A DNA stretch of 64,000 nt, from assembly GCA_963682175.1 (NCBI GenBank), contig OY821777.1:3799501-3863500 (forward strand). Direction: 5' to 3'. Position numbers and translations under genes: made by a program. The stretch is from Triglochin maritima (taxonomy: Eukaryota; Streptophyta; Magnoliopsida; Alismatales; Juncaginaceae). This document shows, one piece after another, positions 1 to 64,000 of this stretch. Under the pieces are notes generated by a model. The model was not told the origin of the DNA. It ran no database searches and worked only from the letters and a program-made list of their open reading frames with translations. Every line of letters starts with the position of its first letter. Within the stretch, counting starts at the first letter, position 1.

Positions 1-408
1 TATGCTAGTAAAGGAGGCAGATTGGTTAGTTATTAACCACTTACTTTAGCTCGAGCTTGTAAAGAGCAAAAACTACTATAAAAAAAGTCTGAGTTGCATA
101 AGCTAGGGGAATCAACATAAGAAACAGCTCATAAGTTATGATCCTGCGGTATACTAAGAAAGATACTGAGAAATGGAGTTGGCTCAATTTTAGTTATAAA
201 AAAAAGATGACCAAGTTGCAAGTGTTGTATTAAAAATAATTATAGTAGGTTTGTTAGATATACTCTTGAGAATTTCATGGCAACACAAGCATTACAACAA
301 GATCATTTACTCATCTCGCTCATGAGAAGGAAACTTCAAACAAGTGTCAGAAATCACAACATAATGATGGAACAATACATGCCTAAAGCCACTACAAAAA
401 AAACATAC
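1..408 (-). other. RDR2 second intron (partial)
   Basis: This is AT-rich sequence directly after the donor site AG|GTATGT that ends RDR2 exon 2 on the minus strand (donor GT at 408-407). I looked for the next expected exon, which should encode the catalytic Asp-rich DLDGD loop, and found no such codons on the minus strand. The intron therefore runs off the left edge. No other gene is visible here. Confidence 0.7.
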
Positions 409-3400
409 CTTTCTCCCTTTTGAGGGAAAACAATGCAATCTACGAGGCCTGTTTCCTCTAGATCAGAATCATTTACAGCTTCAAGTACTCGAATATCACC
501 AGGATGGAGACATGGATTTTTTGTCACAATCACCTTTCCCGTTATAACAGCTGTTTTATCATCAACTTTTTCAAGGAAAACTTGATCTTCTTGTGATTCG
601 TACTTTGCCATTGTTACTCTGACATACACTTGTCCATAACTCAGGTTGCCTGTTTCATCGAGACATCCTAACAAGACTCGGCCTTTAGGAACAAATATGC
701 GACATTTACTTTTAACATCAGCCAAGTGATATTCACAGTAAGCTTTAAGTACCATCAGAAGGTATGGCTCTGAAATTGGTTCGTAGCCATGGGTCAACAT
801 CTTCAATGACGTTTTTGCGCCACCTCCAGCCATGCTATCCAAGAAACTCAAAGCAGCTTCTTTTTTTGTAAAAACTTCTTCTAAGATCCGTAATTGTTCT
901 TGTTGCAGTGCCTCAAAAGCTTCATCTGATACCCCAAGTGTAGATAATAAAGATATGATTTCACGATTTAAATAGCACGGCATGGATTTACTCCACTTGG
1001 TGATACAAAGCATTGTGTTATCAGAGTCAAACTTAAGCATGCTTGGACGAAGAGAAATTTTGCAAAAAGAAGAACGATCAACGGAAACAACTCCTTTATA
1101 GCCACCAAACCTTATCTGGAAAGCTGAAGGAGTCTCTTTCAACCCACAACGTTTGGCAACTTGAGTGGCAAAGGCAGCAGAAATAGTCCCTATACCATCA
1201 GAAAAGCAATACTTGATGCCATCGATTGTAACTTCAACATCCGGAATGATATGAAGATCTTGTGGGCAGACGTTGAATGTCTGCAAGGAAGAGCTAAACA
1301 ATTGACCCATTCTCGCAGCGCATTTGGATACGCTTCGAATTTTCTTGAAATTACCCATCCATTCTCTAATCTTTTCTGCAGTGAGGGACTCGGAAGAAGC
1401 GAACATCCAAATAGAATTTGACCGAAGTTGACTAGCAGAAAAGGCAAGGAATTCAAAGTGTTTTGAGCCAATTGACAATCCATCTTCAAGAATAGATAAT
1501 ATCCGAGTGTATATAGCAGTTCTATAAGATTGAGAAAATATGGAACCACCCATTTTGGTAGAGACTGCATCAGATGGAAGCTTACTCCAGTCTTCATCGA
1601 CAAAAGAAACTCTTAAGAAATCAGAAGCATGAGAAGCATGATGCATTACCACATAATTTGATGGTTCAATTTCAGGTCCCAACATGTAAACTCTTGACGG
1701 GGTAATAAGCATTCGGTGACAGCTCATCAAGTTCCCTGACAACATGCTTGCATTAGATTGTAGACATCCATTGGATTTTGCCCTCATATTCTCCACTTGC
1801 AACTTTATGAACCCCACAGGATCGTAACAAGTTGATGGGAACTTATGCATTTTCAGAAGAACTTTTTTAGCAATATCTGTTGATAAATAGCTTAGAGTTG
1901 TAAACAAATCATCATTGATTTGCCCAAAAGAGATTTTCTGCGAATGGACTAAGGAGTTCAATTGAAAAACTATTTCATAGGGTATTTCATAATTATGTGG
2001 ACAACTTATTATTGGAACTATTTTTGATGTAGAAAGAAATGGATCACGCAATGTTATATTTAAATCGCCGAGTTCTTCATAGAATGGCAACCCTCCTATT
2101 ATTTCTGAAGCAGATGTTCCCTTAGGAAGTTCCATGCAATAGTAAGATGACTGCCCAATTGAACATCCAGTGGAGAAATCCGTTGTGCGTATCCACGCAC
2201 ATTTAGTATCTTCTTTGCAAACAAAGAAACGCTGATGATCAGATCTGGAAGTAAACAAAGGTTCAGAAGTTGCAGGCTTCCTGCCATAGAGCCTTGGTGT
2301 ATATCTGAGCTGGAAAAAATCAACAACAATTTAATTCAAAACGTGGTTACAAATCATATCACAACAGAGAAATTGCACGACAATAGAATGTAAAGATAAT
2401 CAAAGGTTTTATATAATATAAATTGTTTTGTTTTGTTTTTTATTGGTATCAAAGGATTTATATATTACAAAAGAAACTTGATAAAGTATCCCTGCTTTAA
2501 TTTGATGGGTATGTTTTATGGAAGTAATATCTAAATAAAAACATATTTTAACTAAAAAAGTGCAAGGCATGGTGGTGCTCAAATCTACATTGTTGAAATG
2601 GTCCCCCTAAGATTTGACAAAGATATTCGTAAGTATTTCTGTTTCTAAAAATGTAAAAATGTAGTAGTAGGAAGAAACCAATGTCTTTCAACCCATCCAA
2701 GTGACTAAACCAAAACAAATAAAAAGTCTAACAACATAAAATAATGTGTATTTGCTTAACAAAATCTAATAAAGTTGAGATAAAGATCACACGCAAGTAC
2801 AAGCACCTAAGACTTCTACAATGTCGGACTTGGCAAATAAGTTCGTGTAGTTTGTTTGTTTGTTTGGATTTCAATACATGCTTAATTTGAATGCTTTTCA
2901 GGGATGATAGTTTTCTTTACTCATTCAAAGTTTGATTTTTGAAATGTCTTCAATTTCAAATATATAATGTAAACTGTGAATATGAAATTGTGAGTTACTG
3001 TTTGTAGGTTTTGTATTTGCCATTTTTTAGGTTGGATTTTAGATATATTTCTGATGGTATCATAATTCGCACATTCATAATTATTAATTTATTGTGGACC
3101 TTTGGTGTGACAAAAAACCATAATTGTTCGTTTTAATTGCTAGCACAATAAAGCTAAGCTCTTCATGTTTGCTATTGTGTTCGCATGCTCACTAGTTTCT
3201 TGAGTCAATTAACTTAGATACGGAGAAATATATCATAGAAGAAAATTCACTATCTAAGAATTACCAATTCAAGTTCAAGAGTTTAATGTAGAAATGCCAA
3301 AGGAAGGAGTCAAAGTGAAGCGACAATGTTTTTCCTATATTGATGGACTTACGATTTGAATCTATGACTTAGTGTGATGATGACTATCTGCCTAACTTGA

Positions 3401-4331
3401 GAGGAAGTTCGACAGTTCATGGAGTTCATTTTCCTTGAAAATTATCATACAACGATTTTAAAATGTGAAAAATTGCAGTTGACAAGTGTAAACTTTTTAT
3501 CATTATTTGGTGGTTGTACTGAGATATTTTGCACTGACTGCTTAATAATTTATTGTATTATTGTAGTTTACTTAACACTTGTGGTTTAAAGTGTTTAAGA
3601 AACAATAGCTCAATGCAACATCGAGATATTAAAATCACTTACGAAGGGAAAACAGTTAATTCCAGTAGTCAAACAACACAACACCTGATTCCGAGTGAAA
3701 AGCATTCAACTTCAATCAAATGTCATAAACAAAGAAACAATAATTACAACTAAAAGCAAAAAAAATAAAAAAATCAATGTGTCACCTTGAGAAGAATAGC
3801 ATCCTCTTCGACCCCAGTGAGCCAGCACCCAAAGCTAGCACAGATATCCCTCACCATAATCTCCATCTTATAACACACCTCCCCAACATCGACGAAGATT
3901 TCGATCTTCTTCCTCTCGAACATGAACTCGACCCTCGCGCCGACCCACGACTCCAACACCTCCATCTGCCCCTCCTTACTCAGGTACCCGACATAGACCA
4001 CGGCGCCGTTGATCCTCCTCCCTGGATCCACGGCTCTGGGTACGACGTCCTCGAAGGAGGGGGAGAGGTGGAGGCGGGCGCCGAGGAAGGGCGGGAGGAG
4101 GAAGGCGGAATGGAGGCGGAGGGCGTGTTCAGCGGCGTCGGGGGTTTCGAACTGGACGCGACCGAAGCCCTTCGACCGAAGGGTAGGGTGGGTGTGGGAG
4201 GAGATCTTGCAGGCGAAGGCGTGGCCAACGGTCGAGTCGAAGTAATCGAGGAGCTCCGAAGCGACGCCGGAGAGGGGGATTTGGGAGACGCGGAGAGTGG
4301 CCGTGCGACGCCGCTCGTCGGCGCCGGACAT
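409..4331 (-). CDS. RDR2: RNA-dependent RNA polymerase 2 (RDR2), 5' two exons only
   Basis: RDR2 copies Pol IV transcripts into double-stranded RNA for 24-nt siRNA production and RNA-directed DNA methylation in the nucleus. Exon 1 is 4331-3786 (ATG at 4331, MSGADERRR; 182 codons) and carries the N-terminal RRM-like region. It ends AAG|GTGACA. The intron is 2310-3785 and ends TTTTTTCCAG. Exon 2 is 2309-409 and continues in frame (ILLK joined to LRYTPRLY), then WIRTTDFS, FEFLAFSASQLR, YCFSDGIGTIS, QIRFGGYKGVV, NREIISLLSTLG, CLHPGDIRVLEAV and FPQKGER. It stops at donor AG|GTATGT, phase 2. About 816 residues are visible of a family length near 1130; the catalytic DLDGD loop is in an exon beyond the window. 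The match to RDR2 rather than RDR1 or RDR6 rests on GQVYVRVT, VTKNPCLHPGDIRVL and the IRTTDFS context, recalled from Arabidopsis RDR2. No stops or frameshifts are seen in either exon. Confidence 0.9.
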
Positions 4332-4700
4332 TGGTGACCGGGCGAGGGGTTACGGGGGCGTAACGTTTGGGAGGACCGGCGTTAACTTTTTTACTCGTTG
4401 CGAGTGGACTGTGGTTGCCTTTTTGGGACCTCCGACTTAAACCGTCACGAGGAGATGTTACAAATAGAAGTACGAATTTTTTTTGAAATATTAAAAATAG
4501 GAAAAAAATTCAAAATAATAAGTTAAAAAGAAAAAAAATGGAAAAATATGTCCGTGATAAACTTAATTGGCAAAGTATGCACCTTGAAAACGACACCTGT
4601 GGTGCCGTTTTCATTAAGTAAAAACGGCACTGTAGATGTCATTTTTAGCCTTAATGAAAACGGTATCACTGATGCCGTTTTCACTTGGGCAAATTTTTTC
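4332..4700. other. RDR2 upstream region with clustered inverted repeats
   Basis: The first 100 bases are the presumed RDR2 promoter and 5' UTR on the minus strand. At 4587-4690 there are hairpin-forming repeats built from AAAACGGCA(C/T)C and its complement: GTGCCGTTTT at 4602-4611 faces AAAACGGCAC at 4621-4630, and AAAACGGTATC at 4657-4667 faces GATGCCGTTTT at 4671-4681. This looks like a short transposon remnant; no coding gene is seen. Confidence 0.45.
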
Positions 4701-6035
4701 TTGGTTTCGAGATATCGTTTTCATCTAAGACATGTTGGTTCGCAACAGGTCGTTCAGGGTCTCGCTTCCGGAAAGAGGTCGACCGATTGTCACTTCCGGA
4801 CGACCGATTCCCTTGAGGAAAACGGTCGACCGAGTGGTCTCTTTCGGTCGACCATTTTTGCACAGGACAGAATTTCTGGTTCCCTTTTTGAATGCCAACT
4901 TTGTCCACGGAAACCCGTGTCCTCGCCTTGTGCGTGAGCCGGGAGGTGACGGTGGGCGCGTTCCGCGTGCCTGCCCAGGGACCGCCGTGTGGGAAAGTGT
5001 GGGTGTTCGGGACGCGTCACCTCCATGTATGGACCGTGACTAAGATGATGGATTGATTGGACTCATTGTAGTATAGCAGGCCTGATGGATCGCGGATCTC
5101 ATTGTATGATGTTTGTGCGGGCACGCAACTGGCGTTGGGTGAGGTGACTACCGGCCCTTGGGGCTACGGAGGTCGCTGCCCTACTTTTATAGCAGCGCGG
5201 TTGGTGTTTGCGGCTCGTGGAGCCTGATGACCTGACAGACTTCGGTCTGGACCTGTCCGATGTTGTGCCGGACGTTTGTGATGGACCACCGATGCTGTGT
5301 CGGTGATGACACCGAGGTTGTGCCGGCGATGATGATTGTTGGGCCGAGGCTGTTCCGGCTATGTTGATTCCTCGACTGGGCACCTATCGAGATGATGTTG
5401 TTATACCTACCGGGCGACGACCCCGTTGGTCCTCGTGGCTCCGACCACAGAGATTTGCAGATCTGTATTCTATCGGCCTGCAGGCGTGACAGAGGCTCTC
5501 TGCCGAACCCTTGAGTAGTGTAGCCGCGTGTGGGGGTGCGATGTCGCGTGCTGTAAGACTGCATGTGCCTGCAGTATGTCTCCTCGGGAGACCCGATGTT
5601 GACTGTCGGACTGATGTCCTGTTTCACCCTTCGGGGGAAATGTTTTCTTTTCTGTTGATGTCATGACATGCTACTAGTATGATAGGTTCATTGTGTAATG
5701 CACGCATATAGGTGAGTTGGCATACGGGGTTTCTTCTGGAAACTCAGGCATCATTGTTATATATTTTTCAGGACCACAGTAGGTCCAGTTGTGTGGTGAT
5801 CGGCGGGCGGGCGCATTTTTGGAGTCGGATCCTCTACTCGGACCACTGAGGTCGACATGATTACATTTATCTTCCCTTGTTGTTCTGTAGTAATCATGTA
5901 TCATTTTGACAAACTCTGATGTATTTTGGTGCACCGCTTTTATGTTTTACGAGAAGTAACAGTCCCGCATTTGATTATTGAGTTGATTGTCTTGATTATA
6001 AATTTTTAAATTTTCCGTTGTTTCGGGATGTTACA
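4700..6035 (-). mobile_element. LTR-like block, possibly Ty3/gypsy, incomplete
   Basis: This block is GC-rich compared with its surroundings. Its right edge at 6035, read on the minus strand, begins TGTAACATCCCGAAACAACG, a start typical of plant Ty3/gypsy LTRs. I could not find a matching TG...CA left edge or a target duplication (GAAGT follows at 6036), so the left limit is uncertain. It contains two pairs of the palindrome CGGTCGACCG near 4776-4854. No gag-pol coding is present, so it is a solo LTR or a truncated one. Confidence 0.45.
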
Positions 6036-6040
6036 GAAGT

Positions 6041-6172
6041 ATATCAGGGTATATTAGCCTAACCAGTTCATGATTATGATTTATGAGAATGAATCTTACT
6101 ACTTCTGGTCCTTGTTTGTTACTACAATGAGACTTAGTAAACCATCCTCCTGAAGCAAAATAAGCACAAGGA
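6041..6172. other. Short spacer between two LTR elements
   Basis: The sequence is AT-rich and separates the gypsy-like block from the copia insertion. Together with 12264 onward it is the original target locus of the copia element. No gene is seen. Confidence 0.4.
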
Positions 6173-6224
6173 AATAGTGTTGGAATTTGGTTTATAATTG
6201 TTAATACAGGAAAACAGGGAGAAA

Positions 6225-6729
6225 CGGTCGACCGGAACTTAAGTCACGGTCGACCGATTTACTCCAGGAGCCTGGAGGCTCGGAACAGATCGAGGAACGG
6301 TCGACCGGTTCGGGGAATTCGGTCGACCGAAAACGGCCAGTAGATTTGGAGCTCGGATCTTTTGAAGAACGGTCGACCGGTGTTGGACACGCGGTCGACC
6401 GAATTCGTCCAGTAGCTTTTCAGCAGTGAAGAATGGTCGACCGGTGTTGGACACGCGGTCGACCGAATTCGTCCAGTAGCTTTTCAGCAGTGAAGAACGG
6501 TCGACCGGTGTTGGACACGCGGTCGACCGAATTCGTCCAGTAGCTTTTCAGCAGTACAGAACGGTCGACCGGTGTTGGATACGCGGTCGACCGAAATTGT
6601 CCAGGAGCTTCGAGCGTTGTTCAGCAGCGCGGAACGGTCGACCGGCAATGGGCGAGCGGTCGACCGAACGATGGCAGTTACGCGAACTAACCGAAGTTCG
6701 GTCGACCGATGGGTCATTCCGGTCGACCG
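6225..6729. repeat. Array of eight paired CGGTCGACCG palindromes
   Basis: Site starts are (6225, 6247), (6298, 6320), (6370, 6392), (6434, 6456), (6498, 6520), (6562, 6584), (6635, 6657) and (6699, 6720). Every pair is 22 bp apart except the last, which is 21. Gaps between pairs are 32 or 40-41 bp, and pair-to-pair periods are 73, 72, 64, 64, 64, 73 and 64. The spacer sequences inside pairs differ (for example GAACTTAAGTCA, GTTCGGGGAATT, GTGTTGGACACG), while their 12-bp length is kept. Site 6434 has T for the first C. The array lies 54-558 bp upstream of the LTR TATA box. Confidence 0.95.
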
Positions 6730-6782
6730 TTTTCAGACAGTTATGCACGATCTGAACTTTTCTTTGTACGATTTTAGCCTAT

Positions 6783-6790
6783 TATAAATA
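6783..6790 (+). promoter_or_regulatory. TATA box of copia 5' LTR
   Basis: TATAAATA sits about two thirds into the LTR, just before a run of sequence conserved with the other LTR family. The equivalent box in the 3' LTR is at 11856-11863. Confidence 0.7.
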
Positions 6791-7187
6791 GGATTTTCGC
6801 CCTAATCTTGTAATATAACACACAAACTTTATTTCCTTGAGAGAGATTAGGCTAGAGAGAGATCTAGAGTGCTTTGGGAGACGCATTGCTTCCAAATCGT
6901 GTAATCTCGGAGACTTCTCTTGTTGGAGAAGAGCTTCAAGGAAAGAAAATCCGCAGGAGACCCCCCCAAGGACGTAGGCATCTTGCCGAACCTTGTAAAA
7001 TCGCTTGTGTCGTGGTTTGCTTCAGGTGTGTTGATTGATTGCTTGTTATTTCCATCTTAATTGTGTTTACTTGTTGCATTGAGATTGGGAGAGGGTCAGA
7101 AGTTATATTTCCGCATTCAATATTTGTTTTTCGTGGTGCGTGTAATCCGTGTCGAGTTAGTGCATCGTAGATCCCCCTCCCAACAGC

Positions 7188-7199
7188 TGGTATCAGAGC
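7188..7199 (+). other. Primer binding site (tRNA-iMet type)
   Basis: TGGTATCAGAGC starts three bases after the 5' LTR end. It is complementary to the 3' end of the initiator methionine tRNA, the usual primer of plant copia elements. Confidence 0.9.
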
Positions 7200-7215
7200 T
7201 TTGGTTGCACTTTCG

Positions 7216-10200
7216 ATGGCGGAAGAAGCGCGGAATTTTCGGGTGGAGAAATTCACCGGAAAAGGGAACTTCTCAACATGGCAACGGAGGGTTCGTGCGT
7301 TGATGTCTCAGACGGACGGGTTATTGCTGACGTTGGATGGAATTGAGAAGAAGCCGTCGAAGATGACCGACGAAAAGTGGGAGAGTCTGAATCTCCGGGC
7401 TATTGGAATCATCGAGTTGTGCCTCTCGGATGATTTGCTTTTCGAGGAATCGGCGAAGACCACGGCAGAATATTGGAAACTTCTGGAGGAGAGGTTCATG
7501 AAGAAGAACCTTAGCAACAAGTTAAATCTGAAGCGTCAGCTGTACATGCTTCGGATGAAGGAGAACACACCGTTCATTGAGCATCTCTCGGTGTTCAATA
7601 AGTTGATAGCTGATCTGACTCAGCTTGAGGACAAGATGGAGGATGTAGACAAGGCAATGTTGTTATTGACGTCGCTGCCGGACTCGTATGAGAACTTGGT
7701 GAATACGATCATATATGGCAAGGATTCGTTGGTGTTGAAGGAGGTCAAGGGCACGCTGATCTCCTACGATGCAAGGAGGAATTCTGGTAGTAGCTCTTTC
7801 GAGAAGGGTGAAGGATTGATCGCAGCACCGGAAAGGGGCAGGACAAGTAACAAAGGAAGAAGCAACGGAAGGGGCCGGTCCAAATCAAAGGGGAAATCCT
7901 TTGAATGTTTTTTCTGCAAGAAGGTTGGTCATATGAAGCGTGATTGTAGAGCCTTCAATGAGTCGCTGCAGAAAGGGAAAGACGGGTACAACTCCGCTAG
8001 CGTGGTGGAGGAAAAGAACGAAGTCGACGTTCTAACGGTTTGCGCTGCAGGTATTGACAAATCATCATCTGGATGGATTTTGGATACAAGAGCATCTTTT
8101 CACATGTGCCCGGATAAGGAGTGGTTCACATCCTATGAGCCACTGAAAGGAGGGATCGTTGTTATGGGTAACGATGCGCCGTGCACTACCGTCGGTATTG
8201 GTTCCGTACAGTTCAAGATGTTCGATGGGTGCATTCGAACGCTGACGGGTGTGCGTCACGTACCGGAGTTGAAGAAGAATCTGATTTCTCTAGGAGAACT
8301 TGATACTCTTGGGTGGAGATGGTCCGGCGGGGACGGAAAGATTAAGGTCACTCATGGGGCGATGACAGTGATAAAGGGAACCAAGGTGGGCAACTTGTAT
8401 TGGATGCTCGGGAATGCAGTAGCAGGAAAAGGTGCAGCAAATGTTGCACAAGACGAAGACAACACCGCACTTTGGCATATGAGGCTTGGTCATATGTCGG
8501 AAAAGGGTTTGTGTGAGCTACACAAACAAGGATTGCTGAAGGGTGTTAAGAGCTGCAAATTGGATTTTTGCAAGTATTGTGTCTTCGGTAAACAGCACAG
8601 GATTCGGTTCAAGACGGCTATCCACAAGACGAAAGAAATTCTGGAGTATGTGCACTCAGACGTCTGGGGACCGGCTCAGGTTCGGTCAAAGGGTGGAGCA
8701 GAATATTTCGTCACATTCATAGACGACTTCTCAAGGAAGGTATGGGTTTATTTTCTGAAAAATAAATTTGAAGTCTTTGATAAGCTTAAAGCATGGAAGG
8801 CCAAAGTAGAGAAAAGTACAGGAAAATTTGTTAAGTACTTAAGGACAGATAACGGAGGTGAGTACACCTCAAGGGAGTTTGCAAGTTTCTGTGAGAAAGA
8901 AGGCGTCACGAGGCATTTCACTACACCGCGGAGTCCGGAACAAAACGGCGTAGCTGAAAGGATGAACAGGACACTATGTGAACGGGCAAGGAGCATGAGG
9001 CTTCATGCAAATCTGTCGAAGGACTTTTGGGCGGAAGCGGTAGATCTTGCATGTTACTTAGTAAATATCTCACCGTCATCGGCACTTGAATTAAAGACGC
9101 CTCAGGAAGTGTGGACGGGTGAGCTATTTGATTACTCGAGGCTTAGGATATTTGGATGCAAAGCCTATGCGTTGGTCGATGAGACACAACGGTCGAAGCT
9201 GGATTCGAAATCAAAGGAGTGTATATTCTTTGGTTACGATAGGGCAGTGAAAGGATATAAGCTTTGGGATCCGGTGAGCAAGAAGGTACTCCTACGGAGT
9301 AATGTGGTCTTTGATGAGACAAGTTTGCTCAAGGGCCTAGAGGAGAAAGAGCAGCAAGAGGTTCCCATGCAGGATGACGAAATTGAAGTTGGGGTCACGA
9401 CTTCAAGGGAAGAATCGAATCAAGAAGTTCAGCAAGAAACAATTGACTCACAAGTAGAGGAGGAAGCTGAGCAAAAGAGTATTGCTCAAGGAAGACAGAG
9501 GAGGATCACAAAGGCACCGGTGAGGTATGGTCACGATGATGCTAGTATTGCGTTTGCACTTGTTACCGAATGTGGGGACCCTTGCACATTCGAAGAAGCT
9601 ATTGAGCAAGAGGACAGGAACAAGTGGATGGTGGCCATGACCGAAGAGATGGAGTCTCTTCATAAGAATCAAACTTGGGAGTTAACGGAGCTTCCCAAGG
9701 GAAAGCGCGCGATTGGGTGCAAGTGGATCTTCAGGAAGAAAGAAGGGTCATCTCCTATGGAGGAGATAAAGTATAAAGCAAGGTTAGTGGCAAAAGGATA
9801 TGCTCAGAAGGAAGGGGTCGATTACAACGAGATCTTCTCACCCGTTGTAAAGCATACCTCTATTAGAGTGTTGCTAGCTATGGTAGCTATGGACAACATG
9901 GAGTTAGAGCAAATGGACGTGAAGACAGCTTTTCTTCACGGGCACATAGAGGAAGAAATCTATATGAAGCAGCCGGATGGGTTCATCACACGAGGCAAGG
10001 AAGGACAAGTATGCAAGCTGAAGAAGTCTCTCTATGGACTTAAGCAATCGCCGAGGCAGTGGTACAAAAGGTTCGATTTATTTATGATTAATAATGGTTT
10101 TGTACGTTGCGATTATGATAGTTGTGTATACTTGCGGAGTCTTGGAGACGGCACACACGTGTTCTTGCTTTTGTATGTGGATGACATGTTGATCGCGGCT

Positions 10201-11145
10201 AAGGAGATGAAGCATATAGATGATCTCAAACTGAAGCTTCACGGGGAGTTTGAGATGAAAGACCTCGGGAGTGCAAAGAAGATACTCGGTATGGAGATCT
10301 CCAGGGATACCGAGAGAGGTGAAATTCTGCTCACTCAAAGGAGTTATATCCGGAAGATACTCGAGAGGTACAATCTCGAGAATGCCAAGCAGGTGGCCAC
10401 ACCTATTAGTGCTCACTTCAAGCTCTCGTTGAAGTGCAGCCCCTCTACTGAAAAAGAAATGAGAGATATGGAGAGAGTTCCATATGCTAGTGCAGTCGGA
10501 TCCGTTATGTATGCTATGATCTGCACTAGGCCAGACATTTCACACGCAGTTAGCCTCGTGAGTCGTTATATGGCTAACCCAGGAAAAGAGCATTGGGAAG
10601 CGTTGAAGTGGTTGTTGAGGTACCTGAAAGGAACCATGGATGTTAGCTTGAAGTTCACCAAAGATGGAGCACAAAGGCAGGTGGAGGGGTACGTTGATTC
10701 AGATTATGCTGGAGATTTGGATAAGCGGATGTCCACAACAGGGTACGTGTTCACTTTGGGTGGAGGTCCAGTAAGTTGGAGATCGGTTCTCCAACATACT
10801 ACCGCGTTGTCTACAACGGAAGCGGAGTACATGGCTGTTGTCGATGCCGGGAAAGAAGCTATATGGTTGAAGGGTTTGGTTAGCTCTTTGGGGATGGAAC
10901 AAGAAGTGACCAAATTGCATTGCGATAGTCAAAGTGCAATTTATCTAGCCAAGGATCAGACGTTCCATTCAAGGACCAAACATATTGAAGTAAGGTACCA
11001 CAAGATCCGGGAGTGGATCGAAGAAGGGCAGGTTGTTCTCCAGAAAATCGACACGAGTGAGAATCCTGCAGATATGATGACTAAGGTCGTCAATCGGGAG
11101 AAGTTCGAGTTGTGCTTGAAGCTTCTCAATGTCCTCAGAAATTGA
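7216..11145 (+). CDS. Copia gag-pol polyprotein
   Basis: This frame encodes a 1309-residue polyprotein starting at the first ATG (MAEEARNF). In order it shows a Gag region (about 1-200), a zinc knuckle CX2CX4HX4C at 231-244, and a protease region with WILDTRASFHM near 287-297. The integrase follows, with the GAG-pre-integrase part (LWHMRLGHMS) and catalytic D482, D545 and E581 (35 residues between the last two). Reverse transcriptase has YVDD at 987-990, and RNase H has DSDYAGD and TEAEYMA. There are no stops or frameshifts over 3.9 kb. The one oddity is the protease active site: the family motif is D-(S/T)-G-A, and here residue 292 is Arg (codon AGA at 8089-8091) in place of Gly, which probably disables the protease. 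The frame is otherwise what a recently active element would have. Confidence 0.95.
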   Translation: MAEEARNFRVEKFTGKGNFSTWQRRVRALMSQTDGLLLTLDGIEKKPSKMTDEKWESLNLRAIGIIELCLSDDLLFEESAKTTAEYWKLLEERFMKKNLSNKLNLKRQLYMLRMKENTPFIEHLSVFNKLIADLTQLEDKMEDVDKAMLLLTSLPDSYENLVNTIIYGKDSLVLKEVKGTLISYDARRNSGSSSFEKGEGLIAAPERGRTSNKGRSNGRGRSKSKGKSFECFFCKKVGHMKRDCRAFNESLQKGKDGYNSASVVEEKNEVDVLTVCAAGIDKSSSGWILDTRASFHMCPDKEWFTSYEPLKGGIVVMGNDAPCTTVGIGSVQFKMFDGCIRTLTGVRHVPELKKNLISLGELDTLGWRWSGGDGKIKVTHGAMTVIKGTKVGNLYWMLGNAVAGKGAANVAQDEDNTALWHMRLGHMSEKGLCELHKQGLLKGVKSCKLDFCKYCVFGKQHRIRFKTAIHKTKEILEYVHSDVWGPAQVRSKGGAEYFVTFIDDFSRKVWVYFLKNKFEVFDKLKAWKAKVEKSTGKFVKYLRTDNGGEYTSREFASFCEKEGVTRHFTTPRSPEQNGVAERMNRTLCERARSMRLHANLSKDFWAEAVDLACYLVNISPSSALELKTPQEVWTGELFDYSRLRIFGCKAYALVDETQRSKLDSKSKECIFFGYDRAVKGYKLWDPVSKKVLLRSNVVFDETSLLKGLEEKEQQEVPMQDDEIEVGVTTSREESNQEVQQETIDSQVEEEAEQKSIAQGRQRRITKAPVRYGHDDASIAFALVTECGDPCTFEEAIEQEDRNKWMVAMTEEMESLHKNQTWELTELPKGKRAIGCKWIFRKKEGSSPMEEIKYKARLVAKGYAQKEGVDYNEIFSPVVKHTSIRVLLAMVAMDNMELEQMDVKTAFLHGHIEEEIYMKQPDGFITRGKEGQVCKLKKSLYGLKQSPRQWYKRFDLFMINNGFVRCDYDSCVYLRSLGDGTHVFLLLYVDDMLIAAKEMKHIDDLKLKLHGEFEMKDLGSAKKILGMEISRDTERGEILLTQRSYIRKILERYNLENAKQVATPISAHFKLSLKCSPSTEKEMRDMERVPYASAVGSVMYAMICTRPDISHAVSLVSRYMANPGKEHWEALKWLLRYLKGTMDVSLKFTKDGAQRQVEGYVDSDYAGDLDKRMSTTGYVFTLGGGPVSWRSVLQHTTALSTTEAEYMAVVDAGKEAIWLKGLVSSLGMEQEVTKLHCDSQSAIYLAKDQTFHSRTKHIEVRYHKIREWIEEGQVVLQKIDTSENPADMMTKVVNREKFELCLKLLNVLRN

Positions 11146-11239
11146 GAAGGAGAAGCGCTCCGGGGGGTAGCGCTAAAGGTGCTTCTAGGAAGCACAAAGG
11201 ATGCGGAGAAAAAGAAGGCTAAGGTAACAATTCAAAACC

Positions 11240-11249
11240 AAGGTGGAGA
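11240..11249 (+). other. Polypurine tract of copia element
   Basis: AAGGTGGAGA is followed by T and then the 3' LTR start at 11251. It is the usual priming site for plus-strand DNA synthesis. Confidence 0.85.
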
Positions 11250-11250
11250 T

Positions 11251-12258
11251 TGTTGGAATTTGGTTTATAATTGTTAATACAGGAAAACAGGGAGAAACGG
11301 TCGACCGGAACTTAAGTCACGGTCGACCGATTTACTCTAGGAGCCTGGAGGCTCGGAACAGATCGAGGAACGGTCGACCGGTTCGGGGAATTCGGTCGAC
11401 CGAAAACGGCCAGTAGATTTGGAGCTCGGATCTTTTGAAGAACGGTCGACCGGTGTTGGACACGCGGTCGACCGAATTCGTCCAGTAGCTTTTCAGCAGT
11501 GAAGAACGGTCGACCGGTGTTGGACACGCGGTCGACCGAATTCGTCCAGTAGCTTTTCAGCAGTACAGAACGGTCGACCGGTGTTGGACACGCGGTCGAC
11601 CGAATTCGTCCAGTAGCTTTTCAGCAGTACAGAACGGTCGATCGGTGTTGGACACGCGGTCGACCGAAATTGTCCAGGAGCTTCGAGCGTTGTTCAGCAG
11701 CGCGGAACGGTCGACCGGCAATGGGCGAGCGGTCGACCGAACGATGGCAGTTACGCGAACTAACCGAAGTTCGGTCGACCGATGGGTCATTCCGGTCGAC
11801 CGTTTTCAGACAGTTATGCACGATCTGAACTTTTCTTTGTACGATTTTAGCCTATTATAAATAGGATTTTCGCCCTAATCTTGTAATATAACACACAAAC
11901 TTTATTTCCTTGAGAGAGATTAGGCTAGAGAGAGATCTAGAGTGCTTTGGGAGACGCATTGCTTCCAAATCGTGTAATCTCGGAGACTTCTCTTGTTGGA
12001 GAAGAGCTTCAAGGAAAGGAAATCCGCAGGAGACCCCCCCAAGGACGTAGGCATCTTGCTGAACCTTGTAAAATCGCTTGTGTCGTGGTTTGCTTCAGGT
12101 GTGTTGATTGATTGCTTGTTATTTCCATCTTAATTGTGTTTACTTGTTGCATTGAGATTGGGAGAGGGTCAGAAGTTATATTTCCGCATTCAATATTTGT
12201 TTTTCGTGGTGCGTGTAATCCGTGTCGAGTTAGTGCATCGTAGATCCCCCTCCCAACA
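11251..12258 (+). repeat. 3' LTR of copia element, with paired palindrome array
   Basis: This copy has the same length as the 5' LTR and is offset by exactly 5073 bp. It repeats the eight-pair palindrome array at 11298-11802. One site here reads CGGTCGATCG. Differences from the 5' LTR cluster inside the tandem 64-bp units, which fits exchange between units as well as point mutation. Confidence 0.95.
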
Positions 12259-12344
12259 AATAGTACACTGCTCTATGCTTTTATGGTCGTGGGTTCGATG
12301 ACATGTATGCCATTAATATGATATTTTTTTTCTTCCAATATTAG

Positions 12345-12395
12345 GTTGTTGCTTGTCCACATGCACTTGGCTTGGCAACACCAACCACTGTTTTG
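12345..12395 (+). pseudogene. Isolated P1B-ATPase exon (CPx membrane motif)
   Basis: The 51 bases follow TTCCAATATTAG and precede GTAATT, so they are framed by an acceptor and a donor. They translate to VVACPHALGLATPTTVL. In heavy-metal P-type ATPases this is transmembrane helix 6, whose Cys-Pro-Cys (or variant) binds the metal; PAA1-type proteins normally read CPCALGLATPT. Here the second Cys is His, a two-base change. This exon belongs in the middle of a PAA1-like gene, yet it lies 660 bp upstream of that gene's first exon. A 34-bp copy of its start, with acceptor, recurs at 12442-12476. It looks like a piece moved by rearrangement, or part of a second, older gene copy. Confidence 0.75.
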
Positions 12396-12926
12396 GTAAT
12401 TTATCTAAAGCTTGTTTTCCCCACTTCGAAATCCACTTTCCCTTCCAATATTAGGTTGTTGCTTGTCCATGTGCACCAGGGCGTAAGTTGATGCCAACAT
12501 TGGCACCAACCGTCCCATGCACGATCTGAGTTATGAGGAGAACTTCAAATAGTACTCAGTACTTGTGATCTCGAGTTCTATTTGAACTATTGTTCTTCTG
12601 ACAAATCAGGTCGAGCGAAATATGAAGTGTTTCGCAATAAAAACCAAACTGACTGAACTCGGCACTGGTGATGTCGAGTTCTCTACACACTAAAAAAATC
12701 TGCCGCCGTCACGTGTTGGTAGCGGGTATAGTACGAAAAAAAATACTTCTAAACAAAGTTTATTTTGACAAATTGTTTAAAAAAATATTATTTTGAATTT
12801 TTTTTCTTAAAAAACCGTCATCAAATAATATATAAAATAAAAAATTACGGGTGTTAATGTTACCCCACCCCACCACAAGCTCCATCTACCAACTTTTGTA
12901 CTTCAATCCATGGCCCGTCGCCCCAT

Positions 12927-12950
12927 CCCTAAACCCTAAACCCTAAACCT
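12927..12950 (+). promoter_or_regulatory. Telo-box (three CCCTAAA repeats)
   Basis: Three CCCTAAA units followed by CCT lie 57 bp before the ATG at 13007. AAACCCTAA telo-boxes are common in plant promoters and 5' UTRs of nuclear genes and are bound by telomere-repeat-binding factors. Confidence 0.65.
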
Positions 12951-15900
12951 ACAAGAAAGAAGAGAACTAACAACCCAAAGCACAATTCATCCAACTTCCA
13001 CTTCCCATGAAGACGTCCATCCTCCCCACAATCCCCCTCCTGGCCCTCTCCAGGGTCCTCAAACCCTCCCCCAAACCCTTCCACCACTTCCTCCTCCGCC
13101 GTCACTTCCTCCTCCCCTCCGCCACCGATCTCCGCCATCCGACCCCCACCCACCGCCTCCTCACTGCCTTCCACCTCCACCCACTTCCGACACGCGGTCC
13201 ACTGAGTCCCGCGTGCTTCGCGACCTCGGCCGGGTCCGGCTCGGGCGGCGGGCGTGGGGTTGGGGGAGTGGAGGCGAAGTCGATCGCCGGGGAGGGGGAG
13301 GACGCCACGGGGTTCGGGGATGATGTTATTGTTCTCGACGTCGGGGTAAGGTGGTTTCGGTTTTTGGTTATGTTGTTTTTGAGAATGGAGTTTGTAGGTC
13401 TGAGTGATTGTTTGCAGGGGATGTTGTGCGGTGGATGCGCTGTCAGTGCGAAGCGTATCCTGGAAAGTCAGGTTTGTTTTGTTGCTTGTTTAGTTGTTTA
13501 CTTGCAGGATTTGATGCGGAGATAATTTTATTTTGGTTACTCTTTTTTTAGTTGGAACTGGAAGTGTATATATTCTGATTATTTTCTGGGACACGATGTT
13601 AATTAAAACATGATTCAATCAAGTGACTGCAAGTGTAATTAAAATTCAGTATAGTTCTTACTAGTCTTTTTTTAAAACTTAAATTAGCTGAACTTGAACT
13701 TAAGTTTCTCACACTGTTTTATTCAACATTAGCTTGATTCAACAACCCAGTGAGTCATCAAACGGAGACAACTATTTTAGAATGCACATGAAAATGTGGA
13801 TTTTTATGTGTTCAAAATGCAATAATGAATTATAGTTAGTTAACTAAAAGTCAGAGGATTAGATGTTCTTGTGTTTGTTTGCAATTTTTATAACCTTGAA
13901 AGGTTTTATTGTGCTATTGACGAGAAAAAAAGGGTTTATTGAGCTTGTTTACTCGTTTCTCTTCAATAAGTGTTTCGCACTTTGACTTGATCAGCACCTC
14001 TATATATTCCCATGCAAGCCTTAGACGATGGTTCATGCTTTTCATTGATTGTAATATGTTTTCCTTATATGACCAAACATCGACCTGCTAAAAGTACAAG
14101 CTTGTTGGGTTAGCTGATTAGAGAATCATTAATGTGACATCAACATGACAATATATAAATTGTAAAAATTGTAATTGTAGAAATAATAGCCCATTCTATA
14201 AAATTCAAAAGATGGTACTACTAAAGGACCATATCTCTCATGGCATACTGAACCGCTAAATTTAAGCATGACACTATGAATGTTAAAACTATAAAGGTAA
14301 CAACAAATTGAGCAAAATGACCAACAATATTGCATCACATCAAGATGTAGTGTTACAATAGTGGGAATGAGAAACATTCAAAGTTTATAGTTTATGTTCA
14401 AAATTCAAATTTTGGTTTAAAGCTCGTACTAAAGTAGGCTGGGAAGGAGTCAGAGTAAACTTCCTTTCAGAAAAAGGAGGCAGCTTGTAAGGGTGCGACA
14501 AAGGAGTAGGCAGCCAGTAGTGGTGGTGGGAGTGCAATGACGATGACTGTTTGGGTGGCGGTGGAAAAAAGATTAGGTTTAAAGCCTTCAACTTTTGCTT
14601 TCCTATCCCTTTTTTGTAGGTTAAAGATCAAATCCTTGAATGAATAGTTGATTAATGTTGAACCGCTTACTCAACCAAAAGTTTAAAACAAGCATTTGGC
14701 TGGTTGAACCTGCTGGAGCTGGAAACCCGAACACTGGGTTTTCTTTGGTTGAACTGGATGGGGGCAACAATTCAACCCATACATTGGGTTGAAGCTGTTT
14801 CAATGGACTTGTCCTGGCTGGATCTGAAAACTCTAGGCATTGGTGTATTGTGTTACTTGGGATGGATAAAATGAGACAAAGAATGGCCATTTTTTCCGGT
14901 TATTAACAGATCATGGTGACACTTGCTTATCTACTTCTGTACTGTTCTTGATAACTGTTATAATTGCATTTTTACTAGTTATCTTGTTTTAACTCTTCGT
15001 ATTATATTTTATTGGTTCATCCATCAATGAGTTTCACGTGCCAGAACTTGAGTCTTGATAAGTTTCACATCCAATCTATCTCACTAGTTTGATATTAAAG
15101 GCCTTGTTGTATCTTGTTTCTAACTCTTTGCATTTCATTTCATTCGTTGCGAATTGCGAAACAGCCTCAGGTGTCAACTGCTACCGTAAACCTTGCAACT
15201 GAGACTGCAGTAGTATGGGCCAACCCGGAGTTTAAAGTTTCAACAAACTGGCAACAACAGTTGGGAAAAGAACTTGCAAAGCACTTGGTTACCTGCGGGT
15301 TTAAGGCCAACATCCGAGGCATGCAATTGCATAAGTTGATAAAATACTGGAAATTTTGATGTATTTGAGATATTCTGGTTTTGAGTTGTCAACCAAATTG
15401 GTATTGTATATACCATACACGTTTTTCAATAATTACATGTATTTATTTTTTGACGACTAGGATAGTGTATTTATCAACAAAACAATCAATACACGCTGCC
15501 AATGTCCTTTGAAATTCAAAATATTTTCATTCAAATTAAACGGGTTCTAATAACTTGTAACACAATGTCAATATTTCATATTTTTTGACCGGACTGTTGT
15601 TCACTCATTGGCAGGTGAAGAGAAGAGTGTCGAAGAAAAGAGTCATAAAAGTGAAGAGGGTGCCTTTTGAAATTGAATTTTGGTGGTATGCACGGGCTCT
15701 ATTGGATTAACTATTCAGATAAAGTTCTGTTGTTTCTTCGTTGGAAGAGTAGATATTGATCTGTTGCTTCTCTTTCAATAGGTGGATCTTGGCAGTTCAT
15801 GTGACTACCGTGGTGGATGCTTACTTGATAGTGAATGGACAGTCTACTTCTTAGAAGATTTCATCTTAGCCATACTAGAGATTTGTTCCATTTGAAAAAT

Positions 15901-18900
15901 TCAAGTGTCTGTAATTTCTGTGTTGAATTGGTTGAGACTAGAAATGGTTCAGATTGACTTATATAGCTCCTGTTTAGCCTCTTTGGGTTGATTAGGTATA
16001 TAATGTTTGTATGAGGTTACATGCTTCCTCTTGTTCTCTTCCAGGTAGTACTGTTGTTTATTGATGATATCTGGTGGTAGTCCGATGTTCTTGAAAATAG
16101 CACCAATCCGGCATTTTGAAGCGATTCAATGTGTCAGAAAATGCAATTGAACTAATCTCTTGTAAAATCATGCAATTTGTAACTGATTGGAGTTTCATGG
16201 GGTAATCTTCTGATCAATGAAAATAGGTTTCTACTTTAAGTCTATATAAGAATTGTTAGTTTCCCTTCTGTTATTTTCTTTTATGCCTATTATCAATATC
16301 TATTTTGCTTCTAGGCCAACAGGTCCATCTTTTGAATTTTCGCACTATTTGGAAACTACAGTCAGATGTGATCTTTGATTTCTTTCATTTATATTGTAAT
16401 TTTCAGAAAGAGGCTGGTTTTGAGGCTTCTGTATATAGTTTTTCCTTGTATTGTTTTGTTTGTATGGTACAGAAGATGTCAAAACAATAATCAGGTTTTT
16501 TATTGCATTATAAGATGGTTTACTTTTTTTTCCAACAAAGTTTGCTATAAGTGATAATGTTAATTAGAGTGGGGAATGGAATTTTGGTGCCTAGGAGGGC
16601 TATGTTTGTGGTTTTGGAGTTCTAAGTTGCTTGGTGAGCAAATGGTACTCTTTCTAGCAAGAGATTTGTAGTGTTGTAGCTGAAATCTCTCAAATGGCAC
16701 TGGTCACATCATTAAAATAATTAGAAGTAAAGTTTGTCGATAGATGGCATCAGAATTTTACATAACTAAGGTTGTACCTAGTTCCTTCAGCTTTTGCTAC
16801 AGGGGAACTGACCATTACATACATTGGATGTTCAACTGTCAAAGGGTTTAAGTAACATCTTAATCTCCTGTCTATCAATGTAAAAAGTTCACTTTGTTGA
16901 CATTATAAACCAGGTGTGAATTTGAAATAAATTACTACTTGCACGGTCAATATATGTGACATATTTTAATCGATTTTGACATGTTTGGATGCCAAGACAC
17001 TGAGCCGAGCACTTACTTACCAAACACGGTACATATATAGCCATACCTGTGATCCTTCTTAGTTCTCACTTCTCAGGCCATATTTTGCCTCAGTAAAACT
17101 GCTCGGTATCCCAAGATTTCAGTATTGCCAAGATAAAATAAAAAATCCTACAATAATTTACAACTGTGATGCCATTTTCTTCTTCTAAAGACATTTATCC
17201 ATTTTTTCAGCAGTAATCTCATTAATAATGGACTTCTTATAGATTTCGCGGAAGTTGGCTTGTAGAAGCTCTTCCAAAAGAAGATGGATGAAAAAATTTC
17301 ACAGTTAAGACAAAGTGGTGAGCTCCTTGGGTTTGTTTTGGAGTAATAATAAGTTTTTTTCTTTCTTTCAGGCATGGAGTCATCATCAACCACTCCCAGA
17401 TATGGAAGAGTTTAGAAATCACTCTGTTGTTTATGTAGGTGTTGATAATACTTTGGCCGGAGTTATTTACTTTGAAGACAAGATCAGGGAGGACGCCTCT
17501 CATGTGGTACGTTCCCTAGTTGAGCGTGGGATAGGTGTGTATATGCTATCTGGAGACAAGAAAAGCATTGCTGAATATGTGGCAACTATGGTTGGAATCA
17601 ACAAGGGCAACGTAAAGTGTTCTGAAATACTTAACAGCTACTTATCTCTTGTTCTTTTTCGTATTGTCTTAAAGCAAATTTACTGATTCACGTGACGAAA
17701 AAGTGGGTATCATCTATTTTAATTTCTGTTTGTGTATTACAACAAGAAGAAAGCCTTTGATCCCAAACTAAAACTAGTTACGGTAGGCTAGAAATGAAAC
17801 TTATCAAGAATCATGGTTCCGGTGAGTGAATCACATTCTTCCACACTTCTTTCCAAAGCCAACTTCTTTGAAATATTCCAATCCCAAGTCTCTTTTAAGT
17901 TTTAACCGCTTCCTCCAAGTTAGTCTTGATCTACCTTTGCCTGTTTACTTTTTTTCTGCTCAACACTTAGCTCTTCATTTGTTCCTTTGCTGGTCGTCGT
18001 TGGATATGTCCAAGCCACCACAAGCAGTGTTGTTTTAAGCTTCTCCTTGATCAGGGACTACTCCAACCCTCTCTTGAATGTCCTCATTCCTAATATGATC
18101 CATCGGTGTACCTTCACACATCCAATGTATATGTCCACACAATTTCTATGTGTATAATCAATACATAAAACATCTGTCTCTTATCTTTCTGTCATGATAA
18201 TCATGACTCTGCATCTTTTGCTGATATTCACACATATTAAGCTATTCAAGTTTTTTTCATGTAAAGAAAACTTGGCCATTGTTTTAGTTATGATGAAGTG
18301 CAATTTACTAGATTAGTTATGACCTCCTCTGATGACTTTCGTCTTCCCCCTCTTATGTGTTATTTATTTCTTCTTTTCTCCCTTGGAAGAATAATTTAGA
18401 GAGGATTTAGAATAAATTGTTCTACTTTAGGGGATTATAAGTGATTAACTTATTTGTTCTACATAGTAAGATACAATGATAATCGTTTGTTTATTTTTGT
18501 TTTTCTTCTTCTATCTTTTCAATCATATTCTAAATTATTCAATGGTTTTAATCATTACAAATATGTCGGAATTAACGTTTTGTTGTGAGCGCTATACTAG
18601 GTTCATCAAAGCCATTAAACATTCATTACTCACGGTACTTATTTAGTTGCTCACAAAATCACCATAAAATTCAAGTAAAATCCTTAAAGATGTAGTAGTA
18701 TCTTACCATTTTAGATATAATCTTTATAATTCGATCCCCCTGTTATTCAATTTCGTTGCAGTAACTATTGGACCATATTTGCATATTTTCACTTCACTTC
18801 CAATTATTGTGTTACAGGTACTTTCAGGAGTCAAACCTGACGAGAAGAAGTTTGTTTGTGACCTTCAAAATGAGGAAAAAATGGTTGCAATGGTTGGTGA

Positions 18901-19556
18901 TGGCATTAATGATGCAGCTGCATTAGCTTCGGTGCATGTTGGTATTTCCATGGGGCAAGGTGTTGTGGCAGCTAGTGATGTATCTTCCATTGTACTCATG
19001 GGAAACAAGCTATCACAGGTGCGTATAATCTTGTTATCCTCTTCTTCTCTCCTTCTGGTGTGTGTTGAATTAATAAATATATACCGTCCTGCCTGCCCAG
19101 CTGACACTAAGTCCATTTAATTACGCCTTTTAGCCCTTTTGAGCCCCGTAGCCTGCAAAGACCTCTTGCAGATAAGTGTAGTAGGATTTGAATAAATTGA
19201 ATGCAAATAACATGCATGGTTGCACCTACCATTAGATTTCCTGTCTGAATTCCAATGACCTACTAAACGCAAATTTTAATGTAAATTCAAATGAAGCATC
19301 CAAAGTGTGATATGATTTCAAAATTCGGCTTCTTGGATATGTTATTTATAGTTTTGTGATTGTCTAAAGTACATGTGATGTATTGTCTGTATATTTTATT
19401 AAACTGTTTTTCGCTTATTTAATTAAAATTTTGATGATTTTCTTGCAGACTCATCATCTAATCGTTCAATTGGAACTTATTTTTATATATGGACATAACT
19501 TTTTTTTTGGGTTTTGACATTGATTTTAACCTATATCAAGGTTTGCATCCGCCTTG

Positions 19557-20530
19557 TGTTGAATATTGGCTTATATTTGTTAAGGAAACAAATCTAGGAT
19601 GAGTCGGTCGACCGGATGAGATCCGGTCTACCGACGCACAACCCAGGAAATTTCGGCGAAGACGGGTCGGTCTACCGAATTGGATTCGGTCCACCAAACC
19701 GAGGATTCCAGGTACTCCGTGTGCAGCTGTGATCGGACGACCGAATTGGATTCGGTCTACCGTCAAAGAACATGTGACACTTTGGAACAACGGGTTCGAT
19801 AAACCGTTGAGGAGATTTTTTGTGTTCCGAGAATCTAAAAGTGTGGACAATTTAGCACGGTCCACTGAGAGGTTCTCGGTCGACCGAAGGGTTGTTGAAG
19901 AATTCGTTAGTTCGTGAAAGAATCGTTCTCGCGGTCTACCGAGCCACGTGAGAAGCGTTCCCTCGGTCAACCGGGAAGGATTTGGTTAACTGAATCGGAA
20001 CAATAATCTCTCCTGTTGAAGCACGAACGGGCGACCGAATGAGCATCGGTCGGCCGTTCCGCACGAATAGTTCTGTTCGGTCTTGCTTAATTGTAGTTCG
20101 GTTTTTGAGTCTATAAAAGAGCTTGTTTGCTTTTAGTCTTATATCATATATTGCATACAACATTTATTTCCTTCATTGTGAGTTGAGAGATTAAGGTTAG
20201 AGATAGATCTAGAGTGATTTGAAGGACTTATTGTCTCCATATACTTGTAATCTCGGTTGCTTCTCTTGTTGGAGAAACGGAAGAAGGAAAGAAAACCCGC
20301 AAGAGACCCCCCAAGGACGTACGCACGTTGCCGAACCTTGTAAATCGCGTGTGTCGTGGTTGTTTCAGGTGTGCATTTGTGTTTGCTTGTTCATTTTTAT
20401 CTTGCTTGTGTTCTTGTTGCAATTGAGTTTGGGAGATGGTCCGAAGTTAATTCCGCAATCAATATTTGTTATTACGTGGTGTGTTTAATCCATGTTTCGT
20501 ATAAGTACATTGTTAGATCCCCACCCAAGA
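19557..20530 (+). mobile_element. Solo LTR (974 bp) in PAA1-like intron
   Basis: It starts TGTTGAATATTGG and ends CCCACCCAAGA (the expected CA is now GA). It is flanked by the 5-bp duplication CCTTG at 19552-19556 and 20531-20535. No internal region is present, so it arose by LTR-LTR recombination. Its R/U5 part resembles the complete copia LTRs, while its U3 is diverged and has palindrome pairs 19 bp apart. A TATA box TATAAAA is at 20112-20118. It lies in the intron before the last exon of the PAA1-like gene. Confidence 0.93.
19605..20056. repeat. Array of 19-bp-spaced CGGT-NN-ACCG palindrome pairs
   Basis: Pairs start at (19605, 19624), (19668, 19687), (19734, 19753), (19858, 19877), (19964, 19983) and (20028, 20047). 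Each is exactly 19 bp apart, leaving 9-bp spacers. An extra unpaired site is at 19932. Core centres vary (CGGTCGACCG, CGGTCTACCG, CGGTCAACCG, CGGGCGACCG), while the outer CGG...CCG is mostly kept. Confidence 0.9.
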
Positions 20531-21421
20531 CCTTGACCCTGTCAAGATTCTTTAAAGCAATTTCAAGTTGAAAATATTAAAATCTTCCTTACGTCCCAAC
20601 ATATGCTCAAATAATTGGTTACTGCTTATATTATCTTAAGATACAAAGAGAAAGGAGTTTTATAGGTTTTGTTAATATGTAAATACTTGATTTACTGCTA
20701 TGCTTTAGCTTCTCACTACGCATAGCTAGTTATAGGGGTCCAAACCAAAATAATCAATCCACTTTATATTTGTAATTAAGGACATCAGTCTGTCACTGAT
20801 TCATCAATGTGGAAATGGATTAGACTTGCGTGTATATATTATTTGTTTATTGTCTTTTTTAAATACACAAATCATGGCTCATGCTATATACAGGTCGATT
20901 ACGAAAAATTACTTATAAGATTCGTTATAACTTTCTATGCAGTGGAATTTTGTGTCTGAACTCTGAAGGCCCCTGAAGTTTTGATCTTACCAATAGCACT
21001 TTAAGCATTAAAGATAGTCTATTGGTTAACAAGTTGAATATGTGCAACTTGTGTTTTCTAACATAAATAGGATAAGGACTACCTATTTCTTTACAATTAC
21101 TTTTAACATACGTTAACAACCGCAAGTGTCAATACCGATTTTCAATTATGTTTTTGGCAACGGCGTTCACTTCGTTGCAGCTTTGTCAAGTGGAAATAAC
21201 TTTTTCAATATCTACACTTGTGTTGTTGCATCTGAACCATCTGATGGAACTAGTTGCAATGCAAACTTTTGGTAAACAATGATCAGCTCCTTTTCTGCAA
21301 CTGCCTGACTCTTATGCAAAGCTGCCTCTTCTTATTCAGCTTCAACGCAGAAAATAATTGCATTTTGAAGATGTAGTATTGACATTAGAAACTTAGTTGT
21401 CTTCTACAATAAAGAAAAGTT

Positions 21422-21431
<10 letters not shown>

Positions 21432-21452
<21 letters not shown>
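21432..21452 (+). repeat. Homopolymer run T12-G21
   Basis: Twelve T (21420-21431) run directly into 21 G. Such a long G run is rare in plant DNA. It may form a quadruplex or may be a sequencing or assembly error. It lies in the last intron of the PAA1-like gene. Confidence 0.8.
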
Positions 21453-21955
21453 TTAATTGATTCAGGCATTCAAGTAATTTACATTAGCAGGTTTTTTATT
21501 ATCAACACTCTTAAAATAAAATTTTCATGGCAATGTTTTAAAAAAAAAATCTGGCATAGTATTCGATTACTCTCGAAATAACTTTTCCACGGCAATGTTT
21601 ATGGTTAATGCAGCTGCTTGAAGCATTGGAACTGAGTAGACTCACAATGAGGACGATAAAGCAAAATATATTCTGGGCATTTGCATATAACATAGTTGGG
21701 ATTCCTGTGGCTGCCGGGTTGCTTCTGCCAATAACTGTAACAATGCTTACTCCATCCATTGCTGGGGCCCTTATGGGCCTCAGTTCTGTGGGAGTGATGG
21801 CCAATTCTTTGTTATTGAGACTTAAGCTTAATTCAAAGCAAAAGGCTGTATTAAAGTTGCAAGAAGAAGCGAGAGCAAAGCCAGTTTCGGATTTTGTGTT
21901 GGATATTGACAAACAGTTTGGAAACACACCAGGCGCGAAATGGAGAAACACGTGA

Positions 21956-22270
21956 TCTGTAAATGATAGTGGACCGTGATGGCAGTATTCAACTTTGAGT
22001 CAGTATATTAAGGAGATCGGTAGAGAATTATGTGCATCCTAGGTTCTATGGAAGTGAAACTCCCACTTCGGCTTTCTATATTGCGTAGTAGGAAAGAAGA
22101 AGAAAAAAATAAATCCTGTAATGAACTTTTACCGGACAAAAAATATAAAAAAGCTGCAACATGACCAGAAAGATCTAAGGTTAGTTTGATTTGAATATTG
22201 GTAAATTTGCATCTCTCAGAAAGTTATATTAATAATTTTACAATTGGAGCCTCTTAAGCGGAAAAAAAAC
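21956..22270 (+). other. 3' UTR region of PAA1-like gene
   Basis: The sequence follows the TGA and contains AATAAA at 22108-22113, a plausible polyadenylation signal. No further gene is seen before the MITE remnant. Confidence 0.45.
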
Positions 22271-24520
22271 TGAACTGCTAAACATCGTCTGTAAATTACT
22301 TAAATCACCCGTTTGAATTACCACATTGTTCTTTTCTTATTTCTACTTATATATATCTTCATTTCACTCCAACCATCACTCTCACTTCGTCTTCTTAAAA
22401 CTCATCAAAAACAATGTCTCGAAGGTCAAGAAAAGAACCAGTGGATGTCTTGATGTACTCAAATTAGATAAAAAATCTCATTTATTTTAAGTTAACAAAA
22501 ATAAATAAAATGGAGGGGATGTTCCGTAATTTTTTAATATAATAAAAAAAAATTTAAAAATTCGAAATTTAGGAAAAATTTTTTTTTTTTTCCAAAACTA
22601 GTTGGATCGTGGGTGTGACCCGCGATCCGTCGGGCACGGATCGCGGTTCCGTCTCTCCCGCCAAATTTTTTTTTTTGAAAATTTCACGGATCGCGGTTCT
22701 GAACCGCGATCCGTGAATTTTTTTTTTAATATTTTTTTAATTTCTTTATTTCTGTTTTTCTTTTTTATTATAATTATTTTTAATCTTTTTTAAAATCTTT
22801 TTTTTTCAAAATATGTTTTCTAATTTATATTATTTTTTAAAAATTTAAAAATTTGTTTTTAATTTTTTCAAAAATCGACCTCCAAATCACGTCGATAACC
22901 CGACGTATTGAATTGTTAGGGTATTTTATACAATAAAAAAACAAAATTTATTTGTCAGAAAAATAAATTATTTGCAACAAAATATTAAACAAACACTAAA
23001 ACTAATTAAAACAAAAAATTGGTAACGTTGTCGAAAATTCGTAGGGTGTACACACATTACAAACAGTTTTGGAGGTCGATACAGCAAAAAATTAAAAACA
23101 CAATTAAATTTTTTTTAAAAATAATAACAATTACAAAACATATTTTGGAAAGAAATATAATAAAAAAACTTAGTTAAAATGATTTAAAAAAATTCAAAAC
23201 ATGAAACACTACGACTAAAATCCGTGATTTTATTTATTTTCTTTTATTGTTTTTGATTTTTTAGGTTTTCGGTTTTAGTTTTTTTTCTTCTGTTTTTCTT
23301 TTTTATTTTAATTATTTATAATCTTTTTTAAAATCTTTTTTTTTCAAAATATGTTTTCTAATTGATATTATTTATTAAAAAAAATTAATTTTGTTTTTAA
23401 TTTTTTCAAGAAACGACCTCCAAATCACGTCGATAACTCGGCGTGTATTGAATTGTTAGAGTATTTTATACAATATAAAAACAAAATTTCTTAGTTAGAA
23501 TAATAAATTATTTACAACTGAATATTAAACAAACCATAAAACTAATTAAAACAAAAAATTGGTAACGTTGTCAAAAATTCGTAGGGTGTACACACATTAC
23601 AAACATTTTGGAGGTCGATACAGCAAAAAATTAAAAACACAATTCAAAATTTTTAAAAATTAATAACAATTACAAAACATATTTTGAAATATATATATAT
23701 ATATAAAACATAGTTAAAATGATTTGTAAAAAAACAAAACATAAAATCAAAAACAATAAAAGAAAATAAAAAAGTCAAGGATTTTGATTTTTTTAAAATC
23801 GTTTTAACTATGTTTTTTATTATATTTATTTTCAAAATATGTTTTGTAATTGTTATTATTTTTTAAAATTTTTTAATTGTGTTTTTAATTTTTTGCTGTA
23901 TCGACCTCCAAAAATATTTACAATGTGTGTACACCCTACTAATTTTTGATAACGTTTCGAATTTTTTGTTTTAATTAGTTTTAGTGTTTGTTTAATATTC
24001 AGTTGTAAATAATTTATTAATCTGTCTAAAAAAATTATTTTTTTATTGTATAAAATACCCTAACATTTCAGTACGTCGGGTTATCGACGTGATTTAGAGG
24101 TCGATTATTGGAAAAATTAAAAATAATTTTAAAAAATTTAAAAAAATAATATAAATTAGAAAACTTATTTTGAAAAAAAAAGATTTAAAAAAAGATTACA
24201 AATAATTACAATAAAAAATAAAAACAGAAAAAACAAAAAAAAAATCAAAAAATTTTTTTTTTTTGGCGGGAACACGGATCGCGGGTGTGACCCGCGATCC
24301 GTGCTCCACAGATCGCGGGTCACACCTGCGATCCGTGCTCCACGGATCGCGGGTGGGAACCGCGATCCGTGCCCCACGGATCGCGGGTCACACCCGCGAT
24401 CCACCTAGTTTTGGAATTTTTTTTTTTTTTTTCCTAAATTTCGAATTTTTAATTTTTTTTTTATTATATTAAAAAATTACGGGGGATGTTTGCGGGAGCC
24501 CCCCAATGAGAGTTTTTTGG
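22271..24520. mobile_element. Old MITE copy, interrupted by a Mutator-like element
   Basis: The left end (CTAAACATCGTCTGTAAATT at 22278) resembles the terminal repeat of the MITE at 24521. Its internal AAAATAAATAAA...GAGGGGATGTT stretch also matches that MITE's inside. It is split at 22523/24482 by the insertion of the element at 22524-24481. Its own right terminal repeat has been lost or replaced by the neighbouring copy. Confidence 0.6.
22515..24490. mobile_element. Foldback Mutator-like element, copy 1
   Basis: The element spans 22524-24481 (1958 bp) with the 9-bp target duplication GGGGATGTT at 22515-22523 and 24482-24490; this duplication size is typical of Mutator-like elements. The ends are long inverted repeats (CCGTAATTTTTTAATATA at the left) and continue inward through palindromic GGATCGCGGGTGTGACCCG blocks, so the whole element is close to one large palindrome. 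Inside, a block (about 22740-23210) is repeated directly at 23280-23740 and again inverted at 23770-24260. No transposase is encoded, so it is non-autonomous. It is extremely AT-rich except for the GC-rich palindromes near each end. Confidence 0.85.
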
Positions 24521-24866
24521 GGAATTACTAAACATCGTCCAACTATTACTTAAATCGTTCGTCTGAATTACTATCTTGTCATTCATAATCCATTTAATAC
24601 TAATTTCGTCCCGTCTCTTAAACTAAAGCTTCTGTCTCAGTATTTCTCACTCTATCAGTACCAAAATCACGAAAATGTTTGACGAAACGCCTGAATCCAA
24701 TAAAGTAAGTCAAACCCAAAATAAATAAATGAGAGGGACGTCTGGCTGGGACGTCTCCCCTATGGGGGTGACGTCTAACGAAATGAGTATTAAAAAGATT
24801 GTGAATGACAAGATGATAATTCAGACGGACGATTTAAGTAATAGTTGGACGATGTTTAGTAATTCC
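24521..24866. mobile_element. MITE with 70-bp terminal inverted repeats
   Basis: The left repeat 24521-24590 (starting GGAATTACTAAACATCGTCC) is almost perfectly complementary to 24797-24866. Total length is 346 bp with no coding capacity. The flanks are T-rich on the left and A-rich on the right, so the target duplication is unclear and the superfamily is undecided. Confidence 0.75.
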
Positions 24867-25784
24867 AAAAAAAAAAATAGTGTAGAGAACAAACACAAGT
24901 GCTCACGTGTGAGTCTACAAGCACGATTCCTAATTTTGTAACCATATTTTTTTCAAAGCAATGGTTGTGAATTTTTTTCTCTCTCGTAAATTTGTATCAA
25001 TTCTTACTTCATTTTTAAAGTAATGCGCTTTTTTTGCAACAACCTCAAGCTGGTATACGCTTATACATTAGTGAAATTTCTATATCGGCGCAATAAGGTC
25101 TTTCTTATTGAGATTATTAAGTTCCAACGATAGATAAGTCAGAATTTGATATAGACATTTATTTATTTCAATCTACAAATAGTACGGTTATGAAATGAAC
25201 AAATTTAATGACAACAATAACAAAAAAATGATCACTCTTAATATATCATCTGCATTTCCAAAAACTAATACAAGTTAGATGGTGAAATTTCAACCCTTAA
25301 CACAATTACCCCAAATTATGTAATTTAGCCATAGTTTTAAAAAAAGTGATACATTTTCCCTTTAAATAAATAGAAAATCTTTAAATTTACCTTACACAAG
25401 TTTGACCATTACAAGAGAAATAGAAGGATAACATAAAACAATAAACAAAAATCATACTTGTATCTATAATGAGATCGAAACTCATCACTTTTGAAAAATC
25501 TCAATACCAGCAAACCACTTACTACGACTTTATTCTTTCTCGAAAAGAAAAGCACAAAACCAAAAAGATTTAAAATCAAAATCCCAAAATCCACAGGCTA
25601 AAAACCAAAAAATCCCCTTCTCTCACCTTCCCAATACTCATTTCTCCCCCGTCCCCACCCATCCAATTCCTTTCTTCCATCCCACCATTCCAGCTCTTCC
25701 AAGCTCCAAACACCAAAAAAACCTCCCAAAATCGTTTCCATTCCGATCCCCCCCCCAAACCCTCCCCGATCCAGATCCGCCCCG
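24867..25784. other. Intergenic, KUP7-like promoter and 5' UTR
   Basis: The stretch is AT-rich up to about 25590, then pyrimidine-rich (CCCC and TCTC tracts) just before the ATG at 25785, as in many plant 5' UTRs. No gene is seen. Confidence 0.4.
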
Positions 25785-28700
25785 ATGTCGGAGGGATCGG
25801 AGCGGGAGAACGGGAGCAGCAACCTCCCCAAGATGGACTCCACCGAGTCGAGGTGGGTCTCCCGGGACGAGGAGGACGACGACTCCGACGACGACGCGAG
25901 GCGCAGGGCCGGGGTTGAGTCCGAGGACGACGAGGACGCCGAGCCGAGGCTCGTCAGGACTGGTCCCAGGATCGACTCGTTCGATGTTGAGGCGCTCGAG
26001 GTTCCCGGAGCTCAGAGGAACGAGTATGAGGTTCGTGATTTGCCTTTTGCTCGGTTGGTTTCGGAGATTTGTCGACAAGGTTGGTTTTTGAGAGGTGGTT
26101 AGTGTTTGGTTTGTGCTTTATTGGAGTGCGAGATGACCGTCAGCGTGAGGGGAGTGAAATAGATTGTGATTTATGAAGTAGAAATAGTGTGATTTTTTTG
26201 TTTTTGTGTGTGTATTGGAGTTGCCATTGCTGAATGTGTTGGCTTGTAAAACTATCTAATATCTATGGCTAGGAAAATTGTTAGTCTTCTTATTTGAAAG
26301 ATATGGATGGTTGTGATCAAAATTGTACGACAATTAAGAGTTTGGATTATCTGAAAGGACTAGGAAAAATAGTGAAGATGGTTTGTTATTTACATGGCAC
26401 TATATAATTAGTATGGAATACATATTAACCTGCTCGCAGTGGGAACTGCACAGTCGTTTTTGTCATCATTTAGAGCAAATTTTGTTAGAAGTATGTGAAC
26501 AGGGAAAGAATAAAACCAACTACGCTGCTCACAGGTAGGAAGAGGTCAAAAAAGAAAATTGTAGGAAAATACAAAACAGAAGCCGATAAGCCATGGCTGG
26601 CTATCTTGGTTAATGTTTGGTTTTTTGCTTAATTGGAGCAGGAGGTGGCCGTCAGGGGAGTAAATTTGATTTTGAAGTAGTTCATTAAAAGAAAATTTCA
26701 TTAGAAGTGGAAAAGTATGTACATGGGAAAACCTAAAAAAACGAGACTGCCCACTAGAAGTAGAAAACAGGTCAGGAAAAGCAAAGGTAGGAAAATACTG
26801 ACCTAATGCCAGGAAAACTGCCAATACACCCAAATTAGAACTGCATGTTCATTTTCTGATCAGAGAAGTGGAGAACTGCATGTTCATTTGATCGAACACA
26901 TAATCATATAGCTTCTTCGGTGACTTTGAGATTTTTCCTTAAGTGAGTAAGTTGCCATATAATCCATTGTGTGGCCACATATTTGAACAATGACTTCAGT
27001 GATCAATTCGACTATTGTTGTGCTATTCTTAATTCGTAAGACTAAGTGTGATGCAAAACCATCGGTCATAAAAAAATGATGCAAAACAAACCACCATTTT
27101 TTAATCTGTTGCAAGAATGAGGGGAGATAGTAAATCTTCTGATGTGAGATATTTATGTCCCAGGTGTTGAGGTTGGAGAGCATTGACCATGTCAGTATTT
27201 CTTGGTTTGTTGTGAACCACTAGGGGATTTTTTTAGCATTTATGGCTCACAAAGCACCTCCATCTTGGTTCATTGTCCTTGGAAGCTTGACACTCTATAC
27301 CAACTTCCATGCCACTCCTTCATGGCCTAATTCATTAGCTGTTGAATTCCCTTGTTTGAGGTTTTGGAATTTACCCACTGCATTCCTTTCTAGCCTGGCA
27401 CGCCAGTGGTTGGTGGTGGTAGCCCTTCCTTGCCGTTTCACCTGCCAGTATTTGTGCTCAAGTCATTTGGTTTGCCTTCTTACCTCTTGGTATGCAATGC
27501 AGACCTAGGAGACTTCAATGTCAAATGTCATACTCAAATGCACCATTAATTTTCCCCCTTATCCTGTTCAGATAACAGCATCAAGGTGTTGACATCTTAT
27601 TTGGTCTGTTTTGCAATAATATCTTGAACAATTAAGGTTATGAAACTCGAAGATTGAATGTTCTGCACATGGTGGTCTGTATATAAAAAGATGTAGATGC
27701 TAATATACTGCCTAAAGATTTACATATTTACTGCAGGTGCTTACTTTTGACAGGAAGGTTGTCCTTGCTCTTCAAACATTAGGAGTTGTATTTGGTGATG
27801 TTGGAATAAGTCCACTGTATACTTTTGATGTGATGCTCAAAAGGGCCCCTATTAGAGGAGACGATGACATTATTGGAGCCCTTTCTCTTGTCTTGTACAC
27901 TTTGATTTTGATACCTCTAATCAAGTATGTCCTGGTTGTACTCTGGGCTAATGACGATGGTGAAGGTATGCTATTGTTTTTGTCACGTACCTTACCAAAT
28001 AAACCTTCTCAAAATTGTTGACATGGATTCTTATTGCAATATATTTTTGCCATGAATAAAACTTGCAGGTGGTACATTTGCTTTGTATTCTTTGATCTGT
28101 AGGAATGCAAAGGCTAGCCTTCTACCGAACCAGTTACCATCAGATGCTAGAATATCAAGTTTCAGGCTAAAGGTCCCTTCACCAGAGCTTGAGCGATCCT
28201 TAAAGATCAAAGAGCGCCTTGAAACATCACTAACACTGAAAAAACTGCTTCTGATGTTGGTGCTATTTGGTACTTCAATGGTTATAGCAGATGGGGTCAT
28301 TACGCCAGCTATGTCAGGTTTTTGCTTCCTGCTACAAGTTTTTAATGTTAAAAGGCACTTCTGTTCATGCATACTTATGTCTTTTAATTTTCTTCATGTT
28401 TTAAAATGCAGTCATGTCCGCGGTTAGCGGTCTGAGGGTTGGAATTGATGCTGTCCAGCAAGGTATTCTCTTTGAACTTCAAATCTCTTAGTCTGGGGAT
28501 AAGATCTAGAGAATAAAATAGGAAACAGAAATTACCTGATTTTTGGTAGTTTGAGATTGCATTAGTGAAGATCAATCATGGCATACAAGATTCCTGAAAT
28601 AATTGTTAAATCAGATATCAGAAAGGGTGAATTGAAATATATGTCTAATTCATTTTGGATATGTTTTATCGTGGTTGTGTGGATGTCAATCTACAATGCA

Positions 28701-31700
28701 TTTACAAACCTATGATTATAACCTATTAATTGTCTTCTGATAACGACATATTTGCCTTGTTCAATTTGTTGGACTTAAGAAATCCATCACGTTATGGGTA
28801 AGGATGTGAACTAGGGCTGTGGCTTGTAGGGTCCTCAAAACAAGTTAAGTTGCTTAAGTGGCGCTTTTTGTGTTTTATGTGGGTCTTATTTGAGCCATCT
28901 GAATCTTGAGTAGGTTTGGGTATTTCAAAGCTTGTCAAATTGTGTTCACCTTGATGCAACTTGTCGATCTATCATGACTTGATTTCGATCAGCTTGGGCT
29001 TGATCTTCTAAACATGTAATTTATCTAACTCTTAACACTTTATAGAAAATAATTTCAGTTCTACTACCCTTGCTATCTGTCTTGATTTCAAAGACAATGT
29101 CGATGGTGAGCGTAGTGCAAGAGAGAGATCTCCATTTAGGGATCATACTTTACTCAAACATTCATCGTGGCATTGTCTTTTGTGATACCTTGATGCTTTA
29201 GTGCACTTCAGCAATTTAGTTTTACCTCAATATCGAAATTCAATTTTTTTGCCTCTTTGCCTTCTATGATCCTTTATTTTATTTTCTCTTTGCTTCTTTA
29301 AAAAAGTCCCTCAAGCTCTATGGTCATTGGCATTCATTTTCATGACTTCGGCATTGGTATTTGATGCTGGTTTGGTTGTTTATCTGGCATGGACGTATCT
29401 AAGATATGTAAGAAAATGATTAGGATACACAGAAGAAACAACTTAGAGATACATTATATATGTTGGAATGTGTCGTTGAATGCATGGTGTATACACCCCC
29501 TTTTATCCAATATTTCAATTGCAACTCTTTGAAGGTTTTTCCTGTGAATCTCAGTAAATTGACATGCTATACGAGAAATATCATATGAACAAAAAAAATT
29601 GTTTCATTTTCAGCTCCTTTCCACGCAGACATGCCATAAGTTTTGTTGTTGTTTTGACTTTTAAAGACTGTCAGTCTGTGACTGGCTCTGATCAATTTGT
29701 TATGGTTCTTCCCATTATAGGATGACTTTCCCTGCAAATAGAAATAGTCTGTTCTTTTGCATGAAATTTGACTATATACTACTTCATTGGCATCATTCAA
29801 TTTTATTAAATCTTTCCTCCAAATGTACAGAGCACGTGGTGATGGTATCAGTTGCTGTCCTTATTGTCTTGTTCAGTGTTCAGAGATTTGGAACCAGCAA
29901 AGTTGGTCTTGTAGTGGGCCCTGCTCTGCTGATATGGTTTTGCTCTCTGGGGGGAATTGGCATCTATAATCTCCTCAAATATGACACAAGAGTTTTGAGA
30001 GCGTTCAATCCTTTACACACCTTCTATTTCTTCAAGAGAAATTCAGCTCAAGCTTGGGTTGCCCTAGGTGGTTGTCTTCTATGTGTGACAGGTTAGTTAT
30101 TGGAGTTAAAGTTTGAATCAACCAAATCAGTTCAGATTGAATATGCAGCTACTAGCATGTTGAGTCTTTCCCCTAAATTTCGTCCATGCATTTTCTTGAA
30201 CTTCAGATATTAGATATTCATGTTTCTAAAAATATATCTTTGTTGTGAAGCAGAAAAATAAACATCATAAGTTTTCATCTTTTGATCCTTGGGGTTTGAT
30301 TCCTGAGTATAACTAGATGTTATCTAGTTCATCTTTATGATATCATATGAAGCAATGAAGATGATTTACATTGCAGGATCCGAGGCGATGTTTGCAGATC
30401 TTTGTTACTTCTCAGTCAGATCAGTGCAGGTTATTATTTGTTTGTGGTATTTATTTCTTGGATGCTGCACATGCATGTTATTTTATTCACTTTTAATATA
30501 TCATTTCTGCTTGTGCAGCTTACTTTTGTGTTACTTGTTTTGCCATGCCTCTTGCTGGGATACCTTGGTCAAGCTGCATACCTTATTGAAAATTATGCTG
30601 AATCTGAGCAAGTTTTCTTTTCTTCAGTTCCACGTAAGTTGGCAGAGTGCTACCTTAGTGACTTTTTACCTCTTCCCTTTGCATCGTATTTCATTATAAG
30701 TTTGTGTCAATTGTTTGGGCCTTCTTTGGACACAATATAGTGAAAACATTTTCTTGTTGATAACTTTAAATTCTAAATTTTGAAACTTCGTTTTTTTTTC
30801 TTGATTCATTCTTAAACCATATTCTGTTTTGTTTCAATAACTATTGGGATGACGACGACGATGATGATTTCTTGTAATTTTACTGCAGAAGGTGTTTTCT
30901 GGCCAGTTGTGCTTATAGCGAATATAGCTGCACTAATCGCTAGTCGTACAATGACAACAGCAACATTTTCATGCATAAAGCAGTCAACAGCACTTGGCTG
31001 TTTTCCTCGTCTTAAAATCATCCATACCTCTAGGAAGTTCATGGGTCAAATATACATTCCAGTTGTAAACTGGTTTCTGTTGGTATTCTGTCTGGGATTT
31101 GTCACTACTTTTGGAACCACTAGAGAGATTGGAAATGCATATGGTAAGCATGATCTTAATTCGAATTTTAAACTATTTAGTTATTTATAATGAACATCTC
31201 TTTTGTAATTTATGTTTGCAGTTTAACATAACTGGAATAAGTTTGCAGGATATGGTAGATTATGTTACTGCACAAATAAATCAGTTTGCATAGGGCAGTG
31301 GAAATTGTCTTCTCGATAATCAGGGATTTCTTTTGGAGGCAAAGTTACCTGTTTTAGTTTATCTTCTATATTTATCAAGATACAATATAATTCGGATAAC
31401 AATTTCAAGAGTAATCTGCAAACACAAATATCATTTACTCAAATTTTGTCATTGAAAAGGAAATGTCAGTGATGTAGCATGAAATCTGTTAGCAGAACTT
31501 TAACTTTGTGGTATATTTTTTTTGTATAAATGATAGGGTTAATTTTAATTAAAGGTGGATTGCATAACCTCATCCATCAGACCACGGGTTACTACGGGGG
31601 TGGGGATCGAACCCACGTCCTATCCCCAGATAGAACTTGGACCAGCTGGGATACACATCTTGTGGTAGTTATAGTGGGCCATGTTCATCTTGGCATATCT

Positions 31701-33998
31701 CAATAGTATGTGGTGATAGGAGGAGGTTTCAGGTACTTCCGTACTTGATCATACTGAATCGCGTTCCAAGTACTTGGCAGAATGTGAAGAACTCTTGTTT
31801 TACATTGTTAGATCACATCACTAGAATCAGCTATTGCCTTGTTGTCATTTAAACTTGAAGTTTAAGCTTCAAGCTTCTAATCTTGATTATGTATTAGGAA
31901 ATTATTTACAATAGCATCACTCATAAGCAAAATGTATGATAATAAAAGCTACCTGCAGCACTGGAAGTGATACTGATGCACTACCGATAAAAAAAAGAAA
32001 AACAAAGAAAGTGGTACCGAGTCACTAGATACGGAATGTAATGTGTTAACTTTGCATTTACGTTAAGTGCCATTGTTTATTGTTGAAAGTGGTACTTGAA
32101 AATTATAAAATGGATTTATTGTTTCACACAGAGAATGGTCCTTCATGAATTATTTCCAAATAGACCATTGTCTTGTGTGTTTCTTGGTCACCAGATACTG
32201 TTGTTGGTACTAAAATGAGATGAGCTATTCTTGACACTTTTACTTTGTTATCTTGACTTTAAATATAAGGAACCTCCTTATATTTCAAATGCTCTGTCAA
32301 GCTAGTTCATCATATCCTGATTCATAATCCTTTTCTTGCAGTCATCACCGAAATTGGGGTAATGATGACAACAACAATTCTAGTGACTATTATTATGCTC
32401 ATGATATGGCAGATTAACATCATCCTCGTGTTGAGCTTTCTTTTCTTCTTCCTCGGCTTGGAGATGATTTTCTTCTCTTCCGTCTTGGGAAGTGTGGCAG
32501 ATGGTAGCTGGGTATTGCTGGTCTTTGCAGCAGCATTGTTTTTCATAATGTACATATGGAATTATGGGAGCAAACTCAAGTATGAGACTGAAGTTAAACA
32601 AAAACTTTCAATGGATTTGTTGAAGGGATTGGGTTGCAATCTTGGTACTATTAGAGCTCCCGGCATTGGTTTGGTTTACAATGAACTTGTCAAAGGAATT
32701 CCAGCAATCTTTGGCCATTTCCTCACGAGCCTGCCAGCTATTCACTCAATGATCATATTCGTGTGTATAAAATATGTTCCAGTACCAATGGTACCTCAGA
32801 ACGAGAGGTTTCTGTTCCGCCGAGTTTGTCCAAAGAGCTATCACATGTTCCGATGTATTGCAAGGTTTGTTTATATTCAAGACTTATTTTAAATATTATA
32901 AAAGCCATGGACTCTGAGTCTCTTGACTTATTTTAGTTCGTGATTATCCATTATAAAATTCCAATGTCTGGCATCATTTTTCCTGTTGCTAAGCAGTTGG
33001 TTAAGCCACCTCAAGTTCACTTTTCCTTACTGATTGATTGGACTTTAAATAATGTGGTGAAAATTTGGTCTCAACTAGGTTTCTGAGTTGGGTTTCACTT
33101 TTATTGTCTTGCATCTTTTTTTAGTCATGATTATGCTTCACAAGTTCACATCTCTTGTTTTTCATGTGATTCTCCTCTTTCTTTGACTTCAATCGTTTAC
33201 CCAAAATAGGAGCATCGATCACTCTTGGAATAGTTATGAAATTATGTTGTCATTTTATGTCTATTCGGTTAATATCTTCAGTTGAAATTTTAACAATTTA
33301 GAAGATCTACCACTTCATTAAACTTGCTAGAATTTTGTAGTCTGGGGATCTTTGTAGGAATTGTAGCTGGTGCTATTTCACTTGATTAAAATTTGGTACA
33401 TTGACGATCATTAGGTTGTGTTTCCTCAACTCCACCTTGTATGGTGTATGCTATTGCTAACATTGCCCCCAACAGGTATGGCTACAAAGATATAAGGAAA
33501 GAAAACCATCAAGCCTTCCAACAGCTTTTAATTGAGAGCCTCGAGAAATTTATCCGAAGAGAAGCCCAAGAGCGCTCATTAGAGAGTGATGAGGATGGTG
33601 AAAATGATACTGAGGAAGTGGAGTCATACTCAAGATTTTGTGTTGGTCCAAATGGCAGACTTTATTCCCTTGATGTTCCTCTTTTGGCTGAATATAGATC
33701 GCACACAAAAACATCTGCAGCAAGCACCTCGCTTCAAGAAACTACAGGTGAGATAACTCTTGATGCAGCTGAAACCCTCGAGAGGGAGCTCTCGTTTATT
33801 CACAGAGCCAAAGATTCTGGAGTTGTTTACCTACTTGGCCATGGCGATATCAGGGCAAGAAAGGATTCATGGTTCATCAAGAAGCTAGTCATAAATTACT
33901 TCTATGCGTTCTTGAGAAGGAACTGTCGCAGGGGGACTGCTAATCTGAGCGTGCCTCACACAAACTTAATGCAGGTTGGTATGACATACATGGTGTGA
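25785..33998 (+). CDS. KT/HAK/KUP potassium transporter, KUP7-like
   Basis: This gene encodes a high-affinity-type K+ transporter of the plasma membrane, related to Arabidopsis KUP7/POT7 (known for root K+ uptake and xylem loading). Ten exons join in frame to 834 residues: 25785-26030, 27737-27965, 28069-28317, 28412-28462, 29831-30091, 30377-30429, 30519-30633, 30889-31143, 32342-32864 and 33476-33998. All have AG acceptors and GT donors. The N-terminus is acidic (EEDDDSDDD), followed by RTGPRIDSFDVEALEVPGA, then the transmembrane core with GVVFGDVGISPLYTF (the family signature), IKYVLVVLWANDDGEGGTFA and ASRTMTTATFSCIKQS. The C-terminus has GVVYLLGHGDIRARKDS and ends LMQVGMTYMV. The length compares with about 858 in Arabidopsis KUP7; KUP12 ends similarly, so the symbol is left open. 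No lesions are seen. Confidence 0.93.
31557..31660 (-). mobile_element. SINE-like fragment (tRNA-derived head)
   Basis: On the minus strand this stretch has a box-A-like CCCAGCTGGTCCAAGTT (about 31635-31652) and a box-B-like GGTTCGATCC (about 31603-31612), spaced as in RNA polymerase III promoters. The following GTAGTAACCCGTGGTC region and a low-complexity tail fit a plant SINE. It lies in intron 8 of the KUP7-like gene; no target duplication was identified. Confidence 0.5.
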
Positions 33999-35652
33999 AA
34001 ATTGATCAATCCTGCATTGTCTTCGGAGATAGGATTTTGTCTATCAATTCTTGTCTTTCCTATGTAAAAATCCCGATAGAAAGTTGAGTTTGAAATGCTT
34101 AACTCACTCACTGAATTGGTGAGAGATGAGATGAAGGCTCGATCATTGAAGGTAACAATTATTTAGGTAGTTGTAAGGAATATTGCTTTTAACCAATTCA
34201 TTGTGATACGATTTTGTGATGTGTAGCTGAAACCTGTTTACCTGTAGTGCTTGGTAGTTTTCTTTGGTGTATGTACTTCTACACAGAAGGTAATGAAGAG
34301 TTCTTATTGAAACCATTGACATTGATGCCTATTGCCATTTGTTTAGTGTTCTCGTCAGCATTACGTTATTGTACAGTGTGCCATCAACTATTGGAGATTT
34401 GGAGCTAAGTTGCTGTCGTTCTCCTCAAACGTATCACAAAGTTGATCTTTATATTTTTCTTAAACATACTATACTCCCCTCAAGTGTGCCCAAGTTTGTT
34501 ATTTATATAGATTGATTGTCAGCCATATCATCAACATTATATAGTTTCGAATTTCGTTTGATATTGTCCATATTGAGCTCCGTTTAAGGTTGAGAACTTT
34601 GTGATTTTACGACACCGTTGCTTGTGAACAAGTTTGCTAAGAAGTCTTTCACACACTTGTGAAGCAAATCCTTCGACGAATGGCAATTTGAGATAAAACT
34701 TCACTTCTTAAAGCTTTCAAATGCAAGAGGTTAACTCTTGTGATTTAAATTCCAACCAAAGCACTTGAAGGGACGGTGCCACGTAGTGGACCACCGGGGT
34801 CGGGCAATACTTTTGGATTTTTTATATTTTAAGATTTTGATGAAATTTCGGTATTCTGCTTACATTTTGAAGAACTTGGCGATCCTCTTGGATTTTTGAT
34901 CCCTCTAAGTTTCGACCTCATTGAATACTTTCAAATATCAATAATAAGATGTGTAAATGAAATTTTATGCAATTAATCTAATATAGAAGTACCAATTTAC
35001 CATTGTATTGGTATAATACCTACTTAGATTTCAACTCAAATTAAATTAGTAAATTCTCAAATAATTTTTAATCGTCTTTACAGATTCCGTCCCCCTGATT
35101 TAGATTCATGGCACCATCCCTGCTTGAAAATGCTCTAGATTTGAACGCAATCGGGTGATAAATGATGAGATGAGTTCTAGAGACTTTTAGAATGATGCTT
35201 TTATACAAACCAAATAGATATAGCCTTCGGGCAGCAAGTAAAAAGCATTTGAAAAACAGAAAAACCACAATATAATTGAAATCAAGCAAATCCGCGGTTG
35301 ACCGCCGATGCAGTTACGGCTAGTGTTTCTCAATCTTCAGTTTCCATGGTTCATAAGGCTGTCAACTCAAACTTTGTCGATTCATTTTAACTTTTGAGTA
35401 TACCACATTTATTTTTATCTAGTTTTCTTTTATGTTGCCACACTGAAAATTTCCAGTTCCAGCCAGTTTAGGCCATAACCACAATTTTTGCTTACCCTCG
35501 GGAGGTCATTGATGTCCAATATTTTTCTCTCATCAGAACCAACTAACCTTAGATGTTAAAGTTAAAAAAATATGCATAAGGCTGTTAATTGTACTGATAT
35601 TTGTTGAACTATTGCATTTTTTTATTAACATCCATGACAAGTAATTTATGAC
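33999..35652. other. KUP7-like 3' region and intergenic DNA
   Basis: The first few hundred bases are probably 3' UTR of the transporter. From about 34760 the text (GTGCCACGTAGTGG onward) reads like transposon-derived filler, but I cannot assign a family. No gene is seen. Confidence 0.35.
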
Positions 35653-36252
35653 TGTTAGGGAATAAAATTAATCTTAAATATGCAGCGGAACGAAAACGAC
35701 AAATCCAATGAAGAAAAGAAACCACAATTGCAAATCCACAACCACCAAACTATGCAAAACACGTAAGATTTAACTTGGAAACCCAATGTGGGAAAAACCA
35801 CGGACGACACAATCTAAATCTACTATAAAGAAAACGAATTACAAAGAGAGACTTACAGAACACACGACCAACCACATTCGGTCGACCGAACATAAAACCG
35901 TAGCGCAACCCAGAGCTTCATCGGTTGACCGTAAATTCCCAGACAGTATCACAATGCTCCAATCGGTCGACCGTGACTTAAGTGTCGGTCGACCGAAAAC
36001 TTGTAGGAAGTTTTCCTGGACGTCCAATGCATACTCGGTCGACCGTGACTTAAGTTCCGGTCGACCGAAAACTTCCAGACCCTTCTACTCTGCTCCAAGT
36101 GCGCTCCTGGTCGACCGAAAACTTTTAAGCACTTTTCATGGACAATTAAAAACACACTACCGGTCGACCGAACTCCTCTTGATCGACCGAACGTCTGTTT
36201 TCTCCCATAAATACTTTAATTCACATATTCAAAGGTAAACTACAACAATGAC
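35648..36252 (-). mobile_element. Solo LTR (595 bp), third LTR family
   Basis: The LTR is 35653-36247, starting TGTTAGGG and ending TACAACA on the plus strand, with the 5-bp duplication ATGAC at 35648-35652 and 36248-36252. The sequence outside the palindromes is unlike the other LTRs here. The strand call rests on the CCCACATTGGG leader-like text reading on the minus strand. It carries CGGTCGACCG pairs 22 bp apart (35964/35986 and 36036/36058), both with an ACTTAAGT spacer, plus a 19-bp pair (36161/36180). Confidence 0.9.
35879..36189. repeat. Palindrome array in third LTR family
   Basis: Site starts are 35879, 35922, 35964, 35986, 36036, 36058, 36108, 36161 and 36180. Two pairs are 22 bp apart and one is 19 bp apart. 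Several sites read CGGTTGACCG or lack one outer base. Confidence 0.85.
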
Positions 36253-36347
36253 GTTACAACAAAACGATGTGAGCACAAAGGAGAACGTGTGATAATGCAA
36301 ATCACTTATTCGATCGGTTCAAAACATGCGAGAATACTCCACCATAC

Positions 36348-36707
36348 TTAATGCTTCTTGCCTCCTCCACCGCCACCACCGCTTCCTCCTCCTCCGCCAC
36401 CACCTTTACCATGTCCATGTCCATGGCCCTTTCCACCTCCGCCTCCACCACTACCACCACCACCACCACCTCCACCACCTTTACCGTGTCCACCTCGAGA
36501 GCCATGTCCATAACCTGAACCACCTGTTGTTCCATTTACTCTCTTAAGTCCACCGCCCCCTCCTCCACCACCACCACCTCCTCCACCTCCACCTCCACCT
36601 CCACCTCCACCTCCACCTCTTCCACCTTGTAAGATTCTCAAGGCGGAAGTCATGCTCACAAGGAGCATGACCATCAAAGCAACAGCCAAAACCTTAGACC
36701 CAGCCAT
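36348..36707 (-). CDS. Secreted glycine-rich protein
   Basis: This intronless gene encodes 119 residues. The N-terminus (MAGSKVLAVALMVMLLVSMTSA) is a clear signal peptide, probably cleaved near residue 22-24. The rest is dominated by glycine runs interrupted by Ser, His, Lys and Arg (GHGHGHGKGG), ending KKH. This matches class I glycine-rich proteins, usually cell-wall structural proteins. The runs of GGN codons make a low-complexity CDS prone to length change. A TATA box lies on the minus strand at about 36770-36777, roughly 65 bp upstream of the ATG. The solo LTR ends 100 bp from its 3' end. Confidence 0.85.
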   Translation of the reverse strand: MAGSKVLAVALMVMLLVSMTSALRILQGGRGGGGGGGGGGGGGGGGGGGGGGGLKRVNGTTGGSGYGHGSRGGHGKGGGGGGGGGSGGGGGGKGHGHGHGKGGGGGGGSGGGGGGGKKH

Positions 36708-36769
36708 GCTTGAATATTTGCTGTAACAAATGCTATATTTTGGTGATCTATTAGTGTACTATTTAATAG

Positions 36770-36777
36770 TATTTATA
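36770..36777 (-). promoter_or_regulatory. TATA box of glycine-rich protein gene
   Basis: TATAAATA reads on the minus strand about 65 bp upstream of the ATG at 36707, a normal distance for a short-leader plant gene. Confidence 0.6.
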
Positions 36778-37931
36778 GATTGGCACTTGAGATTTTGTTG
36801 TCCATTTCTATAATATTTCAGATGTTTGGTCTTGCCACTCCCATGCTTGCCGACTTCACGTATTGCATTTAATTGAAATATAATAACATCATAGTTATCA
36901 CATACTAATTATCATTTTGGTTACCAGGTTAGATCATCACTTTTATTTATATTATATCAATAGTATATGAAAAGCAATGTTGGTTACATGGTGTCACGTT
37001 TGTATTTAACCACTATCATTTAGCCATGTTAGCTTCATCATCTTAAACTAGTTGGTTTCATGCCAATCATGTCATATGAAATTTAACTTAATTAATGCGT
37101 TAGCATGTACGAATACTGAATTTTAGACAATGTTGTAATTCTGTAGTTTGCCTTTAATTGCAGTCTGTGTACGGGAAAGACTGACCCTCGAAATGGAAGA
37201 TTTTTTTTAAGCATATAGCAACCGTTCACAAGACTTTATGAAGAGTTTGTTGGTTCTGATGTGAAATTCGTACAATGTTTACCATTATTTAGGAAAAATA
37301 CTGTTAAGTTGTTAATATGAAGTACTGAAACTTCACCTTAGAAGTTTCTTCTGCACTATTTAACTGAATCAATTAGTGAAACCTGCTTGGCTAGAGTCTG
37401 GAGTGCAACTTGGGGCTACTTTTATCATTCCTCTTTCATGTCGTAGGTCTTTGAGATCAATGTGCATTTCAGATATGAATAAATGTGTTGGTGTGTCATT
37501 GGATCTTTTAGATCCTTAATTATATCGATTTTCAAAATCACCACTTCAAAGAATCATGAATATTGAAAAGAGAAATCCATAATCATAAAATTTACAAAAC
37601 CTTGCAATATGGCACTATTGGAATAATATCAAACACTTCCATATCGAAAATCTTGAATCATATTGAAATGCACACATACGTGATTCACCATATCCAACCT
37701 TTTCTTTCTTTGTAACAATCATTCATGATGTCTTGTGCATCTGGACATGTTTTAAAATGTAATATTCAAATTATCCTTGAGCTCATATATACATGTAACA
37801 TCAGTTTTGAACAAATATTACATGAACCAAGCACACAAGTTCAAATAAATATTGTTGTTCCAACACTTCAAAGCAAGTAACATAGCGTTATTATTTTTGC
37901 GAATGAAAGAGGAGAAAGACAAACTTTGTAC
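36778..37931. other. AT-rich intergenic stretch
   Basis: I looked here for the missing last exons of the ACX3-like gene on the minus strand and saw none. No other gene or repeat is recognisable. Confidence 0.4.
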
Positions 37932-40900
37932 CTCCGAACAGCCTCAATAAACCGCATTAGAATGACAGTCTCAATGTGGGACTCTGCTAGTGTAAGCAAA
38001 TGGTTGAGACACCTATTCCACGCGCCAAAGCTTCCCAATGTCTTCGAGTGCTTGCTAAGGCGTCCAGCGACAGTCTGAAGCAATCTAGAAGTCCGATACT
38101 ACAAGCAACACAGCGTGAGATGTTCATTTCATTCATTACATCAAAGTTCTACCTTATAAGACAATAAGAAAAAAAGAAAGCAAGGCTTACTCTAAAGGCA
38201 TCTAGTTGAAATTTGGGGTCTCGCAAATGGTCCTCCCCTTCCCATCTACTCGTGACCGGATTTGGTTGAGAAAGATAGGATCCCATGGATTCCTTCAAGT
38301 AACTCCATGTCACTGACAGAGTTCCTCCTTTGAACTTTTCCTGATACTGCTTCAGTAGATCAGCAGCAACCTACATCACCAGTCAAAAGTACAAGAAAAT
38401 GAACCGACCTTTTCACTACTTTATCGAGTTTTGCTTAAAAAAACACTCAAGACATTAAACTGTTTAGGCAAGTTATATGTCAATAACCTGCTGGAGAAGA
38501 ACGGTATTGTCCCCCTCGAAGGTTTGGAAAATGTCATGATCGTTCCTCAAACTCCCAAAGCGATTAACCGCAGCATAGCCATGCCCACCACATGCCTCCC
38601 TACACACTAATTGATTTTGCAGTACATGACGTAATGTAAGCCTTGAGTCCTGCAGACAGAGCATGAACATCTCCCACCACAACATCATCGCTCGACCTCT
38701 TCATGTCGGCATATCTCTCAACCAAATATACAGTTGCAAACTGAAAGGCGTAAGCTGATGCCAACATTGGCATCAACTTCTGCTGCTGAGATTGGTACTC
38801 CAAAATGCTGATCTCTTCTTGTTTGGGAGTCCCAAACTGTTGCCGTAACAATGAGTACCTGACGGCGATCGTTACTGCAATCTTGAGGACGCACATGGAG
38901 GAATAAACGAGGCCCACCCGTCCTCCCACGAGTACCCCAACATCGCTGCAAACCTTTTGTTGGGGGTGGGAAGGCAGCTCGTGTACTTACCGTCGCGGGA
39001 CACGCCCCCGAATCAATCTAGGAGGTTTTCTCGGGGAATTTTGACCAAATTAAACTCCAAAGCACCATTGTCTACTCCATTTAACCCAACTTTGTGGCCA
39101 CAGTCTTGGATCTCGATGCCTGGGAGGGTCTCGTGTGTTTTCATGTCTCTGATTGGGACAATGAAGGCGTGCACGCCCATGTCGATTGATTCAGGTGAAC
39201 CGTTGGGTGGTAGTATGAGCCTCGCGAATACCGTGGCAAATTTCCCATGGAGCGCGGCGTTACCAATCCACCATTTAATGGCTCCATCATTGGGGGTGTT
39301 GATGACAAACTCGTCGGTCAAGGATCGAAGGTGGCTGTTGTCTGAAGTCCTTGGACATTGGATCCTGCAACGAACGATCAATTAGAAACATATTTCCCCC
39401 CTCTGCTCCCAAAATGTTGAACTACAACATGGGGTGATCTGGAAAACTAACCATGATGGAGCTCTGTCATGGCAAAGCAGCCGACATATTCAAGGTTGTC
39501 GATCCCATCGAAATATTTGTCTCTGTGCTTCTTTGTGCCTAAGTTGATGACAGAACCTCCCCAAAGACTGAAACATATTGGAAAAACTTAAATAGATGAC
39601 AACCTATACTAATACGAGTACCATTGCCATGTCTGTTGTCTTGGTAGGAAAATTATCAAGTATATTCTGTTATGCAAATATGAAACTATCTAGTTACTAA
39701 TATTGGATGAAAATGAGCTTATCAATTTTGGGATTCAACTAATCCACCGACACCGACTGTTCAACCAGAGATAGAATCACATCATCAATGTTACGTATTG
39801 GGATTTAATTAAAATGTATAATGGTTTCAAAAGAATAAGTGTTCATCTGGTTATATATAAACAACCATGTAATTACACAATAGTAACAGTCAAGATTGAT
39901 GTCTACAAACGTCAATCAAAAGCATTAAAATTTGCCAGAATAACATATAAGATGAGTCAAGCTTCCTAAGAGCATCTTTAACGCTGAAAAAAACTGGGGG
40001 CGTAGCGGAATTCAACCCACCCCAGTTCTCTTAGCGTGCGAAACTTGGAGGTCGGGTCCCGACCTGGGTCGGCGACCCGACCTGATTTGGGACCCGGGTT
40101 GGCCACGTGGCCAACACGGGTTGGTTGTTTTTTTTAAAATAAATTATTAAAAATTAATTTTTTATTGATATATATATTTTTTATATAATTATAATTATTT
40201 TTTGAAAATTAAAACAAATAATCGAATACCCTACCTTTTCTCCCTTCTACGTTATTTGGAGATCAATATTTGGAAAAAAAAATTAATTTTAAAAAATCTT
40301 AAAAAATGAAAACAAATAAAAAACACATTTTCAGAAAAAAAAGATTTGAAAAAAAGATTTAAAACGACTTTAAAATAAATATATTAACATTATTAACTAT
40401 TATTAATATTACAAAAATTAGGTAAATTATTTAATTGATATGTATATTGTTTTATATAATTAGAATTAATTTCTAAGAATTAAAATAAATGAAAATTAAT
40501 AATATAAATCGTTGTAAAAATAATTTATTTAATAATTTGTGACTTTGTGTATTTTTGTGGTGGAATAAAAAATGAGGTAAAAAGAAATAAATTGGAGGAG
40601 AGAGTGTGTTGAAAGTGGGGTTGGAGTTAAGAGATGAAAAATGTGTTGAGTTGGGTTGTGGGTTGTATAGTGTTTTCTGCTGACGTGACGGAGAGAGAAA
40701 CTGAATTGGAGGGGATTTTTGGGTTGGGGTTAATGGTGCTCTAAGCTAATTAACAAAGCCCAATAATTTGAACTCCACCATTTGATCCAACACTAAATTT
40801 TGCTATTTGGGTAAAAATGACACAATTTAAACATCATATCCACCAAAAAAAGACAAAAACAGAACAACGGACCTGAACTGACCCCCAACTTGACCCCAAC

Positions 40901-41289
40901 CGAGAGGTCAATCCCACCTGCGGCCTCGGCGATAGTGAAGTACATCTCAGGATCATCGACCACGTGCCTAAAAGGCCTAACCCCACACTCATTCACCAAC
41001 GCCACCAGTTGCCTCATGCACAACTCCCGGTGCTCCTCCATCGGCACCGCCACCGGCGTCCTCAGCTCCGGCCGAGACTCGAAGAACGCAAATTTCCGTT
41101 CCTGTACGTTCCTGTGCTTCCCCCGCACGTGCGGGGCCAGATCCTTGGTCGACAGCGACACCGGGGTGGGGGCAAGGGCATCGACGTCGGGGGAGGGGGC
41201 GAGGTGGTGGGAGAGGGTGAGGAGGCGGCGGAGTTGGAGGTCGAGGCGTTTTCGACCGTTGGATCGGGGAGAGAGTTGGTCCGGGCCAT
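37932..41289 (-). pseudogene. Acyl-CoA oxidase 3 (ACX3-like) pseudogene
   Basis: Working ACX3 oxidises medium-chain acyl-CoA in peroxisomal beta-oxidation. Exon remains: 40873-41289, 39452-39567, 38488-39364, 38191-38370 and 37932-38098. They encode [75 protein letters not shown] and [18 protein letters not shown] text (here GSFGAWNRC), matching ACX3. A PTS2-like peroxisomal signal, RLLTLSHHL, lies in exon 1. Lesions: the only nearby ATG (41289) is out of frame with the signal; one base is missing near 40881 (GVQF expected); one near 39320 (DPLTDEF expected) creates a TGA; an Arg codon is TGA at 39013-39015; one base is missing near 38932 (LGELVGG); and a frameshift lies near 38605 before VCREAC. 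The last exons (about 100 residues) are absent. The last two exons still have open frames. Confidence 0.88.
39967..40744. mobile_element. PIF/Harbinger-like MITE in ACX3-like intron
   Basis: The element is 39970-40741 (772 bp), with ends GAGCATCTTTAAC and, on the other strand, GAGCACCATTAAC, flanked by TAA on both sides (39967-39969 and 40742-40744). The TAA duplication and the ends fit PIF/Harbinger MITEs. The inside is AT-rich without coding capacity. Confidence 0.65.
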
Positions 41290-41328
41290 TGGATTTGGAG
41301 CGGAGATGGGGGTTGGTTGATGGTGGGA

Positions 41329-41445
41329 ACGGAAAGAGGAATTTTTAAAAAGTAGTTTGGGTTTTGGAAGTTGAGCACGTTACGGGAATGACGTGGGACG
41401 GAAAGAGGAATTTTTAAAAAGTAGTTTGGGTTTTGGAAGTTTGAG
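41329..41445. repeat. Local direct repeat upstream of ACX3-like pseudogene
   Basis: About 46 bp starting ACGGAAAGAGGAATTTTTAA at 41329 recurs at 41398, an offset of 69 bp. It lies at the expected promoter of the pseudogene. Confidence 0.8.
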
Positions 41446-41448
41446 GAC

Positions 41449-42150
41449 TGGGATTTGGTTCGGTTTGGCGCACACTTCGAGACAGACGGTTTGGATATTG
41501 TTGTTTTTCGAAAGTTTTGCTTGTTTTGAATTTGGATACCGTTACAGCAACTCTTTATTTAAGAGCGTAAGGTGGACGTGAGGATTGTATAATAAATAAA
41601 TAAATAAATAAATAAAAATTGTTCTTAGAATTAACGCAGCGGCCAGCGGATCATTTTTTTTCTTTTTCTTTTAATTACGGTGCGATCCACTTCCCTTTTG
41701 TATAATTGATATAGATAATTGTATTGTTTTTATAGAGATATTTTGGAAAATAATAATAATGAATTTTTTAAATAAAACACCAAATTCATATCATCTCACA
41801 TTCTACCGATAAACAATCATATTGTAATATAAATATTGTATTTTCGAAATATTTTTTTAAGATGATTAACTCAAATGAGACAATTATCAAAATTGAAACA
41901 ATTATATTCTCGTATTATACTTTTCAAAAATCTGAAAAAAATATTCTCAACATTCACATTTTTAGAGTTTTTATTCTCACAACTTCAACTTTCAATTCAT
42001 TATATTCTCAATTTTTTTTGTAGAGAATTTATTTTGAACTTTCACTTTTACAGATATTTTATTCTCAATTTTTTTTAAAGATTTTATTCTCAATTTTATC
42101 TTTTGCAAAGATTTTATCATACTTCAACTTTTTCATCAGAAAATATATTG
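41449..42150 (+). repeat. Dispersed repeat family, copy 1
   Basis: The segment starting GATTTGGTTCGGTTTGGCGC is repeated with high identity at about 59405-60036 and, inverted and shorter, at about 49590-49930. It includes a (AAAT)n microsatellite and recurrent TTTTATTCTCAA motifs. No coding is visible; it is probably a non-autonomous transposon. Confidence 0.7.
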
Positions 42151-42465
42151 TTTCTTTCACCATTCAAATTTTTTATTTTCCAACAAGTTTATATCTATAA
42201 TAAACATTTATTTTCTATCAACCTCATACGTCTTCACAAGTTTTATCTCACTCAATTTTCATCATCTCATCTTGATCTTCTTTTGAATTAATTCACATAG
42301 AATATCCAAATCCCGAGAATAATCCTCATGGTCGAACGACGAGAAATTCTCAAAACTTGACATATGATTAGATTGTCCGTGTTCCATCGCTAATTGAAAT
42401 GACAATGTTTTATTTATAAGCGATTTGACAAGTTTGTTCGTTTTTCCAAATAATACTACTTATGG
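42151..42465. other. AT-rich spacer
   Basis: No gene or recognisable repeat is seen between the dispersed repeat and the second foldback element. Confidence 0.35.
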
Positions 42466-44296
42466 CCGTAATTTTTTAATATAAAAAAAAAAATTTAAAA
42501 ATTCGAAATTTAGGAAAAAAAAATTTCTTCCAAAACTAGGTGGATCGCGGGTGTGACCCGCGATCCGTCCCTCCCGCCAATTTTTTTTTTTTTTGAAAAT
42601 TTCACGGATCCGTGAAATTTTTTTTTAATTTCTTTACTTCTGTTTTTCTTTTTTATTATAATTATTTTTAATCTTTTTTTAAATCTTTTTTTTTCAAAAT
42701 ATGTTTTCTAATTTATATTATTTTTTAAAAATTTAAAAATTTGTTTTTAATTTTTTCAAAAATCGACCTCTAAATCACGTCGATAATTGAATTGTTAGGG
42801 TATTTTATACAATAAAAAAACAAAATTTATTTGTCAGAATAATAAATTATTTGCAACTAAAAATTAAACAAACACTAAAACTAATTAAAACAAAAAATTG
42901 GTAACGTTGTCGAAAATTCGTAGGGTGTACACACATTACAAACAGTTTTGGAGGTCGATACAACAAAAAATTAAAAACACAATTAATTTTTTTAAAAAAT
43001 AATAACAATTACAAAACATATTTTGGAAAGAAATATAATAAAAAAACTTAGTTAAAATGATTTAAAAAAAATTCAAAACATAAAACACTACGACTAAAAT
43101 CCGTGATTTTATTTATTTTCTTTTAATGTTTTTGATTTTTTCGGTTTTCTGTTTTAGTTTTTTTTTCTTCTGTTTTTCTTTTTTATTTTAATTATTTATA
43201 ATCTTTTTTAAAATCTTTTTTTTTAAAATATGTTTTCTAATTGATATTATTTATTAAAAAAATTTAATTTTGTTTTTAATTTTTTCAAGAAACGACCTCC
43301 AAATCACGTTGATAACTCGGCGTGTATTGAATTGTTAGGGTATTTTATACAATATAAAAACAAAATTTCTTAGTTAGAATAATAAATTATTTACAACTGA
43401 ATATTAAACAAACCATAAAACTAATTAAAACAAAAAATTGGTAACGTTGTCAAAAATTCGTAGGGTGTACACACATTACAAACATTTTGGAGGTCGATAC
43501 AGCAAAAAATTAAAAACAAAATTCAAAATTTTTAAAAATTAATAACAATTACAAAACATATTTTGAAATATATATATATAAAACATAGTTAAAATGATTT
43601 GTAAAAAAACAAAACATAAAATCAAAAACAATAAAAGAAAATAAAAAAGTCACGGATTTTGATTTTTTTTAAATCGTTTTAACTATGTTTTTTATTATAT
43701 TTATTTTCAAAATATGTTTTGTAATTGTTATTATTTTTTAAAATTTTTTAATTGTGTTTTTAATTTTTTGCTGTATCGACCTCCAAAAATATTTACAATG
43801 TGTGTACACCATACTAATTTTTGATAACGTTTCGAATTTTTTGTTTTAATTAGTTTTAGTGTTTGTTTAATATTCAGTTGTAAATAATTTATTAATCTGG
43901 CTAAAAAAATTTGTTTTTTTATTGTATAAAATACCCTAACATTTCAATACGTCGGGTTATCGACGTGATTTAGAGGTCGATTATTGGAAAAATTAAAAAT
44001 AATTTTAAAAAATTTAGAAAAATAAGATAAATTAGAAAACTTATTTTGAAAAAAAAAGATTTAAAAAAAGATTACAAATAATTACAATAAAAAATAAAAA
44101 CAGAAAAGAAAAAACAAAGACAGAAAATAAAAAAAAAATTGGCGGGAACTCGGATCGCGGGTGGGAACCGCGATCCGTGCCTCACGTATCGCGGGTCACA
44201 CCCGCGATCCACCTAGTTTTGGAAAAAAAATGTGTTTTTCCTAAATTTCGAATTTTTAATTTTTTTTTATTATATTAAAAAAATTCGGACTGATAG
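42457..44296. mobile_element. Foldback Mutator-like element, copy 2
   Basis: The element is 42466-44287 (1822 bp) and is closely similar along its length to the copy at 22524-24481. It has the same CCGTAATTTTTTAATATA left end, GGATCGCGGGTGTGACCCG palindromes near both ends, and the same internal direct plus inverted block order. The flanking 9-mers TACTTATGG and GACTGATAG agree at only six of nine positions, suggesting an older insertion. No transposase is encoded. Confidence 0.85.
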
Positions 44297-44641
44297 TTGG
44301 CTAAGAGTCGTAATACTCTTCTCAATATATAGTTGACCTCCTCTGGATTATTGCTTTTTTTTGTCTTCTCGCCATCAAAGAAGACCGTAGACAACACCTA
44401 TCTTGAAGTCTAAAATGTTCACGATTTTCAATCCAAATTGCAATATTAATTGCACAATCAGCATTTTGTTACAAACCACACCGATGAACTCAGCCCAAAA
44501 CAACACAATTGCTCATTAAACCAAACTCAGCCCACTACAGAAGCTGGCCCACTTTTTATTGTCAGGTCAGGTAATCAACAAAAACAAACACAATCTCCTA
44601 ATATATTACTTTGACCTATGTTCAAACTAACTCAACTCTAA
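44297..44641. other. Intergenic spacer
   Basis: No gene or clear repeat is seen between the Mutator-like and hAT-like elements. Confidence 0.35.
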
Positions 44642-45962
44642 CTCACAAGTAGGGGTGCACACGGGTCGGGTTCAACCCGAAAACCGACCCGAACCCGACT
44701 GGTCGGGTCGGGTTGGGTTGGTAAGAGGTTCGGGTCGGGTTGGGTTGAAAAGAAAAAAAACCGGATTTTCGGGTCGGGTTCGGATTTTGGGGGTCAGGTT
44801 AACCCAACCCGACCCGAAACCGAAACAGTCCTATCCACTTACCCGTTTACCTACCCGATAAACACCCTCACACAATCACACGAGTCACACCGACTCACAC
44901 GCACAGTCGCACACCAGACCTCACTCACCCTCTCATCGGCTCCCTCACCCAACGATTCCCAACCCTAGACTCACCACCTCCCTCTCCTGATTTCCCTTGC
45001 ACTAGTCACCGATCAGAGGATCCGAATACCGACCGTGAGAGGCCCGACTCGGGGGGTTGCGAAGATGGCCGCCGCCTCTCCTTGGAGCTGCATTCGGACC
45101 TTGATTAGGTCGAGCGGGTGGGTCGAGCAGCCTACAACTATGGAGGCGACCCCTTCCTCCACGAACCCTTTCACGCCCATTCCTTTCGAGTTTCGATCTA
45201 GACTCTGGAGTGGAGAAGGAAGGATGATGGGTCGTTGGTTTGCTTTGCTTTGGCGACACGCCTAACCCTCTCGCCCGCTCCCCGAGTCCGACGGAGAAAA
45301 CCTCCCGCCGCTGCCGCCCAGAGTTCCGCCGCCGAGCGGCAGCTCCTCTTCGACCGCATCGCTCCCGCATACAACCAAGTCCGTTTCCCACTCGTCCCTC
45401 TCTGAACCTCACGCTTTCTGTTGCTCAGTTGGGGTTTCGTGTTTGTGCAGCTCAACGATGCGTTGTCGATGGGGCAGCACCGCGTCTAGAAGAGGATGGT
45501 TGTCTCTTGGAGTGGGTACGTAATGTCTATTCTTGCTTCTAGAATTTTGTTTAGACTCTATTCTCCGGTTTTAAAGATTTTATTTTTTGCTACGAATTTC
45601 GACTGTTATCGAGGATGAAAGAATAATCAGAAGAAACAACCACGATATGTAGTCGTTTTTCTCTCTTTTTACTGTGAATGAATTCTAAGGTGTAAAACCA
45701 TTTCCACAAAGTAGTTTGTTCACCAGATCTTCTGCATTCTCCAATTTCATACCATTTATTATATTGACAACTAATGACAACCAAAAATTCGGGTCCAACC
45801 CGAACCAACCCAACCCAACCCGAAAATTTCGTGTCGGGTTGGGTTGAACCCGACTAGGTTCGGGTTCGGGTTGGGTTTTTTTCAAACCCGAAAATTTCGG
45901 GTTGGGTCGGGTTTCGGCCCAAACCCGACCCAACCCGACCCGTGTGCACCCCTACTCACAAG
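44642..45962 (+). mobile_element. hAT-like element carrying a captured gene fragment
   Basis: The element is 44650-45954 (1305 bp). Both ends read TAGGGGTGCACACGGGTCGG (inverted), and it is flanked by the 8-bp duplication CTCACAAG (44642-44649 and 45955-45962); both features are typical of hAT elements. Subterminal zones are filled with GGGTCGGGTT-type repeats. The GC-rich middle is not transposon sequence but part of a plant gene (MenG; see next entry). No transposase is present, so it needs one in trans. Confidence 0.88.
45241..45515 (+). pseudogene. MenG-like methyltransferase fragment captured by hAT element
   Basis: MenG is the UbiE/COQ5-type methyltransferase that completes phylloquinone synthesis in plastids. 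Exon 1 text (45241-45378) ends AERQLLFDRIAPAYNQ and is followed by donor GTCCGT. The intron is 45379-45450 with acceptor TTTGTGCAG. Exon 2 (45451-45515) reads LNDALSMGQHRV, a stop, then KRMVVSWSG and donor GTACGT. The stop TAG at 45487-45489 replaces the Trp codon expected from the plant protein (QHRIWK). Because the intron is kept, the fragment was copied as DNA and not from mRNA. It lacks the whole SAM-binding domain. Assignment is from recalled similarity to Arabidopsis MENG. Confidence 0.75.
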
Positions 45963-48824
45963 TGGAATCATATAACCAGTTCAAAACCCTAAAAAATGAG
46001 TTTATTTATTAAATTGAGTTTTTTAATCCAAATTGTTTTAAATGGCGTGAGTTTTGTTTTGCTATAATTCATAGTTCTCTGTTCCCCATTGTTTTTTTGA
46101 GGAATTATGTTTTTCTTGGGTTTATCCTATTTTATTTGGATTTTTGCTCGAGTTTGTTCTCTAAGGTATGAATCATTATGGTCCAAATTTGAGGATATGG
46201 ACAATAACATAATTCGAAGGTGTTGATGCAAGTAATTCAAAGTGGGATTAATTGATTTGAATCCCCCTTGTTGTTTATGTATTTTTTAGTTCTCTTCTTC
46301 CTACTGAATGTTTAAACTTTAAAGCATAATATTTCATCCAAGACATGATGTAAGTAAACAACCTTGTAGAACTTATACATATTGTGTACCCGTATTAAAA
46401 ACATTACACATCGGCACCAATTAGACCCTTGCGGAGGAAAACAAATGAAATGTAATCTAAGCAAATCTAGATAAACCTAAATAAACATGTCCTTGTGTTA
46501 ACTGCAGCATGTGCAAGTTATAAAAGTCAGAAGTTCATGATCTCAATTTTTATCCAATTTGCATCCAACGACCCTTATTTTTCCAAACAACCTATATCTG
46601 TGAGCAGGACCTAAATCAGAATCGTAGCATGTGGCAAGCAAGAATATATTTCAAATTTTGTTAACTTGGAGAGGTGTACTGTTGCAAACTTATTATTATT
46701 TATCATAATACGTACGACTGTTAGCCAAAGCATGTGCGGTTGTAAGTATTTGAACGGTTGATAAAAGTTGCGGAATTTGAAGTTGTTAGGTGGTTCTGGA
46801 TTAATGTGTTCCTTAATAATATATCCTGCAGAAAGAAGATTGATTAGAAATGGCGTCTTTGTGGAAGTCCAGATTACTTACGTTTCTTTTTGCGGGAGAA
46901 TCATTTTAGGAATTAATATTTATGGCTCTTATAATCTTTATTCCATTGATCGTAGATTCACATTGAAAAAGACGTTTTTGTGGGCAAATGTTTTTTTGTT
47001 GTTGAAGTTGCTGTATATGTCATTTTCTAGGGTTAATAATACACAACGACATCAAACGTGAGCTCTACTTGCACCTATTCCACTGCTACCTTCTTTCATC
47101 TACTTAACAAAGATTGAATTATATGGTACTAAAATGGTAAGTAATTTTTTTTCCAAATGTGTATAACCATGTGTCATTCTTCCTCATCCCTCTAGAATAT
47201 TTGTAGAACAAAGCAAAAGAAACGGCGACATGTCACAACTCACAAGTCCCAAGCCTTGTTGTGTGTGAAATAGTGGGTCTGTGGGGATGGGGGTATTAAA
47301 ACTAGAGAAGCAATCAAAATTGAGCATTTTTGGCTTATTGTTATGTGTGTGATCCAAGAGTAGTTTTCTTATCATGCGTCGCAATTCATGCGCTTCCTGT
47401 CTTCACTTCCAAAGCACACCAAATCTTCAATTTGACCAACGAAAAGATTTGTCTGCCACACACAAGCAACACATACATGGAGGAGGAATCTCATGTGTAC
47501 TACTTCTATATGATGGAATCCGGGGAATTATTAGGGTTTGATTTCAGATGATGGAACCATTATTGATGGCATTGTAGATTTTTTACTGTATGATAGATAA
47601 ATAGAATAAGTTTGTTATTAGTATCTTCAAGTAAATGTGGACCACATGACTTATAGTTATCTACGCTTAAAATAGGCTTAAATGTGAGAGAATCTATGTG
47701 CTTATCGACCTAGGTAATTAGTCACTAGTATATTGATAAATGTGGCACTATCTTTTAGAGCAATGGAAATTTTTACATCACGAATTATTGAAAATTGTAT
47801 CGAACATCATGTGTTCAAACTACATTTTGTTGTTCCCCCACTATAACCTATTAATTATTGTGTGAGGAAACATTACGTCGATAGAGAGAGCAAAAAGATC
47901 GGTAGAGAAGGGAAATATCAATCTTACAGAGATAATTGAAGCTAGGTCTACGGTTATGATTTGAGAGTCTCTATACTACCCATGTAATTTAACACTTCTT
48001 TGTCTAAATACAACTTTCGAATTAAAAAAATAGTATTTTTATTGTTTGTAGTGCCAATGATGTTTTTGAAATCAATCACGAGTATCTATATAAACTACCA
48101 TTATATTATTCTGCACATGGTTAATCATGCTCGTTCCAAATCACTTCCAATCAAGAAACAGAGTTGGAGTCCTACCTTCCTCATTATTTTAGCGTTTCAT
48201 GTACATTTGTAACATGTAATATTCCCTAATCTACAAAAAAAAATTAAACGATTAATCGAATGCAATTAACAGAAATCTAAGTAGTTTTATTTTAATTAAA
48301 GTCTCCAAAATTTAATAACAATTAAAATGAAAATACAATATGTTAAACCGGCATTTTCAGAAAAAGTAACAAATAAAAATATTCCCATTTTCATCAATAA
48401 GTCAAATGTAAATTGTAATGCTTTTTTTTCTTATTATACAACATCAAACCCGTATACTTCTTGAGCCCCTTGCGCAACATCTCCTACCTTCTTAGTGCAC
48501 AACAAGACTAATCTAAGCATTACCACGCGTATTACAATATCATAAATAAAAGTGAGTACTCTTTTGTAAAACATTAATTTTATTTAAATTCATTTGAAGA
48601 AATCCAAGAAAATTAACCCAAAGTCTAGATCTCCATGTTACATGTACTAATTAATCGTTTAAGTTATAAGCACGTAGGTAACACATGAAATATATATAGT
48701 GCAAACTTGTTAGAAGGATTAGAACATATATGTCAGTAGTGTAGAAAATAAAATATACGTCGAACATATAATTTATATACGTTAGATATACGAATTCCTG
48801 ACTTGACGGCTTAAACAACCGGTG
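45963..48824. other. Gene-poor AT-rich region
   Basis: Only short, unconvincing open frames occur on either strand. No recognisable gene, RNA or transposon end is seen. Confidence 0.4.
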
Positions 48825-48956
48825 TTATATAGTGCTTGTCATCAATACAAAAGTTACTTGTGATGTAGACACGTTACTTTTCCACGTGGATGTCTCTTGT
48901 ATTGGCCTATAATCACAGCAGGAAAAAATTATATAGTGCTTGTCATCAATACAAAA
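48825..48956 (+). repeat. 28-bp direct repeat, offset 104
   Basis: An identical 28-bp string beginning TTATATAGTGCTTGTC is at 48825-48852 and 48929-48956. Confidence 0.9.
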
Positions 48957-49360
48957 CGGTGTACAAGCCATCTGTGTGTGTGTTAAGTATGATTTGCTTA
49001 ACAATTAATCTATAGTCACGTTTGTGTCGATCACCCTTAAAAGTTAAAACTACCATCTGACTTGCTTAGTTTTGTATGCATTGAGCAACATGCCATAGTG
49101 CCATATTTAAGTAATGGAAATGTACGTCACAGCTACTTTCTTTTGTTTGGAATCATAATTAACTTTAATATATTTTCTGGCTTTCTGCTAGACGATTGTT
49201 TTCTATTGACCAAGTTGCAGTCGATCTTTATAGTTATATGAGTCGTAAGTGGAATTTTGATATTGGTTTTAGAAGTTAAACGGATATTTGGTAACTTGAA
49301 AGTGTTAAAACTCCAGGCAAGCTTCTGAAATACTCCGGCAACTTGGTCTTATTTACTTCG

Positions 49361-49487
49361 TGATATTGTTGTGAAATCAATTGTTCTTTTTTCTCCGTTT
49401 ATCCACAATGTCTTTCTTTTTTTTATCTTCCCAAGCATAACACATTATAAAATGATATTGTTGTGAAATCAATTGTTCTTTTTTCTC
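49361..49487 (+). repeat. 35-bp direct repeat, offset 92
   Basis: An identical 35-bp string beginning TGATATTGTTGTGAAATC is at 49361-49395 and 49453-49487. Confidence 0.9.
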
Positions 49488-49589
49488 TGACTCATTTGTT
49501 GCATTTTACAAATATATAAATATAATTATTTATCGCTTTTATGTATGAATTATTAAAAAATTTGATACAAAAGTTTCTCATTTTTAATT

Positions 49590-49930
49590 TTTCAAAAATA
49601 ATTGTTAGATAAAGTTGAGAATAAAATTTATGGAGAAGAAAAAGTCGAGAATAAAATATCTGGAAAAGTGAATTAGGGAATAAATTCTTTGCAAAAGGGA
49701 AAATTGAGAATATAATGAATTGAAAAGTTGAAGTTGTGAGAATAAAAGGCTTAAAAGAGTGAAAAGTTGAGAATAATTTTTTAAGATATTTGAAAATACA
49801 ACTGTTTGAAAAATGTAATTTAAGAATATAACCATTTCAACCTTGGTAATTGTCCTATTTGCGTTAACTACCGAAATCTAATATTTTCAAATTACAATAT
49901 TTATATAGCAATATGAGTGTTTATCCGTAG
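49590..49930 (-). repeat. Dispersed repeat family, inverted partial copy
   Basis: Read on the minus strand this matches the inner half of the repeats at 41449 and 59405, including the recurrent TTTTATTCTCAA motif and the AATATTGTATTTTCGAA-like stretch. It is shorter and more diverged. Confidence 0.6.
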
Positions 49931-50711
49931 AACATAAGAATTTGTTTTTTTAAATATGATTTTATTTTCTAATATATATCCATTTAAAATAATACAATCA
50001 TCTCTTTTAATTATATTTATTACAAAATAAAAATAAGTCTTACAATCACTATAAAAAAACAAAACATAACGATACGTGTGTTCAACAACAAACAACATAG
50101 ACCGTGGACTCTTGGGGTGCACTTGAATTGTGCTCCCAAATGTTAGATTCTTGTATGAAGCCAACTCTTGGAAATTTCACTCCAAAAGTTGTTTCTTCTC
50201 CGGCAAAAGTCGGAGTAGTTTGGATGCCGAAAAACTCTTTGGATCCCCAACTATCTTGTCCCATCAAAACCCCAAACTACCCTCCAACAAAGCAAAGATT
50301 ACAATCAATTCATGTTAATATTATCCAAAATATATACACAAGGATAATATATACATAAAGGCATTAGTATATATAAGCAATTTGTGTTCATTACGTGCAA
50401 ACTATATAAAAAAGGCTTATGTCTTAAAAGACATATCTATATATACAAAATTCTTGATCCACGTTGCAAGCGTAGGTTATTCCTCTCGAAATTATGGACT
50501 TCTTGAAATACTGATATAGTGGAGGTTAATGCACCCGGAATCCGGGGAAATCCGAGGGAAAGAAAATCGGATTCCATTTGACTCCAAAAAAGGGTTTGTG
50601 CACCGTAGGGAATCCATTCCTCAGATTCCACCGGATTCCGTGGTAAGTGTAAAGATTTCTTTGAGTTTTCTCAACATTTGAGGTGGGAAAGCAACAGAAA
50701 CCATATTTTTT

Positions 50712-50848
50712 CAGTCGACCGTCAACATTTCAGTACACCGAAATATGTAATTCGGACGACAGGAATTAGTTCGGTCCACCATTTATGTTCGCTCAAGGAA
50801 ATCACTGGAATTCTCATTTCGATCGACCGAAACTAGTTCGATCGTCCG
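50712..50848. repeat. Degraded LTR remnant with 19-bp palindrome pairs
   Basis: Degenerate sites start at (50712, 50731), (50753, 50772) and (50820, 50839). All three pairs are exactly 19 bp apart, with cores such as CAGTCGACCG, CGGTCCACCA and CGATCGACCG. No LTR ends could be fixed, so it is probably an eroded member of the family at 19557. Confidence 0.7.
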
Positions 50849-50859
50849 TTTTTACTATC

Positions 50860-52900
50860 CAAACTGTTGGAATTCCTACATTGTGCTTGACTTTATGTAT
50901 AGTGAGACCCCCGACCGACTCGTCGGAGTGGGCATGATGAGTATGAGACAATCCCAACACCCCCATCCTCATCACTTTCCGAACATGCACAAATAGTAGA
51001 ATTCAGTCAAAGGGAAATTGTTTTCCACTAGATTCTGTTTTCCTCTGCTTTCTGGTTGACTCCGAAAATCACTTTCCGTCACTTTCCACGCCACTAACAC
51101 CGTCGTAGTATAGAAATGTTGTGCGACAACACAATAAGAATATGAAGTTTTTAAAAAAATGATTTTTTTTTGTTGTTATGGTACGATGGTGCAAATTTGA
51201 ATAGTAAACAAATAATTCCATGTAACATGGTCTTTTTCTGGTATATTCTCAAATAACGGGTATACGAGAAAAAATATAAACTTGTTCAACACAGATTGTA
51301 GGAGGGAGATGTGGCCTTTCCGAATTGACTAATTCTTCCAAGTCCCCAAATCCAAAATAATATTGTCAGATGAGAAAGAAAGCCAAAATAAAATAAGTAA
51401 TCAACAATTCCTTACAATTAATTTCCTAATTTTTACATAATAACAAACTCAAATCGTTAATAACCAATGACATCTTTCGTAATTTTCTTCTTGGTTCGCA
51501 TGGTAATATTCGTGTCAAGTAGGTTCTATTTGGATTGCAAATTTGGGATAACATTAGGAATGACCTCAATTCAACATGGACGGGATGATTCACATTTTTC
51601 ACTAATCATGATGACCAACAACATAGGAGCTGGTAGAAGCTCATCAGCTTCTCCAATCAATGGGGGAAAAAATCATCGGGATGTGTGCGGGAAGCTGAGA
51701 TTCTCGGGAACTCTTCGGGGTTTGGATGACATGTGTGAGGGAATCGGAATCACTGCAATCCAAAGTCCAAACACCCCCTTAACCATCAAAAATATTATTG
51801 TACACCACGCCCCCAACGATCCACTTGAGTATATTTTTCAAACAACCGTTGCCGATGCTCCTAGGACTTCACATGTAGCGTCAAAACTATGGTTTGAAGT
51901 TTGAACGCTGATTTGGATTTAACGGCATAATGCCAAATAGAAATACGAAACTTATCCATCAAAGAAGATGGGCAGAAATTGCATCTCTACTACATTATCT
52001 TCTGGGATTAAATGCGATGACAAAAACCATTAAATTCTAAAAGTTTGGGTTATTAAAGACCATTGAAATAGAAAAGCTCATGTAATCACGAAGTGTGTGG
52101 AGCAAGTTAGTCACAGTGAGTCGTGACCTTTCGTAAAGGGCATGAAGGAAAATGCTAGAGCCTCGAGTACAGAAATGCGTTCACAAAACTTCATTGACCA
52201 ATTTCAATTTGCCTTTTCAATGGCCTAAGTAGCACCCAACAACCCTTGAGACCAGAAGTAGCTGCAGGAATAGAAGTGAGGGAGATTGGAATTTGTAATA
52301 GGTCGAAATCTAAGAGGTCAAAATTTAAATGTGTCAAATTTCACAAGGTCAAAGTTGAAGGATGTCAATATTTAAGGGATCAAATATCCAAACGGTTGAA
52401 TTGTAAGGGGATCGAACACCTAAAGGGAGATCGACATATGTAGGTACATTCTCAAAATCTAAAGGATCGCTTTGATTCTAGTAGGCTATGTGTGACGCCA
52501 CCCTTGTTCCCGACCTTATACGTGCCGAGTCCTTTGTTTTGCTCGCTCACTTGTAAAAAATTATTGGAGAAGCCAAGAGAGTAGTAGATCAAATGAAAAT
52601 GATTCTTTTGTAGTATCCACTTGATCTTCTAAATTTCTTCCATAAATAAATCGGGATTACTCGTCCATGACTAGGCATGACACCACTGATGACGGGAGTA
52701 CAACCATGCAAAGAAGCAATTCGTAGATTTTGAAGCTTTTGAACTTGTGCTCCACGTTGGAGACGAGCTAAGGAAATCAAGTCTTTATTTGTACAGAACT
52801 CGATAAATTTGAATCCACTTGAACACGATTTGATAGTCACAACAAAATAGTATAGTATGGTGGATTATTACAGGAATTCGGTGAAAAATAAAACCACACA
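50860..52900. other. Gene-poor region
   Basis: An open frame of 145 codons at 51467-51904 (plus) has no recognisable domain and no coding-like composition; I do not call it. Otherwise nothing is seen before the DREB promoter. Confidence 0.35.
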
Positions 52901-52913
52901 TTCAAGTCACAGG

Positions 52914-52948
52914 CACGTGTGAAAGACTTGGCCAAGACATGACGTGGC
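52914..52948 (+). promoter_or_regulatory. G-box and ABRE upstream of DREB A-6 gene
   Basis: CACGTG at 52914-52919 and ACGTGGC at 52942-52948 lie 84-120 bp upstream of the TATA box. Two ACGT-core elements this close are the usual requirement for abscisic acid or stress response through bZIP factors, so stress induction is likely (inferred). Confidence 0.6.
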
Positions 52949-53031
52949 AATTTAACAGTAACTTGAAAAAATCTGGAATGTGAAGCGAAGCGGTGAGATT
53001 AGAAAACTAATCACCCACAAACATTTTTACC

Positions 53032-53039
53032 TATAAATA
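53032..53039 (+). promoter_or_regulatory. TATA box of DREB A-6 gene
   Basis: TATAAATA is about 500 bp before the ATG, which implies a long leader or an intron in the 5' UTR. Confidence 0.6.
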
Positions 53040-53536
53040 GACGCCATTTGGCTCGTATTAGAGGTAGAGCGCCACCGTCATTCCAACAAGGTGAGGTTGA
53101 GTGTTCCACTTCAAACAAACTCCTTCCAATTCTTTTTTCCATCTCGTGTTTCGTAAGGCTTTTTCTTACTGGGAAGAAAGAAACAAACTAACCGGTTTGC
53201 AGACCCTCTTCACATTAATTTCTGTTACAAAAGCCTACATGGAAACATAGTTTCTGAGTTGTTTTTTTCTTTTCTTTGTAAATTAGATGTTTTAACGGAA
53301 ACCCAGTTAATTTTTATTTCTGGGTTTTTGGTTATTACTTTCTTTTTTCCCCTTTCCCTCCCCCACTCTTTTCTCGGCTGACAGGATCCTACTTTTTTCT
53401 GGATCCCCTCAGCTTTTCTTAATTTAGATTCTCTCAATCCACCCTGATCTTTGATTTTTCTTAAGATTCAGGTGTTTTTTTTCATAAAACTTATTTTTAT
53501 TTCTTTTGTAATAAAAAAAATCTGTTGAATTGTAAC

Positions 53537-54298
53537 ATGATTGCCACAGCAATAGACATGTTTACCAACGGTACCTCAGATCTCTACTCCGACCCCTTCG
53601 ACGGGGAGTTAATGAAAGCACTTGAACCTTTTATCAGAAGTGCTAATTATCATCCTAATCCTTATTCCAATTCTAATTATCTCTCCTCCGCTCCTCCCAA
53701 CCCTTGTACACCTCCACCACTCTACCCCATCCCACCACCCTTCCAAACCAACCTTAGTCAAACTCCTGCTATTCTCGCGCCACGTGTCGAGCCCATGAAG
53801 AAGCCCGCCAAGCTCTACCGAGGGGTCCGACAAAGACACTGGGGTAAGTGGGTCGCGGAGATCCGACTACCCCGTAACCGGACTCGGGTCTGGCTCGGCA
53901 CGTACGACACGGCTGAGCTGGCGGCTCAAGCCTACGACCGCGCCGCCTTCAAGCTCCGCGGCGGCAACGCCCGTCTCAACTTCCCCGGCTTCAACCACGC
54001 CTCCTCCTCCTCCACCCCCTCGGCTGTCGACGCCAAGCTCGACGCCGTGTGTAGGAATCTGCCCAAGTCGACCAAGAAAAGTAACACCAAGAAAAAGGCT
54101 CAAGCCGAAGGCGCGGTCGTGGCTGTGGATAATAATAATTGTAATAGCTCGTCGACGGATTCAGACATGAATTTGTTGGATTTTACGGATTTGCCACTGG
54201 ACGACACGTGTGTTTGGAGGCTGGAGGAGTTTCCATCGTATGAGATAGATTGGGATTTCGTTGACTCTTGGTTTGACTCTGCTGCAACGCAATTTTAG
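53537..54298 (+). CDS. AP2/ERF transcription factor, DREB A-6 (RAP2.4-like)
   Basis: This intronless gene encodes 253 residues (ATG at 53537; [12 protein letters not shown]). Residues near 28-40 ([12 protein letters not shown]) are a motif shared by RAP2.4-type proteins. The single AP2 domain is at about 94-150, starting [12 protein letters not shown] and ending ARLNFP; it has the Val and Leu found in DREB A-6 members (WVAEIRLP). Then comes VDAKLDAVC and a C-terminal acidic segment ending with the family motif [11 protein letters not shown]2.4 relatives bind DRE and GCC-type elements in the nucleus and act in drought, salt, ethylene and light responses. The frame is intact and GC content rises inside the AP2 domain, as usual. 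Confidence 0.92.
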
Positions 54299-55402
54299 GT
54301 GTTGCGGTTTTTTTTCTTTTTATTATTTGGTTAATATTAGATTACGATTTGTTGTGTTTTATTAGATTTGGATGTCTGATGGTTGCTGGGTTTTTTGTTG
54401 GCTGCCATGCGGAAGAAGAGTCTAGTGTAGTGTAATGTAACACTTGTAAGATGTGTTGTGTATGTTATTATGTTTCTCGTTATGTGACATTTGTTTATTC
54501 TTCATGTTTGGCTTCTTGGTTTGGATGTCTTGACTAATTGATCGTGTATGTGGTGGAAATTTCGTCTCAGTTATCTGAAATTCAACTGAAAAGTTATGTT
54601 TGGGTGATTTTTTATTTTATTTTAAATTTGATTATATCTAAGATTTGCGTTCTTACATTATTATTCTAATCTTTTAGTCCAACAACTTCTCTATTTAAGA
54701 TTGTTTAAAATTTGAACCTGACCTTACTCGTTCCAACTCCGACATGATATAGATCTAAATATGAGATATCAAAATAAAAAGATAGGCAAATTTACAAACA
54801 AAAATTATGCCCATTGCATTTCTTTTACAGTTGAGTTGGTGCTGATCTTGCTGTACTTTTGGCTGTTAAATATCGTGACGTATTAGTTTTTGTTTTTCCA
54901 AACATGTTTCTGAATTATGTGAATACTGTAGATGATTATGATTTTGTGAGACAAAAGAGAAGAAAAAAAACCTTTTTTAAATATTTATACGGGATAAGAT
55001 ATCAGTTAGTTAAGGAAAATAAATTTTAAGATACCTTAATTGCATACTCAAGGCTCTTATTGGGATCTTAAAACTCAATAAAGAAATGAAGAAATGTTTG
55101 GGTGTAGCTCACAATCAAAAAAAAAAAACTAATGTAATTATTTTTTTCCAATGTTATTCCGTTAGCCAGCATCCCATAACAGTTAGTTTTTCTGTTAACA
55201 TCTATTAATTATATTAATATTTAATGAAAAATTTACAACATCATACTAATTTTTTTAATATATCTCTAAATAAGTTGTCTTCCAAACGATTTGTCTACTA
55301 GAGTCCGCAGTCAATTGAAACCAAGAAAAGTCACGCTACATTCAATTCATACGCACACTGTAATATGTTCCAACTCGGAAAATTTCTTTGAGATCTGAGA
55401 TC
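54299..55402. other. 3' region of DREB gene and intergenic DNA
   Basis: The first 200 bases are probably 3' UTR. The rest is AT-rich with no gene or clear repeat. Confidence 0.35.
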
Positions 55403-56380
55403 TGTTGGGAGGGGATCTAATAATGCACTTATACGAAACACGGATTAAACGCACCACGTATACCAAATATTGATTGCGAAATTAACTTCGAACCCTCTCA
55501 CAAACTCAATTGCAACAAGAACACTAATAAGATGAAAATAAACAAGCAAACACAAATGCACACCTGAAACAAATACGACACACGCGATTTACAATGTTCG
55601 GCAACGTGCCTACGTCCTTGGGGGTTTCCTGCGGGTTTCCTTTCATTCTTCCGCTTCTCCAATAAGAGAAGCAACCGAGATTACAAGTATATTGAAGCAA
55701 TATGTCTTCCAAATCACTATAGATCTAACTCGAACCTTAATCTCTCAACTCACAATGAAGGAAATTATGTTGTATGCTATATGATATAAGACTAAGAGCA
55801 AACAAGCCATTTTATAGACTCAAAAACCGAGTTACAATTAAGCAAAACCGAACAAAACTATTCGTGGGGACACGGTTAACCGATGCTCGTTCGGTTAACC
55901 GTGCGTGCTTCAACAGGAGCGATTCATGTTCTGATTCGGTTAACTGAATCCTTCCCGGTTGACCGAGGGAACGCTTCTCACGCGGCTCGGTAAACCGCGA
56001 GAACGATTCTTTCACGAACTAACGAATTCTCCAACAACCATTCGGTCGACTGAGAACCCCTCGGTGGACCGTGTCAAATTGTCACAGACACTTTCAGATT
56101 CTCGGAAGACCAAAAATCTCCTCAACGGTTTACCGAACCCGTTGTTCTGAAGTGTCACTTGCTCTCTGACGGTAGACCGAATCCAATTCGGTCGTCCGAT
56201 CCCAGCTGCACACGGAGTGCCTGAAATCCTCGGTTCGGTGGACCGAATCCAGTTCGGTAGACCGACCCGTCTTCGTCGAAATTTTCTGGGTTGTGCGTCG
56301 GTAGACCGAATCCAATCCGGTCGACCGACTCTTTCTGGATTTGCTTTCTTAACAAATATAAGTCATTATTCAACGGGATC
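55398..56380 (-). mobile_element. Solo LTR (973 bp), same family as 19557, reversed
   Basis: The LTR is 55403-56375. Read on the minus strand it runs parallel to the solo LTR at 19557-20530. The flanking 5-mers are AGATC (55398-55402) and GGATC (56376-56380), one mismatch; the terminal CAACA has become CAACG. Palindrome pairs are again 19 bp apart, for example 55873/55892, 55937/55956 and 56299/56318. Here several cores are CGGTTAACCG, changed symmetrically from CGGTCGACCG. Confidence 0.9.
55873..56327. repeat. 19-bp palindrome pairs in reversed solo LTR
   Basis: The pair at 55873/55892 has the same CGGTTAACCG core in both members, while the equivalent pair in the 19557 copy reads CGGGCGACCG and CGGTCGGCCG. 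The 19-bp spacing is kept despite the core changes. Confidence 0.85.
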
Positions 56381-56721
56381 AAATTTTAGCTACCTATTCC
56401 AATCAAATATTAAAGACTCTTAGCAAAAGTTCCACTTTATCCAATCTACCTACGGATGAAATCTCTTTCATGATCTCACCATCAAATGACCTATTTTATA
56501 TATAACTTCTCCGAGAGGCATTATTATGATTTTTGAAATTTGACGTAACAACATAGGAAATACACACAGGTTATTAGCTGTACTGGATTAGCTTTTAAAG
56601 TCAACAATGTCAATTATTTACAAATGCATCTATCTCAACATCAACCACCCAATATATACGTTTTAATTAGATGACTCTTGCTTTGTGTAATGGACTAATT
56701 CAGGAATATTCTTCTTTAAAC
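56381..56721. other. Intergenic spacer
   Basis: No gene or clear repeat is seen. Confidence 0.35.
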
Positions 56722-56989
56722 AAAGGTTTTAAAAACCAGACCAGACGGTTCGACCCGATTGGACCGAGAATCGATGGTCCAGCGGTTGGTTTAGCTAAAT
56801 CGATGGACGGTTCGAATTTCTAGTTAATATTTACAAAAATCGGTTCAAACATGTCTGATCGTTAATATTTATTGGGTATGGTCCAACCGAAAAATGTTGA
56901 CGTCATCAACGGTCCGACCGTAGTTGGACCGTGATTCGACAACATTGAACCAAATCAAACCTTTATCGGTTCGATTCTGAAAACCTTGG
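56722..56989. mobile_element. MITE-like element with GGTTTT ends
   Basis: The ends AAAGGTTTTAAAAACCAGAC and, on the other strand, CCAAGGTTTTCAGAATC are related inverted repeats, and the inside is rich in CGGTTC/GGACCG text as in common plant MITEs. The target duplication is not clear. Confidence 0.5.
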
Positions 56990-59404
56990 TTGAAACCATT
57001 AACCTGCAAACTTCTCCAAGTTTCACCGACTATAACGACTGCAAAAATAAAGAAATTTGTCATGAATGGTTACATATATGACTTGGTTGAATAGGTTTTG
57101 GACTTGGGAGTATAGGTATTATCCAATACCGAATTTGAAAATGAGAACTCTTAACTCATGTAGGTATGGTTATGAAAATTTTGTTGTTTGACATGTTGGT
57201 GATGTCTTTTCTTGTAAGAGCTTATGTGTGTTTCAATTTGTTTCGTTAGCTTATATAATACTGTAATGCTTGGAAAACAAAATTGTTAGGGCTGATAGAA
57301 TTCCGACACAAGCAGATGAGAAAGAAGTGAAGTGAAGCCTGCTCCTTATTCAAGATCTGGGGATCTAATTAGTGTCATGGTTTTAAAAAAAATATTTAAT
57401 ACTTCTTTTATCCGGTGTAATATCATCTTATGCAGTAACTAATGTCCTTTGAACAGGTGTGAAGACGTTAAGTGAGAAAACATGAGTATAGGTATAGCAT
57501 CTTTCTTAGAAAGTTGAACGTGTGAAATTTTTATTGGAAAAAGTAAGGCACGTTTGGTTGATTACAGGTTTACTATACTATGTGAGAATAGAATTTTCCG
57601 TTAAAAGTATAGTAGTTAACCTAAAAAAATTAATCCCGAGAAAGTGGAAATTTCCTACTAATCGGCACTCTATTTTTTAATTAAGACATTGTGATGACTC
57701 CTAGACCTATTTACATAAAATACTATAATCACCTAACATTTCAATACCAAATTTTTTCCCCTAATTAAACGGGCTTCTTTCTCTTTAGGTGACAATGACA
57801 AGAACGTCATCACAAAATCCAAAGCCATACAAGATACAACCATCCCCATCCAACCTAGCTTGTGGGTGTTTTCTAACATATCAATATCTAGACTTGCAGT
57901 ACAAATATTGGTGTAACTGGAGAGGGGTGGGGTGAGTTTTTGCCCCGCCGCTACCTGTCCAGCCTAAGTTAAGCGAGGCGGGGCATGGCCAAAAAATAAC
58001 CACCACCTGTCCCGCCCAATGGTGGACTAAGTAGGGCGGAGAGGGTTTGATATATTATTCTTTGATCTTTTAGATTTTTTCAAAAAAAAAACAAGAAAAA
58101 ATCATAAATTGAGAAATAGTTAAATGTACATCAATGGATAACTAGTTGTTCATTTCATAAGTAAGCAAATGACCTAATGATAAGGTTATGCTAATACTCA
58201 CACTCGTATGTCAAAATCAACTGAATAATAATAATAACAAGGAAAAAATGGGGTTGTAAGAGACCTACAATCATTTTGGTTGTGACACCAAATTTTCAGT
58301 CTAGTTTTTTTCAATGAAAATTTGTGGGGTCTGATGTAACATATTTAAGAAACATGTGGTAAAATTTTCATATTAACTGGATCATCATAGACCTTCATTT
58401 GAGTACTTCGGAATTCAGTAAATTTCAGTCGTTCAAATATAAGCATTTTAAATCAACAGTGAAATTATTTTTGATTGACCTAAAATCTTAACATATTATA
58501 ACTTAAGAGATAATAACACATGTGATTAAGTTTGATTTTAAAAAAAATCAACTGTAAAATGTGTTAATTTTGAGTGTCACAACCAAGTTGACTATTGGAG
58601 CTCCTACGATCTCATTGGCCTCTAATAACAAACTCTAACATGAAACATTCAATATAAGAATATCACTCGTGATAACAATAACAAACTCCAACATAAAACA
58701 TTGAGAAATGAATTACATAATAATAACAAACTCTAACATCAAATATTCATTATAACAATAACACTAATTAACAATAACAAACTCCAACACGAAACATTGA
58801 AAACATTGGATCATGCGGGTAGCAGGTTATGCAGGGCAGATTGTGAGAAAACTGCAACCAGTCCCACTTATGATACAGGTTGTACGGGTGACGGGTATAA
58901 TTTTTTTTCCGCAACCTGCACTAAGCATGACAGAGTGGCGGGTCAAACATGCCCCATTTACGACCCTAATTTACAAACAAAACCAAAGACTCACTAACCA
59001 ATAATTCACACCTATTAAAAGTACCCTCCAAGGCCACCCTTAACAGGTGGGCGTGCCACGGCACGCCCAAGATGACCTCCCTTAATGAGAGGTCAGGTCA
59101 TGGCGGGAACTGAAAAGCGTAAATTCCTGGTAGGATCACAGCAGGAATGACGCCCAATTTTTTTATTTAAGTTTTTATTTTCTGTTTTCTTAATTGTAAT
59201 GTTAATTTTATTGTTTTAATTTCTAATAATATTTCTGATAATATTAATTAATGTTAGTAATATTTTATGTTAATATTAATTTCTGTTAATCATGATTTTG
59301 TTGCTATTTTAATTAATTATCATTACTTAATTTATGTTAATTACATTTAAAATACAAAATAAAAAAGATGATTATTGTGAAAGAACAAAAAAGACGATTA
59401 AAGG
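56990..59404. other. Gene-poor region with possible hAT-like remnants
   Basis: GC-rich patches near 57930-58030 (GGCGGGGC repeats) and 58807-58970 (GCGGGT, GACGGGT) look like the subterminal zones of an eroded hAT-type element, but matching ends were not found. No gene is seen. Confidence 0.3.
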
Positions 59405-60036
59405 AATGAGATTTGGTTCGGTTTGGCGCACACTTCGAGACAGACGATTTGGATATTGTAGTTTTTCGAAAGTTTTACTTGTTTGGAATTTGGATACCAC
59501 AGAAACTCTTTATTTAAGAGCGTAAGGTGGACGTGAGGATTGTATAATAAATAAATAAATAAAAATTGTTCTTATAATTAACGCAGCGGCCAGCGGATCA
59601 TTTTTTTTCTTTTTCTTTTAATTACGGTGCGATCCACTTCCCTTTCGTATAATTGATATAGATAATTGTATTGTTTTTATAGAGACATTTTGGAAAAAAA
59701 ATAATAATGATTTTTTAATAAAAACACCAAATTCATATCATCTCACATTCTACCGATAAACAATCATATTGTAATATAAATATTGTATTTTCGAATTTTT
59801 TTAAGATGATTAACTCAAATAAGACAATTATTAAAATTAAAACAATTATATTCTCATATTATACTTTTCAAACATCTTTAAAAATTATTCTCAACATTCA
59901 CATTTTTAGATTTTTATTCACACAACTTCAACTTTCCAATTCATTATATTCTCAATTTTTTTGAAGAGAATTTATTTTGAAATTTCACTTTTACATATAT
60001 TTTATTCTCAATTTTTTAAAGAGAATATTCTCAACT
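59405..60036 (+). repeat. Dispersed repeat family, copy 2
   Basis: This is highly similar to 41449-42110 in the same order, including CGCAGCGGCCAGCGGATC and the (AAAT)n microsatellite. Differences are small indels and scattered substitutions. Confidence 0.75.
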
Positions 60037-60420
60037 TATACATGCCTCGTTCGTCGGAGCCACGACATTGCCTCAGTGTTACCGGAGCCACGGTTTTGCA
60101 TCTATCGCCGGAGTCACGGTTTTGCCTCATTCGCCGGAGCCACGACAAAACAATCACCCCCTCCTCATGTGTCACCACTGATCGCTATAGGGCCGGCCTG
60201 CCCGTCTGTTGCCCCAAAAGGGCCGGTGAACTCGTTGCCTTCTAGCCAATCAACACAACACCCAACACCAACTGTGTAAAAACGGTCGAACAAAAGCCGT
60301 CTTTCGGTCGACAGATCCTAACCTAGAGAACTGGCCCAACCGAAAAACTCGCCAATCGGTCGAACGACAAAAGGGACCCGGTCAACCGAAAAACACCGAT
60401 AAGAAAACCATTTTCGCAAA
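60037..60420. other. Short tandem repeats and eroded LTR array
   Basis: At 60048-60150 a CGCCGGAGCCACGG unit of roughly 30 bp repeats about three times. At 60283-60388 degenerate palindrome sites form two pairs, 60283/60305 and 60357/60379, both 22 bp apart, which suggests an eroded LTR. No gene is seen. Confidence 0.6.
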
Positions 60421-61122
60421 CACTACTACAGAAAATGGAATATACGTCGGATGTACGAGGCTATATACGTCGGATATAAGCACTCCCCAATCCGACGTCT
60501 ATGTGTGCGTCGTCTATACATAGACGTCGGCTATGGTATAGCCGACGTCTATACCTAACGAATCGACGTCGGTTGTACTTAGAAGCCAACGTATATTCGT
60601 TAACGTATAGACGTCGGCCTATACAACCCCTGACGTCTATTCTTTAGGTATAGAAGTCGGTGCAATAACATGCGACGTCTATTCTTTAGGTATAGACGTC
60701 GGTGGAATAACATGCGACCTTTATCCTTAAAGTATATACGTCGGATTCAACATAAGGCCGACGTCTATTCCTTTCTTTATAGGAATACACGTCGGGTAAC
60801 ATAAACAGCCGTCGTGTATTCCTAAACCTGGACAAAAAAATAGCATCCGACGAAATTGTTTTTATTCGTCGTATTCGTGTACATACAACTGCACCAAATT
60901 CGTTCACCTATAAATTTGTTCACAAATACTCAAAATTTCATCCACATATACATACAAGCATAAACACACAAGCATACATGCACAAACATACAACCATACA
61001 TGCACAAACATACAAAGCATACACAATTGACATTCAACACACTTGCAATTAATTCATTCTAAAATTAAGGCGATTATATTAAGGCATAAAGTGTAGGTTT
61101 GTAATACAAGTGCACTTGTTAA

Positions 61123-61890
61123 CTAAATTACAAAAAATACTATCGTTCTCTTAGCAGGAGGTCCTTTGATTTTCATCTCATCAGCCTCTTCATTGTGGTT
61201 TGGTCCACTACGTTTCATTTTGTATCTTGAAACATTACACATGGGACAAGAATGTAAGTTTTCAAACTCACCCCTATACAATATACAATCGTTCGGGCAT
61301 GCGTGTATCTTCCTATATTCCATTCCCATAGGGCACAACATTTTCTTTGCATCATAAGTTCTATCTGGCAACTCATTATCATCTGGAAGCATCTCTTTCA
61401 GTAACTTCAACATTGATGTGAAACTCACATCGGACCAACCATTTCCAGCTTTTAAATTGTACAACTTCAACACCGCTGACAATCTAGTGAATTTGGTATA
61501 ATTTTTATACAACGGTTTCTCATTGTCACTCAACAAATTACCAAGTAAATCAGGGTTGGACGAAAACTTTTCAGCCATATCCTGAACCATTTCCTCTAAG
61601 TGATCTTCTACACTATCGTCTTCTCCATCATTCTTCGAACGACTAAATGATTCATTTTCACCGTGCCATATCCACCGTCTGTAATTTGGGTCGAAACCTT
61701 TCTCAAACAAATGATCTTTCATTTTCCGAAAAGTCAACACTGACATATTATGACACTTATTGCACGGACAATACGCCATGTCGCTGTCTTTCATTTTCTT
61801 AGAATGTTTTTTGGCAACCTCTAAGAACATATTCACTCCGTTCTCATACTCATCACTCAATCTGTTTGAAACAATCCACTCTCGATCCAT
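61123..61890 (-). CDS. CACTA transposase N-terminal fragment (TNPD-like)
   Basis: The frame has 255 residues, starting MDREWIVSNRLSDEY. The first 75 or so residues match the transposase-associated domain (CPCNKCHN, RRWIWHGE). After an acidic linker comes the start of the Transposase_21 region (CPNDCILYRGEFENLHSCP, SRYK). It then ends at PPAKRTIVFFVI, where full proteins continue for several hundred residues with the catalytic acidic triad. The fragment cannot catalyse transposition alone. The C-terminal part may follow after an intron, but I saw no continuation to the left. Confidence 0.8.
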   Translation of the reverse strand: MDREWIVSNRLSDEYENGVNMFLEVAKKHSKKMKDSDMAYCPCNKCHNMSVLTFRKMKDHLFEKGFDPNYRRWIWHGENESFSRSKNDGEDDSVEDHLEEMVQDMAEKFSSNPDLLGNLLSDNEKPLYKNYTKFTRLSAVLKLYNLKAGNGWSDVSFTSMLKLLKEMLPDDNELPDRTYDAKKMLCPMGMEYRKIHACPNDCILYRGEFENLHSCPMCNVSRYKMKRSGPNHNEEADEMKIKGPPAKRTIVFFVI

Positions 61891-62155
61891 TTCAATCTAA
61901 ACATAGGCAAAAATGATAGTTATTATTGCAGAAAGGAAATAAAATTTCAATTTAAAAGAATATGTTCGTAGATGAGAAGATTTAGAGACATTAAGATGAG
62001 AAAATAATGACTCAGAGGAGAAGAGATGAAGTCCTTAATCTAGCGTGGAATAAGGAAGGTTAGAAATCTAACTAAGCAATCAAGGCCAAAACAAGCCTAA
62101 AGTCCACTATAGGTCCTTAGTAATAGACGACGCCTAACTTCGAGGTCCCACCGAT

Positions 62156-62360
62156 GACCACTAGTCTGTAGGAAATCAAGAACCCGGAGGTCCCTAATAT
62201 CTCAGGGAGACTAGATGGGCAACGACGCTCAGGCCGAAACGGTCTTAAACATCGAGGACCACTAATCTCTACGAAATCAAGAACCCGGAGGTTCCTAAAA
62301 TCTCAGGGAGACTAGATGGGCAACGACATTCAGGCCATAACGGTCTTAAACGGTTTCCTC
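62156..62360. repeat. 101-bp tandem duplication inside CACTA element
   Basis: A unit beginning GACCACTAGTCTGTAGGAAA at 62156 repeats from 62257 with a few substitutions (for example GAAATCAAGAACCCGGAGG in both). Confidence 0.85.
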
Positions 62361-63339
62361 TCCTTAATGCGTCCGAAAATCCTAGGGGCCAACGTCTAAT
62401 TGATTTTATTAAGGCTCTTTTATTAAGTGGTTTTTGGGCCAAGGAAAGGGTGATGAAATCCCCCACCTCATCTCCTATAGGTGACTGCCCCCTAAGTGTT
62501 TTTCATACCTTAATCTAACAAACAACACACCAAACAAACACTCACTTCACTCTTGTTTCAATGCAAGTCCTACTAACTAATGCGTGCTTTGTAATGAATG
62601 ATGAGTGAAAGATAATACGTACCTTACGCCAGCAATCTACGACAGAAATCGTAAATAATAGAAAAATACAATGCATGCAAATCCTATATGATGAATGACT
62701 TAGCAAATTTTGTCTAATCTTTTGCTTTGGGTTATTAAAGGCCAAGTTGTTTAAGGGGGGCAATGAGTTATTATCATAATATTAAAAATTCAAAAAATTA
62801 AGGCAATAAACAAACATGATATTAAAAGCAAGTATTAAAAATAATTACTTGAATTGACAGAAAATCATTTTAAACACAAACTATCATGTTATTAATAATA
62901 ATTGGGAATAAAATTTTATTGAAATTTTGGCAGAACATCCACTTAAAATTTGATATGTAAAATTCTTCAAATCCTGAAATCAAACCAAACCAATCCAATC
63001 CAATCCAAGTCATTACATCACATTCACATTCACATTACAAATCTAAGCTAGAAAACCAAACCAATCTAAGTTCAGTTTGCAACATTTAAGTTCTCATTTA
63101 GATGGACCTATCGTAAAACCTCGAAATTTTAATGTTGCATTGGTTCGAATATGCCGATGAACAAAGATAAATCTTAATTAGACTTCAATGCAACCTCGAT
63201 AATACACTTTCAGTCGGAATCAATACCAAATATGCATGTTAAGATCCGTTTTGATATGATTTCAAACTACATTTGACTCGTTCCACCTATATTTTTAACT
63301 TGTTAATTTTTCTACAGAGATGATACGGTGACGAACCAG

Positions 63340-63510
63340 AGGAGGACGGAGGAAGACGAACTTAAACAAGATGTGATGCCGGAGGAGCTCTTTGTGGTTC
63401 GGAGACACGAGATGGTGCGGTGACGGCTGCAAACGACACGAGATGAAGGCTAACTTAGATAGAATGTGTGGAGAAAAACGGAGGACGGAGGAAGACGAAC
63501 TTAAACAACA
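63340..63510. repeat. Direct repeat near CACTA right part
   Basis: GGAGGACGGAGGAAGACGAA followed by CTTAAACAA is present near 63342 and 63480. The surrounding purine-rich GGAGGA text gives open frames on both strands that I do not consider genes. Confidence 0.7.
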
Positions 63511-64000
63511 AAAACGAACTGAAAACTTACATGTGGAGAAAGCCGGAGGAAGACGGAGGAAGAAGGAGAAGAACGCCGGAGAAGTGGAGGAGAGCTTGGG
63601 AGCTCGCTGCGGTGCCGGAGACGGTGCAGATGGGTCGGAGATCGGTCGCGGAGGAGCGTTGGGTCGCGGGACGGTTAGGGTTTGGGTGAGTTTCGTCTGA
63701 AAAGAATGAGAGAAAACGCGCATGTTAGATTTCTTTAAGACCTATAGACGTCGGATATTATATAACGCCGACGTCTATTCCTCAACGTCTATATGCATGG
63801 CGTATAGACGTCGGTCTACTATAACATCCGACGTCTATAGGTCGACGTCTATACCATATAGGCGTCGGATACACAAGGTATTATCACACCCGACGTCTAT
63901 AGGTTGACGTCTATACACCATAGACGTCGGTCTCCCTAAAGGCCGACGTCTATTCTGTCCCCTCCCCACTAGACGTCGGTGGTCATAAAGGCTGACGTCT

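Follow-up and report, generated by a model that had tools for sequence, protein, structure and literature searches.

The window, that is, the whole 64,000-nucleotide stretch of Triglochin maritima DNA analysed here, harbors an intact Ty1/copia retrotransposon of 6081 bp (element A), whose LTRs each carry an array of palindromic boxes. The main features of the element are:

6178 to 7185, plus strand: 5′ LTR, 1008 bp, with TGTTGG...CCAACA ends and TSD AATAG
6783 to 6790, plus strand: TATA box TATAAATA, 54 bp past the last box of the array
7186 to 7199, plus strand: LTR/PBS junction GCTGGTATCAGAGC
7201 to 11145, plus strand: one open reading frame, 1314 aa
11241 to 11250, plus strand: putative polypurine tract AGGTGGAG plus AT, preceding the 3′ LTR
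11251 to 12258, plus strand: 3′ LTR, 99.2% identical to the 5′ LTR, with its array at 11298 to 11802

A Pfam domain search of the reading frame, performed in four pieces, revealed gag_2, a CCHC knuckle, Pol_BBD, gag_pre-integrs, rve, SH3 and RVT_2 along its length, and returned no match in the final piece (10501 to 11142), the expected place of RNase H. The gag-integrase-RT order, the RVT_2 domain, the LTRs and the 5-bp TSD place this young retrotransposon in Ty1/copia. Five of the RT relatives among the matches listed (120 of 6882) were named TNT 1-94, none of those listed carried a usable lineage label, and an IMG/VR search with the RT returned two stretches, neither of them a relative.

We compared element A with the Sireviruses. 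Its 9-bp PBS (TATCAGAGC) agrees with the Sirevirus PBS, and the Sirevirus AT/TG attachment site is present (...GGAGAT/TGTTGG). At 6.08 kb with a linker of 105 bp, it falls below the Sirevirus genomes (8.45-14.42 kb) and linkers (0.52-3.96 kb) tabulated in PMC2829016, where classic copia elements average 5.60 kb and 0.078 kb, respectively. The junction reads CA/GCTGG rather than the Sirevirus CA/ATTGG, both before TATCAGAGC. The multiple AGGGGGAG polypurine tracts of Sireviruses had 0 copies on the plus strand between 6000 and 12300, and a second copy of AGGTGGAG lies inside the reading frame at 10679.

Other content of the window includes a long open frame on the minus strand (357 to 2330), about 4 kb from element A, that matches an RDR2-type RNA-dependent RNA polymerase, the product of a host silencing gene. 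Among the matches listed (120 of 1182), its relatives reach at most 63% identity and the named organisms are flowering plants. Fragments of a K+ transporter gene (K_trans and K_trans_C) lie at 29692 to 33995. A 1.8-kb repeat, built of internal direct and inverted repeats, occurs at 22524 to 24334 and at 42466 to 44210 (92.6% identical) and is possibly a non-autonomous DNA transposon.

The initial annotation had described sixteen copies of a 10-bp palindrome in the 5′ LTR, arranged as eight pairs of which seven were spaced 22 bp start to start and one 21 bp. The pairs and their spacing were borne out; the copies proved to be 15 exact CGGTCGACCG boxes and a one-base variant, TGGTCGACCG, at 6434. 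The array, at 6225 to 6729, is laid out as follows (distances start to start):

6225 to 6256, unstranded: pair P1, 22 bp, spacer GAACTTAAGTCA
6298 to 6329, unstranded: pair P2, 22 bp, spacer GTTCGGGGAATT
6370 to 6593, unstranded: pairs P3 to P6, 22 bp each, in a 64-bp tandem array; P4 has the variant as its left box (6434)
6635 to 6666, unstranded: pair P7, 22 bp, spacer GCAATGGGCGAG
6699 to 6729, unstranded: pair P8, 21 bp (6699/6720), spacer ATGGGTCATTC

Pair periods along this array are 73, 72, 64, 64, 64, 73 and 64 bp, matching the 64-73 bp previously given. The 3′ LTR repeats the eight-pair layout with 15 exact boxes and CGGTCGATCG at 11635. Within the 5′ LTR array, 31 of 32 half-sites are unchanged, the single altered base (6434) being intact in the 3′ LTR, and all 16 boxes have a CG centre. 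Exact CGGTCGACCG occurs 40 times in the window and not once in 100 dinucleotide-preserving shuffles. The array is real and non-random. Its kind is already known; the type of element that carries it and its spacing rule are new.

Comparison of the intervening sequences separated two histories. The 12-bp spacers within pairs P1, P2, P3 and P7 have 2-6 of 12 bases in common, which bears out the earlier statement of unrelated spacers and flanks as far as the spacers go. The linkers between pairs do not fit that statement: those following P1, P2, P3 and P6 are mutually related (shuffle p between 0 and 0.003 in six comparisons), and the P7 linker is unrelated to them (four comparisons, p 0.19 to 0.77). 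Much of the array therefore arose by duplication of 64-73-bp units, of which Tandem Repeats Finder (TRF) detected within 6225 to 6729 solely the 64-bp array at 6363 to 6610 (3.9 copies, P3 to P6). The argument for selection accordingly lies in boxes that stay intact while spacers diverge, rather than in unrelated flanks.

The two LTRs of element A differ at eight positions, three of which (6492, 6493 and 6580) match the base in the adjacent tandem unit. These positions hint at exchange between array units, and a simple point mutation could account for that at 6580. We also looked for a second conserved word in the linkers and rejected both candidates: CCAG in 9 of 21 linkers (p = 0.26 against the best 4-mer in shuffles) and TCCAG in 6 of 21 (p = 0.088).

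To place the array in context, we surveyed the whole window for CGGTNNACCG. Allowing up to one mismatch in the arms gave 85 sites, against a mean of 8.8 (largest 17) in 30 first-order Markov sequences; perfect-arm sites numbered 58, against 0.2. Eight arrays, with intervals drawn by the analyst around the sites, hold 78 of the 85, and a single perfect-arm site of the 58 lies outside them, at 35295 (CGGTTGACCG). Besides the two LTRs of element A, the arrays are:

4776 to 4854, unstranded: array C, four boxes, pairs of 21 and 22 bp, 26 bp between pairs
19557 to 20530, plus strand: single LTR B1, TSD CCTTG, 14 CGGTNNACCG-like boxes at 19605 to 20056, six 19-bp pairs
35653 to 36247, minus strand: single LTR D, 595 bp, TSD ATGAC, eight boxes, two 22-bp pairs
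50712 to 50848, minus strand: array E, six degenerate boxes, three 19-bp pairs; weak likeness to B2 (75% over 44 bp)
55403 to 56375 (ends approximate), minus strand: LTR B2, 89% identical to B1, the same 14 boxes and 19-bp pairs; no TSD identified
60283 to 60388, minus strand: array G, four degenerate boxes, two 22-bp pairs; weak likeness to C (79% over 34 bp)

Beside array G, from 60421 onward, lies CACTACTACAGAAAATGG with many inverted ACGTCGG-like repeats, a stretch that resembles a CACTA transposon end.

Paired boxes thus recur in five further arrays, mainly at 22 or 21 bp in C, D and G and at 19 bp in B and E. One tandem unit does not explain the fixed pairing, since it is found in these further arrays too; the initial annotation had held the same for element A. 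Exceptions are one 22-bp neighbour gap in E, one 19-bp gap in D (between 36161 and a weaker ninth site at 36180 with two mismatches), and 2 of the 14 boxes of family B (19797 and 19932), which lack a 19-bp partner on either side. The likeness of A to D, C to G and B to E indicates that the spacing classes have few independent origins. A tie between box centre and gap length was considered and rejected: four of the six boxes of E, an array of 19-bp pairs, have a CG centre, and one box in each of D and G, both arrays of 22-bp pairs, lacks it.

The neighbour-distance plot across the window peaks at 22 and 19 bp. Raw gap counts, with no collapsing or additions, were 22 bp (18), 19 bp (12) and 21 bp (3). 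A collapsed set omitted the 3′ LTR of A, B2 and tandem units P4-P5, counted both P3 and P6, and took in, by hand, five weaker sites chosen for sitting where a pair partner would be (60283, 50753, 50839, 19983 and 36180), which biases it toward the result; its 41 gaps of at most 60 bp comprised 22 bp (11), 19 bp (10), 21 bp (2) and 18 others. In this set 21 of 41 gaps were 22 or 19 bp, and 0 of 5000 random placements put so many on two values. In IMG/VR, the exact 22-bp pair was found in two contigs (once within a long reading frame, once amid related words), which we judged irrelevant, and a half-relaxed 19-bp pattern in 49 contigs, where the stretches examined contained at most three perfect-arm sites each.

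B1 and B2 lie on opposite strands, and each has a 3′ half like that of element A and a different U3 array. Both are 78% identical to element A in R/U5, B1 additionally matches it over the initial 60 bp (73%), and blastn of A against B found no collinear match spanning the array (LTR positions 60-605). Judged by these alignments, the relation of B1 and B2 to element A is one of modular U3 turnover. Furthermore, a unit of LTR D (35963 to 35995 or 36035 to 36067, minus strand) is identical at 33 of 33 bp to the P1 unit of element A (6225 to 6257), spacer GAACTTAAGTCA included, and blastn matches between the A and D LTRs are confined to box-bearing stretches. This common unit suggests that U3 modules may have been exchanged or retained.

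The position of the array relative to the promoter agrees with the initial annotation, which had placed it in U3 upstream of the TATA box: TATAAATA begins at 6783, and the distance from the last box to a TATA-like sequence, examined in the three LTR families A, B and D, is +54 bp in A, +56 bp in B1 (TATA at 20112) and +52 bp in D, where the TATA-like sequence is weak (TATAG). CpG observed/expected is 1.64 in the A array (GC 0.58), against 0.85 in the reading frame, 0.78 in R-U5 and 0.88 in the window, and reaches 1.49 and 1.48 in the B1 and D arrays. With boxes removed, the ratio of the A array drops to 1.12, and the 71 bases after it, the rest of U3, have 1.61.

A further proposal, that spacing near two helical turns and pair periods of six to seven turns would set sites on one face of the DNA, was not supported as a general rule. 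In gap lists that were collapsed and typed by hand, with the 19-bp gap of D omitted, 20 linker gaps alone gave p = 0.14 for a 10.5-bp phase, and 17 pair periods gave p = 0.003 at 10.5 bp, yet 8.25 bp fits equally. The apparent phasing of the 41 collapsed gaps (R = 0.49 at 10.5 bp, p 1e-4 versus uniform gaps) arises because the values 19 and 22 repeat, and was set aside. Taken singly, arrays A (R 0.76) and D (R 0.65) look phased, but B (R 0.29) does not. By simple arithmetic, 19 and 22 bp lie about 100 degrees of twist apart, so both cannot fall on the same face.

Within the box, arms and centre have evolved differently. Changes from CGGTCGACCG common to both copies of family B affect a single arm position out of 112, against 11 out of 28 in the centre (Fisher p 3e-8), a difference that is partly ascertained, because B boxes were recognised via their arms, and that comes from 14 boxes partly kin through duplication. 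For each copy alone, the counts are 8/112 arm and 11/28 centre changes in B1, and 3/112 and 16/28 in B2. Between B1 and B2 we found no extra arm conservation (9/112 in arms, 24/258 in linkers and 44/469 downstream). Since arm divergence is not clearly lower, the selection seen would predate the B1 and B2 copies; decay of the arms after insertion is as expected for inserted copies. Fixed CGGT/ACCG arms around a free 2-bp centre point to a protein dimer that would read two half-sites.

Collectively, the element A array is very probably a promoter array under selection, its function being one that we infer throughout. Our preferred reading, with a probability of about 0.6, is that it would constitute a U3 enhancer array of a young Ty1/copia element, read by a host dimeric factor and probably bound pairwise. 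A dimeric host protein would occupy each CGGT-N2-ACCG box, with a subunit on either half-site, and two dimers on one pair would form a cooperative unit, as the spacing alone suggests. Protein contacts would fix the pair gap at 12 bp (A, D, G and mostly C) or 9 bp (B and E). Many such pairs beside the TATA box could yield a strong or switch-like promoter, while duplication of 64-73-bp units would enlarge the array and selection would retain the boxes and the spacer length. The earlier idea of a binding array is therefore kept for its promoter-proximal position and for the fit of the B arms and free centre to protein binding, and loses its same-face rule.

An alternative that we consider unlikely, though it draws on a striking property of the spacers, is that fold-back itself is selected. 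Each pair would then fold as a 29-32-nt inverted repeat, either in the transcript, which includes the U3 of the 3′ LTR, or in single-stranded cDNA; its role would lie in packaging or dimerisation of the RNA, or it would form a hairpin recognised by the small-RNA machinery of the host. Seventeen spacers, one per related group as grouped by eye, exceed their shuffles in inverted repeats (any loop: 0 of 5000 reach the observed value), with p = 0.00025 for a loop of 3, 0.002 for 5, 0.0045 for 7 and 0.02 for 4 among eight loop lengths (0-7), the rest being non-significant. The spacers also exceed linker windows (p = 0.00075), so that each pair tends toward one extended fold-back; complementarity about the exact spacer centre, however, gives p = 0.0066 for all 17 spacers and is weak when the 12-nt ones are taken alone (p = 0.107). 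The predicted RNA of the array reaches an MFE of -274 kcal/mol against -197 to -213 kcal/mol for five box-scrambled versions, but this gap follows trivially from repeated self-complementary words. Maize Sirevirus LTRs offer a parallel, as they carry palindrome clusters in a regulatory region and these palindrome-rich regions are described as small-RNA hotspots (Bousios et al. 2016, as presented in PMC5311732 and PMC10760457); the motif quoted there is CACCGGACNNNGTCCGGTG rather than the CGGTCGACCG of element A, and the maize work measured small-RNA mapping.

Two observations weigh against selection for fold-back. In both copies of B, five of the six pairs have box centres that fall short of full complementarity to each other, while the arms are kept; the stem itself is thus unlikely to be what is kept, and selection on a stem would leave a free centre unexplained. 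The location just upstream of the TATA box is likewise unpredicted.

Considerably less probable is a purely mutational origin, in which tandem duplication and template switching at quasi-palindromes during reverse transcription make or re-perfect palindromes with no protein reader. Tandem duplication is indeed visible in the linkers, the symmetry of spacers about a 3-nt loop is a possible trace of fold-back copying, and the LTR differences at 6492, 6493 and 6580 match neighbouring unit bases. Copying repair, however, would not retain arms while freeing the box centre alone, would not hold a 9- or 12-bp gap while the gap sequence diverges, and would not make the arrays of three families end 52-56 bp short of a TATA-like sequence. 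The most improbable reading, an ordinary tandem repeat from one ancestor whose spacing records descent, can draw on the related linkers of P1, P2, P3 and P6, the 33-bp unit identical in A and D, the R/U5 common to B and A, and B1/B2 arms that show no extra conservation over neighbouring sequence after the two copies separated, yet it is already disfavoured because boxes should then decay like the spacers (2-6/12), whereas 31/32 half-sites of A are unchanged, and because the B gap differs (19 bp) while the arms are the same.

The enhancer reading does not account for everything: the fold-back symmetry of the spacers is unusual, and that explanation does not predict it. A symmetric protein assembly over 29-32 bp would explain part of this symmetry, and fold-back copying in reverse transcription, acting on selected boxes, would also explain part.

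The closest known counterparts of the array are the palindromic RM boxes, reported in 13 Sireviruses and with a CGG-CCG signature in 12 of them (Bousios et al. 2010, PMC2829016). The consensus box of a Vitis Sirevirus is exactly CGGTCGACCG, with 12 copies, 10 of them in the 3′ LTR, and RM boxes mostly lie in CpG islands shortly upstream of the TATA box (PMC2829016). The element A box is similarly dyad-symmetric with a CGG-CCG core; its array, likewise upstream of the TATA box, is CpG-rich (o/e 1.64) and has 16 boxes per LTR, where the RM-box definition asks for at least eight copies of high identity. Differences are that the element A cluster starts 48 bp into the LTR, against the published 200-400 bp, and that fixed pair spacing is absent from the portion of the PMC2829016 text consulted. 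The authors of that paper regarded RM boxes as Sirevirus-specific and absent from classic copia; in the same portion, a single binding factor could not be named and no function was shown (PMC2829016). Because element A departs from several Sirevirus criteria but displays the hallmarks of RM boxes, it extends the RM-box class. The box word is therefore already known, and the recurrent paired spacing (22/21 and 19 bp) across arrays is new; in the literature searched, which included few subscription papers, we found no description of the pair grammar or of the box in copia elements outside the Sirevirus criteria.

A second comparison is with Tnt1, whose LTR BII boxes bind defence-induced factors (PMC3316501) and whose box I is symmetric, as cited in PMC2829016. 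Tnt1 and element A both have a copia-type pol and repeated U3 boxes that host factors read in the former and would read in the latter. To our knowledge, palindromic pairs at 22 bp have not been described in Tnt1. The literature searched yielded no named plant transcription factor for the palindromic box, and we know of no fit of W-box, MYB, ARF or DREB sites to its TCGA core.

Extending this interpretation across the window, we tentatively suggest, as a possibility that we hold with some doubt, that several retrotransposon families in one plant, beyond the Sireviruses, share a two-level code: a dyad box, CGGT-N2-ACCG, whose centre is free in B, and a family-specific 9- or 12-bp gap. Its reader would be a single dimeric factor of the host, or two related ones, that assemble into a tetramer, and families would have exchanged U3 modules.

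If true, this would carry the RM-box class beyond Sireviruses into other copia elements and give it a testable grammar of half-sites, pair gap and TATA distance, so that one defined probe would suffice to find the reader of the box. Should the fold-back reading be true instead, the finding would bear on why structures to which small RNAs are drawn are retained in plant LTRs. The two-level code, if it is confirmed, would show how separate retrotransposon families settle on one host factor.
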